From Actinomycetes bacterium (GTDB lineage Bacteria; Actinomycetota; Thermoleophilia; Solirubrobacterales; Solirubrobacteraceae): 63,733 nt of DNA. The DNA lies in NCBI GenBank assembly GCA_021846845.1, contig JAJZWB010000002.1, forward strand, positions 1 to 63,733, read 5' to 3'. The position numbers and the translations under genes were made by a program. This document shows positions 1 through 63,733 of this stretch, in pieces. Every line of letters starts with the position of its first letter. Within the stretch, counting starts at the first letter, position 1. The notes under the pieces were generated by a model that made no database searches, had not been told where the DNA came from, and was given only the letters and a program-made list of their open reading frames with translations.

Positions 1-30
1 GTGGCGAGGGTCGGGGGGGCGGGTCGCTAG
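1..30 (+). CDS. possible 3' end of an upstream gene (obgE expected by synteny)
   Basis: Reading from base 1 gives nine sense codons (V-A-R-V-G-G-A-G-R) and a TAG stop at 28-30. In many Actinomycetota the gene just before proB is the GTPase gene obgE, so this may be its last codons. Nine codons cannot prove it: nothing family-specific is visible, and the proB frame is also open to the window edge. The call rests on synteny alone. Confidence 0.25.
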   Translation: MARVGGAGR

Positions 31-82
31 GGAGCCCCGCCATTGCCCGGCGGCGCTCGCCCGGCAAACACCGAGGTGCGCG

Positions 83-88
83 TACCCT
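83..88 (+). promoter_or_regulatory. -10-like box TACCCT of proB (leaderless arrangement)
   Basis: The hexamer TACCCT ends 7 bases before the proB GTG. A start point 6-7 bases after a -10 box would put the first transcribed base at or next to the start codon, and no Shine-Dalgarno sequence is visible. The same arrangement recurs at many genes in this window. Confidence 0.45.
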
Positions 89-95
89 TGCCGGG

Positions 96-1187
96 GTGAG
101 CTGCCTGGTCGTCAAGCTCGGCTCGAGCCTCGTCGCCGACGAGCGCGGCGGCGTGCGCGCCGACGTGCTGCAGCGGGTCTGCGATGAGATCGCCCAGCTG
201 CACCGCTCCGGCGAGCAGGTGCTCGTCGTCACCAGCGGCGCGATCGCGCGTGGGATGGGGGTGATGGGCCTGCCGGTTCGGCCGCGCGCGGTCGACGAGC
301 TGCAGGCCGCCAGCGCGGTGGGGCAGGGCAAGCTGTACCAGGTGTACGACGAGCTGCTTTGGGCTCGCGGCGTCCCGACCGCCCAGGTGCTGCTGACGTT
401 CTTCGACATCAGCGCCCGCACCCACTATCTCAACGCCCGCCAGACGCTGCGCAAGCTGCTGGAGTGGCGCGTCGTGCCCGTGATCAACGAGAACGACACG
501 ACCACCACCGACGAGATCTCGTTCGGCAACAACGACTTCCTCGCCGCGCAGGTGGCGATCCTGCTCGGGGCCCGCCTGCTGGTGCTGCTGACCGACGCTG
601 GCGGAGTGCATACGGCCGATCCGCGCCTTGACCCGACCGCCCGGCTGATCCCGGAGGTCGACGACTTCGCGGCGCTTGAGGATCTTCAGATCGGTCACAC
701 CTCCTCGCCGCTGGGCTCGGGCGGAATGCGATCGAAGGTCGTCGCCGCCGAGATGGCCACCGCCGCCGGGATCCCGACCGTGATCGCGGGCGGCCTGGAG
801 GCCGGCGCGGTCCTCACGGCCGCCGGCGGCGGTCGCGTCGGCACGATGTTCCCGGCGCGCGAGGGCCGCTTCTCCAGCTTCAAGCTGTGGCTGAAGTACG
901 CCAAGCCGGTCCGCGGCCGGGTGCTCGTCGACGCGGGCGCCGCGCGGGCGCTGAGGGAGGACGGCACCAGCCTCCTGCCGGTCGGCGTGGTCGACGTCAG
1001 CGGCTCGTTCAACGCGGGCGACGCGGTCGAGATCGCCCACGACCACGCGACGATCGGCAAGGGCATCTCCAACTACTCCTCGCAGGAGCTGCTTCAGGTG
1101 AGAGGCCTGAAGTCGGGCGCCGTCCGCGAGCTGCTCCCGCTCGCCTCCGACGAGGCGATCCACCGTGACTACTTCGTGCTCGCCTAG
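96..1187 (+). CDS. proB: glutamate 5-kinase with PUA domain
   Basis: First enzyme of proline synthesis: it phosphorylates L-glutamate with ATP to give glutamyl-5-phosphate, the substrate of ProA encoded next. The 363-residue protein has the usual length of the PUA-containing form. An amino-acid kinase domain covers about residues 1-250, with the N-terminal VKLGSS phosphate loop, VTSGAIARG at 45-53, INENDTTTT at 130-138 and LTDAGG at 165-170. A PUA domain fills the C-terminus from about residue 272. The GTG start gives a typical N-terminus and lies just behind a TACCCT box. proA follows after 23 bases, so the two are probably co-expressed. Confidence 0.96.
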   Translation: MSCLVVKLGSSLVADERGGVRADVLQRVCDEIAQLHRSGEQVLVVTSGAIARGMGVMGLPVRPRAVDELQAASAVGQGKLYQVYDELLWARGVPTAQVLLTFFDISARTHYLNARQTLRKLLEWRVVPVINENDTTTTDEISFGNNDFLAAQVAILLGARLLVLLTDAGGVHTADPRLDPTARLIPEVDDFAALEDLQIGHTSSPLGSGGMRSKVVAAEMATAAGIPTVIAGGLEAGAVLTAAGGGRVGTMFPAREGRFSSFKLWLKYAKPVRGRVLVDAGAARALREDGTSLLPVGVVDVSGSFNAGDAVEIAHDHATIGKGISNYSSQELLQVRGLKSGAVRELLPLASDEAIHRDYFVLA

Positions 1188-1210
1188 CCGTCGGTAACCT
1201 GCACCTCACG

Positions 1211-2500
1211 ATGGCCATCACGACCGCTCCGCCAGGCGAGACCACGGCGCCGTCCGTGGCGGATCTCTGCCTCGCCGCCAAGCGAGCCTCACGCACGCTG
1301 GCGATGCTCGGCTCCGGGGTCAGGGACGCCGCGCTTGAGGCGATCGCGTCCGGGCTCGAGGCCTCCACCGACAGGATCCTCACGGCCAACCGGCTGGACC
1401 TGGAGGCCGGTCGGGCGGGCGGTCTGTCGGCGGCGCTGCTCGACCGGCTGGCGCTCGACGAGCGGCGGATCGCCGCGATCGCGGACGGCGTGCGCAAGGT
1501 CGCCGCACTGCCCGACCCCGTTGGCGAGGTGATCGACGGCTCCACGCTCCCCAACGGCCTCTGGCTGAGGCGCGTACGGGTCCCGCTCGGCGTCGTCGCG
1601 GTCGTCTACGAGGCGCGGCCCAACGTCACGATCGACGCGGCCGCGCTGTGCCTGAAGTCCGGCAACGCCGCGGTGCTCCGCGGCTCCAGCTCGGCGATGC
1701 ACTCCAACGCCGTGCTGGCGGCCGTGGCGACCGAGGCGGCGACCGCGGCCGGCCTGCCTGACGGGGCGCTGGCCCTGGTCGGCGGCGGCGACCGCGATGA
1801 GCTGGCCCAGCTGGCGACCCAGTCCGGCGTCGTGGACCTGATCGTCCCGCGGGGAGGGGAGGGGCTCAAGAACGCGCTGAAGGGGGTCGCGACCGTTCCC
1901 GTCATCTACGCCGCGTCGGGCAACAACCACGTCTACGTCGACGCGGGCGCCGACCTCGGGATCGCGCTGGAGGTCGTCCTCAACGCCAAGCTGCAGCGGC
2001 CCGGAACCTGCAACGCGGCCGAGAAGCTGCTCGTGCACGCCGAGGTCGCGGAGAGCTTCCTGCCCGACGTGCTCGGGCGTCTCAGCGCCGCCGGCGTCGC
2101 GCTGCACGGCGACGAGCGGGCCCGCCGCGCCGCTCCCGGGGTCACGATCGACGTCGCCGACGGCGAGGACTGGGACACCGAGTACCTCGCGCTCGAGATG
2201 GCGGTGGCGGTGGTCGACTCCGTACAGGACGCGATCGACCACGTCAACGCGCACGGCAGCGGCCACTCCGAGGCGATCGTCACCTCCAGCGCGGCTTCCG
2301 CGCGCGCGTTCCAGCTCGGCGTCGACGCCGCCTGCGTGTACGTCAACGCCTCGACGCGCTTCACCGACGGCGGCGAGTTCGGGATGGGGGCGGAGATCGG
2401 CAACTCGACCCAGAAGCTGCATGCGCGCGGACCGATCGGTCTGCGCGAGCTGTGCACGTTCAAGTACCTGGTCGAGGGCGACGGCCAGGTTCGCGCGTAG
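1211..2500 (+). CDS. proA: glutamate-5-semialdehyde dehydrogenase (gamma-glutamyl phosphate reductase)
   Basis: Second proline-pathway enzyme: NADPH-dependent reduction of glutamyl-5-phosphate to glutamate-5-semialdehyde, which cyclises before the last step (proC, not in this window). The 429-residue length is normal for the family. The catalytic cysteine of the aldehyde dehydrogenase fold is Cys267 in RPGTCNAAEK, and a typical C-terminal segment (GAEIGNSTQKLHARGP) is intact. The ATG start lies 10 bases after a TAACCT hexamer at 1195-1200, so the gene may also have its own promoter besides read-through from proB. nadD follows after 20 bases. Confidence 0.96.
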   Translation: MAITTAPPGETTAPSVADLCLAAKRASRTLAMLGSGVRDAALEAIASGLEASTDRILTANRLDLEAGRAGGLSAALLDRLALDERRIAAIADGVRKVAALPDPVGEVIDGSTLPNGLWLRRVRVPLGVVAVVYEARPNVTIDAAALCLKSGNAAVLRGSSSAMHSNAVLAAVATEAATAAGLPDGALALVGGGDRDELAQLATQSGVVDLIVPRGGEGLKNALKGVATVPVIYAASGNNHVYVDAGADLGIALEVVLNAKLQRPGTCNAAEKLLVHAEVAESFLPDVLGRLSAAGVALHGDERARRAAPGVTIDVADGEDWDTEYLALEMAVAVVDSVQDAIDHVNAHGSGHSEAIVTSSAASARAFQLGVDAACVYVNASTRFTDGGEFGMGAEIGNSTQKLHARGPIGLRELCTFKYLVEGDGQVRA

Positions 2501-2520
2501 GTCGGCGGCGCCGCCCTCAG

Positions 2521-3117
2521 ATGCGCGTCGGCATCCTCGGCGGGACCTTCAACCCGCCCCACCTGGCCCACCTGATCTGCGCCCAGGAGGCCCATCGCGA
2601 GCTCGGGCTCGACCGCGTCCTGCTGATCCCCGCGCGGGTTCCGCCGCACAAGCCGGTCGAGGCGGAGCCGGGGCCCGAGCAGCGGCTGCGCCTCTGCGAG
2701 CTGGCCGTCGCCGGCGACGAGCGGCTGGCCGTGAGCGACCTGGAGCTTCGCCGAGAGGGACCGTCCTACACGGTGGATACCCTGAGATTGCTGAACGAGA
2801 CCGCACCGAACGACGAGCTGTACCTGATCCTCGGAGGCGATGTCGCCGCCGGGCTTGCTTCGTGGAGGGAGCCCGAGCGGGTGCTGGAGCTCGCGACGCT
2901 CGCGATCGCGGGCCGGAGGGGAACCGCTCGCGGCGCGGTGACCCGGGCGCTGGCCTCGCTGCGCGGAGGTGACCGGGCGCGGTTCTTCACGATGCCGCGG
3001 ATCGCGATCTCCTCGACGATGATCCGCCGCCGGGTGCGCGCGGGCCAGCCGATCCGCTACCTGGTGCCCGACGCGGTGGCGTCGCACATCGCTTCGGAGG
3101 GGCTGTACCTGAGATGA
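2521..3117 (+). CDS. nadD: nicotinate-nucleotide adenylyltransferase
   Basis: Transfers AMP from ATP to nicotinate mononucleotide, giving deamido-NAD. The 198-residue protein begins with the nucleotidyltransferase signature GGTFNPPHLAH and carries the C-terminal ISSTMIRRR motif that binds ATP phosphates; length matches the family. An in-frame start at 2452 would add 23 low-complexity residues that overlap proA, so the ATG at 2521, immediately before the conserved beta strand (MRVGILGG), is preferred. The end overlaps rsfS by four bases (ATGA), so the two are translationally coupled. nadD-rsfS adjacency is common in bacteria. Confidence 0.95.
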   Translation: MRVGILGGTFNPPHLAHLICAQEAHRELGLDRVLLIPARVPPHKPVEAEPGPEQRLRLCELAVAGDERLAVSDLELRREGPSYTVDTLRLLNETAPNDELYLILGGDVAAGLASWREPERVLELATLAIAGRRGTARGAVTRALASLRGGDRARFFTMPRIAISSTMIRRRVRAGQPIRYLVPDAVASHIASEGLYLR

Positions 3118-3542
3118 GCGGGTCGAGGCTGGCACCGCAGCCGCCTGAGCGGGCGTCGCGGCCGACGCCTGAGCAGATGGTGGAGGAGATCGCCGAGCTC
3201 GCCGCGGATCGCAAGGCGATCGACATCGTCGCGCTCGATCTCCGCGGCATGATCGGCTACGCCGACTACTTCGTGATCTGCTCGGGCCGCTCCGATCGCC
3301 AGACCAGGGCGATCCACGACGCGATCCACGCCGGGATGAAGGCGCGGCACGGACTGCTGCCGCGTCGCGTGGAGGGCCTGGCGGGCGGGCAGTGGATCCT
3401 GATGGACTACCTGGACGTGGTGGTGCACGTGTTCATGCCCGACACGCGTTCCTTCTACCGTCTTGAGCAGCTGTGGGGAGAGGCGCCGGCGCGATCGCTT
3501 GAGCCCCCAGAGCCGGCCGGCGACCAGCCCGCGGACGCCTGA
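3114..3542 (+). CDS. rsfS: ribosome silencing factor RsfS
   Basis: RsfS (RsfA, DUF143/Iojap family) binds ribosomal protein uL14 and blocks subunit joining when nutrients are short. The 142-residue protein has the family core: DIVALDLRGMIGYADYFVI, then CSGRSDRQTRAI, and WILMDYLDVVVHVF near residues 98-111. The first 15 or so residues and the Pro/Glu-rich last 20 are extensions beyond the core. It starts inside the nadD stop (ATGA overlap) and ends 20 bases before the end of the convergent pyrophosphatase gene. No separate promoter is visible. Confidence 0.94.
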   Translation: MSGSRLAPQPPERASRPTPEQMVEEIAELAADRKAIDIVALDLRGMIGYADYFVICSGRSDRQTRAIHDAIHAGMKARHGLLPRRVEGLAGGQWILMDYLDVVVHVFMPDTRSFYRLEQLWGEAPARSLEPPEPAGDQPADA

Positions 3543-3562
3543 CGCTCAGCGCGAGCGGTGCG

Positions 3563-5182
3563 TCACAGCGCCGTCATCAGCCGCGGCGCGACCTCCTTCT
3601 TGCGGCTCATGATGCCGGGCAGCGCGACCGTGCCGTCGCTGTGCTCGGCGCCGAAGCTGCGCGCGACCGCCGCGACGTCGCCGGCTACCAGCATCACCGT
3701 CCCCTTGGCCGCAACGTCGGTGATCATCAGCGCGCACATCGCCAGCTCGCGCTGCGAGCGCTCATGGTCGAGCACCGCCATCAGCTCCTCGCGGCGCTCG
3801 AGCAGCGCGTCGCCGACGACCTCAACCTGCGAGATGCAGATCTCCTGCCCGCCGCGCAGCTGATAGCGCTTCGCGTCCCGGTTGACGATCTCATGGGCGC
3901 TCAGGTCGGAGACGTCCGAGGTCGCCTCGAACATCTCGCGGCCAAGCTGCGCGGCGTCGATCGCCAGCACCCTCTCCAGGTACTCGACGACCGCGTGGTC
4001 GCGCGCCGTCGTGGTGGCCGAGTTGAGGATCACGGTGTCGGCGAGGACCGCGCCGAGGAGCATGACCGCGGTCGATCGGCTCGGCTCCATCCCCGCCTGG
4101 CGAAAGCGCTCCACGACCAGCGTCGCCGTCGATCCGACCGGGTCGAAGGTCGCGGTCACGGGGATCCGGGTCTCGATCGAGCCGATGTGGTGATGGTCGA
4201 GGATCTCCAGGATCTCGGCGTCGTCGATCCCGATCGCGCTCTGCGCGCGCTCGGCGTGATCGACCAGGACCACCCGGCGCCGCTGCGGGGCCACGAGGTC
4301 AGACCGCGTCACCAGGCCGACGGGGCGGTTGTCGGCGTCGACGGCCACGGCGGCGCCGTAGTGGCTCTCCTTGATCTGCTCGGACATGTCGTCGACCAGG
4401 TAGTCGACCGGAACGGTCAGCGGAGCCCGCTCCATCAGCGCGCTGCACGGAGACGCGAGCGTGATCATGCGTCCCGCCACGTAGCTGTCGAGCGGCGAGA
4501 CGATGATCGCGGTGCCGCGGCGCTGGGCCGCCTCCAGCGCCGCGGGGGACGGCTGTGCGGAGGTGGAGAGCACCACCAGCGCCGCCCCGAGCTCGATCGC
4601 GCTGAGCTGCGCCTCGGGCCGGTTGCCGACGACGACGATGTCCCCCTCCGAGATGCCCACGTCGCTGGACACGTCTGTCGCGTACACCCGCACTCGACCG
4701 GCGAGTCGCCGCGGCTCGCCGGTGACCAGCTCGCCCTCCAGGGCGGCGACGATCGCCGTCAGCTCGGTGGGCGCGTCCTCGATCGTCGAGGTCCGCAGCG
4801 AGTCGCGCACGAAGCGGCGCGCGAGCGCCCGCTCGGTCAGCACGCCCTCCAGCGCGCCGTCGTCGCCTACGATCGGCACGAGCTCAAGGTCCGCCCGGAT
4901 CATCGCGCGGCCGGCCTCACGGATCGGGTCGTCGTGCCGGGCGACGGGGAAGCGCTCCTGCATCACGTCCTGAGCGCGAAGCATCAGGTGGGGGAGATTG
5001 ACCGGCTCCGCGGCACCGCTGCGCTCCAGCAGCCAGCGCGTCTGCGAGTTGCAGTCGCCCAGGCGGACGGGCACGTAGCGGTTGGCCGGGTCCAGCCTGG
5101 TCTTGAGCTCGGCGTAGCCGATCGCGGACGCGATCGAGTCGCTGTCAGGGTTGCGGTGGCCGGCAACGTAGATGGGGCGCAC
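3563..5182 (-). CDS. manganese-dependent inorganic pyrophosphatase, family II, with CBS and DRTGG domains
   Basis: Hydrolyses pyrophosphate and so pulls biosynthetic reactions forward. The N-terminus has the DHH-family metal motif GHRNPDSDS (residues 8-16). Next come a first CBS segment (about 70-130), a DRTGG-like region (about 145-235) and a second CBS segment (about 245-300). The DHH signature (DHHHIGS) lies near residue 328 and a DHHA2 domain forms the C-terminus. At 539 residues it is the long, nucleotide-regulated type; in studied homologues AMP/ADP bound to the CBS pair inhibits and diadenosine polyphosphates activate. The GTG start lies 7 bases after GATAAT (5195-5190 on the minus strand), suggesting a leaderless transcript. 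Confidence 0.9.
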   Translation of the reverse strand: MRPIYVAGHRNPDSDSIASAIGYAELKTRLDPANRYVPVRLGDCNSQTRWLLERSGAAEPVNLPHLMLRAQDVMQERFPVARHDDPIREAGRAMIRADLELVPIVGDDGALEGVLTERALARRFVRDSLRTSTIEDAPTELTAIVAALEGELVTGEPRRLAGRVRVYATDVSSDVGISEGDIVVVGNRPEAQLSAIELGAALVVLSTSAQPSPAALEAAQRRGTAIIVSPLDSYVAGRMITLASPCSALMERAPLTVPVDYLVDDMSEQIKESHYGAAVAVDADNRPVGLVTRSDLVAPQRRRVVLVDHAERAQSAIGIDDAEILEILDHHHIGSIETRIPVTATFDPVGSTATLVVERFRQAGMEPSRSTAVMLLGAVLADTVILNSATTTARDHAVVEYLERVLAIDAAQLGREMFEATSDVSDLSAHEIVNRDAKRYQLRGGQEICISQVEVVGDALLERREELMAVLDHERSQRELAMCALMITDVAAKGTVMLVAGDVAAVARSFGAEHSDGTVALPGIMSRKKEVAPRLMTAL

Positions 5183-5189
5183 CGGCGTG

Positions 5190-5195
5190 ATTATC
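5190..5195 (-). promoter_or_regulatory. -10-like box GATAAT of the pyrophosphatase gene
   Basis: Read on the minus strand, GATAAT lies 7 bases before the GTG start of the pyrophosphatase gene. This differs from TATAAT at one position and is conspicuous in such GC-rich DNA. No -35 element or Shine-Dalgarno sequence is evident. Confidence 0.45.
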
Positions 5196-5337
5196 CAGAT
5201 CGGGCTGGCATGGCGCGCGGCACCGCGATACGGTGCGCGCGACAGCCGGGGTCAGGACGTGTGCCCGGCCCTCGTCGGTCTGGGCGCCGTGCCCGCCGGC
5301 GGCCGCCAAATCGCGTTCTCACGACAGAGGAGACCAG

Positions 5338-6117
5338 ATGCCTTCCGCTCCGACGATCCTGCCGACCCAGATCCCCGAGGGCGCGGCCCCGGGCCTCCGC
5401 TATCGGCTGGAGGGAGAGCTGGTGCCGGTGCTGCACATGGCGCTCGACGGCCAGGTGCCGGTCTACTTCGAGCACCACGTGCTGCTCTGGAAGTACCCGA
5501 CTATGCAGATTGGCCTGCACCCGCTCAAGAAGGGGCTCAAGCGGCGCGCGTTCGGAGGGATGCCGCTCCTGCTGCTCGAGGCCCAGTCCGGAGGCGAGAT
5601 CGCCTTCAGCCGCGACGCTCCCGGCCACATCGCGGCGCTTCACCTGCAGCCCGGGCACGGGATCGTCGTGCGCGAGCACCAGTTCCTCGCCGCGACCGCC
5701 AACGTCCAGTACGACTACAGCCGGATCAAGGGCTTCGCGAACATGCTCTACGGCGGCGGCTTCTTCGTCGACGAGTTCTTCGCGCCCGACCAGGAGGGCG
5801 TCGTCTGGGTGCACGGCTACGGCAACGTGTTCGAGAAGCGCCTCGACGCCGGTGAGACGATCGACATCGAGCCGGGCGGCTGGGTCTACCGTGACCACTC
5901 GGTCCAGATGTCGCAGGAGGTCTACGGCTTCAAGACCGGCCTGCTGGGCGGCGGCGCCGGAAACCTGGTGTTCAACCGGTTCACGGGGCCTGGGCGGGTG
6001 GGGCTGCAGAGCGCCTACTTCCACCCGCCCGTCCAGGAGGGCGCGGGCGGGAACGCGCAGCGCGAGGGGGGAGGCGGCCTGCTCGGCGGGATCGTCGGCG
6101 GGCTGCTGGACAACTGA
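5338..6117 (+). CDS. AIM24 family protein
   Basis: A 259-residue protein of the AIM24 (formerly DUF124/TIGR00266) family. These proteins form a beta-sandwich and are widespread in bacteria, but have no settled biochemical role; the yeast namesake is mitochondrial. Family traits are a core of short beta strands with GDAPGHIAAL-like and EGVVWVHGYGNVFEK segments, and a Gly-rich C-terminus. The ATG at 5338 is chosen over an upstream in-frame start because GAGGAG lies 8 bases before it and the upstream residues are low complexity. It is transcribed divergently from the pyrophosphatase gene. Nothing in the context shows a function. Confidence 0.85.
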   Translation: MPSAPTILPTQIPEGAAPGLRYRLEGELVPVLHMALDGQVPVYFEHHVLLWKYPTMQIGLHPLKKGLKRRAFGGMPLLLLEAQSGGEIAFSRDAPGHIAALHLQPGHGIVVREHQFLAATANVQYDYSRIKGFANMLYGGGFFVDEFFAPDQEGVVWVHGYGNVFEKRLDAGETIDIEPGGWVYRDHSVQMSQEVYGFKTGLLGGGAGNLVFNRFTGPGRVGLQSAYFHPPVQEGAGGNAQREGGGGLLGGIVGGLLDN

Positions 6118-6219
6118 TGCCTCATCGGTTCGCTTGGTGCCGGCCGGTCGGGTGGTGGGCGGTGGCCGACGGCGCGGACCGGTCGACGACCTGGGTCGGC
6201 GGATGACGCGGGCCGGCCG

Positions 6220-6861
6220 ATGACGTTCCCAACGGGCCACCTCGCCGCGAACCCGCTGCCCCCGGGAATCGTCGGCGCGCTCGGGATCGGCGGCTATCAG
6301 CTCCTGGCCGACGTCGGCGGTGTCGGCGCCGGGCGCCTCGGGACCCAGGCGTTCCTGCTCGTGGCGCCCGACCCCGACCCGGCTCTTCCGGATGCCGGCA
6401 CGCAGGTTGCGCTGCACCACGGCCGCTTCCGCGACGAGTCGGAGCTCGGGCCCTTCGTGCAGTTGGCGGCTCAGCTCGGCCTGCTGAGGCTGTCGGGCTA
6501 CCGCCTGGCGCTGGAGCGCGTCGGGCTGCGCAGCCGCGTGTCGGTCGTGAACCCTGCGACGGGCGCGATCGTCGCCCGGATCCCGGAGAAGCACCCCGGC
6601 GGCCTGCTGTCGCGCGGGGGTGGCGCGAACAGCGCCCGCGGCCTGCTGGAGGCGCTGAGAGCGCTGCCACCGGCGGGACCTCCGCCCGATCTGCGCAGCC
6701 CGGAGCTGCTGCGCCAGGTGCTGGTGGCGCTGGCGCTGCGCGATGAGACGCTCGGCGGCGCCGAGGCGGCTGAGCTCGCCGACAGGGCGCTGCAGCTGGC
6801 CCGTGGCGGCGCTTCGCCGGACCCGCCGGCGCTGCTGGAGGCCGCCAAACGGCGCCGGTAG
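6220..6861 (+). CDS. hypothetical protein
   Basis: I do not recognise this 213-residue protein. The frame is convincingly coding: third positions are almost all G or C across the ORF, while both strands' alternative frames look like compositional shadows. The N-terminal half is Gly/Ala/Leu-rich without a clear signal peptide or membrane segment. A central part (about 60-125) has mixed charged and hydrophobic residues, including RSRVSVVNPATGAIVARIPE. The C-terminal third looks like two amphipathic helices rich in Ala, Leu and Glu. It lies 102 bases after the AIM24 gene on the same strand, so the two may share an mRNA. A perfect hairpin follows the stop. Confidence 0.6.
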   Translation: MTFPTGHLAANPLPPGIVGALGIGGYQLLADVGGVGAGRLGTQAFLLVAPDPDPALPDAGTQVALHHGRFRDESELGPFVQLAAQLGLLRLSGYRLALERVGLRSRVSVVNPATGAIVARIPEKHPGGLLSRGGGANSARGLLEALRALPPAGPPPDLRSPELLRQVLVALALRDETLGGAEAAELADRALQLARGGASPDPPALLEAAKRRR

Positions 6862-6864
6862 CCG

Positions 6865-6892
6865 CGTCCGCCGGCCGGCGTGCGCGCGGACG
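6865..6892 (+). terminator. candidate GC-rich hairpin terminator
   Basis: A perfect 7-base inverted repeat, CGTCCGC (6865-6871) and GCGGACG (6886-6892), begins three bases after the stop of the hypothetical gene. Its loop contains the further self-complementary stretch CGGCCGGCG. No T-run follows, as is usual for actinobacterial terminators, so this is a structure-based guess. Confidence 0.4.
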
Positions 6893-6978
6893 GCCGACTG
6901 CGACGGGCGACCGGCGGATGGGAGCCCGCCGTCTGACACATCGCGGCCGTTCGCGCGCTCGCCGGCTTGAATCCGCCA

Positions 6979-7082
6979 GCCGAGGGGCCCCTGAGCCGAC
7001 GTCGGTGGTTCGTGGGTGACCTCGGCCAGCGGGCCGGTGCCATACGGCCGGTGGCCGAGGGGACCTGAGCCGACCTCGGTGG
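6979..7082. repeat. degenerate direct repeat between the hypothetical gene and tRNA-Ala
   Basis: Two copies of a roughly 30-base unit beginning GCCGAGGGG, with GAGCCGAC and CGGTGGT further in, lie at about 6979-7009 and 7054-7082. They differ by a short indel and a few substitutions. No coding potential is apparent in the 240 bases between the hypothetical gene and the tRNA. Confidence 0.6.
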
Positions 7083-7100
7083 TGGCGAGGTCGGCGTCAA

Positions 7101-7173
7101 TGGAGCTAGTGGGACTCGAACCCACGACCTTTCGGCTGCCAGCCGAATGCTCTCCCAGCTGAGCTATAGCCCC
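7101..7173 (-). tRNA. tRNA-Ala (anticodon GGC)
   Basis: Read on the minus strand the 73 bases fold as a complete cloverleaf. The acceptor stem is GGGGCTA/TAGCTCC with one G-T pair and discriminator A. The D arm contains GCTC/GAGC, the anticodon stem TTCGG/CCGAA holds the loop CTGGCAG (anticodon GGC, reading GCC), and the T arm is GTGGG/CCCAC with TTCGAGT. CCA is not encoded and must be added after transcription. GCC is likely a very common alanine codon at this base composition. An inverted repeat (7180-7194) lies in the 5' leader and leuS starts divergently. Confidence 0.97.
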
Positions 7174-7179
7174 TTCGAA

Positions 7180-7194
7180 GGCGAAACCTTCGCC
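7180..7194. other. short perfect inverted repeat in the tRNA-Ala leader / leuS upstream region
   Basis: GGCGAA-ACC-TTCGCC forms a perfect 6-base stem with a 3-base loop. It lies 7 bases upstream of the tRNA-Ala 5' end (minus strand) and about 60 bases upstream of leuS. It could be a leader hairpin in the tRNA precursor or a protein-binding site; the sequence does not decide between them. Confidence 0.4.
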
Positions 7195-7257
7195 TAGGGT
7201 AATACATGCCCGCTGCCGGCCACAGTCATGCGCGCTGAGTAACCTCCGGCGCCAGAC

Positions 7258-9738
7258 ATGCCGGAGCGCCGCTACAACCCCTCCGAGATCGAGCCCCGCT
7301 GGCAGCGGCTGTGGGCGCGGGAGCGCACCTGGGAGGTCTCCAACGAGCCCACGCTGCCGGGCGCGCCGCGCGCCTCCTACGTCCTGGAGATGCTTCCCTA
7401 CCCCAGCGGCGAGCCGCACATCGGCCACCTCAAGAACTACGCGCTGGGCGATGCGATCGCGCACTTCCACCGCCGCACCGGGCGCCGCGTGCTGCACCCG
7501 ATGGGCTACGACGCGTTCGGGCTGCCGGCCGAGAACCACGCGATCCGCACCGGCGTGCACCCCCGCCGGTCGACCGACGACTCGATCGACGCCTTCCAGC
7601 GGGCGTTTCGCCGCTGGGGCGTGTCGATCGACTGGACGCGGGAGCTCGCGACCCACGAGCCCTCCTACTACCGCTGGACGCAGTGGATCTTCCTGCGCAT
7701 GCTTGAGCGGGGGCTCGCCTATCGCAAGGAGGCGGCGGTCAACTGGTGCCCCAACGACCAGACGGTGCTGGCCAACGAGCAGGTCGTCGATGGCCGCTGC
7801 GAGCGCTGCGGACACGAGGTCGAGGTCAGGCAGCTCGAGCAGTGGTTCTTCAGGATCACCGACTACGCGCAGCGGCTGCTCGACGACCTGGACACCATCG
7901 ACTGGCCCGAGCACGTCAAGGCGATGCAGCGCAACTGGATCGGGCGCAGCGAGGGAGCCGAGGTCACGTTCCGCTGCGAGGAGCTTCGGCTCGACTACCC
8001 GGTGTTCACGACGCGACCCGACACGCTGTTCGGCGCGACCTTCTTCGTCATGGCGCCCGAGCACCCGGACGTGCTGCGGCTCGCGGCCGGGACCGCGCAC
8101 GAGGCCGCGGTTCACGAGTACGTGAACCGCGCGCTGACCGAGTCGGCCGAGCTCCGCGGCGCCGCCGACAAGCCGAAGACGGGCGTCCCGCTCGGCCGCC
8201 ACGTGGTCAATCCGGTCACCGGCGAGCCGATGCCGATGTATGTGGCCGACTACGTGCTGATGGAGTACGGCACCGGCGCGGTGATGGGAGTGCCGGCCCA
8301 CGACCAGCGCGACTGGGAGTTCGCCCGCGCCTTCGAGCTGCCGATCCGCCCGGTGGTCGCGGCCGCCGGCGGCGAGGAGCCCGATGTCTCCGGGGGCGCG
8401 TTCGTCGCCCATGGCGAGTCCGAGCGGCTGATCAACTCCGCCGAGTTCAGCGGGCTTGACGCGGTCGCCGGGCGCGAGGCGATCGTCGCTCGCCTGGAGC
8501 GCGACGGGATCGGTCGCGCCGCCGTCAGCTTTCGCCTGCGCGACTGGCTGCTCTCACGCCAGCGCTACTGGGGCTGCCCGATCCCGGTCGTCTACTGCGA
8601 CGGCTGCGGCGTGGTGCCGGTCGGGGACGACCAGCTGCCGGTGCGGCTGCCGGACATCGAGGACTACCAGCCGCGGGGCCGCTCACCGCTGGCTGCGGCG
8701 GAGGATTGGGTCGCCACCACCTGCCCGGGGTGCGGCGCGCCGGCTCGGCGTGAGACCGACACGATGGACACGTTCGTCGACTCCAGCTGGTACTTCCTGC
8801 GCTACTGCGACGCCCACAACGACGCCGCGCCGTGGGACCCGGAGGTGCTGCGCCGCTGGATGCCGGTCGACCAGTACATCGGCGGCGTCGAACACGCGAT
8901 CCTGCACCTCATGTACGCGCGCTTCTTCGTCAAGGCGCTCGCGGACATGGGCCTGCTCGACTTCCAGGAGCCGTTCCGCGCGCTGTTCACGCAGGGGATG
9001 ATCCTCGGCCCCGACGGGCAGAAGATGTCCAAGTCGCGCAGGAACGTGATCAGCCCGGCGCCGATCGTCGAGCGCCTCGGCGTCGACGCTGCGCGCTGCT
9101 ACGTGCTGTTCATCGGCCCGCCGGACCAGGACGCCGCGTGGTCGGAGACGTCGCTGGAGGGCGTGCACCGCTTCCTCTCACGCCTGTGGCGCCTGGCCGA
9201 CGCGCTCGGCGAGCGCTCTCCGGATGCCGCCGTGCAGCCGGAGGCCCCCACCGGCGATGCCCTGGCGCTGGTGCGCAAGGCCAACTGGGCGATCGACAAG
9301 GTGACCGGGGACATGAGCGGACGGTTCGCCTTCAACACGGCGATCGCCGCCGTCATGGAGCTGGTGAACGAGATCTACCGCCATCCGGAGGCCGATATCG
9401 CCGCACGGCGCTTCGCGACCGCCACGGCGGCCTCGCTGCTGCATCCGTTCGCCCCGCATCTCGGCAGCGAGGTCTACGAGCTGCTCACCGGCGAGCGTGT
9501 CTGGGAGCAGCCCTGGCCGGCGGCCGATCCCGGGATGCTGACGGCGGAGACCTTCGAGCTCGTCTGCCAGGTCAACGGCAAGGTCCGCGACCGGGTGCAG
9601 GCCGCCACCGGCGCCTCCCGTGAGGCGCTGGAGGCGCTCTGCCTGGCGGCGCCGGGCGTGACCTTGCACCTCGACGGCCGCGAGATCGTGAAGGTGGTCG
9701 TCGTGCCGGGCAAGCTGGTCAACGTCGTGGTCCGCTAG
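7258..9738 (+). CDS. leuS: leucyl-tRNA synthetase
   Basis: Charges tRNA-Leu with leucine. The 826-residue class I synthetase has the HIGH-type motif within [28 protein letters not shown] with a zinc-binding-like CERCG segment, and the KMSKS motif at residues 589-593. The CP1 editing region contains a [12 protein letters not shown] motif, so misactivated amino acids can be hydrolysed. The C-terminal domain ends in a typical [14 protein letters not shown] segment. Length matches bacterial LeuRS. The ATG follows a TAACCT hexamer (7240-7245) by 12 bases. holA follows after 8 bases. I see no T-box leader, as the mRNA leader would be only a few bases. Confidence 0.97.
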
Positions 9739-9746
9739 ACCGGCGC

Positions 9747-10736
9747 GTGGCACAGCCGACGTTCAAGCCGGCCTATCTGATCTGCGGCGATGACCACGGG
9801 CGCATCGCCGAGCGACGCGCGCGCCTGCGGTCGATGGCGGAGTCGCTCAGCGGGGCGACGGGGATCGAGCTGCTGGAGGGCGAGAGCGCGATCCCGGACC
9901 GCGTCGCCGCGACGCTCGGCGCGATGACGCTCGCGCTCGGCCACCGCTTCGTGGTTGTCGACGGCGCCGAGCGCTGGAAGGACCGGGAGATGGATGCGCT
10001 GGTCGCCGCGCTCGGAGCGCTTGCGCCCGGCACGACGGTCGCCTTCTTCGCTCGTGAGGACGGTCGCAGCCGAGCTCCCGAGCGGCTGCACAAGGCGGTC
10101 CGGGCCGCCGGCGGCGACATCGCGACGGAGAACAGCGTCAAGCCCTCGGAGCTGCCCCGGTGGGCCGTCAGGCGTGCCGCCGAGCTGGGGGTGGAGCTCG
10201 ACCCGGAGAGCGCCCGGGCGCTGGTCGCCCACGTCGGCGAGCGCCAGCAGCGGCTGCTCAGGGAGCTGGAGAAGCTCGCGCTCGGCGCCCCCGCGGACGC
10301 GCCGATCCGGATCGGCGCGGCGGAGGTGCTGGAGCTGACGGCGGCCTCGTCGGAGCGGCGAGCCTGGTCCGTCGCGGACGCGCTCGTCGCCGGCGACGCG
10401 CAGGCCGCGGTGGCTCTCTACCTCTCGCTGCGCGAGCAGGGCGAGCGCCTGGCGGGGCTGACCTACTGGATCGCCCAGCGCCTGCGCGCGGCGCTTGACG
10501 TCGCCCTGGCGCTGGATGCGGGTGAGCCGGCCGCGCAGGTCAGGCGCCGTCTGCGGATGCCCTCCGGCGCCGCTGACCGGCTGATGGCCGACGCGCGGCG
10601 TGTCGGGGCCCGACGGCTGAGCGAGGCGATCTGCGAGCTTGCGGACCTTGAGCTCGCCTCGCGGGGAGGCCGCGGCACCGGGGCGCTGGCCGAGGACACG
10701 GCGGCCGTGCTCGCGTTTCGCCGGATCGCCGCCTGA
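9747..10736 (+). CDS. holA: DNA polymerase III subunit delta
   Basis: The delta subunit opens the beta sliding clamp as part of the clamp-loader complex. The 329-residue protein resembles bacterial HolA: an N-terminal AAA-like domain beginning PAYLICGDDHGRIAERRA, the segment ERWKDREMDALVAAL, helical HVGERQQRLLRELEKLAL in the middle, and a C-terminal collar region ending VLAFRRIAA. The GTG at 9747 gives the expected N-terminus. It sits 8 bases behind leuS, so it probably shares its mRNA. The last 21 or so coding bases are repeated twice after the stop (see the repeat entry). Confidence 0.88.
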   Translation: MAQPTFKPAYLICGDDHGRIAERRARLRSMAESLSGATGIELLEGESAIPDRVAATLGAMTLALGHRFVVVDGAERWKDREMDALVAALGALAPGTTVAFFAREDGRSRAPERLHKAVRAAGGDIATENSVKPSELPRWAVRRAAELGVELDPESARALVAHVGERQQRLLRELEKLALGAPADAPIRIGAAEVLELTAASSERRAWSVADALVAGDAQAAVALYLSLREQGERLAGLTYWIAQRLRAALDVALALDAGEPAAQVRRRLRMPSGAADRLMADARRVGARRLSEAICELADLELASRGGRGTGALAEDTAAVLAFRRIAA

Positions 10737-10800
10737 GACTCGCGGGGGTGCTCGCGTTTCGCCGGATCCACTCGCGGGGGTGCTCGCGTTTCGCCGGATC
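10707..10800 (+). repeat. echo repeat: holA 3' end copied twice beyond the stop
   Basis: The 21-base segment at 10707-10727 inside holA (gtgctcgcg then tttcgccggatc) occurs again exactly at 10748-10768 and 10780-10800. The last two copies belong to a 32-base unit that also contains ACTCGCGGGGG. The holA stop (10734-10736) lies between copies 1 and 2. The region separates two convergent genes; no other feature is seen in it. Confidence 0.9.
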
Positions 10801-10844
10801 GCAGTCCGGCCGTTCCGACGGGCCGGACGGCGCGGCGCGGCCGC

Positions 10845-11759
10845 TCACGGATGGATGATCGTGGAGCGAACCACGATCCAGATCGCGGCCAGGACGGCCG
10901 TGAGGAGCACCAGGGCCACGAGCCGCCCGAACCACCACGTGCGGTGGCGCAGCGACGGGTTCAGCGGCCGCCGGGACCGGGCGACGGGAGGGTGGTCGTG
11001 CGAACGCCGGGGCGGAGACGATTCGTGTCCCTGCGGCCCGCGCGCGGTGGCCGGCTCCGGCGCCGCAGCCGTCGGCTCGCGCGCGCCGGCCGGCTGCCCG
11101 CCGCCGGCCGGCGCGCCCGCGCCATCCCCGTGAAGATCGCCGAGCACGTCGTACTCGACGGTCGCGTCGGCGACGCGACCGTCGGCGCCGGCCGCCAGCT
11201 GATCGTCTCGTGCCGGCTGCTGCAGCGCCCCTGCGGTTCCCGCCGCGGGCTCCGCGCGCAGAGCCCCGGAGTCCGCCCGCAGAGCTCCGGAGTCCGCCCG
11301 CGGAGCCCCGGAGTCCGCCCGCAGGGCCTCTGACTGCGCCAGGCGCTCCTCGTAACCGGCAAGCCGGGCTTCGTAGTCGGCGATCAGCGCCCCGGACTGC
11401 TCCAACCGGGCTTGGTGCTGCGCCAGCTGCGCTCTGAGCTGCCCCTCAAGCGCGCGCTCGTCCTCGAGCGCGCGCTCGAGCCCGGCCCGCCGCTCCAGCT
11501 CCAGCTCCAGCGCACGCCGCGTCGCCGCCAGCTCCGCCGTGAGCTGCTCGGCGGCGGCGTTGAGAGCGAGGTCCGCTGCGCGACGCGGGGATCCCCGCCG
11601 CCGCCCGGGAGTGGTCGACCGCGTGCTGCGGCCCGCCGGCAGCACCTCGCCCGGGCGCGCCACGGGTCGCCCCGGGCGGCGCAGGGCGATCGTCACGTCC
11701 GGGGCCACCGACATCTCGATCTGCTCGGCCAGATCGGGATCCGGCGCGCCGTCGAACAC
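10845..11759 (-). CDS. coiled-coil protein with C-terminal membrane anchor (true N-terminus probably further upstream)
   Basis: Function unknown. From the first usual start (GTG at 11759) the protein has 304 residues. A long Ala/Leu/Glu/Arg coiled coil covers about 65-150, an in-frame 7-residue repeat (ALRADSG type) about 146-170, a low-complexity linker follows, and one hydrophobic segment (FGRLVALVLLTAVLAAIWIV) lies near the C-terminus. It would be a tail-anchored membrane protein. Coding character continues upstream in the same frame for about 80 codons, with a beta-rich, conserved-looking stretch (RISFRVERIAASDGRIEVAG). The frame runs back to the rpsT stop at 12009 with no ATG, GTG or TTG. 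CTG at 11978 is the best candidate start. Confidence 0.6.
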   Translation of the reverse strand: MFDGAPDPDLAEQIEMSVAPDVTIALRRPGRPVARPGEVLPAGRSTRSTTPGRRRGSPRRAADLALNAAAEQLTAELAATRRALELELERRAGLERALEDERALEGQLRAQLAQHQARLEQSGALIADYEARLAGYEERLAQSEALRADSGAPRADSGALRADSGALRAEPAAGTAGALQQPARDDQLAAGADGRVADATVEYDVLGDLHGDGAGAPAGGGQPAGAREPTAAAPEPATARGPQGHESSPPRRSHDHPPVARSRRPLNPSLRHRTWWFGRLVALVLLTAVLAAIWIVVRSTIIHP

Positions 11760-12008
11760 CGCCAGCCACGGCTCTCCGTCACGGGCCGACCAGGGGCTGC
11801 CCTCTTCGCCGGCCGACGAGCGCAGATCGGCGCTCTCGCCGCTGCGCCTGACGGTCAGCGTCGGGCGCTGGAGGCTTCGCTCGCCGAGCCCCGACCAGCG
11901 ACCGGCGACCTCGATCCGACCATCCGAGGCCGCGATCCTCTCAACCCTGAAGCTGATTCGATCGGGCTCGGCGGTCAGCGGAGCGCGCCTGTCAGGGAGC
12001 GAGACCCG

Positions 12009-12275
12009 CTAGTCCGCGCCGCCGCGCCGCACCCGCGCGGCCCGCGACTTCTTGCGCGCGCCGTTGTTTCGATGCAGCGCGCCGCGCTTGACGGCCTTGT
12101 CGATCGTCTTGACCAGCACCCGATGCTCGGACTCGGCGTCCTGCTCGCGGCCCTCGGCGACAGCCAGCTCGAGCCGGCGGAAGTAGGTCTTGATCGTCGA
12201 CGTGTAGCGGCGATTCTCTAGCCGCTCGCGCTCTGCGCGGAGGATGCGCTTCTCTTGTGAGTGAATGTTGGCCAT
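12009..12275 (-). CDS. rpsT: 30S ribosomal protein bS20
   Basis: Small basic ribosomal protein that binds 16S rRNA early in 30S assembly. The 88 residues begin MANIHSQEKRILRAERERL and continue in the typical helical, Lys/Arg-rich pattern (TIKTYFRRLELAV, VLVKTIDKAVKRGALHRNNG, ARKKSRAARV), matching family length. The ATG at 12275 is unambiguous. No Shine-Dalgarno sequence is visible; a hairpin CGCGG-TTCC-CCGCG sits in the short leader. It is transcribed divergently from murJ from an overlapping -10 element. The frame after its TAG stop stays open into the coiled-coil gene. Confidence 0.96.
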   Translation of the reverse strand: MANIHSQEKRILRAERERLENRRYTSTIKTYFRRLELAVAEGREQDAESEHRVLVKTIDKAVKRGALHRNNGARKKSRAARVRRGGAD

Positions 12276-12311
12276 GACGACTGTGACGCGGGGAACCGCG
12301 ACGGCGGCGCG

Positions 12312-12318
12312 TACTATA
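12312..12318. promoter_or_regulatory. overlapping divergent -10 boxes of murJ (+) and rpsT (-)
   Basis: On the plus strand TACTAT (12312-12317) ends 9 bases before the murJ GTG. On the minus strand TATAGT (12318-12313) lies about 37 bases before the rpsT ATG. The two hexamers share five base pairs in one short AT-rich island in very GC-rich DNA, so one element probably serves both directions. Confidence 0.5.
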
Positions 12319-12326
12319 GCGCGCTC

Positions 12327-13973
12327 GTGAGCCCGCCGACCATCGAAGACCGGCCACAGCGAACCGACTCGGGGGAGGAGCGCTCGGGGCAGCCGCCCCG
12401 CCGACGGATCGCGATCAACACCGCGATCTTCGCAGTCGCCACCGCCCTGTCGCGAGTCGCCGGTCTGGTGCGTGAGATCGTGCAGGCGAGCTTCTTCGGG
12501 ACGAGCGGTCCGATCTCGGCGTTCACCGTCGCCTCGCAGATCCCGAACCTGTTCAGCAACCTCTTCTCGCAGGCTGCGCTGTCGGCGGCGTTCGTCCCGG
12601 TGTTCACGGAGATGCTGGCCGAGGGCCGCCGGCGGGAGGCGTTCAAGCTCGCGTCCGAGATCTTCTGGCTGATCCTGGTCGTGCTGGGCGCCCTGACCCT
12701 GCTCTACACGGCCGCCGCCGGCCTCGTGATGCCCCTGCTCACCGGCAGCTTCACGCCCGCCATGACGACCCTGACCGTGGGCCTGTCGCGGGTGATGTTC
12801 CCGGTAGTGCTCCTGCTCAGCCTCACCGGGCTGATCGTCGGGATCCTGCAGTCCTACGACGAGTTCTCGGTCCCGGCGCTGGCGCCCGCCGTCTGGAACG
12901 TCGTGATCATCGTGCTGCTGGTGGTCCTGCACGGTCGCTTCCACGGGCCGGACTCGGTCTACGCCTACGCGATCGCGTGGCTGGCCGCGACCCTCGTCCA
13001 GTTCCTGCTGATCGCCTCCGCGCTGCGCAGGGTCGACTTCCGGCTCTCGTTCTCCCTCAACTGGCGCGACCCTCGGATTCACGAGGTGCTGGTGCTGTTC
13101 CTGCCCGTGACGATCAGCATCGGGATCATCAACCTCGACGTGTTCCTCAACGCGGGCCTCGGGACCCTGATCCCGGGCGGGCACGCCCCCGCGGCGATCA
13201 ACGACGCGTTCCGGATCTACATGCTGCCGCAGGGGATCTTCAGCGTCGCGGTCGCGACCGTCCTGTTCCCGACGCTGAGCCGACTGGCGGCGCGGCGCAA
13301 CGTGAGCGGGATGCGTCGCACCCTCGGCAACGGCATCCGGCAGGTCAACCTGCTCCTGATCCCGTCCGCGGCGCTGCTGGCCGTTCTTTCGACCCCCATA
13401 GTCCGGCTCGTCTACCAGCACGGAAGCTTCGGTCCGTACTCGACCCACATCGTCTCGGGCGCGCTGTTCTGGTTCGCCCTCGCGCTTCCGTTCGCGGGGC
13501 TCAACCTGCTCCTGAGCCGCACCTTCTTCGCGGTCAAGCGGCCCTGGATCCCGACCAGGCTCGCGGCGACGAACATCACGGTTGACGTGATCGTCTCGGT
13601 GGCGCTCTACAGGCCGCTGGGCATCGCGGGCCTGGTGATCGGCACCGTCGTCGCGATGGTCGTGATGACCGCGCTGCAGCTGCACCGCCTGCGGATCGGC
13701 TTCAACGGGCGGCTCGAGGGCGGGCAGACGACGATGATCACGGCTCGGATCGTGGTCGCCACCGCGATCGCGACTCCGATCGGCTACCTGGTCTGGAAGG
13801 CGCTGTACCTGCTGCTGGGGCTGTCGCTCGTCGCGCAGATCCTGTCGGTCGGGCTCGCGCTGACGGTCGCCGCGTCCGTCTACGGATGGCTGGTGCTGGC
13901 GATGCGGGTCCCGGAGGCCCGCCAGATCGAGTCCCTGGTCCGCAGCCGCCTCCGAGGCCGGCTCGCCGCGTGA
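12327..13973 (+). CDS. murJ: lipid II flippase MurJ (MviN family)
   Basis: Integral membrane protein of the MOP superfamily that moves the peptidoglycan precursor lipid II across the cytoplasmic membrane. The 548 residues contain about 14 hydrophobic helices. The conserved N-terminal part includes [12 protein letters not shown] and [24 protein letters not shown], typical of MurJ. A start at 12261 is possible, but it would reach across the shared promoter and add residues without conservation; the GTG at 12327 sits 9 bases behind TACTAT. The N-terminal 30 residues are polar and cytoplasmic. There is no extra kinase-like C-terminal domain of the mycobacterial kind; the protein ends soon after the last helix. 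Confidence 0.93.
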
Positions 13974-13980
13974 ACCGGCC

Positions 13981-13986
13981 TACCCT
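13981..13986 (+). promoter_or_regulatory. -10-like box TACCCT of lepA
   Basis: TACCCT ends 9 bases before the lepA ATG and begins 8 bases after the murJ stop. This is the same sequence and nearly the same distance as at proB, predicting a leaderless or nearly leaderless lepA mRNA. Confidence 0.45.
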
Positions 13987-13995
13987 TGTCGTGGC

Positions 13996-15821
<1,826 letters not shown>

Positions 15822-15822
<1 letters not shown>

Positions 15823-16571
15823 TGGGCGCTCTGCCCGGCTTCACCGCCGAGTTGGCCGAGCAGGAGGACCCTGAGATCGGCGACGAGCTGATCGTGGTGC
15901 GCTGGACCGACGGCCGCACCGAGCGCCTGCGCCTGCACGACTACGAACGGCTGTACTCGCTTCCCGGCGTCTACGAGCAGATCGTGACCGAGCGCCTGGG
16001 ATGCCGCTCGCCGTGGGTGATGGCCGGGCTGCTGGCCGGCGCCGCCGACCGGCTGGGGTGGCGGCGCGCCGACCTGCGCGTGCTCGACGTCGCCGCCGGC
16101 AACGGCGTCTCCGGCGAAGCGCTTGACTCCGTCGGCCTCGGGGTCGCGGGACGGTACGGGACCGATCTGGTCGAGGCGGCGCGCGCCGCCGCGCTGCGCG
16201 ACCGCCCGGCGGTCTACGACGACTATCTGACGCTGGACCTGCTGTCGCTCTCGCACCGGCAGCGCACGGTCGTGGCGGGCTGGGGTTGCAACGTGCTGTG
16301 CTGCGTGGCCCCCGTCGGAGTGCGCCGGTCAGAGCTGCCGCCGGCGGCGCTGGCGGCCGCCGCGGCGCTGCTCGCCGATGACGCGCTGGTCGCCTACATG
16401 CACGATCCGGCGCACGGGGTGCCGGATCCGGTGACGGCGGGGCTCTGGCGGGAGCATGCCGGGGCGCTGGGAGCGCACGAGCTGGAGCGACGCCGCTACG
16501 TCCACCGCCTGACCGTCAGCGGCGCGCCGTTCGAGCTGGAGGGCGTCGTCTGGCGCGTTAGCAGGCGCTGA
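15822..16571 (+). CDS. SAM-dependent methyltransferase-like protein
   Basis: A 249-residue protein with one recognisable motif, LRVLDVAAGNGVSGEAL (about residues 85-101), matching the SAM-binding motif I of class I methyltransferases (E/DxGxGxG type). The first 70 residues carry a separate segment with VVRWTDGRTERLRLHDYERLY that I do not recognise. Acidic residues typical of motif II and a catalytic NPPY/DPPY motif are not evident, so activity and substrate are open. The ATG overlaps the lepA stop (TGATG), which fixes the start. It converges on the DUF1707 gene across a repeat-bearing spacer. Confidence 0.7.
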
Positions 16572-16660
16572 AACGGGGCGCTCCGGTCCGAATCGGCCGA
16601 GACCCGCGTCCCTCCTGCGAGCTGCCAGGGCCGGCGGCGGATCGCAGCGCTCCCCGAATT

Positions 16661-16783
16661 CCACATCTGCTCCAAATCGGCTGGGCGGGTTGCGATTCGG
16701 GCCATGGGTGGCCCTGGTGGTCAACCTCTGTTCCAGATCGATCAGGCGGGTCGTGATCTGGGACGGGAAAGGGCGCGCCTGGT
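16661..16783. repeat. two degenerate direct repeats, each able to form a hairpin
   Basis: A roughly 60-base unit occurs at 16661-16720 and, degenerated, at 16722-16783; both end in CCTGGTGG. Each copy contains an inverted repeat around a GCGGGT loop: CCAAATCG (16672-16679) with CGATTCGG (16693-16700), and CCAGATCG (16733-16740) with TGATCTGG (16754-16761). One stem position changes in a compensating way between copies (A-T to G-C). A further CCGAATCG at 16588-16595 could pair with the first copy. The spacer lies between convergent genes, so it may act as a two-way terminator. Confidence 0.6.
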
Positions 16784-16825
16784 GGCCCACGGCGGCTCCA
16801 ACGCGGCGCTGTTCGGACGGACCGG

Positions 16826-17281
16826 TCAGGCCCAGTAGCTGCGGGTGCCGCGGCGCGGCCCGTAGACCACGTGGTGGCGCGTGTAGAGCCACGGCCCGCG
16901 GGGTGGGCGGGGTCGCCCGCCGAGCACCATCACCACGACCATCGTCGCGGCCCAGACGATGGTCATCAGCAGCAGCATCGCGACCGTGAACGCGATCACC
17001 GGTACCGCGAACAGGAGCATCCACGGGTTCGACCTTGCAGCCGTCAGCGCCCAGCCTGCCGCTCCCCGGCGAAGCCCCGCGCGGCCGCCGCGCTCCCGCT
17101 CGCGCGGGAGGTCGGCGACGGTGGCCTCAAGCTCGCCGTAGGTGCGTGCCCTGAGCGCGGCGGTGAGCCGCTGCTCGAGCTCCTCGGCCGCAATCCGCCC
17201 CTCGGTCGCCGCTCGCCGAAGCCGCTCCACGATCCTCTCGCGGTCAGCGTCCGAGGCCCTCAGCTGCGCGTGACGAGTCAC
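16826..17281 (-). CDS. DUF1707 domain membrane protein
   Basis: A 151-residue protein whose first 55 residues match the DUF1707 pattern of actinobacteria: RASDADRERIVERLRRA, GRI, EELEQRLTAAL and then TYGELEATVADLP. A basic Gly/Arg linker follows, then one or two hydrophobic helices (about 90-120, MLLFAVPVIAFTVAMLLLM) and a short basic tail. The family occurs as N-terminal modules on small membrane proteins; function is unknown. A second member lies at 62958-63560. The stop faces the methyltransferase-like gene across the structured repeats; upstream lies a 20-base tandem array. Confidence 0.85.
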   Translation of the reverse strand: MTRHAQLRASDADRERIVERLRRAATEGRIAAEELEQRLTAALRARTYGELEATVADLPRERERGGRAGLRRGAAGWALTAARSNPWMLLFAVPVIAFTVAMLLLMTIVWAATMVVVMVLGGRPRPPRGPWLYTRHHVVYGPRRGTRSYWA

Positions 17282-17410
17282 ACCACGAGGCTACCGACTG
17301 GATCGGGCATGCGCAAACGAATCTCGGCCGGGCGCGCCGCCGCGCCGGTCGCCCGGCCCGCCTCGGGGGCTCTCGAGGCGGGCACAGGTTCGGTCCTGCT
17401 GCCGGATCGG

Positions 17411-17470
17411 GGGGTCGCTCGTCGCCGGATGGGGTCGCTCGTCGCCGGATGGGGTCGCTCGTCGCCGGAT
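17411..17470. repeat. 20-base tandem array, three exact copies
   Basis: The unit ggggtcgctcgtcgccggat repeats exactly at 17411-17430, 17431-17450 and 17451-17470, with degenerate half-copies on both sides. It fills most of the 211 bases between the stop of the secreted-protein gene (17493) and the start of the DUF1707 gene. It shows no dyad symmetry strong enough to call an operator. Confidence 0.95.
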
Positions 17471-17492
17471 CGGGGCCGGCTCCATCGCCGGA

Positions 17493-19421
17493 TCAGGAGG
17501 TCCGCTCCAGCCAGAAGGTCTGGTTGGCGTGATCGGCCGAGGACTGGCTGTTGGCCGAGATGTCGAACTCGATCGGCTGGCCGACCGGGAACGCCGCTCC
17601 CTGGGAGGCCAGGCACTGGGAGATGTCGACGGTGAAGCCGATCGTCCCCTCGGAGCCGGCCGGTGCGTCGTTGGCGGAGTCGATCAGCCCGCCGGCGCCG
17701 GGCGGCAGGTTGTTGCCGGTCGCCGGCGCACCGCCGCCTGCTCCACCCGACGATGCGGATGAGGAGGCGAGGGTCAGGGTCGGCGACAGAGCCGAGTAGT
17801 CGGCGGCGGGGCACTCGGGCGGCTTCGGGCCGCCGACCGTGGTCGAGCCGGCGGCGGGCGGGGCCGCGTGATCCAGCGCGTACCAGAGGTGGCCGATGTC
17901 CATCAAGGACGGCTCGCCCGCGCCGGCCACCCCGGCCCGCTGCGGGCGGTAGACCCTGAACGCGACGACGACGTCGCCGTTGGGTCCCGCCGCGACGGGG
18001 AGCGGGTTCCCGGCGGTGCCCAGCCCGGCGCCGTCCGGATAGGCGATCGTGGTCCCGTTCCCGGCGGTGTCCGAGTAGGAGGCGATCGCCGGGACGGTGT
18101 TGAACACGAAGTCCAGCGTCGTCGGGGTCTGCGTGGTCGCGCCGCCCTTGTCGACATCGACGGTGATCACGTCGCCTGAGCCGATCTGGGCCGTGGTCGC
18201 GTTGGGGAAGAGGCTGAACTCCTGTCCGCCGGCGGCGAGGCTGCCGAGCAGTCCGTTCGCCGCGTCGGGGCCGACGATCTGGCCGAGGCCGGTCGTCGAG
18301 TCAAGCGATCCGGACGGGAACGGGATCGTGCAGTAGTAGTTGGTCTGCGGGCTTGTGCAGTTGGCCGGCAGGCCCTCCAGCGCGGCCTGCCCGCTTCCGC
18401 CGGCCGAGCAGAAGCTGAGGCCGTTGCAGTCCAGCTCGACGGTCGCCCCGGCCGGCACGCCGCCGATCAGCTTGATGTTCAGGTGCGACTGCACCGCGGC
18501 GTCGATCTCCGCCTGCGTGACCCCGGCGGCATCGTCGTTCACGGTCTGGTCGATCGGCAGGAACAGCTGCGACATCCAGGGCGAGACGTTCGGCGGGCCT
18601 GATGGGGTGGATCCGGCGGGCGCCGGGCCCTGGGGCGTCGATCCCGTGGCCGGCGGCGAGCCGGCGGGCGGCAGGCCCTGTGGCGTCGATCCCGTGGCCG
18701 GCGGCGAGCCGGCTCCCGTGGTGGCCACGCGCCCGGTGGCCAGGATCCCGTGCCGCAGGGCGGGCGCCGGCGGGGCGAGCGAGTTGATGATGCCGTTGCC
18801 GCCGGAGGCGATGTCGAACACGTTGGGAATCCCGCTGCGATCGCTGTCGCCGCCTGGCCCGGACGGACCGGTTCCCCTGGTCGGCGAGATCACCAGCCCG
18901 AGGTTGCGGCCGTTGCCGATCGGCACGCCGCGGCGCGCCCAGGCCCAGTCGGTGCGCAGGAGCGCGGCCGTCGGGACGGGCCTGGCGGGGCGGGCGTAGC
19001 CGAGGCGCGCGTCGACTTCGATCACGCCGAGGCGCACCGCGCCCTGGAGGCCGACGATCACCTTCCGGCCACCTCCGCCGACGACGACCGGGCCCGCGTA
19101 GACGCCGTGCCGGGTCAGCAGCTGGAGGGTGTAGCGCGGCGCCGGCTCCCTGAGGGAGAAGGATCGTGAGGAGGACGACGTCATGCGCCCGTTGGCGCCC
19201 AGGGCGACGATCCTGTACCCGGGCGCGCTCAGGCGCCCGGTGATCAGCCCTCCGCCGACGCGGCCGCCCCGCTTGCCGGCATGGTGCCGATCTTGGCCGC
19301 CGCGCGCGCGGTGGCCGTGACGGCTCGGGTTGGAGGCGGATGCGACGCCGGGCCCAAGACCCGCGACGGCGATCGCGGAGGCGCCGAGCGCGGCTGTGAG
19401 GCGGCTGGCCGGTGCGAGCAT
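17493..19421 (-). CDS. large secreted protein of unknown function
   Basis: A 642-residue protein with a signal peptide (about 1-30, ALGASAIAVAGLGPGVASA). I do not recognise the whole. Visible parts are a basic His/Arg-rich stretch after the signal, a beta-rich region (about 55-135), and GDSDRSGIPNVFDIA near residues 193-207, which resembles a calcium-binding thrombospondin type-3 motif. A Pro/Gly/Ser linker with a 16-residue unit repeated twice is followed by a long Thr/Ser/Gly-rich beta domain with two likely disulfide pairs (ELDCNGLSFC; NCTSPQTNYYC). The GTG/ATG-rich 5' region and the strong codon bias support coding. The context (DUF1707, repeats) gives no function; an exported structural or adhesive role is a guess. 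Confidence 0.7.
   Translation of the reverse strand: MLAPASRLTAALGASAIAVAGLGPGVASASNPSRHGHRARGGQDRHHAGKRGGRVGGGLITGRLSAPGYRIVALGANGRMTSSSSRSFSLREPAPRYTLQLLTRHGVYAGPVVVGGGGRKVIVGLQGAVRLGVIEVDARLGYARPARPVPTAALLRTDWAWARRGVPIGNGRNLGLVISPTRGTGPSGPGGDSDRSGIPNVFDIASGGNGIINSLAPPAPALRHGILATGRVATTGAGSPPATGSTPQGLPPAGSPPATGSTPQGPAPAGSTPSGPPNVSPWMSQLFLPIDQTVNDDAAGVTQAEIDAAVQSHLNIKLIGGVPAGATVELDCNGLSFCSAGGSGQAALEGLPANCTSPQTNYYCTIPFPSGSLDSTTGLGQIVGPDAANGLLGSLAAGGQEFSLFPNATTAQIGSGDVITVDVDKGGATTQTPTTLDFVFNTVPAIASYSDTAGNGTTIAYPDGAGLGTAGNPLPVAAGPNGDVVVAFRVYRPQRAGVAGAGEPSLMDIGHLWYALDHAAPPAAGSTTVGGPKPPECPAADYSALSPTLTLASSSASSGGAGGGAPATGNNLPPGAGGLIDSANDAPAGSEGTIGFTVDISQCLASQGAAFPVGQPIEFDISANSQSSADHANQTFWLERTS
18613..18708 (-). 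repeat. in-frame 48-base direct repeat within the secreted-protein gene
   Basis: Two 48-base units (18613-18660 and 18661-18708) with three or four differences encode a 16-residue Gly/Ser/Pro/Thr-rich unit (AGSPPATGSTPQG type) twice in the linker of the secreted protein. The unit length is a multiple of three, so the frame is kept. Confidence 0.9.
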
Positions 19422-19564
19422 GGTCGGTCCCTTCCTGCGGTTCGGTCGAGTGCGCCGGCTTCCCGGCGCACTCGGAACTTCGGCGCAGCGCCGCCTAACT
19501 TGAGGCCATGGGCCAGGGTCTGGCCGTCGAGCGACCGTTCGCTGCTCGATGGCGACCGGTCTCG

Positions 19565-19669
19565 GGGCGCGCCGGTCGGGGCCGCCTGCCGGGGCGTGCC
19601 GGTCGGGGCGTGCCGGCCGGCGCCGCTTGTCGGGCGCGCCGGTCGGGGCCGCTTGCCGGGGCGTGCCGG
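19565..19669. repeat. imperfect 38-base direct repeat upstream of the SDR gene
   Basis: A 38-base unit at 19565-19602 (GGGCGCGCCGGTCGGGGCCG then CTGCCGGGGCGTGCCGG) recurs at 19632-19669 with one change; shorter fragments (GTGCCGG, GCCGGTCGGGGC) fill the space between. It occupies the 270-base gap between two divergent genes. A GAGAAT hexamer lies 8 bases before the SDR start. Confidence 0.85.
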
Positions 19670-19691
19670 CGGACTGCGAGAATCAGCCGCC

Positions 19692-20525
19692 ATGGATCTC
19701 GGACTCGCGGGACGCGCCTGCGTGGTCACCGGCGGCTCGCGGGGGATCGGACTGGAGACCGCGCGCCAGCTGATCGCCGAGGGCGCGAACGTACTGCTGG
19801 TCGCGCGCCACGAGGACGCGCTGCGGGACGCGGTCGCCGCGTGCGCGTCCCGGGACGGAGAGCCGGCCGGTCGAGGCGCTGCGGCCGGGCGAGGCGAGGC
19901 GGCCTGGCTGGGCCTGGACATCACCGACCCTGAGGCAGCGGAGCGGGCAGCCGCCGAGTGTGTCGCGCGGTTCGGCTCGTTCGACGTGCTGGTCAACAAC
20001 GCCGGCGGGAGCGTCTCCAGGTCGCTCCCGGACCTCACCGATCAGGACTGGCGATGGGACTGGGAGATCAACGTGATGGCGCCGATGCGCCTGATGCGCG
20101 CGGCGGTGCCGAGGATGGCCCGGCGCGGCTGGGGGAGGGTCGTGAACGTGTCGTCGTCGTCCGGCAAGCGACCCGGGCAGCGCAACGCCTCCTACGCGGT
20201 CGCCAAGTCAGCGCAGCTGTCGCTCTCACGCGCCTACGCCGATTTCTACGCGCGCCACGGCGTCCTCATCAACGCCGTGACCCCCGGCCCGGTCGCCGGA
20301 GAGCTGTGGCTTGAGCCGGGCGGGCTCGCCGATCAGGCCGCGCGGATGAGGCAGACCACTCGTGAGGAGGTCCTCAGGGACATGGCAGCCGCCCTTCCGA
20401 TCGGGCGGCTGGCGACGCCGCGGGAGATCGCGTCGGTGATCGTGTTCCTCTGCTCGGAGCGCGCGTCGAACGTGACCGGGGCCGCGTGGTCGGTCGACGG
20501 CGGCGCGGTGCCGGTGATCATCTGA
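19692..20525 (+). CDS. SDR-family oxidoreductase (FabG-like)
   Basis: A short-chain dehydrogenase/reductase of 277 residues. It has the nucleotide motif TGGSRGIG (residues 14-21), NNAGG (about 100), the catalytic Ser in NVSSSSGKRPGQRN, the YxxxK pair in SYAVAKSAQLSLSRAYA, and PGPVAGELW after it. Such enzymes interconvert hydroxy and keto groups with NAD(P)H; the substrate cannot be read from sequence. The ATG at 19692 gives a standard N-terminus; the upstream in-frame extension is repeat DNA. Two Had/MaoC dehydratase genes follow, so a beta-oxoacyl reductase role beside hydroxyacyl dehydration is plausible. Confidence 0.88.
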   Translation: MDLGLAGRACVVTGGSRGIGLETARQLIAEGANVLLVARHEDALRDAVAACASRDGEPAGRGAAAGRGEAAWLGLDITDPEAAERAAAECVARFGSFDVLVNNAGGSVSRSLPDLTDQDWRWDWEINVMAPMRLMRAAVPRMARRGWGRVVNVSSSSGKRPGQRNASYAVAKSAQLSLSRAYADFYARHGVLINAVTPGPVAGELWLEPGGLADQAARMRQTTREEVLRDMAAALPIGRLATPREIASVIVFLCSERASNVTGAAWSVDGGAVPVII

Positions 20526-20573
20526 CCCGCCTGAGCGCTGCTCGTCCGCCGCTCGTGCACGGCTGCGCCCACC

Positions 20574-20579
20574 TACACT
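20574..20579 (+). promoter_or_regulatory. -10-like box TACACT of the hadA-like gene
   Basis: TACACT ends 7 bases before the GTG start of the hadA-like gene. It is the same geometry as at proB and hrcA, predicting a leaderless mRNA for the two-gene dehydratase unit. Confidence 0.4.
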
Positions 20580-20586
20580 CCCGGCC

Positions 20587-21030
20587 GTGAGCGTCGACAC
20601 CTCCGCGATCGGCAGGACGTACCCGCCGTCGCTGTACGCGGTCGGGCGCGAGAAGGTGCGCGAATACGCGCACGCGGTCGGCGAGACCGAGCCGATCTAC
20701 CTGGATGTCGAGGCCGCTCGCGCTGCCGGCTTCGCCGACGTGGTCGCGCCCCCGATGTTCGCGGTCGTCTACGCGGGAAGCGCGCTGGCGCCGGTGATGT
20801 TCGACCCGGAGCTGGCGCTCGACTTCGCCCACCTCGTGCACGGCGAGCAGGAGTTCCGCTGGGGACCGCTGGTGGTGGCGGGGGACGAGATCGAGACCAC
20901 GGTCACCGTCCGGGACATCCACGAGCGCGGCGGACTGGGGTTCTACGTGTTCGCCACCGAGTCCCGCAACCAGGCGGGCGAGCTGGTCTGCTCCGGGACC
21001 TGGACCGACATCGTGAGGCCTGCGCAGTGA
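20587..21030 (+). CDS. MaoC/FAS1-type dehydratase domain protein (HadA/HadC-like)
   Basis: A 147-residue hot-dog protein resembling the non-catalytic partner subunits HadA/HadC of mycobacterial (3R)-hydroxyacyl dehydratase. Family-like features are YAVGREKVREYAHAVGETEP, FADVVAPPMFAVVY and GEQEFRWGPLVVAGDEIET. The catalytic Asp-His pair of MaoC is absent here, as in HadA, and is found in the next gene. The two genes overlap by four bases (GTGA), which fits a heterodimer made in equal amounts. The substrate is presumably a 3-hydroxyacyl thioester. Confidence 0.85.
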   Translation: MSVDTSAIGRTYPPSLYAVGREKVREYAHAVGETEPIYLDVEAARAAGFADVVAPPMFAVVYAGSALAPVMFDPELALDFAHLVHGEQEFRWGPLVVAGDEIETTVTVRDIHERGGLGFYVFATESRNQAGELVCSGTWTDIVRPAQ

Positions 21031-21407
21031 AGCCCGGGGACGAGCTGGAGCTCCGGGTCACCCCGGACCGCTACCTGACGGTTCGCTACGCCGGGGCGTC
21101 GGGTGATTTCAACCCGATACACATCGACGAGGAGTTCGCGCGCCAGGTCGGCCTGCCGGGCAGGATCCTGCACGGACTGTGGACGATGGCGCAGGTGGCG
21201 CGCGCCCATACCGAGGCCCTGGGAGGCCCGGCGCGGCTGGAGCGCCTCTCGGTCCAGTTTCGAGGGATGGGCGTGATGGAGCACGAGGTGCTCGTCACCG
21301 GCAGGGTGCGGGAGGTCGGCGCCGACGGGCGCGCCGTGGTCGACTCCGAGGCCCGCCAGGACGGCAGGAGGATCGTTCGCAACGGCGTCGCCGAGATCCG
21401 TGCCTGA
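21027..21407 (+). CDS. MaoC-family dehydratase, HadB-like catalytic subunit
   Basis: A 126-residue hot-dog protein with the hydratase-2 motif: SGDFNPIHIDEEFARQVGLP, carrying the catalytic Asp and His, followed by GRILHGLWTMAQVARA. It would dehydrate (3R)-hydroxyacyl thioesters together with the preceding HadA-like protein, with which it overlaps by GTGA. The size matches HadB. After the stop, about 55 bases of its 3' end are repeated in degenerate form (21406-21461). It is followed by hrcA from a separate promoter. Confidence 0.88.
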   Translation: MKPGDELELRVTPDRYLTVRYAGASGDFNPIHIDEEFARQVGLPGRILHGLWTMAQVARAHTEALGGPARLERLSVQFRGMGVMEHEVLVTGRVREVGADGRAVVDSEARQDGRRIVRNGVAEIRA

Positions 21408-21461
21408 GGCCCGCCGGGATGGCGGGCGGATCGTCTGAAACGCCGTCGCCGGCATGCGCCC
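21348..21461 (+). repeat. echo repeat: hadB-like 3' end copied beyond the stop
   Basis: The coding segment 21348-21403 and the non-coding segment 21406-21461 align over about 56 bases at roughly 80% identity without gaps (both start GAGGCCCGCC, share GGATCGT and CGTCGCCG). The second copy begins inside the TGA stop. Read in its own frame it would encode a truncated version of the same residues before a new TGA. Confidence 0.85.
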
Positions 21462-21517
21462 CGGCATCGGTCGGGTAGCTCCCGGTGGCTCGGCCGGGAG
21501 GTCGTCAGGCGCCGACC

Positions 21518-21523
21518 TAGAAT
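21518..21523 (+). promoter_or_regulatory. -10-like box TAGAAT of hrcA
   Basis: TAGAAT ends 7 bases before the hrcA ATG, giving a leaderless layout. The usual HrcA operator (CIRCE, TTAGCACTC-N9-GAGTGCTAA) is not visible in the 123 bases between the hadB-like gene and hrcA. Confidence 0.5.
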
Positions 21524-21530
21524 TCAAGCG

Positions 21531-24012
<2,482 letters not shown>

Positions 24013-24059
24013 GAAGAAGGCCCGACCGCGGACGGGGCGCGCGCTACCTTCTCCGGCGC

Positions 24060-24146
24060 GTGGTCTCGTTCGCGGTCAAAGCCCCCCGCCGGGTCGCGGT
24101 CAACGCCGGCTGCCGCACGGCGCGGGTCCGGGTCGCCGACCGGTGA
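24060..24146 (+). CDS. possible 28-codon ORF coupled to prmA
   Basis: GTG at 24060 opens 28 sense codons ending in a TGA that overlaps the prmA GTG as GTGA. A TACCTT hexamer ends 9 bases before it. The product would be short and basic (VSFAVKAPRRVAVNAG then CRTARVRVADR), rich in Arg and Val. It may be a translated leader that couples ribosomes to prmA, or chance. No similar peptide is known to me. Confidence 0.3.
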   Translation: MVSFAVKAPRRVAVNAGCRTARVRVADR

Positions 24147-24946
24147 TCAGGCTCGCGGTCCGCGTCCACCGCCGCCAGGCGGAGCTGGTGCTCGCCGAGC
24201 TGCTTGAGCTCGCTCCGAGCGGCGTGGAGGAGGTGGAGGTCTCGCCCGAGGTCGTGGAGTACGCCGTCTACGGCGCGCCCGGGGAGCTGCCCGCCGTCCC
24301 GGCGCTGCGCGCGGCGGCGGGCGGCGCCTACGTGGACGTCCGGAGCGAGGAGATCGCCGATGACTGGGCCGACCGGTGGCGCACCTTCCACCGGCCGCTG
24401 ACGATCGCCGACCGGCTGACCGTGCGTCCGCCCTGGGAGCCGCCGGCCCGCACGGAGATCGAGATCGTGATCGACCCGGGACGCGCGTTCGGTACCGGCG
24501 CCCACGCGACCACCGCCCTGTGCCTGGAGATGCTGCTCGACGAGAAGGCGCGCGGCTCGCTGATCGACCTCGGGTGCGGCTCCGGCGTGCTGGCGATCGT
24601 CGCCGCGCGGCTGGGCTTCGAGCCGGTCCTGGCGCTCGACCGCGATCCCGTGGCGATCGAGGCGACGGTCGAGAACGCCGCCCGCAACGGGGTCGAGCTC
24701 AGCGCTCGCCGGCTGGACATGCTGCGCGAGCAGGTGCCGGACGCGCAGCTCGTGGTCGCGAACGTGCTCGCCGGTCCCCTGATGCGCTGGGCGGCGGGTC
24801 AGCGGACGCTGCCGTCGCGGCTGATCCTCAGCGGGCTGCTCATCGGGGAGGCCGACGAGGTCGCGGCCGCGTTCGCGCGCCGCGGGCTGATTGAGCGGGA
24901 GCGTCGGTCGCGCGGCGACTGGGCCGCCCTCGGGCTCGCCGCCTGA
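24143..24946 (+). CDS. prmA: ribosomal protein L11 methyltransferase
   Basis: Trimethylates ribosomal protein uL11 using SAM. The 267-residue protein has an N-terminal substrate-binding part (about 1-90) and a class I methyltransferase domain with DPGRAFGTGAHATT, motif I LIDLGCGSGVLAIVAA, LALDRDPVAIEATVEN, and VVANVLAGPL in place of the usual NPP/NIL motif. That is the PrmA pattern. The position after dnaJ is a classic arrangement; rsmE, which often follows, is absent here. The start is fixed by the family N-terminus and the GTGA overlap with the small ORF. Confidence 0.9.
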   Translation: MIRLAVRVHRRQAELVLAELLELAPSGVEEVEVSPEVVEYAVYGAPGELPAVPALRAAAGGAYVDVRSEEIADDWADRWRTFHRPLTIADRLTVRPPWEPPARTEIEIVIDPGRAFGTGAHATTALCLEMLLDEKARGSLIDLGCGSGVLAIVAARLGFEPVLALDRDPVAIEATVENAARNGVELSARRLDMLREQVPDAQLVVANVLAGPLMRWAAGQRTLPSRLILSGLLIGEADEVAAAFARRGLIERERRSRGDWAALGLAA

Positions 24947-25031
24947 GGGCAGGCCCCGTCGAGGCTCGGCCGAAGGGGTGAGGCGGTGGCCGGGCAGCGG
25001 AGGCAGCTGCCGGCGAGCCGCCTGAGCGAGC

Positions 25032-25059
25032 GTCAAACCACTTGACCGGGTAATATAAC
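25032..25059 (+). promoter_or_regulatory. marR promoter with candidate operator
   Basis: A perfect inverted repeat GTCAA-N5-TTGAC (25032-25046) lies directly upstream of an AT-rich -10 region, TAATATAAC (25051-25059), 6 bases before the marR ATG. MarR proteins commonly bind such palindromes over their own promoter, so this is a good candidate autoregulatory site. The promoter looks leaderless. Confidence 0.5.
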
Positions 25060-25065
25060 TTCGGC

Positions 25066-25530
25066 ATGGAACTTGAGGGAAGGGTCGACCGCCGGGCGGC
25101 TTCGCTCGACGAGATCGCCGAGGCGCTGCCGCAACGGGCGTCGATGCTCTCGCGAGCGTTCCTGGCCCGCGCGAGCATCCAGATCTCGCGCACCGAGATG
25201 GGCGTGCTGTGGGCGCTCTCACGACGGCCGTGGCGGGTCACGGAGCTGGCCGCGCGCGAGGGCGTCACCCAGCCGGCGATCACGCGGCTGGTCAACCGGC
25301 TGGAGGAACGCGGCTGGGTCAGGCGCGAGACCGATCCGGCCGACGGTCGCGCCGTGCTGGTGGCGCTGACCGCCGAGGGCAGCGCCACGCTTCACCGGCT
25401 GCGGGGTGAGTACCGCGCGGTGATGCACGAGGAGATGGCGACGCTGGCCGACCGCGACATCGGCGTCCTCGCCGAGGCGATCGAGATCCTCGACCGACTG
25501 CTCGAACGGCTCACGGGGCAGGCGCCGTGA
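25066..25530 (+). CDS. MarR family transcriptional regulator
   Basis: A 154-residue winged-helix regulator. The DNA-binding core is clear: VTELAAREGVTQPAITRLVNRLEERGWVRRETDPADGR (about 57-94) followed by a wing and LTAEGSATLHRL, with helical dimerisation ends. Such proteins usually repress a neighbouring exporter gene until a phenolic or similar ligand binds. Here the partner is the MFS gene overlapping its stop (GTGA). A palindrome upstream suggests autorepression of the pair. Confidence 0.92.
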   Translation: MELEGRVDRRAASLDEIAEALPQRASMLSRAFLARASIQISRTEMGVLWALSRRPWRVTELAAREGVTQPAITRLVNRLEERGWVRRETDPADGRAVLVALTAEGSATLHRLRGEYRAVMHEEMATLADRDIGVLAEAIEILDRLLERLTGQAP

Positions 25531-27305
25531 GCGCGATCGAGCGGTTGCGCGCCCACACGCACGCCAGCCCGGACCGCTACAAGTGGGTGGCGCTCTCGAA
25601 CACCACGCTCGGGATCCTGATGGCGACGATCAACGGATCGATCGTGATCATCGCGCTGCCGGACATCTTCCGCGGCATCAGCCTCGACCCGCTGGTGCCG
25701 TCGAACACCAGCTACCTGCTGTGGATGCTGCTCGGGTTCCTGGTCGTGATGGCGGTGCTGGTCGTCAGCCTCGGCCGGGTCGGGGACATGGTCGGCCGGG
25801 TCAAGATGTACAACCTCGGCTTCGCCGTCTTCACGGTCGGCTCGATCCTGCTGACGGCAACCTGGATGCAGGGCACCGCCGCCGCGCTGTGGATGATCGC
25901 GATCCGGGTGCTCCAGGGGGTCGGCGCCGCGTTCCTGATGGCCAACTCAAGCGCGATCCTGACCGACGCCTTCCCCGCGACCGAGCGCGGCCTGGCGCTC
26001 GGGATCAACATGGTCGCCGCGATCGCAGGCTCGTTCGTCGGCCTGGTGCTCGGCGGCGTGCTGGCGCCGGTGGCCTGGCGGCTGGTGTTCCTGGTCTCGG
26101 TGCCGTTCGGGCTGCTGGGCACCGTCTGGGCCTACCTGATGCTCGAGGAGCGCGGGATCCGCAACCCGGCGAGGATCGACTGGCTGGGCAACATCACCTT
26201 CGGGGCGGGTCTGATCGCGGTGCTCGTCGGGATCACGTACGGGATCCTCCCCTACGGCCATCACACGATGGGGTGGACCAGCCCGAAGGTGATCGCCGAG
26301 ATTGGCGGCGGGCTGGTCCTGCTGCTGGCGTTCGTGGCGATCGAGCGGCGCGTGGCGCAGCCGATGTTCCGCCTGCCGCTGTTCCGGATCCGAGCGTTCA
26401 CCGCCGGCAGCATCGCGGCGCTGCTCTCGGCCCTGGCCCGCGGAGGGCTGATGTTCATGCTGATCCTCTGGCTGCAGGGGATCTGGCTGCCCGAGCACGG
26501 GTACAGCTTCTCGCAGACGCCGCTGTGGGCGGGCATCTACATGCTGCCGCTGTCGGTCGGCTTCCTGATCGCCGGTCCGTTCGCCGGCCGCCTCGCCGAT
26601 CGCTTCGGGGCGCGGCCGTTCGCGACCGGCGGGATGCTGGGCGCCGCCGCCAGCTTCCTTGCGCTGATCGCGCTTCCGGTCGACTTCCCCTACTGGGCGT
26701 TCGGGCTGGTGATCCTGCTCAACGGCTTCGCGATGGGCCTGTTCGCGGCGCCCAACCAGACCGGGATCATGAACAGCCTGCCGCCCGACCAGCGCGGCGC
26801 AGGCGCCGGCATGGCCGCGACCTTCCAGAACAGCTCGATGGTGCTGTCGATCGGGATCTTCTTCAGCCTCGTGATCGTCGGGCTCTCGGGCAGCCTTCCC
26901 GGCGTGCTCTACCACGGCCTGTCGGCCAACGGGGTCCCGCACGCGGACGCGGTCCGGATCTCGCATCTGCCCGCGGTCGGCAGCCTGTTCGCGTCGTTCC
27001 TGGGCTACAACCCGATGAGCACGCTGCTGGGCCCGGCGCTCGCCCACATCCCGCACTCGACCGCCGCCTACCTGACAGGCCACCGCTTCTTCCCGACGCT
27101 CGTGTCGCACCCGTTCGCCAACGGGATCCACGAGGCGTTCTACTTCGCGGCCGCGTGCTGCCTGGCCGCGGCGCTGGCCTCCTGGCTGCGCGGCGGCAAG
27201 TACTTCTACGACGAGCAGGCCGCGGCGGGGGGCTCGCCCCCCGCCGAGCCGCCGGTCTCCGAGCAGGGCGCGGGGACCGACCGCCAGCCGGCCGGCGCCC
27301 GGTGA
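25527..27305 (+). CDS. MFS transporter, DHA2 (14-helix) drug/H+ antiporter type
   Basis: A 592-residue membrane protein with about 14 hydrophobic helices. The N-terminal half has LGILMATINGSIVIIALPDI (helix 1), the loop LGRVGDMVGRVKMYNLG matching MFS motif A, and the motif-C-like GSFVGLVLGGVLAP. The layout resembles EmrB/QacA-type exporters that expel toxic organic compounds with proton uptake. A longer periplasmic stretch and a soluble C-terminal tail with Pro, Ala and Gly are present. It is co-transcribed with the MarR gene, which likely controls it; the substrate is unknown. Confidence 0.9.
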   Translation: MSAIERLRAHTHASPDRYKWVALSNTTLGILMATINGSIVIIALPDIFRGISLDPLVPSNTSYLLWMLLGFLVVMAVLVVSLGRVGDMVGRVKMYNLGFAVFTVGSILLTATWMQGTAAALWMIAIRVLQGVGAAFLMANSSAILTDAFPATERGLALGINMVAAIAGSFVGLVLGGVLAPVAWRLVFLVSVPFGLLGTVWAYLMLEERGIRNPARIDWLGNITFGAGLIAVLVGITYGILPYGHHTMGWTSPKVIAEIGGGLVLLLAFVAIERRVAQPMFRLPLFRIRAFTAGSIAALLSALARGGLMFMLILWLQGIWLPEHGYSFSQTPLWAGIYMLPLSVGFLIAGPFAGRLADRFGARPFATGGMLGAAASFLALIALPVDFPYWAFGLVILLNGFAMGLFAAPNQTGIMNSLPPDQRGAGAGMAATFQNSSMVLSIGIFFSLVIVGLSGSLPGVLYHGLSANGVPHADAVRISHLPAVGSLFASFLGYNPMSTLLGPALAHIPHSTAAYLTGHRFFPTLVSHPFANGIHEAFYFAAACCLAAALASWLRGGKYFYDEQAAAGGSPPAEPPVSEQGAGTDRQPAGAR

Positions 27306-27357
27306 CCCCTCCCGCCGGGCGCCGCCGACCGCGGGCGCGGTAGCGTCTGCGGTCGGC

Positions 27358-28716
27358 GTGACGACGTTCGCGATCAGGTTCCTCGGCTGCAAGGTCTCCC
27401 AGGCGGACGCGATGATCGCCCGCGAGGCGCTGCTGGCCGCCGGCCACCGGGAGGTGGGCGAGGACGAGGCGGAGCTGCACGTCGTCAACACCTGCTGCAT
27501 CACGTCCGAGGCCGAGGCGAAGTCCCGCCAGTCGGTGCGCCGCTCGCTGCGGGCTGCGCGGCGCGTGTACGCGTCTGGCTGCGCGGTGAACCTGAGCGCC
27601 CGCCGGTTCGCGGACCTGGGGGATGAGGTGGTCGCGCTGCAGGGGGCGGCCGACGACGTCGCCCGGAGGATCGCGGCGCACGCGGGCTCCGGTGCTGTCG
27701 ACCACGCCGGCGGCGGGCCGGCCGCGCACGTCGCCCCGTGGATTCCCGCGCACGCCGTCAGCGGCTCCACGTCGTGCGCCGACACCGCGCACGACGTGCT
27801 GGCCCGTGAGCGGCTCGCGGGCGCCGGGCCGCTGTCGCGCACCCGCGGCTTCGTCAAGATCCAGGACGGCTGCGACTCCGGGTGCGCATACTGCATCATC
27901 CCCACGGTGCGCGGGGGCGCTCGCTCGCGGCCGGCCTCCGCGGTCCTGCGAGAGGTCGCGCAGCGGGTGCGCGACGGGCAGCCGGAGATGGTGATGACGG
28001 GGATCAGCGTGGGCGACTATCGCGACCCCGAGCAGGGCATGGAGCTCGGCGACCTGATGCGGGCGGTGGCGCGCGTGCCCGGGATCGAGCGCGTGCGGCT
28101 GTCGAGCGTGGAGGTGATCCACGTGCGCGACTCGCTGCTGGAGGCGCTCGTGAGCGAGCCCAAGGTGTGCCCGCACCTGCACGTGCCGCTGCAGTCAGGG
28201 GACGACGCGGTGCTCGCCGCGATGGGGCGCCACTACACCGCAGCCGAGTACGTGGAGCGGATCGCGCGCGTCCGCGCGGCGGTGCCGCGCCTGAACGTGA
28301 CCACCGACGTGATCGTCGGCTTCCCGACCGAGGACGAGGCGGCCTTCGAGCGCACGCTGCGGGCGCTCGACGCAGCCTGCATCACGCGCGTGCACGTGTT
28401 CCCCTACTCGCCGCGACCCGGGACCGTCGCGGCCGGCCTGGGCGACGCGGTCGCCCCCGCCGACAAGCGGCGCCGCGGCCAGGCGATGCGCGCCCACTCG
28501 GAGCTGAGCAGCCGCCGCCACCGCAGCTCCCGGCTCGGGCTTCGCGAGCGGGTGCTGGTCGACAAGGTCGCCGCGACGCGGTGCTCGGGCTACACCGCCG
28601 ACTACGTCCGCTGCTACCTGCCGCCCGGTGCGGCCAGGCGCGGCGAGCTGGTCGACGTGGTCTGCGAGGACCTGCAGGCCGACGGCATCCGCTGCCGGCC
28701 GCTGCGTCGGCGCTGA
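27358..28716 (+). CDS. mtaB: tRNA methylthiotransferase, MtaB-like
   Basis: A radical SAM methylthiotransferase, probably converting t6A to ms2t6A at position 37 of tRNAs. The 452-residue protein has the N-terminal iron-sulfur domain with cysteines in FLGCKVSQAD, VVNTCCITSEAE and ASGCAVN, the radical SAM motif CDSGCAYC (about 178-185), HLHVPLQSGDDAVL, and a C-terminal TRAM-like part. Between the two domains (about 105-155) is a low-complexity Ala/Gly/His insertion. MtaB fits better than MiaB because of the N-terminal motif and length, but RimO-like activity is not excluded. The GTG is 11 bases after TAGCGT. Confidence 0.88.
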   Translation: MTTFAIRFLGCKVSQADAMIAREALLAAGHREVGEDEAELHVVNTCCITSEAEAKSRQSVRRSLRAARRVYASGCAVNLSARRFADLGDEVVALQGAADDVARRIAAHAGSGAVDHAGGGPAAHVAPWIPAHAVSGSTSCADTAHDVLARERLAGAGPLSRTRGFVKIQDGCDSGCAYCIIPTVRGGARSRPASAVLREVAQRVRDGQPEMVMTGISVGDYRDPEQGMELGDLMRAVARVPGIERVRLSSVEVIHVRDSLLEALVSEPKVCPHLHVPLQSGDDAVLAAMGRHYTAAEYVERIARVRAAVPRLNVTTDVIVGFPTEDEAAFERTLRALDAACITRVHVFPYSPRPGTVAAGLGDAVAPADKRRRGQAMRAHSELSSRRHRSSRLGLRERVLVDKVAATRCSGYTADYVRCYLPPGAARRGELVDVVCEDLQADGIRCRPLRRR

Positions 28717-28762
28717 GCGGTCCGCCGAGCGCGGTCGTCCGGAGCACGGACGGTTCGCGGCC

Positions 28763-30121
28763 CTATGCGATGAACTTCGCGGCCAGGAAGGACGCGGCGA
28801 CGAAAGCCGCCACCAGGAGGCTGATCCGGTCGCCGGCGGCGAACAGGAGCGGATCCTCGTCGATCTCGCCGCGTCCCGCCAGCAGCCACAGACGGGAGAT
28901 CCAGTACAGCAGCGCCGGGATCGCGGCCCAGAGCAGATGCGGGTTGGCGTGGGGGCGCGCGGTGGCGTTGTCGTTGACATACAGGACGAAGACCACGGCG
29001 CAGCCGGAGGTGACCCCGAGCGAGGTCATGAGCTCCAGGTCCTGATGGCTGTAGCCGCGGCCCCTGACCTCCCGTCCCGCGCGGCGCGCGCGGGAGAGCT
29101 CCGAGACGCGCTTGACGATCCCGAGGCTGGTGACGAGGAAGACCGAGAAGGTGAGCAGCCAGATCGTCAGATGGGCGCTGATCGCCTCCGCCCCCGCGAC
29201 GATCCGGATCGTGTACAGGCCCGACAGCGTGATCACGTCGACGATCTCCACGCGCTTGAGCCAGAACGTGTAGGCGACCGTGATCGACAGGCAGGCGAGT
29301 AGCATCAGCGTCGCCTTCGGCGGCAGCGGCACGGCGCTCAGCGCGATGCCGGCGGCGAGGAGGACCGGGAGCAGCGCCCACCCGCAGACCATGCTCCCGC
29401 GGCCGCTGGCGAATGGCCGCTCCCGCTTGGTGGGATGGCTGCGGTCGGAGTCGAGGTCCGACCTGTCGTTGAGCACATGGACGCTCGACGCGACCAGGCA
29501 GAAAGCGACGAACATGAGCCACGAGTGCCACCAGTACCGCAGCCGCCCGACGTCCTGCGCGGTGAACATGGCCACGAACACCAGCAGGTTCTTGAGCCAC
29601 TGGTGGGGGCGAAGGGCACGTGACAGCGCCCGCAGCCGCGCGCCGTCACGCGGGATCACGGCGCCCAGCGGCGCCAGCGCTCGGGCCTGATGGAGCAGCC
29701 CGTAGGACCCTCCGACCACGTGCGCGACGCCGGCGTCCGCCCACACCGCCAGGTCGGCGCGGTCGCTGCCGGCATAGTCGTAGCCGCCGGAGCCGTATCG
29801 CTGCGCCAGGCGTGCGCGCCGGCGCTCGGCGGTGAGCTGGACGTCTCCGGAGGCGAGCACCTCGTCGAAGAGCCCCAGGTGGTCGGCGATCGCGCGCGCC
29901 CGGCGCTCGCCCGCCGCGGTGGCGAGCACCAGGCGCCGGCCCGTGCGGCGCTCGGCCCCAAGCCACGCGAGGACTCGGTCGTCATGGGGCAGCAGGCTCG
30001 GGTCCGGCTCGCGGGCGTCCGCCACGAGCCTGCGAACGGCCTGGGGACCGCCGCGCAGCGCGACCAGCACCCGCCCGATCCGCCATGGACCGGCCAGCAG
30101 GTAGGCGGTCAGATCCATCAT
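28763..30121 (-). CDS. UbiA-family prenyltransferase with incomplete HAD domain (DPPR-synthase-like; frameshifted at the N-terminus)
   Basis: The intact reading frame (452 residues from ATGATG at 30121) has a HAD-like N-terminal part (about 1-160, with LVLATAAGERRARAIADHLG and DYAGSDRADLAVW) and a polytopic UbiA domain from about 165 with LRPHQWLKNLLVF and the Mg-binding motif NDRSDLDSDRSHPTKRERP. This pattern is close to decaprenyl-phosphate phosphoribose (DPPR) synthases, which start the decaprenyl-phosphoryl-arabinose pathway. The HAD nucleophile DLDGT lies upstream in another frame (30122-30209), so the gene appears to carry a one-base frameshift, or the sequence has an error. Downstream it converges on mtaB. 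Confidence 0.75.
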   Translation of the reverse strand: MMDLTAYLLAGPWRIGRVLVALRGGPQAVRRLVADAREPDPSLLPHDDRVLAWLGAERRTGRRLVLATAAGERRARAIADHLGLFDEVLASGDVQLTAERRRARLAQRYGSGGYDYAGSDRADLAVWADAGVAHVVGGSYGLLHQARALAPLGAVIPRDGARLRALSRALRPHQWLKNLLVFVAMFTAQDVGRLRYWWHSWLMFVAFCLVASSVHVLNDRSDLDSDRSHPTKRERPFASGRGSMVCGWALLPVLLAAGIALSAVPLPPKATLMLLACLSITVAYTFWLKRVEIVDVITLSGLYTIRIVAGAEAISAHLTIWLLTFSVFLVTSLGIVKRVSELSRARRAGREVRGRGYSHQDLELMTSLGVTSGCAVVFVLYVNDNATARPHANPHLLWAAIPALLYWISRLWLLAGRGEIDEDPLLFAAGDRISLLVAAFVAASFLAAKFIA

Positions 30122-30209
30122 GCAGAGGATCGGAGCGCAGCAGCGTCCCGTCTAGATCGACGACCAGGGGCCGCCGCGGCGCCCGCGGGAGCGTGACGGC
30201 CTCAGCCAC
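29982..30209 (-). pseudogene. N-terminal fragment of the HAD-UbiA gene in a different frame
   Basis: GTG at 30209 overlaps the stop of the mannosyltransferase-like gene by eight bases and opens a 75-codon frame. Its first 30 residues read like a HAD N-terminus: AVTLPRAPRRPLVVDLDGTL followed by LRSDPLH. After about residue 30 (near 30119) sense passes to the frame of the 28763-30121 gene; removing a single G near 30117-30119 would fuse the two. The residues beyond that point in this frame are meaningless until the stop at 29982. Likely true gene extent: 28763-30209. Confidence 0.6.
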
Positions 30210-31035
30210 GGTCCGGGAGGGTGCCGGCCGCCGGCTGCTCGCCGGCGGCTCGCGGGCGTCCGGGCGACGGGCCCGCGTCCGGCGGCGCGGCGCCAGGCGC
30301 GGGCGCCGCCGGGTCGGGCAGCCGCCGGCGCAGCGCGGCGACCAGCCACACCGCCTCCAGCGCGATCCGGCCGGACATCTTGCTCGTGCCCGCGGTCCGG
30401 TCGGCGAACACGATCGGTACCTCCACAACAGTGAAGCCCGCCCTGAACGCCAGCGCCGTGAGCTCTATCTGGAACGCGTACCCGTCCGCGCCGATCGAGT
30501 CCAGGCCGATCGACTCAAGCACCCGGCGGCGGATGCACTTGAAGCCGCCCGTGAGATCACGAACCGGCACGCCGAGCATGTGCCGCGCGTAGAGGCTCCC
30601 GCCGCGCGACAGGAGCCGCCGCGTCAGGCTCCAGTTCTCGACCCCGCCGCCGCGCACGTAGCGCGAACCGAGCACGACGTCCGCGGTCCGCGCCGCCGCC
30701 AGCAGCCGGGGCAGGTGAGCGGGGTCGTGCGAGAAGTCCGCGTCCATCTCCACCACCATCTGCGCGCCGGCGTCGAGCGCGCGCCTGAAGCCGGCGACAT
30801 AGGCCCGACCGAGCCCGTCCTTCGACCTCCGGTGCAGCACCTCCACCGTCCCGAGCTCGACGGCGACCCGCTCGGCGAGCGCGCCGGTCCCGTCCGGCGA
30901 TCCGTCGTCGACCACGAGCACGCGGTAGCCGCCCGGGACCGCCCCGGCGAGCTGCGCGTCGACCGCCCGCAGGAGCCGCTCTATGTTCTCCCGCTCGTTG
31001 TAGGTGGGGATCACGATCCAGGTCGGCTCACTCAT
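30202..31035 (-). CDS. polyprenol-phosphate mannosyltransferase-like GT2 enzyme
   Basis: A 277-residue family 2 glycosyltransferase of the dolichol-phosphate mannose synthase (Dpm/Ppm1) type. Motifs are VIPTYNERENI at the start, VLVVDDGSPDGT, the metal-binding DADFSHDP, LGSRYVRGGGVENW and LTGGFKCIRRRVLE. It would make polyprenyl-phosphate mannose (or glucose), the sugar donor for GT-C enzymes on the outer face of the membrane; two such proteins are encoded just upstream. The ATG at 31035 is preferred over GTG 31053 because GAGGAG lies about 7 bases before it. The last 40 residues are Pro/Ala-rich. The following gene start overlaps its stop. Confidence 0.9.
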   Translation of the reverse strand: MSEPTWIVIPTYNERENIERLLRAVDAQLAGAVPGGYRVLVVDDGSPDGTGALAERVAVELGTVEVLHRRSKDGLGRAYVAGFRRALDAGAQMVVEMDADFSHDPAHLPRLLAAARTADVVLGSRYVRGGGVENWSLTRRLLSRGGSLYARHMLGVPVRDLTGGFKCIRRRVLESIGLDSIGADGYAFQIELTALAFRAGFTVVEVPIVFADRTAGTSKMSGRIALEAVWLVAALRRRLPDPAAPAPGAAPPDAGPSPGRPRAAGEQPAAGTLPDRG

Positions 31036-31080
31036 CTCAGGGCTCCTCGTCACGGCGGGCTCAGGCAGGTCGGCGGGGCC

Positions 31081-33138
31081 TCACGGACCGCCGACGCGTC
31101 GAAGCGAGACGGAATAGACGTTCACGAGATCGGCGCCCCCCGGCGACCAGACGCGCACCTCCAGCTGGTCGCCGCTGGGGATCACCGGGCTGTCGCGCCA
31201 GGGGCCGAAGCCGTGGAACTCGTAGGGCGCGACGACCCGGGCCAGCCGCCCCGTCAGCGAGACGGTCGTGCGCCCGCCCGTGCCGGGCAGCGCCACGCGC
31301 GCCAGCAGGGTGGAGGTGTCGGCGTTCCACAGCTCGACGGTCGCGGCGCTCGACGCCGAAAGGGACACGTTCGCACGGTATGAGCCCGCCGGCTCGCGCC
31401 AGTAGGCGCCGTCCGCGACGTAGCCGGCGCGGCCGTCGCCGGTGACGTACCAGTCGCGCGGCGGGCCGCTGAGGACCGCCTGGCCGGCGGGTCCCGGCAG
31501 CGACCACCCCGGGTAAGGTGCCCCCGGCGGCGCCGTGAGGCTCAGCCGGCGCCGGTCGCCGGAGGGCGTCCACTCCAGCGCCCAGATGCCGTCCCGCGCG
31601 GTGACCAGTCTCACCCCCGGCGTGGACAGCAGCGCGTCGATGTCGCTGTAGATCGATGAAGGGCTTGCGGTCTCGATCCCGGCCCGCGGCGCGAACACGA
31701 ACCACACCCGGCCCGCGCGCACCGGAATCGCACGCGCGCCGAATACTGGATAGACAAAGGGACGGTTCGCGAGGTCGCCGACGATCCCCTGCTCAGCGAC
31801 CACCTCGTCGCTCGGGGCGATGCGCCGCCGGACGGAGCGCAGGACCGCGGCGGCGGGCGCGGGTACCGTGAGCCACCTCCCCGGAAGGCTCGGGAGCCAG
31901 GTGGCCGTCCAGCCGCCCGCGTTGGCGACCAGCAGGCACGCGAGCGACGCCGGCAGCCACCGTAGCCTGCGGTGGCTCCTACCGAGCAGGATCATGACCA
32001 CAGCCACTGTCCCGACCGCGACCAGAGGACTGAGCACGATGTTCTGAACACCTGGCTGGGAGAACTCAGTTGAGCTGAGTTGACTCTCAGCGAGCGCTAG
32101 CGTCGCCGTGCCCGCCACCGGGGGCCAGAGGATGCCAAGCAGCCCGGCTGTCGAGACATTGGCCCAGACGTTGAACCGATTGGCCCACAGCGCGGCGAGG
32201 GCGCGTCCGGGGTGCTCGACGACTGCCGACACCACGGCCGTGGCGGCGGACGAGCTGCTCGCTTGCCCGGTCCCTGCGAGTAGGCTTGCATACTTGTCTG
32301 GACTGCTCCCCATGGTGGCGTGCACGAGCTCCAGGGCCACGAGCCACCCGACCGCGGCTGCCATCATGGAGATGCCCCGGCGGGCGTAGCAGCGTCCGGA
32401 CAGCGCGCCCGAGAGGCCGACGGCCGCCAGGTAGGTGGCGGCGACGTCGCCGCAGAGCAGGCCCGCTCCGAACCACAGCCAGGCGCTCCGGCGGCCGCGA
32501 TGGAGGTCACGCGCGGCGGCGACGGTGAACAGCATGGCGAACGCCTCGACGTGGAAGTCGAACGAGATCGACATCGCGAACCAAGGGTTGAGGACGAGCA
32601 GCACGACGCCGAGCGCTGCGAGCGCGGCGGGCGCTGCCGCCGAGGCGTCCCTCACAGCGCGCCGGGCGGCGAGGTCGCAGATCCACACCAGCGCCACCGC
32701 CTGGGCGCCTACCGTCGCGAGGTCCTGCTCCCAGACGAGCGTGACCCGGTGCGGCCAGAGCCACTCCAAGAGTGCGAGCGGCCACAGGAGGAAGAACCCG
32801 TGATCGCGCCAGATGGGATACCCGAGGGTGGTCGCGAACGGATCGAGCGTTCCGTGGGCGATCAGCCAGGCGGGCTGCCCGCCGTTGGCGTAGTCCCAGC
32901 CCAGCCCGTACCGCGCGGCGATCAGCCCGCTCCACCAGAGGAAGGCGACCAGCTCGATCGCGAGGATCACGAGCCCGGCCGTGCGCACGCGCAGCAGCGC
33001 CCGCGGCCACTCCTCTCGGCGCGGAGCCACCAGGGGCCGGGCCTCGCTCCAGCGCCGCCGCAGACCGCCGAGTGCGCCGAACACGGGCCCCGTCAGGCCC
33101 CGGGGCCGCCGCCCGCTGACATCACCGAGGACGCTCAT
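31081..33138 (-). CDS. GT-C-like polytopic membrane protein (DUF2079-like)
   Basis: A 685-residue protein with about 10-12 hydrophobic helices in the first 420 residues and a soluble, presumably exported C-terminal part. The segment SISFDFHVEAFAMLFTVAAA near residue 190 matches the FDFHxEA pattern of DUF2079 proteins, predicted GT-C glycosyltransferases. The tail (about 500-685) is beta-rich and ends in a domain resembling a carbohydrate-binding sandwich (VELWNADTSTLLARV and VRVWSPGGADLVNVYSVSL). Probable lipid-linked sugar transferase acting outside the membrane; donor and acceptor are unknown. It overlaps the upstream gene by ATGA and precedes the mannosyltransferase-like gene. Confidence 0.7.
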   Translation of the reverse strand: MSVLGDVSGRRPRGLTGPVFGALGGLRRRWSEARPLVAPRREEWPRALLRVRTAGLVILAIELVAFLWWSGLIAARYGLGWDYANGGQPAWLIAHGTLDPFATTLGYPIWRDHGFFLLWPLALLEWLWPHRVTLVWEQDLATVGAQAVALVWICDLAARRAVRDASAAAPAALAALGVVLLVLNPWFAMSISFDFHVEAFAMLFTVAAARDLHRGRRSAWLWFGAGLLCGDVAATYLAAVGLSGALSGRCYARRGISMMAAAVGWLVALELVHATMGSSPDKYASLLAGTGQASSSSAATAVVSAVVEHPGRALAALWANRFNVWANVSTAGLLGILWPPVAGTATLALAESQLSSTEFSQPGVQNIVLSPLVAVGTVAVVMILLGRSHRRLRWLPASLACLLVANAGGWTATWLPSLPGRWLTVPAPAAAVLRSVRRRIAPSDEVVAEQGIVGDLANRPFVYPVFGARAIPVRAGRVWFVFAPRAGIETASPSSIYSDIDALLSTPGVRLVTARDGIWALEWTPSGDRRRLSLTAPPGAPYPGWSLPGPAGQAVLSGPPRDWYVTGDGRAGYVADGAYWREPAGSYRANVSLSASSAATVELWNADTSTLLARVALPGTGGRTTVSLTGRLARVVAPYEFHGFGPWRDSPVIPSGDQLEVRVWSPGGADLVNVYSVSLRRVGGP

Positions 33139-35249
33139 CGGACGAACCTGATCGGCAGGATCTCGGAGTACCCGTACGGGTAGAAGAAGCGGTCGTTGAC
33201 GAGGTTGGCCTCGAAGTAGACCGGATCGGCGCTCGCGGCCGTGCCGACGATCCGGAAGGTCGCGACGCCGCCGGCGTCGGTGTAGGCGACCACCGGCGTC
33301 TGCCCGGGCGGTCGGCCATTGACCTGCGCCTCGCTGAACTGAAGGCCGCTCTGGTCGTAGATGATCTGGCCCAGCGCGACCGCGACCCCGGCCCGGCGCA
33401 CGCGGCGGTCAAGCCGGTCGCGCAGCTGCGCCAGCACGACCAGCGCCCGGCCGGTGGGCAGGGGCGCGTTGACCGCGTCGGGCACCAGCGCCACGTGCAG
33501 CGCGCCGGGATCGTAGGGGCCCGACGTGCTGAGCGAGGGCGGGTGCCGGGTGAACGCCAGCACCGAGAAGCCCCCCTGGATCGACGGCTGGGCGGGGAAG
33601 TTGGGCGCCTGCAGCGTGTAGGTGGCGGCGGCGCCAGGTGCCAGCGCCCGCGGACCGCGCGCGACAAGCCAGAAGGTCGTCAGGCCGCCGCCCTCGGCGA
33701 GGGTGAAGGACGGGCGCAGCACGCGGCCGGTGGTGTTCGCCACGCGCAGCGTGAGCTGCTCAACGGTCGCCAGCTGACCGGTCGTGCGCAGCCCCGAGAT
33801 CCGCAGCCGCAGCGGCGCCCGGGCGCCGAGCGCCCAGGCCAGGGACGCGCACACCGCGGCGGCCGCCAGGCCGGCGCCCGCCATACACCACCGCCGCCAC
33901 CGGCGCCGGGCGCCGGGCGGCGGCGAAGCGCGCGTGGGGACCGCGGTCGTAAACGCGCCGACGACGCCCGCGGGGACCAGCGCGACCAGATAGCTGCCGT
34001 AGGAGCGGGAGGCGAAGAACAGCGCCACCGCGGGCAGCGCGAACGTCGCCGGCCGCAGCCGCGGGTAGGTGGCGAGGTAGGCGAACAGCAGCAGCGCCAG
34101 GAGGGCCACCGCGCTGAGGGTGAACGCCTGCAGAGATCCGCCGCCGAGCCTGGCGAACAGGCTGAGCGCGATCGCGCCCTGCCCGGCCGGCACCAGCTGG
34201 CCGACGATCGGCGTCAGGATGCCGTGCCACCACGCCGCGGGGGACTGGATCAGGAAGGGCAGGTTGGGCAGCGTGAACGCGACCGCGGCGAGCGCCAGGT
34301 ACAGCGCCGCCCGCCGGAGGGCGGCCGCGGCGCCGCGCGTCGCGGTGCCCTCGACGATCAGCGCGCACAGCACGAACGGGAGCACCAGCCACGGCGTCTG
34401 CTTGACCGCCATCGCCAGCCCGAGCAGGATCGGGCCCAGGTAGGAGCGACGGCAGGATCCGAACCGATCCCACCGGTAAGCGGCCCCGATCAGCAGCGGG
34501 ATGAAGAGCGAGTCGGTGATGCCGCCGACCGCGTAGCTGACATAGACGCCCAGCGCTCCGATCACCAGGCCCGCGGCCCGCGCGCGGCGGGGCAGCAGGG
34601 CGAACATCAAGAGGATCGACACCGACCACGCGGCCACGTCGATCGCCACCGCCAGCTGCGTCGACCAGCCGAGCGCGAGGAACGGTAGGTACAGCTCGAA
34701 CGAGAGCGCCGGGTAGGAGAGGGCGGTTACCGGAGCGCCCGCGAGCGTGTAGGTGAAGCCGTCGGGGGAGACGCGGAACATGGAGAACGAAGGCGCCATC
34801 GAGCGCAGGTACGGATCGATCCCGTGCAGGGCCAGCATCGCCGCGTACTGGTCGAAAGCGAGCTCGTCGGTCCCGTAGCCGGGGGCCTGCCGGACCTGAA
34901 CGTAGGACCAGGCGGCGAGCGTGCAGACGACGATCGCCGCCGTCGCCCAGGCGAGGGCGTTCTCGACCGAGCGGGCGCGGCCGCGGAGCAGCCAGCTGCC
35001 GAGCACGGTCGCCAGGCCCCACCCACCGGAGATGACGACAACCACCCCGACCCAGGCGAAGCTCGTGGCGGCGCTCAGCAGCTGGATCGACCAGTCGATC
35101 AGGGCCGCGCCCGCCAGCGTCCAGGAGGCGCGCTCGGCCCAGCCGATCCCGGCCGCCGGCGACGCGGCGGACACGCCGCCGGACGGCGTGCCGGAGGAGC
35201 CCGGATGTGCCGGCGGCGTCCCGCGCACGGCCTGGTGCGACGCCGACAC
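33135..35249 (-). CDS. GT-C-like polytopic membrane protein with Ig-like exported tail
   Basis: A 704-residue protein with about 11-13 hydrophobic helices up to residue 450. A loop after the second or third helix has DELAFDQYAAMLALHGIDPY, which resembles the acidic first-loop motif of GT87/GT39-type GT-C enzymes, and AMAVKQTPWLVLPF recalls GT87. The tail (about 460-704) looks like two beta-sandwich domains, the second with features of bacterial Ig-like (invasin-type) modules (TDAGGVATFRIVGTA). It may transfer mannose or arabinose from polyprenyl-phosphate donors to envelope polymers; this is inference. GTG start; coupled to the next gene by ATGA. Confidence 0.7.
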   Translation of the reverse strand: MSASHQAVRGTPPAHPGSSGTPSGGVSAASPAAGIGWAERASWTLAGAALIDWSIQLLSAATSFAWVGVVVVISGGWGLATVLGSWLLRGRARSVENALAWATAAIVVCTLAAWSYVQVRQAPGYGTDELAFDQYAAMLALHGIDPYLRSMAPSFSMFRVSPDGFTYTLAGAPVTALSYPALSFELYLPFLALGWSTQLAVAIDVAAWSVSILLMFALLPRRARAAGLVIGALGVYVSYAVGGITDSLFIPLLIGAAYRWDRFGSCRRSYLGPILLGLAMAVKQTPWLVLPFVLCALIVEGTATRGAAAALRRAALYLALAAVAFTLPNLPFLIQSPAAWWHGILTPIVGQLVPAGQGAIALSLFARLGGGSLQAFTLSAVALLALLLFAYLATYPRLRPATFALPAVALFFASRSYGSYLVALVPAGVVGAFTTAVPTRASPPPGARRRWRRWCMAGAGLAAAAVCASLAWALGARAPLRLRISGLRTTGQLATVEQLTLRVANTTGRVLRPSFTLAEGGGLTTFWLVARGPRALAPGAAATYTLQAPNFPAQPSIQGGFSVLAFTRHPPSLSTSGPYDPGALHVALVPDAVNAPLPTGRALVVLAQLRDRLDRRVRRAGVAVALGQIIYDQSGLQFSEAQVNGRPPGQTPVVAYTDAGGVATFRIVGTAASADPVYFEANLVNDRFFYPYGYSEILPIRFVR

Positions 35250-35257
35250 GCCGAGCC

Positions 35258-36148
35258 CTAGAGGCCGATGATCTGCACGTTCCCGTAGGACGGGGCGCCG
35301 ACGAAGTCATACAGCGAGCCGCCGTTGGGCGACACCTGAACCGCCACGCTGTCGCTGGCGGCCGGGAGCACCCTGCGCATCGAGCTGGTGGCGGTGTCGA
35401 TGACCGCGATGTTGGCCGTCAGGCTGGTGCCCTTGAGCACGTACAGGGTGGCGCCCGTGGGGGCGAGCGCGAGCGAGATCGCCGGGCTGCCGACCGACAG
35501 CTGGGTGAGCACCCTGCGCGTGCGCAGGGACGTCTCGGTCACCCCGCCCGACGCCTGCGCCGACCAGACGGCGCTCTGATCAGGCGTCGGGGCGATCGAC
35601 ACGGCGTCGCGCGGCACCCCGATCAGGGCCCTCACGCGCCGCTTCACGGTGTCGATGACCGTCACGCTGGCCGATGAGCGGTTCCCGTCCAGCACGTAGA
35701 GGGTGCTGCCGTCCGACCCGAAGGCGAGCGCGCGAACGGGCGCGCCGACCGCGATCGTCGCACGCCCGCGGCCGTCGGCGCCCAGCAGCTGCACCGCGCC
35801 CGCACCGGGGGTCGCGAGCCCCAGGGCGAGCGTCCCGGTGGACGACTCGGCGACGGCGCTCGCGTCGGCGCTCACAGGCTCAAGGGCCTGCCGCTGGCCG
35901 GTGGAGAGCGAGAACTGAGCCACTGCGCGCGCCCTGACGGTGCCGCTCAGCACCCACAGGTAGCCGTTCAGCTGCGGGGTGGAGGCGGCGATGACGCCGG
36001 CGGGCAGCGGGAGCGTTCTGGGGCGGGCGCCGACACGCGCACGCGAGGAGGAGGACGACGTCGCGGCGGACCCGCACGCCGCCAGCAGGACCGAGGCCCC
36101 CAGGGCCGCGGCGTACGCCGCGACCCGGGAGCGCCGTGAGGCCGGCAC
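35258..36148 (-). CDS. lipoprotein with YncE-like beta-propeller repeats
   Basis: A 296-residue protein with a lipoprotein signal (ALGASVLLAACGS, cysteine about residue 25) and repeated four-stranded segments such as ALAFGSDGSTLYVLDG, VTVIDTVKRRVRALIG, LALAPTGATLYVLKG and IAVIDTATSSMRRVLP. These are the signature of seven-bladed YVTN/YncE-type propellers; about four to five blades are readable. It would sit on the outer face of the membrane and bind a partner, not act as an enzyme. Only 8 bases separate it from the GT-C gene start, so it is in the same unit. Confidence 0.8.
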   Translation of the reverse strand: MPASRRSRVAAYAAALGASVLLAACGSAATSSSSSRARVGARPRTLPLPAGVIAASTPQLNGYLWVLSGTVRARAVAQFSLSTGQRQALEPVSADASAVAESSTGTLALGLATPGAGAVQLLGADGRGRATIAVGAPVRALAFGSDGSTLYVLDGNRSSASVTVIDTVKRRVRALIGVPRDAVSIAPTPDQSAVWSAQASGGVTETSLRTRRVLTQLSVGSPAISLALAPTGATLYVLKGTSLTANIAVIDTATSSMRRVLPAASDSVAVQVSPNGGSLYDFVGAPSYGNVQIIGL

Positions 36149-36157
36149 GGCCGCTCG

Positions 36158-36760
36158 TCAGCTCAGGACGGCGATCGCCTCGCCGGCCCTCAGCCCGATC
36201 GTGAACCTGCCCTTGGACAGCCTGACGCGCGCGCGCTGGAAGTGATGGGTGCGGCCGTTGTAGACCACGATCGTCTCGCCCCGCCGGATCGCCCGGCTGG
36301 AGAGCGTCACGACGACGTCCCTGCGCGTCGACGCGGCCGCGCTGCCCGAGCGCAGCAGGACGGCGAACGCGGCGACCACGCGATACCTGTGCAGGCGCCT
36401 GCTCAGCGAGCGCACCAGAAGAGACCTCACCGCCCGGTCGCTGCCCCTCGTGACGACGACCTGGAGCGGGCGCGTGCTGGCTCCGCGCGGCACGCGCACC
36501 TGGAGGCTGGTCCCGCGCGCGTAGCTCACCTTGACGGTTCCGCCGCGGGACCCGACCGTGCGCGCCGTCACAACCGATGTGAAGCCACCCGGGGCGCCGG
36601 GCGCAGCGGGCCGGCCGCCGTAGCCGCCGGCCGCGGCCAGCGCGGTACCGCCGAGGCTCAGGGATGCGGCTGCGGCGCAGCCGCCGATCAGCAGCCGCCG
36701 CAGCGCAGGCTGTAACGCCGAGGATCGGCCTGAGTCACTCCCACACAGTGTCACTGTCAT
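36158..36760 (-). CDS. secreted beta-rich protein of unknown function
   Basis: Probably 200 residues from ATG 36760; starts at 36769 or 36808 are possible. The N-terminus has a basic region and a signal peptide (ALRRLLIGGCAAAASLSLGG then TALAAAGG). The mature part is Val/Arg/Ser-rich with alternating hydrophobic residues (LQVRVPRGASTRPLQVVVTR), consistent with one or two beta domains, and ends GLRAGEAIAVLS. No known domain is seen. It is the first gene of the minus-strand envelope cluster, 10 bases before the propeller lipoprotein gene, so it may be a partner of that protein. Confidence 0.65.
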   Translation of the reverse strand: MTVTLCGSDSGRSSALQPALRRLLIGGCAAAASLSLGGTALAAAGGYGGRPAAPGAPGGFTSVVTARTVGSRGGTVKVSYARGTSLQVRVPRGASTRPLQVVVTRGSDRAVRSLLVRSLSRRLHRYRVVAAFAVLLRSGSAAASTRRDVVVTLSSRAIRRGETIVVYNGRTHHFQRARVRLSKGRFTIGLRAGEAIAVLS

Positions 36761-37306
36761 TCGCTCCATCCAGTTGTGTGCAGACGACACCCGAGCGGGT
36801 CGGGTCACCGCAGCAGCCTGGAAATCACGCCGCTGCCATCAGTGCCGTTTACGCCTTCTTAATGGAGCGGAGTTATGCCAGAGATCGGCAGGAAGGGAGA
36901 GGATCGGAGAGAGCCCGGCATCGCGCGCGGACCCAAGCGCTGTGACCGGCTCTTCCCGGGCTTGGAAGGTCGCCGGGAACGGCGCCGACGACGCGCCGGC
37001 GGTGCCGAGGATGCGCAGGCCCGAGGCCGCGAGACGCGACCAGTGGGGACGTCAGGTGCGGGTATGCGGCCACCGCGGCGGCCACCGGCAGCGTCCACGC
37101 CGACAGCACCCACCAGCGGCGTCGGGCAACCCAGCGCCCCGGCGAACCGCCCGCGGCGCATGAGGCCCGCCCCCGCCCGGAGGTCCGCCCGCGCCCGATC
37201 CGGAGGCGGTGACCGCCCTCCCACCGGGCCGCGCCCCTCGTCGCGGGCGTCGGATCCGGGCCTCGGTCGATCGTGCTCGTGCCGGGGGTATCCTCGAACT
37301 CTGAGG
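36761..37306. other. gene-free interval between divergent units
   Basis: About 545 bases between the secreted-protein gene (minus) and the yqeY-like gene (plus). Near 36850-36870 lies the only AT-richer patch (TTTACGCCTTCTTAATGG), a reasonable place for the minus-strand promoter. The rest is GC-rich; the frames that stay open give Arg/Pro/Ala-rich translations on both strands, typical of non-coding GC-rich DNA. A minus-strand stretch (about 36980-37110) has a short hydrophobic run (VLSAWTLPVAAAVAAY) that could be a gene remnant, but nothing supports it further. Confidence 0.5.
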
Positions 37307-37738
37307 ATGACCGTCGCCGAGCAGATCAGAGCAGACATCACGACCGCCATGAAGGCGGGCGACCGCGCCCGGGTGGGAGCGCTGCGGCTGGTGCTGTCCG
37401 AGCTGCAGAAGGCCGCCAAGGAGGGCGCCGACGACGAGCTGGCGGTCCTGCGCCGCGAACGCAAGCGCAGGCTCGAGGCCGCGTCCCAGTTCCGTGAGGG
37501 CGGCCGGCCAGAGCTGGCCGAGCAGGAGCGGTCCGAGGCCGTGCTGATCTCCGGCTACCTGCCGTCGGAGCTGGACGACGCCGAGCTTGACCGGCTGATC
37601 CGGTCGGCGATCGAGCAGACCGCCGCCGTCGGGCCGCGTGACATGGGCGGTGTGATGAAGGCGGTGATGGCCGCCGCCGGCGGTCGCGCCGACGGCAGGC
37701 GGGTGTCCGCGCGGGTGCGGGAGGCACTGAGCGGATAG
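37307..37738 (+). CDS. GatB/YqeY domain protein
   Basis: A 143-residue protein of the YqeY family, related to the tRNA-binding tail of the GatB subunit of Asp/Glu-tRNA amidotransferase. It starts TVAEQIRADITTAMKAGDRA, has ISGYLPSELDDAELDRLI (about 80-97) and ends with MGGVMKAVMAAAGGRADGRR, all typical. Free-standing YqeY proteins are common but their role is unproven. The ATG has GAGG directly before it and TATCCT 12 bases upstream (37289-37294); the long upstream in-frame extension lacks conservation. phoH follows after 12 bases. Confidence 0.9.
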   Translation: MTVAEQIRADITTAMKAGDRARVGALRLVLSELQKAAKEGADDELAVLRRERKRRLEAASQFREGGRPELAEQERSEAVLISGYLPSELDDAELDRLIRSAIEQTAAVGPRDMGGVMKAVMAAAGGRADGRRVSARVREALSG

Positions 37739-37750
37739 CTCCGCCACCGG

Positions 37751-38734
37751 ATGCGCCGCACGATCGAGCTCGACAACGCAGCGGCCGCCGAGCTTGCCGG
37801 CAGTCACGATGCGGTGCTGCGGGCGCTTGAGGCCGAGCTGGACTGCGACGTGCACCTGCGGGGCAACGTGCTGTCGCTCGACGGGGACCGGCCGGCGGTC
37901 GACGGCGCCGCCGCCGTGGTCGCGGAGCTGACGGCGCTGATCGCCCAGGGCCACGAGATCTCGCCCGGCACGGTGGAGTCGGTCGCCCGTGCGCTCGCGT
38001 CCGACGAGTCCCCGGCGGCGATCCTGGAGGACGTGGTCTGGCGCCACCGCGCCATGCGGGTGGCGCCCAAGACCGTCAACCAGAAGCGCTACGTCGACTC
38101 GATCCGCAACAACACGATCACGTTCGGGATCGGCCCGGCCGGGACCGGCAAGACGTTCCTGGCGGTCGCGCTCGCCGCCGGCGCGCTCAGCCGGCGCGAG
38201 GTCAACCGGATCATCCTCACGCGCCCCGCCGTCGAGGCCGGCGAGCGGCTCGGCTTCCTGCCGGGGGACCTGATGGCCAAGGTGGACCCGTACCTGCGGC
38301 CGCTGTTCGACGCGCTGCACGACATGCTTGACCCCGAACGCGTCTCCCAGTACCTGGAGCGCGGCGCGATAGAGGTGGCGCCGCTGGCGTTCATGCGAGG
38401 GCGCACCCTCAACGACAGCTTCATCATCCTCGACGAGGCGCAGAACACGAGCCCCGAGCAGATGAAGATGTTCCTCACCCGTCTGGGGTTCGGCTCCAAG
38501 ATGGTGGTCACCGGAGACGTGACCCAGGTCGACCTGCCGCGCGAGCAGGGCTCCGGGCTGATCGCGGTGACGGAGATCCTCGACGGCGTGGAGGGGATCG
38601 AGTTCGTGCGCCTCGACGAGACCGACGTCGTGCGCCACAAGCTGGTGCGGCGGATCGTCGCGGCCTACGACGAGCACGCGCAGCGCGCGACTCCCGAGCT
38701 GCGGTCCCGCCGCAGCGCGCGCGGGGACGGCTGA
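37751..38734 (+). CDS. PhoH-like ATPase (PhoL)
   Basis: A 327-residue P-loop ATPase with Walker [12 protein letters not shown] (about 131-141), Walker [11 protein letters not shown] (about 222-231) and sensor-like [13 protein letters not shown] small KH-like N-terminal region precedes the ATPase, as in PhoL. Family members are linked to RNA metabolism and are regularly encoded beside the rRNA-processing nuclease YbeY, as here (3 bases apart). Length is standard. The group yqeY-phoH-ybeY-era looks like a single RNA-processing and ribosome-assembly unit. Confidence 0.93.
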
Positions 38735-38737
38735 CCG

Positions 38738-39133
38738 TTGCTCGACGTCGAGGTGATCGGGATCGAGGCCGTCGTCGACGGCGGCCCGGCGGCCGTCGAG
38801 CTGGAGCAGCTCTGCGCCCTGGCGCTCTCCTCCGCGGGGATCGAGGACGGGCACGTGGCGATCGAGTTCGTCGACGAGGAGCGCATCCGCGAGCTCAACC
38901 GCCGCTGGCGGGGGATCGACGCGCCGACCGACGTGCTCTCGTTCGGGATCGACGAGGACGGCGAGCCGATCGGGCCGCGGGAGCTCGGCGACATCGTGAT
39001 CTGCCCGCCCCGGACCGAGGACCTGCGCGAGGCGGTCGTCCACGGCGCCCTGCACCTGACCGGGATGGACCACGAGACAGACGAAGGCGAGATGCTGGCG
39101 CTGCAGGCGGAGCTGATGCGATGGGTCAGCTGA
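38738..39133 (+). CDS. ybeY: endoribonuclease YbeY (16S rRNA maturation factor)
   Basis: Metal-dependent RNase needed for 16S rRNA 3'-end maturation and ribosome quality control. The 131 residues include [37 protein letters not shown] and the zinc motif [14 protein letters not shown] with the three histidines in HxxxHxxxxxH spacing. The TTG start is the only one giving the right N-terminus right behind phoH. Its end overlaps the era start by 13 bases, a tight coupling. Confidence 0.93.
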
Positions 39134-40026
39134 GCGGCGAGCTGCGCTCGGGGTTCGTCGCGCTGGCCGGCCGGCCGAACGTCGGCAAGTCGACGCTCGC
39201 CAACGCGATCGTCGGCGCCAAGGTCGCGATCGTGTCCGACAAGCCCCAGACCACGCGCCGCGCGATCCGCGGCGTCGCCAACGGGCCCGGCTGGCAGCTC
39301 GTGCTCGTCGACCTGCCCGGGGTGCAGAGGCCCCGGGACGCGCTCACGGAGCGGATGCAGGGCCGCGTCGAGCACGAGCTCGGCGATGCCGACGGAGCCC
39401 TGCTGGTGGTCTGCGCGGACACGTCGCCGCCGATCGGCCCCGGCGACAGGTTCATCGCGCGGCTGCTGGTCGGCGCGGGCGTGCCGGTCACGATCGCGGT
39501 CAACAAGATCGATCGGGCGCCGCGCGCCAAGGTCGCCGACGCACTCGCGCAGGCGGCGCAGCTGGTGCCCGGCGCCGAGGTCTTCCCGGTCAGCGCCCGG
39601 ACCGGGGAGGGCGTGGGGGTTCTGGTGGCCCAGCTCGTGTCGCTGCTGCCGCCCGGGCCGCCCTACTTCCCGGGCGAGCAGCGCTCGGACCAGGCCCCGG
39701 AGGTGCTGCTGGCTGAGCTGGTGCGCGAGCAGGTCCTCGCCCGCACGCGTGAGGAGGTGCCGCATGCGGTCGAGGTCCAGGTCGAGGAGATCGACCGGAC
39801 GGGGGCGGGCGTGATCCGGGTGAAGGCGACCGTGCTGGCGGAGACCGAGTCGCAGAAGGGCATCCTGATCGGCGCCGGCGGGAGGATGATCAAGGCGGTC
39901 GGGGTCGCCGCCCGGCGATCGATGGAGCGGGAGCTCGGCGGGCACGTGCACCTGGATCTCTCGGTCCGGGTGCGCCGGAGGTGGCGCGCGGACGAGCACC
40001 TGCTCGATCGCCTGGGGATCCAGTAG
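39121..40026 (+). CDS. era: GTPase Era
   Basis: Ras-like GTPase that binds the 3' end of 16S rRNA during 30S assembly. The 301 residues contain GRPNVGKST (G1), the switch region with [18 protein letters not shown] (G3), NKID (G4) and SARTGEGV (G5), then a C-terminal KH domain with [21 protein letters not shown]3 reads DLPG instead of the usual DTPG, an accepted variant. Overlap with ybeY supports joint expression. Confidence 0.95.
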
Positions 40027-40164
40027 GACAGCCGCCCGAGGTCCGCGCGCGAAATCCGTAGCGCGACTTGCGCAGGTAAGTGGAGGTTTGGGCGGCCGAT
40101 TCGCTCGACATGCAGCGCGTCTCTCATCGCGCCGGTAATGCGCGTGTTTTGATTGCGCGCGCTG

Positions 40165-42339
40165 ATGCGACCCAGCCGTCACCGTCCTGCCGTCACGATC
40201 GTGACCGGCGACGACAGCCCCCTGCGCGTCCTGCTGGTCGAGAACGGCCGCGGCGACGGCCACACGGCCCGCTCGCTGCTCGCGCATCGCTCCGACGCGA
40301 GGTTCGCGGTCGACTGGCGCGCACGCTACAGCGACGGCCTGGCCGCGATCCGCGAAGGGCGACACGACGTCTACCTGATCGGCCGGCGGCTCGGCGGTCG
40401 CAGCGGCGTGGAGCTGGTCCGCGAGGCGTTCGCGGGCCGCCCGCCGGCGCCCGTGATCCTGCTCGGAGGCGAGCGTGCCGAGACCGAAACCGCCGCGCTG
40501 GAGCTCGGGGTGGTCGACCAGCTGCTCGCGGCCGAGCTTGATCTGCCCTCGCTGGAGCGGTCGATCCGCTGGGCCCTGCGCCACCATCGGGTGATCGCGG
40601 ACCTGGCCCGCAGCGAGGAGCGCTACTCGCTCGCGATCCGCGCCGCCAACGACGGGATCTGGGATTGGGACCTGATGACCGACGCGCTCTACCTGTCGCC
40701 GCGCTGGTGGGCGATCATCGGACGCCCTCCGCACGGCGACGGGCCCGGGCACGACGGGCGCGGACCGTCCGCCTGGCTCGAGCTGGTGCATCCCGGCGAC
40801 GCGCCGCGCGTGCGCGCGGCGATCGCGGCGCACCTGGACGGGCGCAGCAGCCAGCTCCAGGTGGAGCACCGGATCCGGCACGCCGACGGAGGCTGGCGCT
40901 GGGTCGCCGTCCGCGGGCTCGCGATCCGCGCCGCCGACGGTGTCCCCACGCGGATGGCGGGCTTCCTCTCCGACGTCACCGATCGCCGCCGCGCGCAGGC
41001 GCAGCTCGCGCACGACGCGCTTCACGACACGCTCACCGGGCTTCCGAACCGGACGCTGTTCGCCGACCGCGTCGGCCAGAGCCTGCAGCGCGCGCGCCGG
41101 GACCCGAGCGCCGCCTGCGCCGTGCTGCTGTTCGACGTCGACCGCTTCAAGCTCGTCAACGACAGCCTCGGGCGCAAGGTGGGCGACGCGCTTCTGGTCG
41201 CGCTCGCGGCGAGGGTCGCGTCGGCCCTGCGCCCCGGCGACACGGTCGCGCGGCTGGGCGGCGATGAGTTCGCCGTGCTCGCCCAGGACGTCGCCGACGC
41301 CGGCGACGCGAGCCTGATCGCGGCGCGCATCCTGCGCGCGCTCGACGCGCCTTTCGACCTCGGCGGCCGGGTGCTGTTCGCGAACGTCTCGATCGGGATC
41401 GCGCTCGGCGCCGCCGGGATCGGCGCCGACGAGCTGATCGCCAACGCCGACATCGCGACCTACGACGCCAAGCGCCGCGGGCGCGGGCGCACGGCCCTCT
41501 TCCACGAGGGGATGCGCAGGCGCGTGATAGACCGCCTCGCGCGTGAGAGCGAGTTGCGACAGGTGGTCGAGGGCTGCCTGCTTGGAATCCACTACCAGCC
41601 GATCGTCAACCTGGCGAGCGGGGAGATCTCGGGCATGGAGGCGCTTGCGCGCTGGCCGGCCGACTGGGGCGCGGTCCCGCCGTCGGAGTTCATCTCGATC
41701 GCCGAGGACACCGGGATCATCGCCGCGCTCGGCCAGCAGGTGCTGCGCAAGGCCCTGGCGACGCTGTCGAAGTGGCGTCGCGCCGGCCTGGTCTCCGAGG
41801 GGGTCTGCATGAGCGTCAACCTCTCGGGCCGCCAGCTCGACGATCCCGGCCTGGGAGAGCAGGTGCGGGCCGCTATAGAGCTCGCGCAGGTTCCGCCCGA
41901 GGCGCTGAAGCTGGAGATCACCGAGACCACGCTCGTGTCCGAGCTTGAGCGCGCTCCGGGCGTGTTCGCCGACGTCTGCGCCGGCGGGGTCGGCCTGCAC
42001 CTGGACGACTTCGGGACCGGCTACTCGTCCCTGTCGGCGCTGCACCGCTTCCCGGTCGATGCGCTCAAGATCGACCGCAGCTTCGTCGCCGACCTCGGCC
42101 GCGACGGCGGCGACAGCGAGGTGATCGTGCGCAGCACCGTCGCGATGGCCCACAGCCTCGGGCTCCCGGTGATCGCCGAGGGGATCGAGACCCCCGAGCA
42201 GGGGCGCCGGCTGCGGTCGCTCGGCTGCGAGTTCGGGCAGGGCCATCTGTTCTCGCCCGCGATCAGCTCGCGTGAGACGACCCGACTGCTGCGGGCGTGG
42301 CGGCCGGCGCGGGTGCTGGAGCTGATCGCCGAGCCGTGA
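40165..42339 (+). CDS. pseudo-receiver-PAS-GGDEF-EAL protein (cyclic di-GMP turnover)
   Basis: A 724-residue cytoplasmic signalling protein. Residues about 10-120 look like a response-regulator receiver, but the phosphoacceptor position in [11 protein letters not shown] has Gly where Asp is expected. A PAS/PAC region follows (about 150-275, with [20 protein letters not shown]), then a GGDEF domain with an intact GGDEF motif and an RPGD inhibitory site five residues before it. The EAL domain has [35 protein letters not shown] and AEGIE, so both synthesis and hydrolysis of c-di-GMP look possible. The ATG at 40165 is preferred to a TTG at 40153. It seems to stand alone. Confidence 0.92.
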
Positions 42340-42406
42340 CTGGCCCGGGGCGCGGCCCCGGACGCCGCCCGCGCCCGCAACAGGGGCCGCCGAAGCGCGC
42401 CCCCCC

Positions 42407-42412
42407 TAGAAT
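42407..42412 (+). promoter_or_regulatory. -10-like box TAGAAT at the head of the hisIE-trp gene group
   Basis: TAGAAT ends 7 bases before the hisIE GTG, identical in sequence and spacing to the hrcA box. No leader peptide with Trp or His codons and no attenuator can fit in this layout. Regulation of the trp genes by transcription attenuation at this promoter is therefore unlikely. Confidence 0.5.
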
Positions 42413-42419
42413 CGTGCCC

Positions 42420-43028
42420 GTGGACGACGCCGACGTTGCCTTCGATGAGCGCGGGCTCGTCCCCTGCGTGGTCCAGGACTGGCGCACCGGCGAGGTGCTG
42501 ATGCTCGCCTACATGAACGCCGAGTCGCTGTCGCTCACGCGTCGCACCGGCGAGGCGCACTTCTACAGCCGCAGCCGGGGCGAGCTGTGGCACAAGGGCG
42601 CCACGTCGGGCAACACGCTGGCGGTGCGAGCGATCCGCTACGACTGCGACGGCGACGCGCTGCTGGCGCTGGTCGAGCCGGCCGGACCGGCCTGCCACAC
42701 CGGAGAGCGCACCTGCTTTCACCGCGGGACGCTCGAGCCGCAGGCACCCGCCGAGGCTCTCCCAACGCTCGAGCGCACGATCCTGGAGCGCTCCGTGGCA
42801 CGGCCTGAGGGCTCCTACACGGTCACGCTGCTCGACGATCCCCGCCTGGCGGGAGCCAAGGTGCAGGAGGAGGCGGAGGAGGTCGTGCGAGCCGCGCGTG
42901 AGGAGTCCGACGAGCGCGTAGCGGAGGAGAGCGCCGACGTGCTCTACCACCTGGCCGTGCTGATGCGAGGCCGGGGAATGAGCCTGGCCGACGCCGGACG
43001 GGTGCTCGATGGCCGTCGCCAGCGCTGA
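42420..43028 (+). CDS. hisIE: bifunctional phosphoribosyl-AMP cyclohydrolase / phosphoribosyl-ATP diphosphatase
   Basis: Steps 2 and 3 of histidine synthesis in one protein. HisI covers about residues 1-105 ([33 protein letters not shown], the metal-binding YDCDGD, and CHTGERTCF). HisE covers about 115-202 ([33 protein letters not shown]). The 202-residue length fits the fused enzyme; many actinobacteria keep hisI and hisE apart, so the fusion is notable. GTG 42420 behind TAGAAT is chosen over the frame extension to 42297. It overlaps trpE by 20 bases. Confidence 0.93.
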
Positions 43029-44496
43029 CCCCCGGCTGCGCGGCGGTCCGTCGCCGACGCTCGAGGCCGTGCGCGAGCTGGCACGCGACCACGACCTGAT
43101 CCCGATCTGCGAGACGTTCGTCGACGACTGCCAGACCCCCGTATCGGCATACCTGAAGCTGCGCGGGCTCGACGGATCGCCGACGCCGTCGTTCCTGCTG
43201 GAGTCCGCCGAGCACGGCCGGGTCGGACGCTGGTCGTTCGTCGGCTGCCGCCCGCGCAAGGTGGTGCGCTGGTCGCTGGGCGACCCGGGCGACCCCTACC
43301 GGATCGCGGCCGAGGAGGTGGGGCGCTTCAGCGTCGCGCAGATCGACGGCCTGCCGCCGTTCGCCGGAGGGGCGGTCGGGATGTTCGCCTACGACCTGGT
43401 GCGGACCGTCGAGCCGCTCGGCTCGCCGCCCCCGGACCCCGTCGGGCTGCCCGACCTGGCGCTGATGCTCACCGACGCGCTGGTCGCCTTCGACCACCTC
43501 AAGCGGACCGTAACCGTGGTCGCCAACGTCTACGCCGACGGCGACGTGGAGGCGGCCTACGCGCGCGCCCGGGAGACGATCGCCGAGGTCCGCCGGCGCC
43601 TGGCGGGGCCGCTGCCGCACACCGGCGGCGGGGTGGACCGCCACCGGGAGGCGCCGCGCTTTGAGTCGAACATGACGCGGGAGCGGTTCGAGTCAAACGT
43701 CACGCGGATCATCGAGTACATCCATGCCGGCGACGCGTTCCAGGTCGTCCCGTCGCAGCGCTGGTCGGCGTCCGTTCCGGTGCAGGCGTTCTCGATCTAC
43801 CGGGGCCTGAGAGCCGTCAACCCGAGCCCGTACATGTACTTCCTGGACTTCGGCGACTTCGAGATCGCCGGCGCCTCGCCCGAGCCGCTGATCACCGTGT
43901 CGGGAAGGCGCGTGTCGACACGGCCGATCGCCGGCACGCGGCCGAGGGGCCACAGCGCCGAGGAGGACCGCCGGATCGCCGAGGACCTGCTCGCCGACGA
44001 GAAGGAGCGGGCCGAGCACGTGATGCTCGTCGACCTCGGGCGCAACGACCTCGGGCGGGTTTGCGAGTACGGGTCGGTGTTCGTCGAGAGCTTCATGGCG
44101 GTCGAGAGCTACAGCCACGTCATGCACATCGTCTCCAGCGTCGCCGGAACGCTGCGGCCCGGCGTCGACTCCCTCACCGCGCTGCGCGCCGTGCTGCCGG
44201 CCGGGACCCTTTCAGGCGCGCCGAAGGTGCGCGCGATGCAGATCATCGACGAGCTGGAGCCGGTCAAGCGCGGCGGCTACGGGGGCGCGATCGGCTGGGT
44301 GAGCTACACCGGCGAGCTCGACACCTGCATCCACATCCGAACGGTCGTCGTCAAGGACGGGGTCGCTCACATCCAGGCCGGCGGAGGCACCGTCGCCGAC
44401 GCCAAGCCCGACTACGAGTTCCGCGAGTCGGAGGCCAAGTCGCGCGCGGTGCTGGCCGCGATCGAGCTGGCGGTCGCCCAGCCCGAGTGGCCCTAG
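43009..44496 (+). CDS. trpE: anthranilate synthase component I
   Basis: Converts chorismate to anthranilate with ammonia from TrpG; first step of tryptophan synthesis. The 495 residues have the chorismate-binding core: [80 protein letters not shown] and [15 protein letters not shown]. An N-terminal regulatory region with [17 protein letters not shown] is where tryptophan feedback binding occurs in homologues. The start lies inside the 3' end of hisIE. trpG follows after 27 bases. Confidence 0.96.
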
Positions 44497-44523
44497 GCGG
44501 CGCAACGCCGATACGTTTTCGCC

Positions 44524-45162
44524 ATGCGGGTGCTCGTCCTCGACAACTACGACAGCTTCACCTACAACCTCGTGCAGTACGTGGGGATGTACTCCGACCC
44601 CGCTCCAGAGATCGAGGTCGTGCGCAACGACCGCGCGACGGTCGACGAGCTGCTGATCCGCGGCTATGACCGGGTCATCGTCTCTCCCGGGCCGTGCACG
44701 CCCGACGAGGCCGGGATCTCGCTGGAGGCGGTGCGCCGCTTCCCGCAGGCGGGCATCCCGACGCTCGGGGTCTGTCTCGGCCACCAGGCGCTCGTCCAGG
44801 CATGGGGCGGGCGAGTCATCACCCACCGTCCCGTGCACGGCAAGACGACGCTGATCGAGCACGACCGCAGGACGATCTTCCGGGGCCTGAAGGTTCCGCT
44901 CGAGGTCGGCCGCTATCACTCGCTGATCGCCGACCCGAAGCTGCCGGAGGCGCTGGAGTGCAGCGCGTCAGCCGACGGGATCGTGATGGCGGTGCGCCAT
45001 CGCCGGCTGCCGGCCGAGGGGGTCCAGTTCCACCCTGAGTCCGTCCTGACCGAGCAGGGGCACAAGCTGCTGGCCAACTTCCTGGCGCAGGAGGGGGCGG
45101 CCGCAGAGACGCACGAGCCTTGGCCGGACCTGATGCCCGCCGACCCGGGGTCACCCTGGTGA
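44524..45162 (+). CDS. trpG: anthranilate synthase component II (glutamine amidotransferase)
   Basis: Supplies ammonia from glutamine to TrpE; it may also serve 4-amino-4-deoxychorismate synthase, as TrpG/PabA proteins often do. The 212 residues show LDNYDSFTYNLVQY, SPGPCTPDEAG, the nucleophile Cys in GVCLGHQA, RYHSLIA and QFHPESVLTEQG (catalytic His and Glu). A TACGTT hexamer ends 6 bases before the ATG. The stop overlaps the trpD start (GTGA). Confidence 0.95.
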   Translation: MRVLVLDNYDSFTYNLVQYVGMYSDPAPEIEVVRNDRATVDELLIRGYDRVIVSPGPCTPDEAGISLEAVRRFPQAGIPTLGVCLGHQALVQAWGGRVITHRPVHGKTTLIEHDRRTIFRGLKVPLEVGRYHSLIADPKLPEALECSASADGIVMAVRHRRLPAEGVQFHPESVLTEQGHKLLANFLAQEGAAAETHEPWPDLMPADPGSPW

Positions 45163-46208
45163 GGCCTGGCTCGGAGCTGCTGACGCGCTGCATCGATGAG
45201 CTCGCCGGCGGCCGCGACCTGAGCGCCGAGCGGACCTCGGAGGTGCTGGCGGAGATCATGGCCGGCGAGGCGACCGAGGTCCAGATCGCCGCCTTCCTGA
45301 TCGCGCTGCGGACCAAGGGGGAGACGGTCGAGGAGCTGGCGGGGCTGGCGCTGACGATGCGCCGCATGGCGACGGCCGTGCGGGTCGCGCGCCGCGATCT
45401 GCTGGACACCGCCGGGACCGGCGGCGGGCCGCGGACGTTCAACGTCTCCACGACCGCCGCGCTGATCGCGGCCGGCGCGGGCTGCCCGGTCGCCAAGCAC
45501 GGCAACCGCTCGGCGACCGGCCTGTCGGGCTCCGCCGACGTGCTGGAGGCGCTCGGGGCCAGGATCGGACTGTCGCCGCCCGCGGTGGCGCGCTGCATCG
45601 AGGAGGTCGGCTTCGGCTTCATGTTCGCCCCGGCCCACCATCAGGCGACCCGCTACGTGGTGCCGGTCCGCGTCCAGCTCGGGGTGCGAACGATCTTCAA
45701 CTTCCTCGGTCCGCTGACCAACCCGGCGGGCGCGACCCGGCAGCTGATCGGGGTCTCCGACGCCGCGTACCTTGAGAAGATGGCGGGCGCGCTGGCGCTC
45801 CTGGGGACGGAGCATGCGCTGCTGGTGTCAAGCGAGGACGGCCTGGACGAGCTGTCGCTGTCGGCGCCCACGCGCGTGGTCGAGGTGCGCGACGGCGAGC
45901 TGTCCTCCTACGTCGTCGCTCCCGAGGACGTCGGCCTGAGGCGGTTCCCCGCGGAGGCGATCCCGGGTGGCGATCCGGCTCGCAACGCGGCGATCGCGCG
46001 GGGGATCCTGGCCGGGGAGACGGGGCCGGCGCGCGACCTCGCGATTCTCAACGCGGGGGCGGCGATCTACGCGGGCGGGGGCGCCGAGACGCTCGTGGAC
46101 GGGATGGAGGCAGCCCGGCGGGCGATCGACTCGGGCGCGGCGGCCGACGCCCTGGAGCGATTCGTGGCCGCGACCGTGGCGCTGGACGAGAGCGCGGCCG
46201 GGACGTGA
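45159..46208 (+). CDS. trpD: anthranilate phosphoribosyltransferase
   Basis: Joins anthranilate and PRPP. The 349 residues have DTAGTGGGPRTFNVSTTAAL (PRPP loop), KHGNRSATGLSGSADVLEAL, FMFAPAHHQAT and FNFLGPLTNPA, all typical. An in-frame ATG-like start at 45120 lies inside trpG; the GTG at 45159 overlaps the trpG stop (GTGA) and gives the usual N-terminus RPGSELLTRCIDELAGGRDL. Its stop lies in a 17-base tandem duplication shared with the trpC start. Confidence 0.95.
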   Translation: MRPGSELLTRCIDELAGGRDLSAERTSEVLAEIMAGEATEVQIAAFLIALRTKGETVEELAGLALTMRRMATAVRVARRDLLDTAGTGGGPRTFNVSTTAALIAAGAGCPVAKHGNRSATGLSGSADVLEALGARIGLSPPAVARCIEEVGFGFMFAPAHHQATRYVVPVRVQLGVRTIFNFLGPLTNPAGATRQLIGVSDAAYLEKMAGALALLGTEHALLVSSEDGLDELSLSAPTRVVEVRDGELSSYVVAPEDVGLRRFPAEAIPGGDPARNAAIARGILAGETGPARDLAILNAGAAIYAGGGAETLVDGMEAARRAIDSGAAADALERFVAATVALDESAAGT

Positions 46209-46231
46209 ACGCGGGCGGGACGTGAACGCGC
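46201..46231 (+). repeat. 17-base tandem duplication of the trpD-trpC junction
   Basis: The 14-base string gggacgtgaacgcg occurs at 46201-46214 and 46218-46231 (period 17). The first copy holds the trpD stop within GTGA, the second the GTG start of trpC. The likely ancestral state was a GTGA overlap, as at trpG-trpD and trpB-trpA; the duplication moved the start away by 17 bases. Confidence 0.9.
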
Positions 46232-47031
46232 TCCGGGGGATCGTGGCTCGCACGCGCGCGGCGGTCGACGCGCGGCGCGCGGCGGTGGGCCTGCCGGAGC
46301 AGGAGGCGCTCGCCGCGGCGCGCCTGGCCGAGGACCCGCCGCGCAGCTTCGAGCAGGCGCTGCGCCGGCCCGGGCTGTCGGTGATCGCCGAGCACAAGCG
46401 CAGCTCGCCGTCGGCCGGCGTGATCCGCGACGATCTCCAGCTGGAGGACGTGGTGCGCGCGTACGGGCGCGGCGGCGCGGCTGCGCTGTCGGTGCTGACC
46501 GAGGAGCTCAGCTTCGGCGGCTCGCTGGACGACCTTCGGCGCGCGCGGGCGTCGTCGGAGCTGCCCGTGCTGCGCAAGGACTTCATCGTCGACGGCTACC
46601 AGGTCGTCGAGTCGGCGGCGGCGGGCGCCGACGCGATCCTGCTGATCGTCGCGGCGCTGACGCCCGCGCAGCTCGGACGGCTGCACGCGCTGGCCGCCGA
46701 GTACGCGCTCGGCGTGCTCGTGGAGGTGCACGACGCCGACGAGCTGGCGGTAGCGACGGAGCTGGGAGCGTCGGTGATCGGGATCAACAACCGGGACCTG
46801 ACGACCCTGCGGGTGCGGACCGAGACGACCTTCGAGCTGCTGGCGGGGGTCCCGCCGCAGTCCGTGAAGGTGTCGGAGTCCGGCTGGCGCGAGCGGGCCG
46901 AGCTGGAGCGACTGCAGGCTGCCGGGGTGGACGCCGTGCTGGTGGGCGAGGCGCTGATGCGCTCGCCGGACATCGAGGCGGCGTGCCGCGCGCTGGCCGG
47001 CGGGGCGCCGACCGGCCTGCGCGTGACCTAG
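46222..47031 (+). CDS. trpC: indole-3-glycerol phosphate synthase
   Basis: Closes the indole ring. The 269-residue TIM-barrel protein shows SVIAEHKRSSPSAGVI, ALSVLTEELSFGGS, VLRKDFIVDGYQV, DAILLIVAAL, GVLVEVHDADEL, IGINNRDLTTL and VKVSESGW, with the catalytic Lys and Glu residues of the family in place. GTG 46222 is in the right frame; the earlier GTG at 46205 is not. It is a separate gene, not fused to trpF. The last 14 codons, including the stop, are repeated downstream. Confidence 0.96.
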   Translation: MNALRGIVARTRAAVDARRAAVGLPEQEALAAARLAEDPPRSFEQALRRPGLSVIAEHKRSSPSAGVIRDDLQLEDVVRAYGRGGAAALSVLTEELSFGGSLDDLRRARASSELPVLRKDFIVDGYQVVESAAAGADAILLIVAALTPAQLGRLHALAAEYALGVLVEVHDADELAVATELGASVIGINNRDLTTLRVRTETTFELLAGVPPQSVKVSESGWRERAELERLQAAGVDAVLVGEALMRSPDIEAACRALAGGAPTGLRVT

Positions 47032-47130
47032 CCGGCGTTCGGCGGCGCGCCCGGAGCCGGCCTGCGCGTGACCCGGCCGGCGCTCGGCGGCGCGCCCGGA
47101 GCCGGCCTGCGCGTGACCCGGCCGGCGTTC
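46999..47130 (+). repeat. echo repeat: trpC 3' end copied twice in frame beyond the stop
   Basis: The trpC end (46999-47040, 42 bases including the TAG stop) is followed by two nearly identical 45-base copies (47041-47085, 47086-47130). In both copies the stop position reads CGG instead of TAG, and the frame stays open. Each copy would encode a 15-residue unit (GGAPGAGLRVTRPAL type). The array fills most of the 154 bases before the HtrA-like gene. Confidence 0.95.
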
Positions 47131-47185
47131 GCCGGCGCCCGGCCTGCTTTAGCTGGCCTTTGGCGGAGGCGCGAACACTCGTGGG

Positions 47186-48298
47186 GTGAGCTCGGTGCGC
47201 TGGTCTCACCTCATCTCCGCGGTCATCGGCGGGCTGGTCGTCGCCGGCGGCCTGGCCGTGCTGGGAGTCAACAGGAATCGGCGGAGCGTGACGTACCTGG
47301 AGGGGCCGCCGGTCGCTGCGGAGGCCGGCTTCGCGGCCTCATCCGGCTCCACGCTCAACGACATCTACCAGATCGACGCACCCGCGGTCGTGTTCGTGGA
47401 CGCGAAGATCCTGGAGCGCTTCCCGAGCCCGTTCGGTGCCGCCCGCGCGATCGGCACCTCGACCGGCTCGGGCTTCCTGGTCGATCGTGCCGGAGACATC
47501 CTGACCAGCTACCACGTGGTCGCCGGCGCCGCCCGCACCGGGGGAGTCACCGTCACGTTCGAGAACAACCAGGTGCGCAGCGCCAGCGTGATCGCGGTCG
47601 AGCCAAACCAGGACCTGGCCGTCCTGCGGGTTGCGCCCGCAGCTCTGCCGCGCGTGACGCCGCTGAGGCTCGGCGATTCCAGCGCGGTGCGGGTCGGCGA
47701 CCCGACGTTCGCGATCGGAAACCCGTTCGGGGTCGACCGGACGCTGACCAGCGGGATCGTCTCGGCGCTGCAGCACCAGATCCTCACGACGGACGGGCGC
47801 ACGATCGACAACGTCTTCCAGACCGACCAGCCGATGATCCCCGGCAGCGCCGGCGGCCCGCTGCTGAGCTCCAGCGGGAGGGTGATCGGGATCAACTCCG
47901 AGGTCAACGCGGTGGTCGGCGGCGGAGGGGAGTCCGAGCGGCTCTCGCTCGCGATCCCGAGCGACGTCGCGCAGGCGCTGCTGCAGACGGTCGCCCACCA
48001 GCGGGCGATCACGGTCGCCTACCTCGGTCTCGGGGCCTCCTCCGCCAGGCCGTCCAGGTTCGGCGCCGTCGTGCAGGGCGTCGATCCCCGGGGGCCGGCG
48101 GGGCAGGCGGGGATCAGACGAGGCGACACGATCGTGAAGATCGACGGGATCCCGGTCGAGTCGATCAGCGACGTGCTCACGGTCGTCTCGACGCTCAGCC
48201 CTGACAACCGGGTCCAGCTGACGGTGCGCGACCGCGGACATCTGCGGCTGCTGACGGTGCGGCTCAGCGGCCGGCCGGTGGCGTCCTCGCCGCGCTAG
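47186..48298 (+). CDS. HtrA-like trypsin-fold PDZ protein, probable pseudoprotease
   Basis: A 370-residue membrane-anchored protein of the HtrA/DegP type: one N-terminal helix (about 8-28), a trypsin-like domain (about 65-265) and a PDZ domain (about 275-365, with VDPRGPAGQAGIRRGDTIVK). His110 (SYHVVAG) and Asp143 (NQDLAVL) of the catalytic triad are present. The serine motif GNSGG reads GSAGG (residues 220-224), so the nucleophile position is Ala222 and a serine sits one place earlier. The fold should be intact but proteolysis is doubtful. It lies between trpC and trpF on the same strand, an unusual place for this family. Confidence 0.85.
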   Translation: MSSVRWSHLISAVIGGLVVAGGLAVLGVNRNRRSVTYLEGPPVAAEAGFAASSGSTLNDIYQIDAPAVVFVDAKILERFPSPFGAARAIGTSTGSGFLVDRAGDILTSYHVVAGAARTGGVTVTFENNQVRSASVIAVEPNQDLAVLRVAPAALPRVTPLRLGDSSAVRVGDPTFAIGNPFGVDRTLTSGIVSALQHQILTTDGRTIDNVFQTDQPMIPGSAGGPLLSSSGRVIGINSEVNAVVGGGGESERLSLAIPSDVAQALLQTVAHQRAITVAYLGLGASSARPSRFGAVVQGVDPRGPAGQAGIRRGDTIVKIDGIPVESISDVLTVVSTLSPDNRVQLTVRDRGHLRLLTVRLSGRPVASSPR

Positions 48299-48335
48299 CG
48301 CGGCCACCCGCGGCGCGTTCGTACGATTGTGTGCC

Positions 48336-49081
48336 GTGGACGCTCACGCTGCCCCCAAGATCAAGTTCTGCGGCATCGTCGACGCCGGCGACGCGCGTCT
48401 GGCGGTGCAGGCGGGCGCCTGGGCGCTCGGCGTGATCCTGTGGCCCGGCTCCCGCCGCCACTGCCCGACGGCGGTCGCGGCGCGGATCGCCGCCGAGCAC
48501 CGCCGGCGCGTCGAGCTCGTCGGGGTGTTCGTCAACCCGACGCTGGGCCAGGTGGCGCGTGCGGCCGACGAGATCGGCCTGACGATGATCCAGCTGCACG
48601 GCGACGAGGGACCGGCGTTCTGCGCCGAGGTGGCGCGGCGGACCGGCTGTCGCGTGATCAAGGCGGCACGCGTGCGGAGCGGCGCCGACATCCGGGGCCT
48701 CACGACCTACCACACGGACTTCCATCTGCTGGACAGCTACAGCCCCGGCCAGCCAGGGGGCACGGGCGAGACGTGGTCCTGGGAGCTGGCGCGATCGCAT
48801 CGGGGCGCGCCGGTGATCCTCTCCGGCGGCCTGCACCCGGGCAACGTGGCCGAGGCGATCGCCGCCGTGCGTCCCTACGCGGTCGACGTCGCCACCGGGG
48901 TCGAGGATCCCGAGCGCGCGCCGCGCAAGGACCCGGAGCGGCTGCTGGCGTTCGCATCCGCGGTGGCATCGACTCACGTCGCCCCCCCGGGCATCGCGAG
49001 CGGGCCGGGGGCGGCGAGCGGGCCGGGGGCGGCGAGTGGGCCGGGGGCGGCGAGCGGGCTCGCGCAGGCGGCGGCGACGTC

Positions 49082-49085
<4 letters not shown>
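48336..49085 (+). CDS. trpF: phosphoribosylanthranilate isomerase
   Basis: Third step of the tryptophan branch: Amadori rearrangement of phosphoribosylanthranilate. The 249-residue protein has [20 protein letters not shown] (usual KxCGI, catalytic Cys), [35 protein letters not shown] and VDVATGVED, all conserved. It ends with a 6-residue unit (ASGPGA) repeated about three times plus an Ala/Ser tail not found in usual TrpF. GTG 48336 lies 8 bases after TACGAT (48322-48327). The stop overlaps the trpB start (GTGA). Confidence 0.94.
48996..49059 (+). repeat. in-frame 18-base tandem repeat in the trpF tail
   Basis: The unit gcgagcgggccgggggcg occurs at 48996-49013, 49014-49031 and 49032-49049 (one change), plus a partial copy to 49059. 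It encodes Ala-Ser-Gly-Pro-Gly-Ala repeats just before the stop. The unit length keeps the frame. Confidence 0.95.
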
Positions 49086-50253
<1,168 letters not shown>

Positions 50254-50257
<4 letters not shown>

Positions 50258-51075
50258 GCGCGATGCCGGCCGGGGCCGAGCGGATCGCCGAGGCGTTCGC
50301 CCATGCCCGTGCGGAGGGTCGCGTCGCGGCGCTGATGCCATACCTGATGGGCGGCTATCCGGATCTCGACGGCTCACGCGCGATCGGGCTCGCCTACGCG
50401 GACGCAGGCGCGGACCTGGTCGAGCTGGGCATCCCGTTCTCGGACCCGCTCGCGGACGGCCCCGTGATCCACGCGGCCGCGACCGCGGCGCTGCGCTCCG
50501 GCGCGACCGTTCCCGCCGTGCTTGAGGTCGCCCGTGCGATCGCCGAGCGGGTTCCGGTGGTGGTCATGTGCTACGTGAACCCCATCCTGGCGCGCGGGGT
50601 CGAGCGGTTCGCCGATCAGCTGGTGGCCGCCTCGGTCAGCGGCGTGATCGTCCCGGACCTGCCCTTCGAGGAGGCTTCCGAGCTGCGGGCGGCATGCGCA
50701 GCTCGGGGGCTCGCGCTGGTACCGCTGGTGGCTCCCACGACGCCGGAGGATCGGCTGGAGCGGATCGGGGCCGCCGCGAGCGGGTTCGTATACACCGTAT
50801 CTGTCACCGGCACGACGGGCGAGCGCACCGGGACCGACAGCGGCCTGAGCGCCGTGCTGGCGCGCGCAGCCGCGCACACGACCGTCCCGGTGGCCGTCGG
50901 CTTCGGGATCTCGACGCCTGAGCAGGCGGCGGCCGCGGCGGCCGCCGGAGCCGACGGAGTGATCGTCGGCAGCCGCCTCGTGCGCGCCGCCGGGGAGGCG
51001 CAGAACGCCCCGCGGGCGACCGGAGATCTGGTGCGAAGCTTCGCCGGGGCGCTGTCCGGGGCGTCACTCGGTTAG
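50254..51075 (+). CDS. trpA: tryptophan synthase alpha chain
   Basis: Cleaves indole-3-glycerol phosphate and channels indole to TrpB. The 273 residues have [30 protein letters not shown] with the catalytic Glu, [11 protein letters not shown] with the catalytic Asp, [22 protein letters not shown] and [11 protein letters not shown]. The start overlaps trpB. A small membrane-protein gene follows after 14 bases; a TAGGAT hexamer formed partly by the trpA stop lies before it. Confidence 0.96.
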
Positions 51076-51089
51076 GATCCCCGCTCGAG

Positions 51090-51254
51090 ATGGGACTGAT
51101 TCTCACCGCAACCGTCGGACTGTGCATCTGGATCGTGGTCTGGTCGCTGAACGTCAGCGGCCTGGACGCGCTCTTCTTTGCGATCGGCATGGTGCTGATC
51201 GCGATCGGGGTCCGCAACCTGCTCCCCAACCTACCCGGCCGCCGCCGGGACTAG
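51090..51254 (+). CDS. small membrane protein (54 residues)
   Basis: ATG at 51090 opens 54 codons with nearly all third positions G or C. The product has two hydrophobic helices: LILTATVGLCIWIVVWSL (about 3-20) and ALFFAIGMVLIAIGV (about 28-42), joined by a short polar turn, then a basic tail (PGRRRD). It is probably a two-helix membrane protein with both ends inside. TAGGAT (51073-51078) ends 11 bases before the start. Role unknown; its place between trpA and a binding lipoprotein could reflect transport or chance. Confidence 0.7.
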   Translation: MGLILTATVGLCIWIVVWSLNVSGLDALFFAIGMVLIAIGVRNLLPNLPGRRRD

Positions 51255-51265
51255 CCGGCGCCTCG

Positions 51266-52408
51266 ATGCGAGGCGTCTCCCGCTCAAGGCCACGGGTTCT
51301 CTGGGCCTGCGGCGTCGTCGCTGCGCTCGTGATCGCGGGCTGCGGGACGACGGGCACGACCGGAGTCACGGTCTCCGGGCACCGGCTGACGATCTACGCC
51401 AGCGAGCCGCCCGGCTCGACCGGCGGCCAGGTGGCGACCGACGTGATCGACGCGGAGCGCCTCGCGCTCACCCAGTCGGGATCGACGGTCGGATCGTTCA
51501 CGGTCGACCTCAGGGTGCTGCACGGCCGTGAGATCTCCGACAACGCCCGCGCCGCGATCCAGGACCAGACCGCGATCGCGTACCTCGGCGAGGTCGTGCC
51601 AGGCACTTCCCAGGACTCGCTTCCGATCAACAACCAGCTGGATCTGCTCCAGGTCAGCCCCACCGACACGGCCGTCTACCTGACCCAGGCGACGCCCGCG
51701 GTCTCCGGGGCTCCTGGCAAGTACTACCCGTCGTCGTCCACCTACCACAGGACGTTCGCCCGGGTGTGCCCGACGACCGCCCAGGAGGCGCAGGCGATCG
51801 TCTCCCGCATGCAGTCGCTCAACGCCGGCAGCGTCTACATCGCCTCCGACGGCACACCCTACGGCGCCTCGATCGCGGCCGAGGTGCGCGCCGACGCGCC
51901 TTCGCACGGCCTGACGATCGCTTCGGCGCCGGGCAGCGCCGGGGCGGTCTTCTACGGCGGCAATCTGCCCGCCGATGCGGTGGCGGCGCTGAACCGCTAC
52001 GCAGCCGCGGGCCCGGCGAAGCTGTTCGTCCCCTCCGGGCTCTACTCGGACTCGCTGGTCGCGGGTCTGAGCACGGCCGCGCGGGCCCGCCTGTACGTGT
52101 CCACGCCGGGATTCGCGCCCGGGGCGGCGCCGGCTTCCGCCGTGAGCTTCGCAACCTCGTTCAGGACCGCCTACGGCCACCAGCCGGCGCCCCAGGCGAT
52201 CTTCGGCTACGAGGCGATGGCTGCGGTGCTGTCGGTCCTGCGTGAGGCGGGCGCCAGCGCCAACAAGCGCGCCACGGTCGTGAAGGACTTCCTCGCGATC
52301 ACCGATCGCCGCTCCGTGCTCGGCACCTATTCCCTGCACGACGGGGATACGTCGCTGGCGCCGTTCACCTTCGCCCGCGTCCGGGGCGGGCAGCTCGTCG
52401 TCGGCTGA
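51266..52408 (+). CDS. lipoprotein, Leu/Ile/Val-type periplasmic binding protein (Peripla_BP_6 family)
   Basis: A 380-residue protein with a lipoprotein signal (VLWACGVVAALVIAGC, Cys about residue 26). The mature part resembles LivK-like type I binding proteins: LTIYASEPPGS, IDAERLALTQSG, RAAIQDQTAIAYLGEVVPG, and a second lobe with SVYIASDGTPYGASIAAEV and YEAMAAVLSVLREAG. It would bind a small ligand, perhaps an amino acid, outside the membrane. No permease or ATPase genes of an ABC transporter are next to it, so it may act as a stand-alone receptor. The ATG at 51266 gives the clean signal peptide. Confidence 0.8.
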   Translation: MRGVSRSRPRVLWACGVVAALVIAGCGTTGTTGVTVSGHRLTIYASEPPGSTGGQVATDVIDAERLALTQSGSTVGSFTVDLRVLHGREISDNARAAIQDQTAIAYLGEVVPGTSQDSLPINNQLDLLQVSPTDTAVYLTQATPAVSGAPGKYYPSSSTYHRTFARVCPTTAQEAQAIVSRMQSLNAGSVYIASDGTPYGASIAAEVRADAPSHGLTIASAPGSAGAVFYGGNLPADAVAALNRYAAAGPAKLFVPSGLYSDSLVAGLSTAARARLYVSTPGFAPGAAPASAVSFATSFRTAYGHQPAPQAIFGYEAMAAVLSVLREAGASANKRATVVKDFLAITDRRSVLGTYSLHDGDTSLAPFTFARVRGGQLVVG

Positions 52409-52443
52409 CCCGACCGGGCGCTTCGGCTGTGGGTGCCTGCGGA

Positions 52444-52449
52444 TAGGCT
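52444..52449 (+). promoter_or_regulatory. -10-like box TAGGCT of polA
   Basis: TAGGCT ends 6 bases before the polA ATG, again in the leaderless position, 36 bases after the lipoprotein stop. No Shine-Dalgarno sequence precedes the ATG. Confidence 0.4.
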
Positions 52450-52455
52450 GGTCCG

Positions 52456-55035
52456 ATGGCCGCGGAGCTCTTCCTGATCGACGGAAACAGCCTCGCGTAC
52501 CGCGCCTTCTTCGCGCTGCCCGAGTCGATCGCCACCTCCACCGGCCAGCCGACCAACGCCATCCTCGGGTTCGCGTCGATGCTGGTCAAGATCCTCACCG
52601 ACTACGGGCCGAAGGCGACGGTGGTCGTCTGGGACGCCGGCTCCAGCGGTCGCAAGGAGATGTACGGCGAGTACAAGGCGCAGCGCTCCAGCCGTCCCGA
52701 CCTCCTGCGCGAGCAGTGGCCCCACCTGGAGCCGCTGGTCGACGCGTTCGGCTATCTGAACCTGAAGGTCCAGGGGTTCGAGGCCGACGACGTGATCGCT
52801 TCGCTGGCCGAGGTGGCCAAGCGCCACGAGCCGCGGATCGAGGTGACGGTCGTAACCGGGGACCGCGACGCCTACCAGCTCGTCGACGACCGGGTGCGGA
52901 TCATGACGACGTCACGCGGGATCACCGACACGCGCGTCTACGACCGCCAGGGGGTTATCGACCGCTACGGGATCCCGCCCGAGCTGGTGCCCGATTTCAT
53001 CGGCCTCAAGGGCGACACCTCCGACAACATCCCCGGCGTCCCCGGGATCGGTGACAAGACCGCGAGCGAGCTGCTGCAGCGGTTCGGCTCGCTGGAGGAG
53101 GTGCTCGCCCACATCGACGAGATCGGCGGCGCGAAGCGCAGGCAGAACCTGACCGAGCATGCCGACGATGCGCGCCTGTCGAAGTCGCTGGCGACCGCGC
53201 GGCGCGACGTGCCGCTCGGGGACATCGACGTCGAGGCGCTCGTCTCGGCTTCCCCGGATCGGTCGCGGCTGCGAGAGGTGTTCCGCGAGTTCGAGCTGCG
53301 CGAGCCGCTGCGCAGGCTCGAGGAGGCGCTGGGCTCCCCGGCCGCGGCGGCGCCGTCCCCTGAGGCCGACGAGCGGCTGACCGCGACCGTGCGCGAGGGC
53401 TCTCTGAGCGACATCGGGGCGCTGCCGGCCGGAGAGGTCGCGGTCGCGATGCGCGCACCTGAGGTGCCCGAGGGCGAGCTGTTCGCCGCCGAGCAGCAGG
53501 CGTGGCGGTTCGGCGTGCACGCCGGCGACCGGGTTCTGTGCGGGTTCGCGCCGGGCCCGGCGGAGCTGGTCGTGGCGCTCGGCTCGCGCCCCGTCGTCGC
53601 CCACGACGCGAAGTCCCTGGACCGGGTCCCGGAGAACCTCACGCACGACACCGAGGTGGCGGCCTACCTGCTTGAGCCCGCGCGTCGCGCCTACCCGTTC
53701 CGCGAGCTGTGCGAGGAGCGCGGCCTCGCCGCCGCCGTCGAGGACGAGGCCGGCGCGGACGCGCTGCTCGCGCACGCGCTCGCGGCCTGGCAGCGAGAGC
53801 AGCTGACCGAGCGCGGGCTGATCCAGCTCCTGGCCGACGTCGAGCTGCCGCTGGTGCGGATCCTGCGCGGGATGGAGCTGGCCGGCGTGCGCCTTGACAC
53901 GGCCCGCCTGCAGGGGATCTCGGCGCGCGTGAAGGCCGAGGCGGACGCGCTGGAGTCCGAGATCCACGCGCTGGCGGGGGAGGAGTTCATGCTCGGCTCG
54001 CCCCGGCAGCTGGAGGAGATCCTGTTCGTCAAGCTGGGCCTGTCGCGCAAGCGGCGCGGCAAGACCGGCTACTCCACCGACGCGCGCGTGCTGCAGGCGA
54101 TCCGCTCCGAGCACCCGATCGTCCCCAGGATCGAGCGGTGGCGCGAGCTGACCAAGCTCGCTCAGACCTACCTGGATGCGCTGCCCCTGCTGGTCGACTC
54201 CGACAGCCGCCTGCACACGACCTTCAACCAGACCGCGGCGACGACCGGCAGGCTCTCGTCCAACAACCCGAACCTGCAGAACATCCCCATCAGGACCCCG
54301 CTCGGTCGCGAGATCCGCGCCTGCTTCGTGGCGCCGCCGGGGCGGCTCCTGGTGTCGGCGGACTACTCGCAGGTGGAGCTGCGGCTGCTGGCCCACATCG
54401 CCGGCGAGGAGGCGCTGAAGGAGATCTTCCGACGCGGCGAGGACGTTCACACGGCCACCGCGTGCCGCGTGTTCGGCGTCACCCCGGACCAGATCGACGC
54501 CGGGATGCGCTCCAAGTCCAAGATGATCAACTACGGGATCGTCTACGGCCTGTCGGCATACGGGATGGCGGATCGGCTCGACATACCGCAGTCCGAGGCG
54601 GACGAGTTCATCGAGCGCTACCTGGCCGGGTTCCCGGCGGTCCGGGCGTTCATCGAGAGCACGATCGAGCGGGCCACGGAGGACGGCTACGTCGCGACCC
54701 TGTTCGGCCGCCGCCGCCAGGTCCCGGAGCTGCGCGCGAGACGCTGGGAGGTGCGCAGGCAGGGCGAGCGCTTCGCGGTCAACATGGTGATCCAGGGCAC
54801 CGCGGCGGACATCATGAAGGTCGCGATGGTCCGCTGCGACCACGCGCTGAGCGAAGCCGGGCTGCGCTCGCGGATGGTGCTGCAGATCCACGACGAGCTG
54901 CTGTTCGAGTGTCCCGAGGACGAGGCGGAGCGCGTCCGTGAACTGGCGGTGCGGGAGATGGCCGCCGCATACGAGATGGACCCCCCGCTTGCGGTCGACG
55001 CCGGGATCGGCGCCGACTGGCTGGCGGCCAAGTGA
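52456..55035 (+). CDS. polA: DNA polymerase I
   Basis: Repair and Okazaki-fragment polymerase, 859 residues. The 5' nuclease domain (about 1-300) begins ELFLIDGNSLAYRAFFALP with FIGLKGDTSDNIPGVPGIGD. The middle (about 310-470) has the size of a 3'-5' exonuclease domain, but its DEDD acidic residues are not recognisable, so proofreading is probably lost, as in mycobacterial Pol I. The polymerase domain has DYSQVELRLLAHIAGE (motif A), RSKSKMINYGIVYGLSAYGM (motif B) and QIHDELLFE (motif C). Synteny with rpsA and coaE downstream is typical of actinobacteria. Confidence 0.97.
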   Translation: MAAELFLIDGNSLAYRAFFALPESIATSTGQPTNAILGFASMLVKILTDYGPKATVVVWDAGSSGRKEMYGEYKAQRSSRPDLLREQWPHLEPLVDAFGYLNLKVQGFEADDVIASLAEVAKRHEPRIEVTVVTGDRDAYQLVDDRVRIMTTSRGITDTRVYDRQGVIDRYGIPPELVPDFIGLKGDTSDNIPGVPGIGDKTASELLQRFGSLEEVLAHIDEIGGAKRRQNLTEHADDARLSKSLATARRDVPLGDIDVEALVSASPDRSRLREVFREFELREPLRRLEEALGSPAAAAPSPEADERLTATVREGSLSDIGALPAGEVAVAMRAPEVPEGELFAAEQQAWRFGVHAGDRVLCGFAPGPAELVVALGSRPVVAHDAKSLDRVPENLTHDTEVAAYLLEPARRAYPFRELCEERGLAAAVEDEAGADALLAHALAAWQREQLTERGLIQLLADVELPLVRILRGMELAGVRLDTARLQGISARVKAEADALESEIHALAGEEFMLGSPRQLEEILFVKLGLSRKRRGKTGYSTDARVLQAIRSEHPIVPRIERWRELTKLAQTYLDALPLLVDSDSRLHTTFNQTAATTGRLSSNNPNLQNIPIRTPLGREIRACFVAPPGRLLVSADYSQVELRLLAHIAGEEALKEIFRRGEDVHTATACRVFGVTPDQIDAGMRSKSKMINYGIVYGLSAYGMADRLDIPQSEADEFIERYLAGFPAVRAFIESTIERATEDGYVATLFGRRRQVPELRARRWEVRRQGERFAVNMVIQGTAADIMKVAMVRCDHALSEAGLRSRMVLQIHDELLFECPEDEAERVRELAVREMAAAYEMDPPLAVDAGIGADWLAAK

Positions 55036-55091
55036 TCCGCGGCCGGCCGGCCGCGGGCCGGCTCGTCGGTGGTGACCCGAGGCCGGTGACC

Positions 55092-55179
55092 GGTTGCCGG
55101 CGCTGGTCGGTTGGCGCCGGCAGTGGTCGGTTGACGGCGCTAGTCGGTTGGCGCCGGCAGCACCAGGTTGCCGGCGCTC
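55092..55179. repeat. echo repeat: 3' end of the FAD reductase gene copied beyond its stop
   Basis: A 32-base unit at 55129-55160, covering the last codons and the TAG stop of the minus-strand FAD gene, recurs at 55092-55123 with two changes. One of them turns the stop (CTA on the plus strand) into CTG, that is CAG on the coding strand. A further half copy (GGTTGCCGGCGCT) lies inside the gene at 55167-55179. Confidence 0.9.
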
Positions 55180-56336
55180 GCCGCGCCCGCGGCCGCTCTG
55201 CCGGCACCTGCGAGGTCCATCGGCAGCGGCGGGGCGCCGGACCGCGGGGATGCGACGAAGTCCGGATGCGCGATCCCGAGGTAGTGGTTGAAGGACCAGT
55301 CCACGAACCGCTTGGCGCCCATCGCGTGCAGCGCCGGCGCCAGGAGCCGGGGGGCTACCCGCGGCACGAGCCGCTGGACGCGCAGCATCCACCTGAACGC
55401 GTACTCGTGATCGGCGGAGAAGCGGTGGTAGCGCTCCAGCGCCTGTGCGCGCGTCTGGCGCCCCTGCAGCACCTGCGCCAGCTCGCGGCCGCATGCGATG
55501 CCGAAGTACAGCGCGGTTCGGATCCCCTCCGCCGTCAGCGGCAGGCAGTGGCCGGCCGAGTCGCCGGCGAAGAACACGCCATCCTCGGTCGCGGGTCGCA
55601 GGGCGTGGGGTATCCAGTTGCCCTGGTAGCCGACGGCCTGCGCGCGCAGGTCCTCCGCGAGGCGGACGGTCGGCTCCCGCACATGGAAGCGGGGGTCGAA
55701 CGATCCGACGCCGATGCGCACCTCGCCGCCGGCCGGGAACCGCCAGCCGTAGCCGGCGGGGACGTAGCGCCGGTCGATCCAGACCTCGAGGTCGCCGCCG
55801 CCTCCGGGCGGGTGCACCTCCAGGCCGCGGGACAGCAGCGCGTCGGGCGGCTGGATCGCCTCCCCGCCGCCGAGCACGCGCCGCCAGCCGAGCGCGTCCA
55901 CGACCAGCGGCGCGCTTACCGGGCCGCGGTCGGTGATCACCGCGTCGCCCGACCTGCCGGTGACCGTCGCCGTCTCGAACCTGAACCTCCCCTGCTCGGC
56001 CAGCAGCCCGCACAGCGCGCGGTAGTCGAACGTCGAGAAGGTCCAGGGGAGGTCGTAGTGGACGGTCGTGTGCGGCGTGTGGATGACCAGCTCGCCGAAC
56101 TCCTGCAGCGCGGAGTCGCGCAGACGCATCGCATCCAGCCAACCCGTCGGGATCCCGCAGGCGGACGTCTGTCGCTCGCCGATCTCGTAGCGGTCGACGA
56201 CGATCACCGCCGCGCCGGTCGACGCGAGCTCCCGGGCGACCGCCAGTCCCGCAAAGCTCGCTCCGCAGATCAGCACGTCGCAGTCGTGGTGCAGGGGTGT
56301 GCGCTCATCGCCCCGTTTGGTGGCACGTGTCGGCAT
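55140..56336 (-). CDS. FAD-dependent oxidoreductase, geranylgeranyl-reductase-like
   Basis: A 398-residue flavoprotein. The N-terminal Rossmann motif reads DVLICGASFAGLAVARELAS (GxSxxG type), and the second FAD motif is FFAGDSAGHCLPLTAEGIRT (about 262-281). Between lies ACGIPTGWLD, matching the substrate-side loop of the geranylgeranyl reductase group, which saturates prenyl chains. Close relatives also include tryptophan halogenase-like and FixC-like enzymes, so the substrate is open; an isoprenoid such as menaquinone or a polyprenol is a reasonable guess. The ATG lies 10 bases behind TATCAT (56352-56347, minus). It is divergent from rpsA. Confidence 0.82.
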   Translation of the reverse strand: MPTRATKRGDERTPLHHDCDVLICGASFAGLAVARELASTGAAVIVVDRYEIGERQTSACGIPTGWLDAMRLRDSALQEFGELVIHTPHTTVHYDLPWTFSTFDYRALCGLLAEQGRFRFETATVTGRSGDAVITDRGPVSAPLVVDALGWRRVLGGGEAIQPPDALLSRGLEVHPPGGGGDLEVWIDRRYVPAGYGWRFPAGGEVRIGVGSFDPRFHVREPTVRLAEDLRAQAVGYQGNWIPHALRPATEDGVFFAGDSAGHCLPLTAEGIRTALYFGIACGRELAQVLQGRQTRAQALERYHRFSADHEYAFRWMLRVQRLVPRVAPRLLAPALHAMGAKRFVDWSFNHYLGIAHPDFVASPRSGAPPLPMDLAGAGRAAAGAASAGNLVLPAPTD

Positions 56337-56358
56337 CGCGGAGGCGATGATAGGCGGC

Positions 56359-56364
56359 TATCCT
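56359..56364 (+). promoter_or_regulatory. -10-like box TATCCT of rpsA
   Basis: TATCCT ends 10 bases before the rpsA ATG. On the other strand TATCAT (56352-56347) serves the FAD gene in the same 38-base gap, so two divergent near-leaderless promoters lie side by side. Confidence 0.45.
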
Positions 56365-56374
56365 CCGCAGACCC

Positions 56375-57721
56375 ATGTCATCAACCTCAACCCTGACGCT
56401 TCCGGCCGAGCTGCCCAACGCGAAGGTCGTCGAAGGCTCCAACGGACTCCTGCTCGAGATCGACGGGCGGATCGTCCCCAACTACGACGCGACGCTGCAT
56501 CCGTTCCAGGAGGGCGACGTCGTGACCGGCCACGTCGTCCGGATCGACAACGACGAAGTCCTGGTCGACATCGGCTACAAGTCCGAGGGGGTCATACCCG
56601 TCGGCGAGCTGTCGATCCGCAAGTCCGTCGACCCCGCCGACGAGGTCTCGCTCGGCGAGGAGGTCGACGCGCTGGTCCTGACCAAGGAGGACCAGGACGG
56701 TCGCCTGATCCTGTCCAAGAAGCGCGCCCGGTTCGAGAAGGCCTGGCGGCGCATCGAGGCCGCCGCGGAGTCCGGCGAACCGGTCGAGGGCACCGTGATC
56801 GAGGTGGTCAAGGGAGGCCTGATCATCGACCTGGGCGTGCGCGGCTTCCTGCCCGCGTCACTGGTCGACATCCGCCGCGTGCCGAACCTGGACGAGTACA
56901 TGGGACAGGCGATCGAGTGCAAGGTGATCGAGCTCAACCGCAGCCGTAACAACGTCGTCCTCTCACGGCGGGCGGTGCTCGAGGAGCAGCGCAAGGAGGA
57001 TCGCGAGCGGATCCTCGACCGGCTCCAGCCGGGTCAGGTCGTCGAGGGCACGATCTCCAACATCGTCGACTTCGGCGCGTTCGTCGACCTCGACGGGATC
57101 GACGGGCTGATCCACATCTCGGAGCTGTCCTGGTCGCACGTCAACCATCCGTCGGAGATCCTCTCGATCGGCGACACGGTCAACGTCAAGGTGCTCGACA
57201 TCGACCGCCAGCGCCAGCGGATCTCGCTGGGCCTCAAGCAGACCCAGGAGGACCCCTGGCAGCGGGTCGTCAACACCTACAACATCGGCGACGAGCTGGA
57301 GGGAACGGTCACCAAGGTGGTCACGTTCGGCGCCTTCGTCGAGATCCTCGACGGCGTCGAGGGACTGGTCCACATCTCCGAGCTCGCGCAGCACCACGTG
57401 GAGAACCCGCGTGAGATCATCCAGCCCGGAGATCCCGTCCGGGTCAAGATCCTGGAGATCGACTCCGAGCGGCGCCGGCTCTCGCTGTCGATCAAGCGGG
57501 TCGAGGGCCAGGTGCTGCCGGTGCGTCCGATCCAGCCGGTGGCGGCCGACACCCTTGAGGACATGCCCGAGCTCGGTCTGTCGGAGGACGTGTTCGCGGC
57601 CGAGATGCCCGCAGAGGCGCCCGAGGGCGCCGGCGAGGAGCACGGCGAGGCCGAGACCTACGCCGACCGCGGCTACGACGACGGCGACTCGACCCACGAC
57701 GCCGCCCCGCCCGAGGCCTGA
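56375..57721 (+). CDS. rpsA: 30S ribosomal protein bS1
   Basis: RNA-binding ribosomal protein, 448 residues, with four S1 domains starting near 47 (EGDVVTGHVVRIDNDEVLVD), 135 (EGTVIEVVKGGLIIDLG), 220 (EGTISNIVDFGAFVDLDGID) and 306 (EGTVTKVVTFGAFVEILDGV). A Glu/Asp-rich tail of about 65 residues follows. The four-domain form with an acidic tail is the usual actinobacterial one. In a genome where many starts have no Shine-Dalgarno sequence, the role of S1 in initiation may be reduced. The stop overlaps the proposed CTG start of coaE. Confidence 0.96.
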   Translation: MSSTSTLTLPAELPNAKVVEGSNGLLLEIDGRIVPNYDATLHPFQEGDVVTGHVVRIDNDEVLVDIGYKSEGVIPVGELSIRKSVDPADEVSLGEEVDALVLTKEDQDGRLILSKKRARFEKAWRRIEAAAESGEPVEGTVIEVVKGGLIIDLGVRGFLPASLVDIRRVPNLDEYMGQAIECKVIELNRSRNNVVLSRRAVLEEQRKEDRERILDRLQPGQVVEGTISNIVDFGAFVDLDGIDGLIHISELSWSHVNHPSEILSIGDTVNVKVLDIDRQRQRISLGLKQTQEDPWQRVVNTYNIGDELEGTVTKVVTFGAFVEILDGVEGLVHISELAQHHVENPREIIQPGDPVRVKILEIDSERRRLSLSIKRVEGQVLPVRPIQPVAADTLEDMPELGLSEDVFAAEMPAEAPEGAGEEHGEAETYADRGYDDGDSTHDAAPPEA

Positions 57722-58314
57722 GCCGGGTCCCGTTCATCGGGCTGACCGGCGGCCTCGGCGCCGGCAAGTCGACCGCGCTGGCCGAGCTGGAGCGCCTCGG
57801 GGCGGCGGTCCTTTCAACCGACGCCGTCGTGCACGAGCTCTACGGACAGCCGGAGGTGCGCGATGCCGTCGCGGCTCGGTTCGGCCGGGGGGTGCTCGGC
57901 CCGGACGGGGCCGTCGACCGTCCGGCTCTCGCCCGTGCCGCGTTCGCGAGCGACGCGGGACGTGAGTGGCTCGAGCGGCTGCTCTGGCCCCGGGTCGGAG
58001 AGCGGATCGCGGCGTGGCGGGCCGAGCAGGCTGGTCGGAGACCCGTTCCCCGAGCGCTCGTCGTCGAGGTGCCGCTGCTGTTCGAGTCCGGATCGGACCA
58101 TGGCTTCGACGCGACGATCGCGGTGATCACGGACGAGCGGATCCGCGAGCGCCGCGCCGGTGCCCGCGGCCACGCGGCGATCGCCGAGCGTGAGGCGCGC
58201 CAGCTCTCGCAGGAGGAGAAGTCACGCAGGGCGACGTATACGGTCGTCAACGACGGGACTCCCGAACAGCTGGCGACCGAGCTGTCGGCGATACTTGAGA
58301 AGCTGCAATCGTGA
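57718..58314 (+). CDS. coaE: dephospho-CoA kinase (probable CTG start)
   Basis: Last step of CoA synthesis: ATP-dependent phosphorylation of dephospho-CoA. The P-loop FIGLTGGLGAGKSTAL is encoded at about 57733-57783, followed by VLSTDAVVHELYG, VVEVPLLFESG and ITDERIRERR, all CoaE features. The first ATG/GTG/TTG in frame is the GTG at 57829, inside the domain and after the P-loop, so it cannot be the true start. The only plausible start is CTG at 57718, overlapping the rpsA stop as CTGA, exactly like the GTGA/ATGA couplings elsewhere. From CTG the protein has 198 residues, the normal length. Confidence 0.88.
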   Translation: MSRVPFIGLTGGLGAGKSTALAELERLGAAVLSTDAVVHELYGQPEVRDAVAARFGRGVLGPDGAVDRPALARAAFASDAGREWLERLLWPRVGERIAAWRAEQAGRRPVPRALVVEVPLLFESGSDHGFDATIAVITDERIRERRAGARGHAAIAEREARQLSQEEKSRRATYTVVNDGTPEQLATELSAILEKLQS

Positions 58315-59117
58315 CCAGCGACAGCGCCGCCAATCCAGCGCACGGACAGCGGTCCGCCTCCGGGGGGTCGGCCGACAGCGCCACGGGCGCGCGTCTGGCT
58401 GCAGTTGCGCGCCGCCCCTCGGCCGCGCGCCGTGCCGTCAGCGGGCGCCGTGCCGGCAGCGGGCGCCGCCCCACGGCCGCGCGCCGTGCCGTCAGCGGGC
58501 GCCGGCCCACGGCCGCGCGCCGTGCCGTCGTGTTGCGCCGGCGCCGGAGGCTGGTGTCGCTGGCGGCCGCGACCGCCGCGGCCGTCGTGCTCGGGATCCT
58601 GCTGGCGCCGCTGGCCCGGCGCGCGGTCAACGATCTCACCCTGCCGCTCGACTACAGCGGCGTGATCCGCCAGCAGGCGGCCGAGAAGCACCTGGACGCG
58701 GCGCTCGTCGCGGCGGTGATCTACACCGAGACGAAGTTCGACCCGCGCACCTCCTCGGCGGGGGCGGAGGGGCTCATGCAGCTGATGCCGCAGACCGCGG
58801 AGTACCTCGCGCGCCGCTCGGGCGCGAGGGACTTCACGCTGCGCGATCTGGGGACGCCGGCGGTCAACATCGCCTACGGCAGCTACTACCTCCGCTACCT
58901 GCTAGACGAGTACCACGGCAGCCTGGTGCTCGCGCTGGCCGCCTACAACGGCGGCGAGGGCAACGTCGACCGCTGGGTCTCGGAGGCTCGGGCGCAGGGT
59001 CATCGGCTCCGGATCTCCGACATCCCGTTCCCGGAGACGCGTGCATACGTCGAGGACGTGCTGCAGGCGAGGGGCGACTACCGCCGGACCTACGCCACGC
59101 AGCTCGGCTACGGCTGA
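58311..59117 (+). CDS. membrane-anchored lytic transglycosylase (SLT domain)
   Basis: A 268-residue protein: a basic Arg/Ala-rich N-terminus with in-frame repeats (RRAVSGRRPTAA type, about 25-75), one membrane helix (about 83-100) and an exported SLT domain. The domain has YTETKFDPRTSSAGAEGLMQ, with the catalytic Glu in YTETKFDP, and ALAAYNGGEGNVDRWV. It would cleave peptidoglycan glycan strands to 1,6-anhydro ends. The start overlaps the coaE stop (GTGA). coaE followed by such a gene is also found in related genomes. The 3' end is repeated after the stop. Confidence 0.9.
   Translation: MTSDSAANPAHGQRSASGGSADSATGARLAAVARRPSAARRAVSGRRAGSGRRPTAARRAVSGRRPTAARRAVVLRRRRRLVSLAAATAAAVVLGILLAPLARRAVNDLTLPLDYSGVIRQQAAEKHLDAALVAAVIYTETKFDPRTSSAGAEGLMQLMPQTAEYLARRSGARDFTLRDLGTPAVNIAYGSYYLRYLLDEYHGSLVLALAAYNGGEGNVDRWVSEARAQGHRLRISDIPFPETRAYVEDVLQARGDYRRTYATQLGYG
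58421..58529 (+). repeat. in-frame repeat in the transglycosylase N-terminus
   Basis: The 30-base unit starting GGCCGCGCGCCGTGCCGTCA occurs at 58421-58450 and 58475-58504, and its first 19 bases again at 58511-58529. Offsets are 54 and 36 bases, so the frame holds. It encodes a basic Ala-Arg-Arg-Ala-Val-Ser-Gly-Arg-Arg unit before the membrane helix. Confidence 0.9.
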
Positions 59118-59218
59118 GCGGCCGGGCTGCGGCTGGCCGCGCTGCGCGAGCGCACCACGAGACCGTCCGCGGCGCGTTCGAACGGCTGAGCGGCCGGGCT
59201 GCGGCGGGCCGCGCTGCG
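59110..59218 (+). repeat. echo repeat: transglycosylase stop region copied downstream
   Basis: A 37-base unit beginning acggctgagcggccgggctg, which includes the transglycosylase stop TGA, lies at 59110-59146 and again at 59182-59218 with one change (period 72). The interval to uvrB (252 bases) holds no other convincing feature apart from the uvrB -10-like box. Confidence 0.9.
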
Positions 59219-59368
59219 GCTCAAGCGGGGCCCGGCACCGGGCGGCGTGCGCGCCCAAGAGCCTGGCCTCGGACCGGGGGGTTGGGGATGGGCGCCGGCC
59301 GCCGCCTCGCCCGGGCGGGAGACGCTCTCGCCGGCCGCGATCGCCGCTAGCCTCAGAGGTCGAGTCCG

Positions 59369-61372
59369 ATGCCCCGGTTCGAGCTTGACAGCGCCTTCTC
59401 TCCGACCGCCGACCAGCCTGCGGCGATCGCCGCGCTGGCCGACGGGATCGAGCACGGTGAGCGCTTCCAGACGCTGCTTGGGGCGACCGGCACGGGCAAG
59501 ACGATGACGATGGCCGCGACGATCGAGGCGGTGCAGCGCCCCGCGCTCGTGATCGCCCACAACAAGACGCTGGCCGCGCAGCTGTGCAACGAGTTCCGGA
59601 CCTACTTCCCGAGCAACGCCGTCGAGTACTTCGTCTCCTACTACGACTACTACCAGCCCGAGGCCTACGTTCCCAGCAAGGACCTCTACATCGAGAAGGA
59701 CTCGGCGATCAACCAGGAGATCGACCGGCTTCGCCACGCCGCCACGGCGGGCCTGTTCGCGCGGCGCGACATCGTGATCGTCGCGAGCGTCTCGTGCATC
59801 TTCGGGCTCGGCTCGCCCGAGGTCTACGACGCCAACCTGCAGACGCTCAACAAGGGCGAGATGATCGACCGGGAGAAGCTGCTGCGCAAGCTCGTGTCGA
59901 TCCAGTACACGCGCAACGACACGGCGCTGGCGCGCGGCAACTTCCGGGTTCGGGGCGAGACGCTCGAGGTGTTCCCGGCCTACGCCGAGACCGCCTACAG
60001 GATCGTCCTGTTCGGTGATGAGGTGGAGCACCTGCAGCACTTCGACCCGGTGACGGGGGAGCTGATCGAGGACGACATGGAGCACGTCGCGATCTGGCCG
60101 GCGTCGCACTACAACGTGCGCGAGGGCATGATCGACGAGGCCGTCGCCGAGATCCGGTCAGAGCTCGAGGCGCGCTGCGCCGAGCTGGAGGCCCAGGGCA
60201 AGATGCTGGAATCCCATCGGTTGAGGCAGCGAACCCAGTACGACATGGAGATGCTGCGCGAGCTCGGCTTCTGCTCGGGGATCGAGAACTACAGCCGAAT
60301 CCTCGACGGCCGCGCCCCCGGAGAGCGCCCGTACTGCCTGCTGGACTACTTCCCGTCCGACTTCGTCTGCTTCATCGACGAGTCACATCAGACGGTGCCC
60401 CAGATCGGAGGCATGTACGAGGGCGACCGGTCGCGCAAGCAGACGCTCGTCGACTACGGCTTCCGGCTTCCCAGCGCTCTCGACAACCGCCCCCAGACGT
60501 TCGCCGAGTTCCTATCGATCACGCCGCGGATCGTCTTCGTCTCTGCCACGCCGGGCGAGTACGAGCGATCCCGCTCCTCCAGGATCGTCGAGCAGATCGT
60601 GCGCCCGACGGGGATCGTCGATCCGGCCGTGGAGGTGCGCGAGACCCGCAACCAGATCGACGACCTGATGAACGAGATCAGGGCTCGTGTCGACCGCAAC
60701 GAGCGGACGCTCGTCACCACGCTGACCAAGAAGATGTCCGAGGACCTGACCGACTACCTGCTGGAGATGGGGTTCAAGGTTCGCTACCTGCACTCGGAGA
60801 TCGACACGCTCGAGCGGATCCAGATCATCCGCGAGCTGAGGCTGGGGGAGTACGACGTGCTCGTCGGCGTCAACCTGCTTCGCGAGGGCCTCGACCTGCC
60901 GGAGGTGTCGCTGGTCGCGATCCTCGACGCGGACAAGGAGGGCTTCCTGCGCGGCGAGACATCGCTGATCCAGACGATCGGGCGGGCGGCGCGCAACGTC
61001 GAGGGCAGGGTGCTCATGTACGCCGACCGGGAGACCGCGGCGATGCGGGCCGCGATCGACGAGACCGAGCGGCGGCGGGCGATCCAGACCGCCTACAACC
61101 GCGAGCACGGCATCACCCCTGAGACGATCGTGAAGGGGATCTCCGACATCGCCGAGTTCCTGATGTCAGAGTCCAAGGTGCCCCGCTCGCGACGGGCACG
61201 ACGGCGCTCCTCCGAGCAGCTCCCGCCGGCCGAGATGGAGCGCGCGATCGTGGAGCTGGAGGAGGAGATGCTCGCTGCCGCGGAGGACCTGCGGTTCGAG
61301 TACGCGGCCAAGCTGCGCGACGAGATCCGAGATCTCCGCCGCGAACTGGAGCGCGCCTCCGCCGTCGGCTGA
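59369..61372 (+). CDS. uvrB: excinuclease ABC subunit B
   Basis: Damage-verifying helicase-like subunit of nucleotide excision repair. The 667 residues have Walker A GATGTGKT (38-45), the beta-hairpin region [41 protein letters not shown] (motif VI) and a C-terminal UVR motif (about 620-660) that contacts UvrC. Length is standard. A TAGCCT hexamer (59348-59353) ends 15 bases before the ATG and AGAGG lies between. uvrA begins at the window edge. Confidence 0.97.
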
Positions 61373-61522
61373 CCTCACGCGGCACGGGCCGGGTTCTCGG
61401 GTCTGCGCCCGGCGGTCGATCGCGGCGCCGGGCCCGGAGCATTGTGCAGAATGTTGCCGCTCGACGCCGACGTGTCAGCTACGCTTCGGCTGCTTTCACC
61501 GATCTTTACCCGGAGGTATTGC

Positions 61523-62944
61523 GTGGCCCTGGACAGGCAGAGCATCGAGCGGAAGGACTTCCCGACAGGCCAGCGGGGCTACGATCCGGACGCCGTTGAC
61601 GCCCATCTCTCCGCGCTGGCTGCCGAGGTGGAGGAGTTCAGGCGCGAGGCACGCCGTCGCAACGAGGCGATCGCCTCGGCCGCCAGCGAGCAGGTGCGCG
61701 CAATCGTGGAGGCAGCGGAGCGCAGCGCCGCTGAGATCGAGCGGCAGGCGGAGGCAGACGGCCAGGAGACGCGTCGTGAGGCTGACCGCGAGGCGCAGGC
61801 CATCATCGAGCGGGCACAGGAGGAGGCTCGTGTCCACGTAACGAAGGTGGTCGACGCCGCCAACGCGGTGCTCCAGCGCCTGGAGCGGATGGAGCACGAG
61901 CTCGGCGGGTTGACCGAGGCCCTCGGCGCCGGCCGCTACTGGTTCAACGCCGACATCGCTCACCTCCGCGACGAGCTCGCCGCGGTATCTGGGCCGGCCG
62001 TGTCGCGACCGCAGTTCCACCCGGAGTCCGGGCGGGCGCAGGTCGCGCCAGAGGGGTCCAGCCATCCAGGTGTGGAGGCGGTCGCCTCCGATGAGGACCC
62101 GTCCATGTACGTGCCCGGGGAGGCGGGAGGCTACGGGGACGAGTCGCCGATGTACGTGCCGGCGGAGCCGGCCTCTCGCGGTGGCGACGAGCCGGCGGTG
62201 TACGCGCCGCCGGAGCCGGAGGCTCGTGCGGATGAGGCGCCGGTGTACGCGCCGCCGGAGCCGGAGGCTCGTGCGGATGAGGCGCCGGTGTACGTGCCGC
62301 CGGAGCCGGAGGCTCGTGCGGATGAGGCGCCGGTGTACGTGCCGCCGGAGCCGGAGGCTCGTGCGGATGAGGCGCCGGTGTACGCGCCGCCGGAGCCGGA
62401 GGCTCGTGCGGATGAGGCGCCGGTGTACGCGCCGCCGGAGCCGGAGGCTCGTGCGGATGAGGCGCCGGTGTACGCGCCGCCGGAGCCGGGGTCGCACGGC
62501 GACCAGTGGTTGACCTACGAGCCAGCGGCCGCCGACGATGGCGCTCCGATGTACGTTCCGCCGGAGCCGGATGCGCAGCACGGGGGGAGCTCGACGGTGC
62601 ACGCGGGCGAGCTGGAGGTCGATGCCGACACGGGCGACTCCGCCGGCTACGACGCGTCCGCCGCCCGGCGGATCGCGGCGGGCTACGGTGACACCGCGGT
62701 CTACTCCGGTGACGACCAGGTGGACGCGCAGCCCGCGGTCGCCGAGTCGGTCCGCCCGTACGATCTGCACGCCATGGCCCCGGTGACGGCCGGCGATGAC
62801 AGCGAGGGAGCGCGGCTGATAGCCCTCAACATGGCCCTGAACGGCACCCCGCGTGAGGAGACCGAGCGCTACCTGAACGAGAACTTCCAGCTTGCCGACG
62901 CGCGCGGGCTGCTTGAGGAGGTGTACGCCAGCGTCGAGGGCTGA
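61523..62944 (+). CDS. DivIVA-like protein with six-fold 15-residue repeat
   Basis: A 473-residue protein. Residues about 5-50 are a DivIVA N-terminal module (LDRQSIERKDFPTGQRGYDP, then DAVDAHLSALAAEVEEF); a coiled coil rich in Ala, Glu and Arg follows to about 170. The middle (about 200-365) is acidic and Pro-rich with Y(V/A)PPEP-type units, including six near-identical 15-residue repeats. A helical C-terminal domain (about 425-473) contains IALNMALNGTPREETERYLN. DivIVA/Wag31 proteins mark curved membrane and organise cell-wall growth; this may be such an organiser. GTG 61523 follows a strong GGAGG at 7 bases, unlike the leaderless genes. Confidence 0.85.
   Translation: MALDRQSIERKDFPTGQRGYDPDAVDAHLSALAAEVEEFRREARRRNEAIASAASEQVRAIVEAAERSAAEIERQAEADGQETRREADREAQAIIERAQEEARVHVTKVVDAANAVLQRLERMEHELGGLTEALGAGRYWFNADIAHLRDELAAVSGPAVSRPQFHPESGRAQVAPEGSSHPGVEAVASDEDPSMYVPGEAGGYGDESPMYVPAEPASRGGDEPAVYAPPEPEARADEAPVYAPPEPEARADEAPVYVPPEPEARADEAPVYVPPEPEARADEAPVYAPPEPEARADEAPVYAPPEPEARADEAPVYAPPEPGSHGDQWLTYEPAAADDGAPMYVPPEPDAQHGGSSTVHAGELEVDADTGDSAGYDASAARRIAAGYGDTAVYSGDDQVDAQPAVAESVRPYDLHAMAPVTAGDDSEGARLIALNMALNGTPREETERYLNENFQLADARGLLEEVYASVEG
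62213..62482 (+). repeat. 45-base tandem repeat, six copies, in the DivIVA-like gene
   Basis: Six consecutive 45-base units run from 62213 to 62482 and differ at only one base (GCG or GTG, Ala or Val, after the Tyr). They encode Glu-Pro-Glu-Ala-Arg-Ala-Asp-Glu-Ala-Pro-Val-Tyr-(Ala/Val)-Pro-Pro. Synonymous positions are identical, so expansion or homogenisation is recent. Degenerate related units flank the array on both sides. Confidence 0.97.
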
Positions 62945-62957
62945 ACGGCCGGTCCTG

Positions 62958-63560
62958 TCACCTGCCGTCGCGGCGATCGGCCTCGCGGCCAGCGGCGTCA
63001 CGCAGGCCGGGATCCCGAGCGTCTGCGTCACTCGGACCGCCGTGGGGCCGACCCGAGCCTAGCGTGGCGCGGCGGCTCGCTCGCCGCTGATCGCGGTCGA
63101 CGCGTCGCTGGCGACGAGCGTCCAGCTGCGTCTCGACGGCGTCCAGGTCGGGCGCCGGCCCGTACAGGGCCCAGCCGTTCCGCACCAGGCTGATCGCGAA
63201 CGCGATCAGGATCCACACGGGCCAGAACTGCCCGTTCCCGCCGGAGGCCAGCCAGACCGCGACGCAGATCGCGAACGCGCCCAGCGAGCCGCCGGCCTCG
63301 TGGACCAGCCTGCGCGTCAGATGCGCCCGCCGCGCCGCCAGCTCCTGCCGGGCGTGCTGCGGGGTGCGGGGCAGGTCACGGCGCAGATCGTCCAGCTCCC
63401 CGGTCGTCGTCGCCTGATAGGCCGCCTCGACCCGCTGCTCAAGGTCCTCGGTGCTGAGGCGTCCAGCGACCGCGTGATCCCGCAGCTCGGAGATCAGCAG
63501 CTCGCGCTCCTCGTCGGACGCCCGAATGCGCGAGCTCTGCCGGCTCACCTCTCCGCTCAC
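62958..63560 (-). CDS. DUF1707 protein with two-helix membrane region
   Basis: A 200-residue protein with an N-terminal DUF1707 module (IRASDEERELLISELRDHAV, GRLSTEDLEQRVEAAY, ELDDLRRDLP). A two-helix hydrophobic region follows (about 90-130, SLGAFAICVAVWLASGG and FWPVWILIAFAISLV), then a basic Arg/Asp-rich tail. It converges on the DivIVA-like gene (13 bases apart). Paralogous in architecture to the protein at 16826-17281; function unknown. Confidence 0.85.
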   Translation of the reverse strand: MSGEVSRQSSRIRASDEERELLISELRDHAVAGRLSTEDLEQRVEAAYQATTTGELDDLRRDLPRTPQHARQELAARRAHLTRRLVHEAGGSLGAFAICVAVWLASGGNGQFWPVWILIAFAISLVRNGWALYGPAPDLDAVETQLDARRQRRVDRDQRRASRRATLGSGRPHGGPSDADARDPGLRDAAGREADRRDGR

Positions 63561-63607
63561 CCAGACAACTGTAGGTCAGCTGATGGTCCACCGTCGCCTC
63601 GTCGACG

Positions 63608-63655
63608 GTGCAGCGCGTCGACCGTGCAGCGCGGCGGCCGTGCAGCGCGGCGGCG
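63608..63655. repeat. 16-base tandem repeat, three copies, upstream of uvrA
   Basis: Units beginning GTGCAGCGCG lie at 63608-63623, 63624-63639 and 63640-63655, with small changes in the last bases. They sit in the 160 bases between the DUF1707 gene start and the uvrA promoter region. Confidence 0.9.
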
Positions 63656-63688
63656 GTGCGATCTCGCTTGCGGTGCCGGGATCGGGTG

Positions 63689-63703
63689 GGAACGTCTGTT
63701 CGG
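63689..63703 (+). promoter_or_regulatory. candidate LexA (SOS) box upstream of uvrA
   Basis: The sequence GGAACGTCTGTTCGG contains the dyad GAAC-N4-GTTC (63690-63701). It matches the Gram-positive/actinobacterial LexA consensus CGAACNNNNGTTCG at nine of ten fixed positions. It lies 5 bases before a TACCAT -10-like box, where bound LexA would block RNA polymerase, and uvrA is a classic SOS gene. Confidence 0.6.
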
Positions 63704-63708
63704 CCGAC

Positions 63709-63714
63709 TACCAT
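63709..63714 (+). promoter_or_regulatory. -10-like box TACCAT of uvrA
   Basis: TACCAT ends 8 bases before the GTG at 63723, matching the leaderless pattern of other genes here. The LexA-type box lies immediately upstream. Confidence 0.45.
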
Positions 63715-63722
63715 CGAATGCG

Positions 63723-63733
63723 GTGGACAAGCT
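63723..63733 (+). CDS. uvrA: start of uvrA (excinuclease ABC subunit A), cut by the window end
   Basis: Only the codons GTG GAC AAG CT. are present, giving (M)-D-K-(L), which is how many UvrA proteins begin. Support comes from context: uvrB lies just upstream as in other actinobacteria, a LexA-type box precedes it, and a -10-like box sits at the usual distance. The rest of the gene is outside the window, so the call is an inference. Confidence 0.6.

What the first reader, a model, noticed from the sequence alone, without database searches (positions are those of the whole stretch)
47186..48298. HtrA-like protein without catalytic serine inside the tryptophan gene set
The His and Asp of the trypsin triad are present, but the GNSGGP motif reads GSAGGP, leaving Ala at the nucleophile position. 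The fold, membrane anchor and PDZ domain are otherwise complete. It is inserted between trpC and trpF, where no protease is expected. It could be a PDZ scaffold, a regulator of another HtrA, or an enzyme using the shifted Ser221.
Basis: partly seen in the sequence, partly recalled or inferred. Interest (0 to 1): 0.62.

Follow-up and report, generated by a model that had tools for sequence, protein, structure and literature searches.

The report
Dead protease in bacterial tryptophan cluster
A membrane-anchored quality-control protease (HtrA) that sits inside the tryptophan gene cluster throughout a group of soil bacteria has lost its cutting residue in this species while its shape is still preserved by selection, so it most likely works without cutting, in a genus where the gene is repeatedly being dismantled or deleted.

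Summary
In detail: window 47186-48298 encodes a membrane-anchored HtrA (trypsin-like domain plus one PDZ) with His110 and Asp143 intact and Ala222 at the nucleophile position (PGSAGGP). A protease here is not unexpected: trpC-htrA-trpF is the standard arrangement in the window's order (Solirubrobacterales, judged from named relatives). All 94 distinct trp-linked HtrAs that I could read outside the window's genus keep the serine. And Ser222Ala is not the only change: the window differs at 20 of 74 near-invariant positions (relatives average 1.1, maximum 6), clustered in the active-site and activation loops. Ser221 is the ordinary residue before the nucleophile (GSSGG in relatives). Within the genus, 18 of 28 species have lost the gene and 8 keep it. 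The window and, separately, the G014/G015 pair have fast-evolving, degenerate copies. A codon model sharing divergence times with trpC and trpD gives the window branch omega 0.107, against 0.05 background and far below 1. The best reading is a catalytically dead HtrA still held to its fold, probably a membrane-tethered chaperone or scaffold, in a lineage disposing of the gene. A dedicated promoter element, one exact copy per genome in seven of ten genomes tested, marks this htrA.

The parts
47186..48298 (+). htrA-like gene, 370 aa, catalytically degenerate (GSAGGP)
47213..47260 (+). single N-terminal hydrophobic (membrane anchor) helix, residues 10-25
   Evidence: sequence; helix in the AlphaFold2 model, though with low confidence in residues 1-54
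47348..47989 (+). trypsin-like domain, residues about 55-268
   Evidence: Pfam Trypsin_2; HtrA fold matches
47513..47515 (+). His110 codon (triad His, retained)
47612..47614 (+). Asp143 codon (triad Asp, retained)
47846..47851 (+). Ser221-Ala222 codons; Ala222 replaces the catalytic Ser
48020..48262 (+). PDZ domain, residues 279-359 (retained; without the short insertion seen in most trp-linked relatives)
47148..47165 (+). conserved htrA promoter element, direct repeat TTTAGC-N5-TTTGGCG (relatives TTTAGC-N5-TTCAGCG; second half degenerate here)
47174..47179 (+). -10-like AACACT six bases before the GTG start (leaderless-type)
46222..47031 (+). trpC
48336..49085 (+). trpF
48322..48327 (+). TACGAT, leaderless-type -10 directly before the trpF start; conserved in most of the genus, so trpF need not depend on read-through of htrA

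Best explanation
The gene is the ortholog of an HtrA (membrane anchor, trypsin-like domain, one PDZ) that has stood between trpC and trpF since early in the order and is normally an active serine protease. In this lineage it became a pseudoprotease: nucleophile Ser to Ala, the L1 Asn (N218I), the L3 activation Arg (R197H) and much of the L1/L2 region were substituted, while the fold core, PDZ, anchor, His and Asp were kept. Shown: orthology, loss of the nucleophile, clustering of changes in the catalytic and activation loops, faster evolution than its relatives and than flanking trp genes, and branch-average purifying selection far from neutral. Inferred: it has no protease activity, and what survives is a non-proteolytic task, most likely binding unfolded or PDZ-recognised clients at the outer face of the membrane (chaperone or scaffold), with proteolysis left to the other HtrAs of the cell. 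The same gene has been deleted in most species of the genus, so the window may also show a late stage before loss.
For: Order-wide trpC-htrA-trpF with Ser in all 94 distinct relatives read outside the genus. 20 of 74 near-invariant sites changed here; the changes are clustered (runs test p about 0.001): 0 of 14 conserved sites at 163-194, but 5 of 7 at 215-222 and 9 of 11 at 239-269. R197 corresponds to DegS Arg178 and N218 to DegS Asn197 by motif count; both belong to or connect to the activation cluster (PMC11642142). Terminal branch 0.97 in the HtrA tree against 0.20 in the trpDCFBA tree; lineages with intact HtrA run 0.11-0.46 against 0.18-0.59. Joint codon model with trpC and trpD: omega 0.107 on the window branch, 0.050 background (2dlnL 25), neutrality rejected (2dlnL 190). 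Codon-position GC 0.69/0.53/0.92 as in functional neighbours; reading frame intact. Three other HtrAs with GNSGG in the genome. Proteolytically inactive HtrAs retain protective chaperone activity (review PMC11642142).
Against: No expression or activity data. Omega is an average over a long branch with saturated synonymous sites; a recent stop of selection over about the last 6% of the branch could give a similar average. The promoter element is degenerate in its second half. The nearest relative by the trp tree (G011) has lost the gene, and G014/G015 are sister to species that lost it, so dispensability is plain. A chaperone role has not been definitively shown for any Gram-positive HtrA (review PMC12826053).
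Confidence: 0.6

Rival explanations
1. Decaying relict: the gene lost its use recently and is drifting towards deletion; the ORF is open only because GC-rich DNA has few stops.
For: 18 of 28 genus members lack the gene with trpC next to trpF, among them the closest relative in the trp tree, G011. In simulations, 169 neutral substitutions leave the ORF without a stop about half of the time. Promoter element partly degenerate.
Against: Changes at conserved sites are clustered in catalytic and activation loops rather than spread evenly. No frameshift, although many indels would be expected with that many neutral substitutions (indel rate from general knowledge, not measured here). omega = 1 over the branch is rejected. 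Fold core, PDZ and codon GC pattern kept.
Confidence: 0.27
2. Non-catalytic regulator of another HtrA in the same cell, for example by hetero-oligomerisation or by activating it, as MamO does for MamE.
For: Three further HtrAs with GNSGG in the genome. MamO, an HtrA pseudoprotease, is needed for MamE-dependent proteolysis without its own triad (PMC4794232).
Against: No partner identified; residues of the inter-subunit activation cluster are themselves changed (R197H, N218I); nothing tested here favours it over a chaperone role.
Confidence: 0.15
3. Active protease using Ser221 or an unusual mechanism.
For: Ser lies next to the nucleophile position; His and Asp are retained.
Against: Ser at that column is found in relatives that also keep the normal Ser (GSSGG), so it is not a replacement nucleophile; the alignment is ungapped; the L1 Asn, the L3 Arg and much of the L2 region are changed as well.
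Confidence: 0.04
4. Assembly or sequencing artefact of the metagenome bin.
For: Only one genome of this species was available, in 219 contigs.
Against: 20 changes at conserved positions with an intact frame and normal codon bias, inside an intact trp cluster.
Confidence: 0.02

Closest known systems
MamO of magnetotactic bacteria (repurposed HtrA-type pseudoprotease, PMC4794232)
   Same: HtrA-family trypsin fold in which the nucleophile is replaced (Thr there, Ala here) while His and Asp stay; found alongside active HtrAs in the same cell
   Different: [quoted passage not shown] here only sequence evidence, a PDZ instead, and a genus that also deletes the gene
DegS/AlgW/PepD-type membrane-anchored HtrA proteases
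   Same: N-terminal anchor, trypsin-like domain, one PDZ; the trp-linked relatives of the window protein have this architecture with GNSGG
   Different: window protein lacks the nucleophile, the DegS Arg178 and Asn197 equivalents and much of the L2 region
DegP S210A and other catalytic mutants used as chaperone-only HtrAs (PMC11642142)
   Same: Ser to Ala at the same position; such proteins still suppress aggregation
   Different: laboratory mutants with otherwise intact sites and, for DegP, cage-forming two-PDZ proteins; the window protein is natural and degenerate around the site

Membership tests
HtrA family (S1C) | Trypsin-like domain followed by at least one PDZ | tested here: met
   Pfam Trypsin_2 and PDZ_2 above cut-offs; best solved-structure matches by sequence and fold are HtrAs
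HtrA family (S1C) | His-Asp-Ser catalytic triad with GNSGG | tested here: not met
   His110 and Asp143 present, Ala222 in place of Ser
HtrA family (S1C) | Proteolytic activity | not testable with these tools
   needs a biochemical assay
trp-linked HtrA orthologs of the order | Position between trpC and trpF on the same strand | tested here: met
trp-linked HtrA orthologs of the order | Groups with trp-linked rather than unlinked HtrAs in a tree | tested here: met
   with the other six genus members (SH-aLRT 95) inside 28 trp-linked rows (99); quick tree with long branches
trp-linked HtrA orthologs of the order | TTTAGC-N5-TTCAGCG promoter element | tested here: met
   present with two mismatches at 47148-47165, score above all 100 shuffles
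Functional pseudoprotease (MamO-like) | Fold kept under purifying selection after loss of the nucleophile | tested here: inconclusive
   branch-average omega 0.107, neutrality rejected, but the time of the Ser loss on the branch is unknown
Functional pseudoprotease (MamO-like) | Demonstrated non-proteolytic function | not testable with these tools
   needs genetics or biochemistry

The most novel reading that the evidence does not exclude
A dedicated, single-target, promoter-controlled HtrA of the tryptophan cluster has been turned at least twice within one genus into a non-proteolytic protein (once keeping the PDZ, once without it), giving a natural series active protease - degenerate protease - absent gene in which the non-proteolytic function of HtrA is separated by evolution from its proteolysis.
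Probability: 0.35. Interest if true: 0.6.

Novelty: new variant of a known kind. Interest (0 to 1): 0.45.

Why it matters
Natural bacterial HtrA pseudoproteases with experimental support are few (MamO is the one found here). A close-knit genus with active, degenerate and absent versions at one fixed locus allows the chaperone and protease roles of HtrA to be separated by comparison rather than by mutation. The order-wide trpC-htrA-trpF arrangement, with its own promoter element that occurs once per genome, was not found described in the paper library searched and suggests an unstudied dedicated regulation.

Tried and rejected
Ser221 as alternative nucleophile: rejected by alignment (GSSGG relatives). 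GSAGG as a conserved subfamily: rejected, one species only. HtrA remnants in species that lack the gene, and a PDZ remnant behind the PDZ-less G010 copy: no convincing similarity (only matches of 16-17 residues in the 84-base G022 gap). Absence of stop codons as proof of selection: rejected as weak at this GC content. Branch omega from htrA alone: not identifiable, synonymous sites saturated, hence the joint fit. RNA elements in 42000-53000: none in Rfam. Regulon of the promoter element in the window's own genome: no excess over the reversed control (20 against 33 hits at two mismatches). Paper searches for HtrA linked to trp genes in this group: nothing relevant. AlphaFold2 model: mean pLDDT 73.9, pTM 0.61; used only for fold and secondary structure, not for active-site geometry.

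Full report
Observation. The ORF at 47186-48298 (+) encodes 370 residues with an N-terminal hydrophobic helix, a trypsin-like domain and one PDZ. His110 and Asp143 occupy the triad columns; the nucleophile motif is PGSAGGP, with Ala222 at the nucleophile. The gene lies between trpC and trpF in trpE-G-D-C-htrA-F-B-A, with polA further downstream.

The place is not unusual for this order. Among trpC loci from named genomes, 13 carry an HtrA just downstream of trpC; those with an informative label are Solirubrobacterales, Solirubrobacteraceae or Conexibacter, and no locus labelled with another phylum shows one. In whole genomes of the window's order, across four families, the same arrangement recurs. 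After removal of duplicates I had 102 distinct trp-linked HtrAs, 94 of them outside the window's genus with a readable protease domain. All 94 have Ser at the nucleophile; the residue before it is Asn in 97% and Ser in the rest.

What is unusual is the genus. Of 28 species genomes, 8 keep the gene (G000 = window, G001, G002, G004, G010, G014, G015, and G021 cut by a contig end), 18 have trpC beside trpF with at most 221 bases between, and 2 cannot be judged (G043, G020). Among the keepers: G002 GNSGG with PDZ; G001 and G004 GSSGG with PDZ; G010 GNSGG without PDZ; G015 GASGG without PDZ; G014 GVGGS without PDZ; window GSAGG with PDZ. Losses of the PDZ, of the nucleophile and of the whole gene thus occur side by side.

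The window protein is degenerate around its active site, not changed at one residue. At 74 positions at least 95% conserved in the 94 outside relatives it deviates at 20; those relatives, left out one at a time, deviate at 1.1 on average and 6 at most. G015 (20 of 62) and G014 (19 of 62) behave alike, while G001, G002, G004 and G010 have 1-6. The changes cluster along the chain (runs test p about 0.001): N108S beside the His, G137A and D139E before the Asp, R197H, then 5 of 7 conserved sites at 215-222 (A215Q, I217M, N218I, N221S, S222A) and 9 of 11 at 239-269, against 0 of 14 at 163-194. Counting from the shared motifs, R197 corresponds to DegS Arg178 and N218 to DegS Asn197. The review PMC11642142 describes Arg178 as a key residue of the activation cluster and Asn197 as linking the active-site loop to it. 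The equivalents of DegS Thr167, Thr169, Gln191 and Pro161 are kept (T186, T188, Q212, P180). This correspondence is by sequence only; the DegS numbering was counted from memory of its motifs.

Evolution. In a protein tree the window protein falls with the other genus members (SH-aLRT 95) inside trp-linked HtrAs (99), so it is the trp-linked ortholog and not an unlinked paralog moved in. It joins G010 with support 80, while G014 and G015 join each other and then G004 (95, 96). The tree program warns about long branches, so the number of independent degenerations (two) is likely rather than proven. In a concatenated TrpD-C-F-B-A tree the window is sister to G011, which lacks the gene, and G014/G015 are sister to five species that lack it (supports 100 and 89). 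Terminal branches for HtrA against TrpDCFBA are 0.97/0.20 for the window, 0.91/0.23 for G015 and 0.81/0.24 for G014, but 0.11/0.20 for G010, 0.34/0.18 for G002, 0.40/0.20 for G001 and 0.33/0.23 for G004.

Selection. Synonymous sites are saturated, and htrA alone cannot fix omega. Sharing branch times with trpC and trpD gives omega 0.050 for background htrA, 0.107 for the window branch and 0.108 for the G014/G015 branches. Equality with background is rejected (2dlnL 25 and 46), and so is omega = 1 (190 and 340). Site classes agree: against G010 the window differs at 27% of the most conserved quartile (0% between the intact copies G002 and G010) and at 79% of the most variable quartile. Codon-position GC (0.69/0.53/0.92) matches functional genes. 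Two cautions: stop codons are rare in such GC-rich DNA, so an open frame proves little; and a neutral phase over roughly the last 6% of the branch could produce the same average omega. Against that stand the clustering of changes and the absence of frameshifts.

Promoter. Upstream of the trp-linked htrA I found a recurring element, TTTAGC-N5-TTCAGCG followed by a -10-like CACACT or CATCCT close to the start codon, so the direct repeats are 11 bases apart. Scored against shuffles, 45 of 67 trp-linked htrAs in the window's family carry it against 2 of 33 unlinked ones (the model was trained on eight of the trp-linked sites), and related forms occur in other families. In 7 of 10 genomes searched the exact pattern TTTAG-N6-TTCAGCG occurs exactly once, each time at this htrA; the reversed control pattern gave one hit in all ten. 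The spacing suggests an OmpR/PhoB-type response-regulator site overlapping a promoter, but this is inference. The window copy (47148-47165) keeps the first repeat and has two changes in the second; G015, whose protein is also degenerate, keeps a perfect element. trpF has its own TACGAT just before its start codon in most of the genus, including the window, so trpF expression need not explain why htrA is kept.

Mechanism. I take the protein to be catalytically dead (about 0.93, inferred from sequence). Its fold was kept by selection for at least most of the branch (about 0.8). The most likely remaining work is binding of unfolded or PDZ-recognised clients at the outside of the membrane. Proteolytically inactive HtrAs of several Gram-negative species prevent aggregation and protect cells (PMC11642142), while such activity has not been definitively shown in Gram-positives (PMC12826053). 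MamO is the nearest precedent: an HtrA with a replaced nucleophile, with His and Asp kept, that acts non-catalytically beside an active HtrA (PMC4794232). The main rival is a relict on its way to deletion, as has happened in the sister species.

Verdict. A real, well-supported loss of the catalytic serine in an otherwise conserved trp-cluster HtrA; a new variant of a known kind (HtrA pseudoprotease), interesting for its evolutionary series rather than for a new mechanism.

Noticed in passing
47148-47179 and upstream of trp-linked htrA in relatives (e.g. L240, L241, L208, L005, L026): Conserved promoter-like element TTTAGC-N5-TTCAGCG plus -10-like CACACT, found exactly once per genome at this htrA in 7 of 10 genomes; possible dedicated response-regulator site.
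   Followed up: partly
48322-48327: TACGAT directly before the trpF start codon (leaderless-type promoter), conserved through most of the genus whether or not htrA is present.
   Followed up: partly
46998-47138: 45-bp tandem repeat, 3.2 copies at 90% match, spanning the end of trpC and the trpC-htrA gap.
   Followed up: no
48996-49059: 18-bp tandem repeat, 3.6 copies, encoding the ASGPGA repeats of the C-terminal tail of TrpF.
   Followed up: no
L026/L239 (G015) and L030/L238 (G014): Second degenerate trp-linked HtrA lineage, without PDZ, one with Ser kept (GASGG) and one with the motif rearranged (GVGGS).
   Followed up: partly
L258 (G004) 7768-11438: A stretch of 3.7 kb between htrA and trpF holds a large reverse-strand ORF (1170 codons stop to stop, secretion-signal-like stretch near its start), unlike the other genus members.
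   Followed up: no
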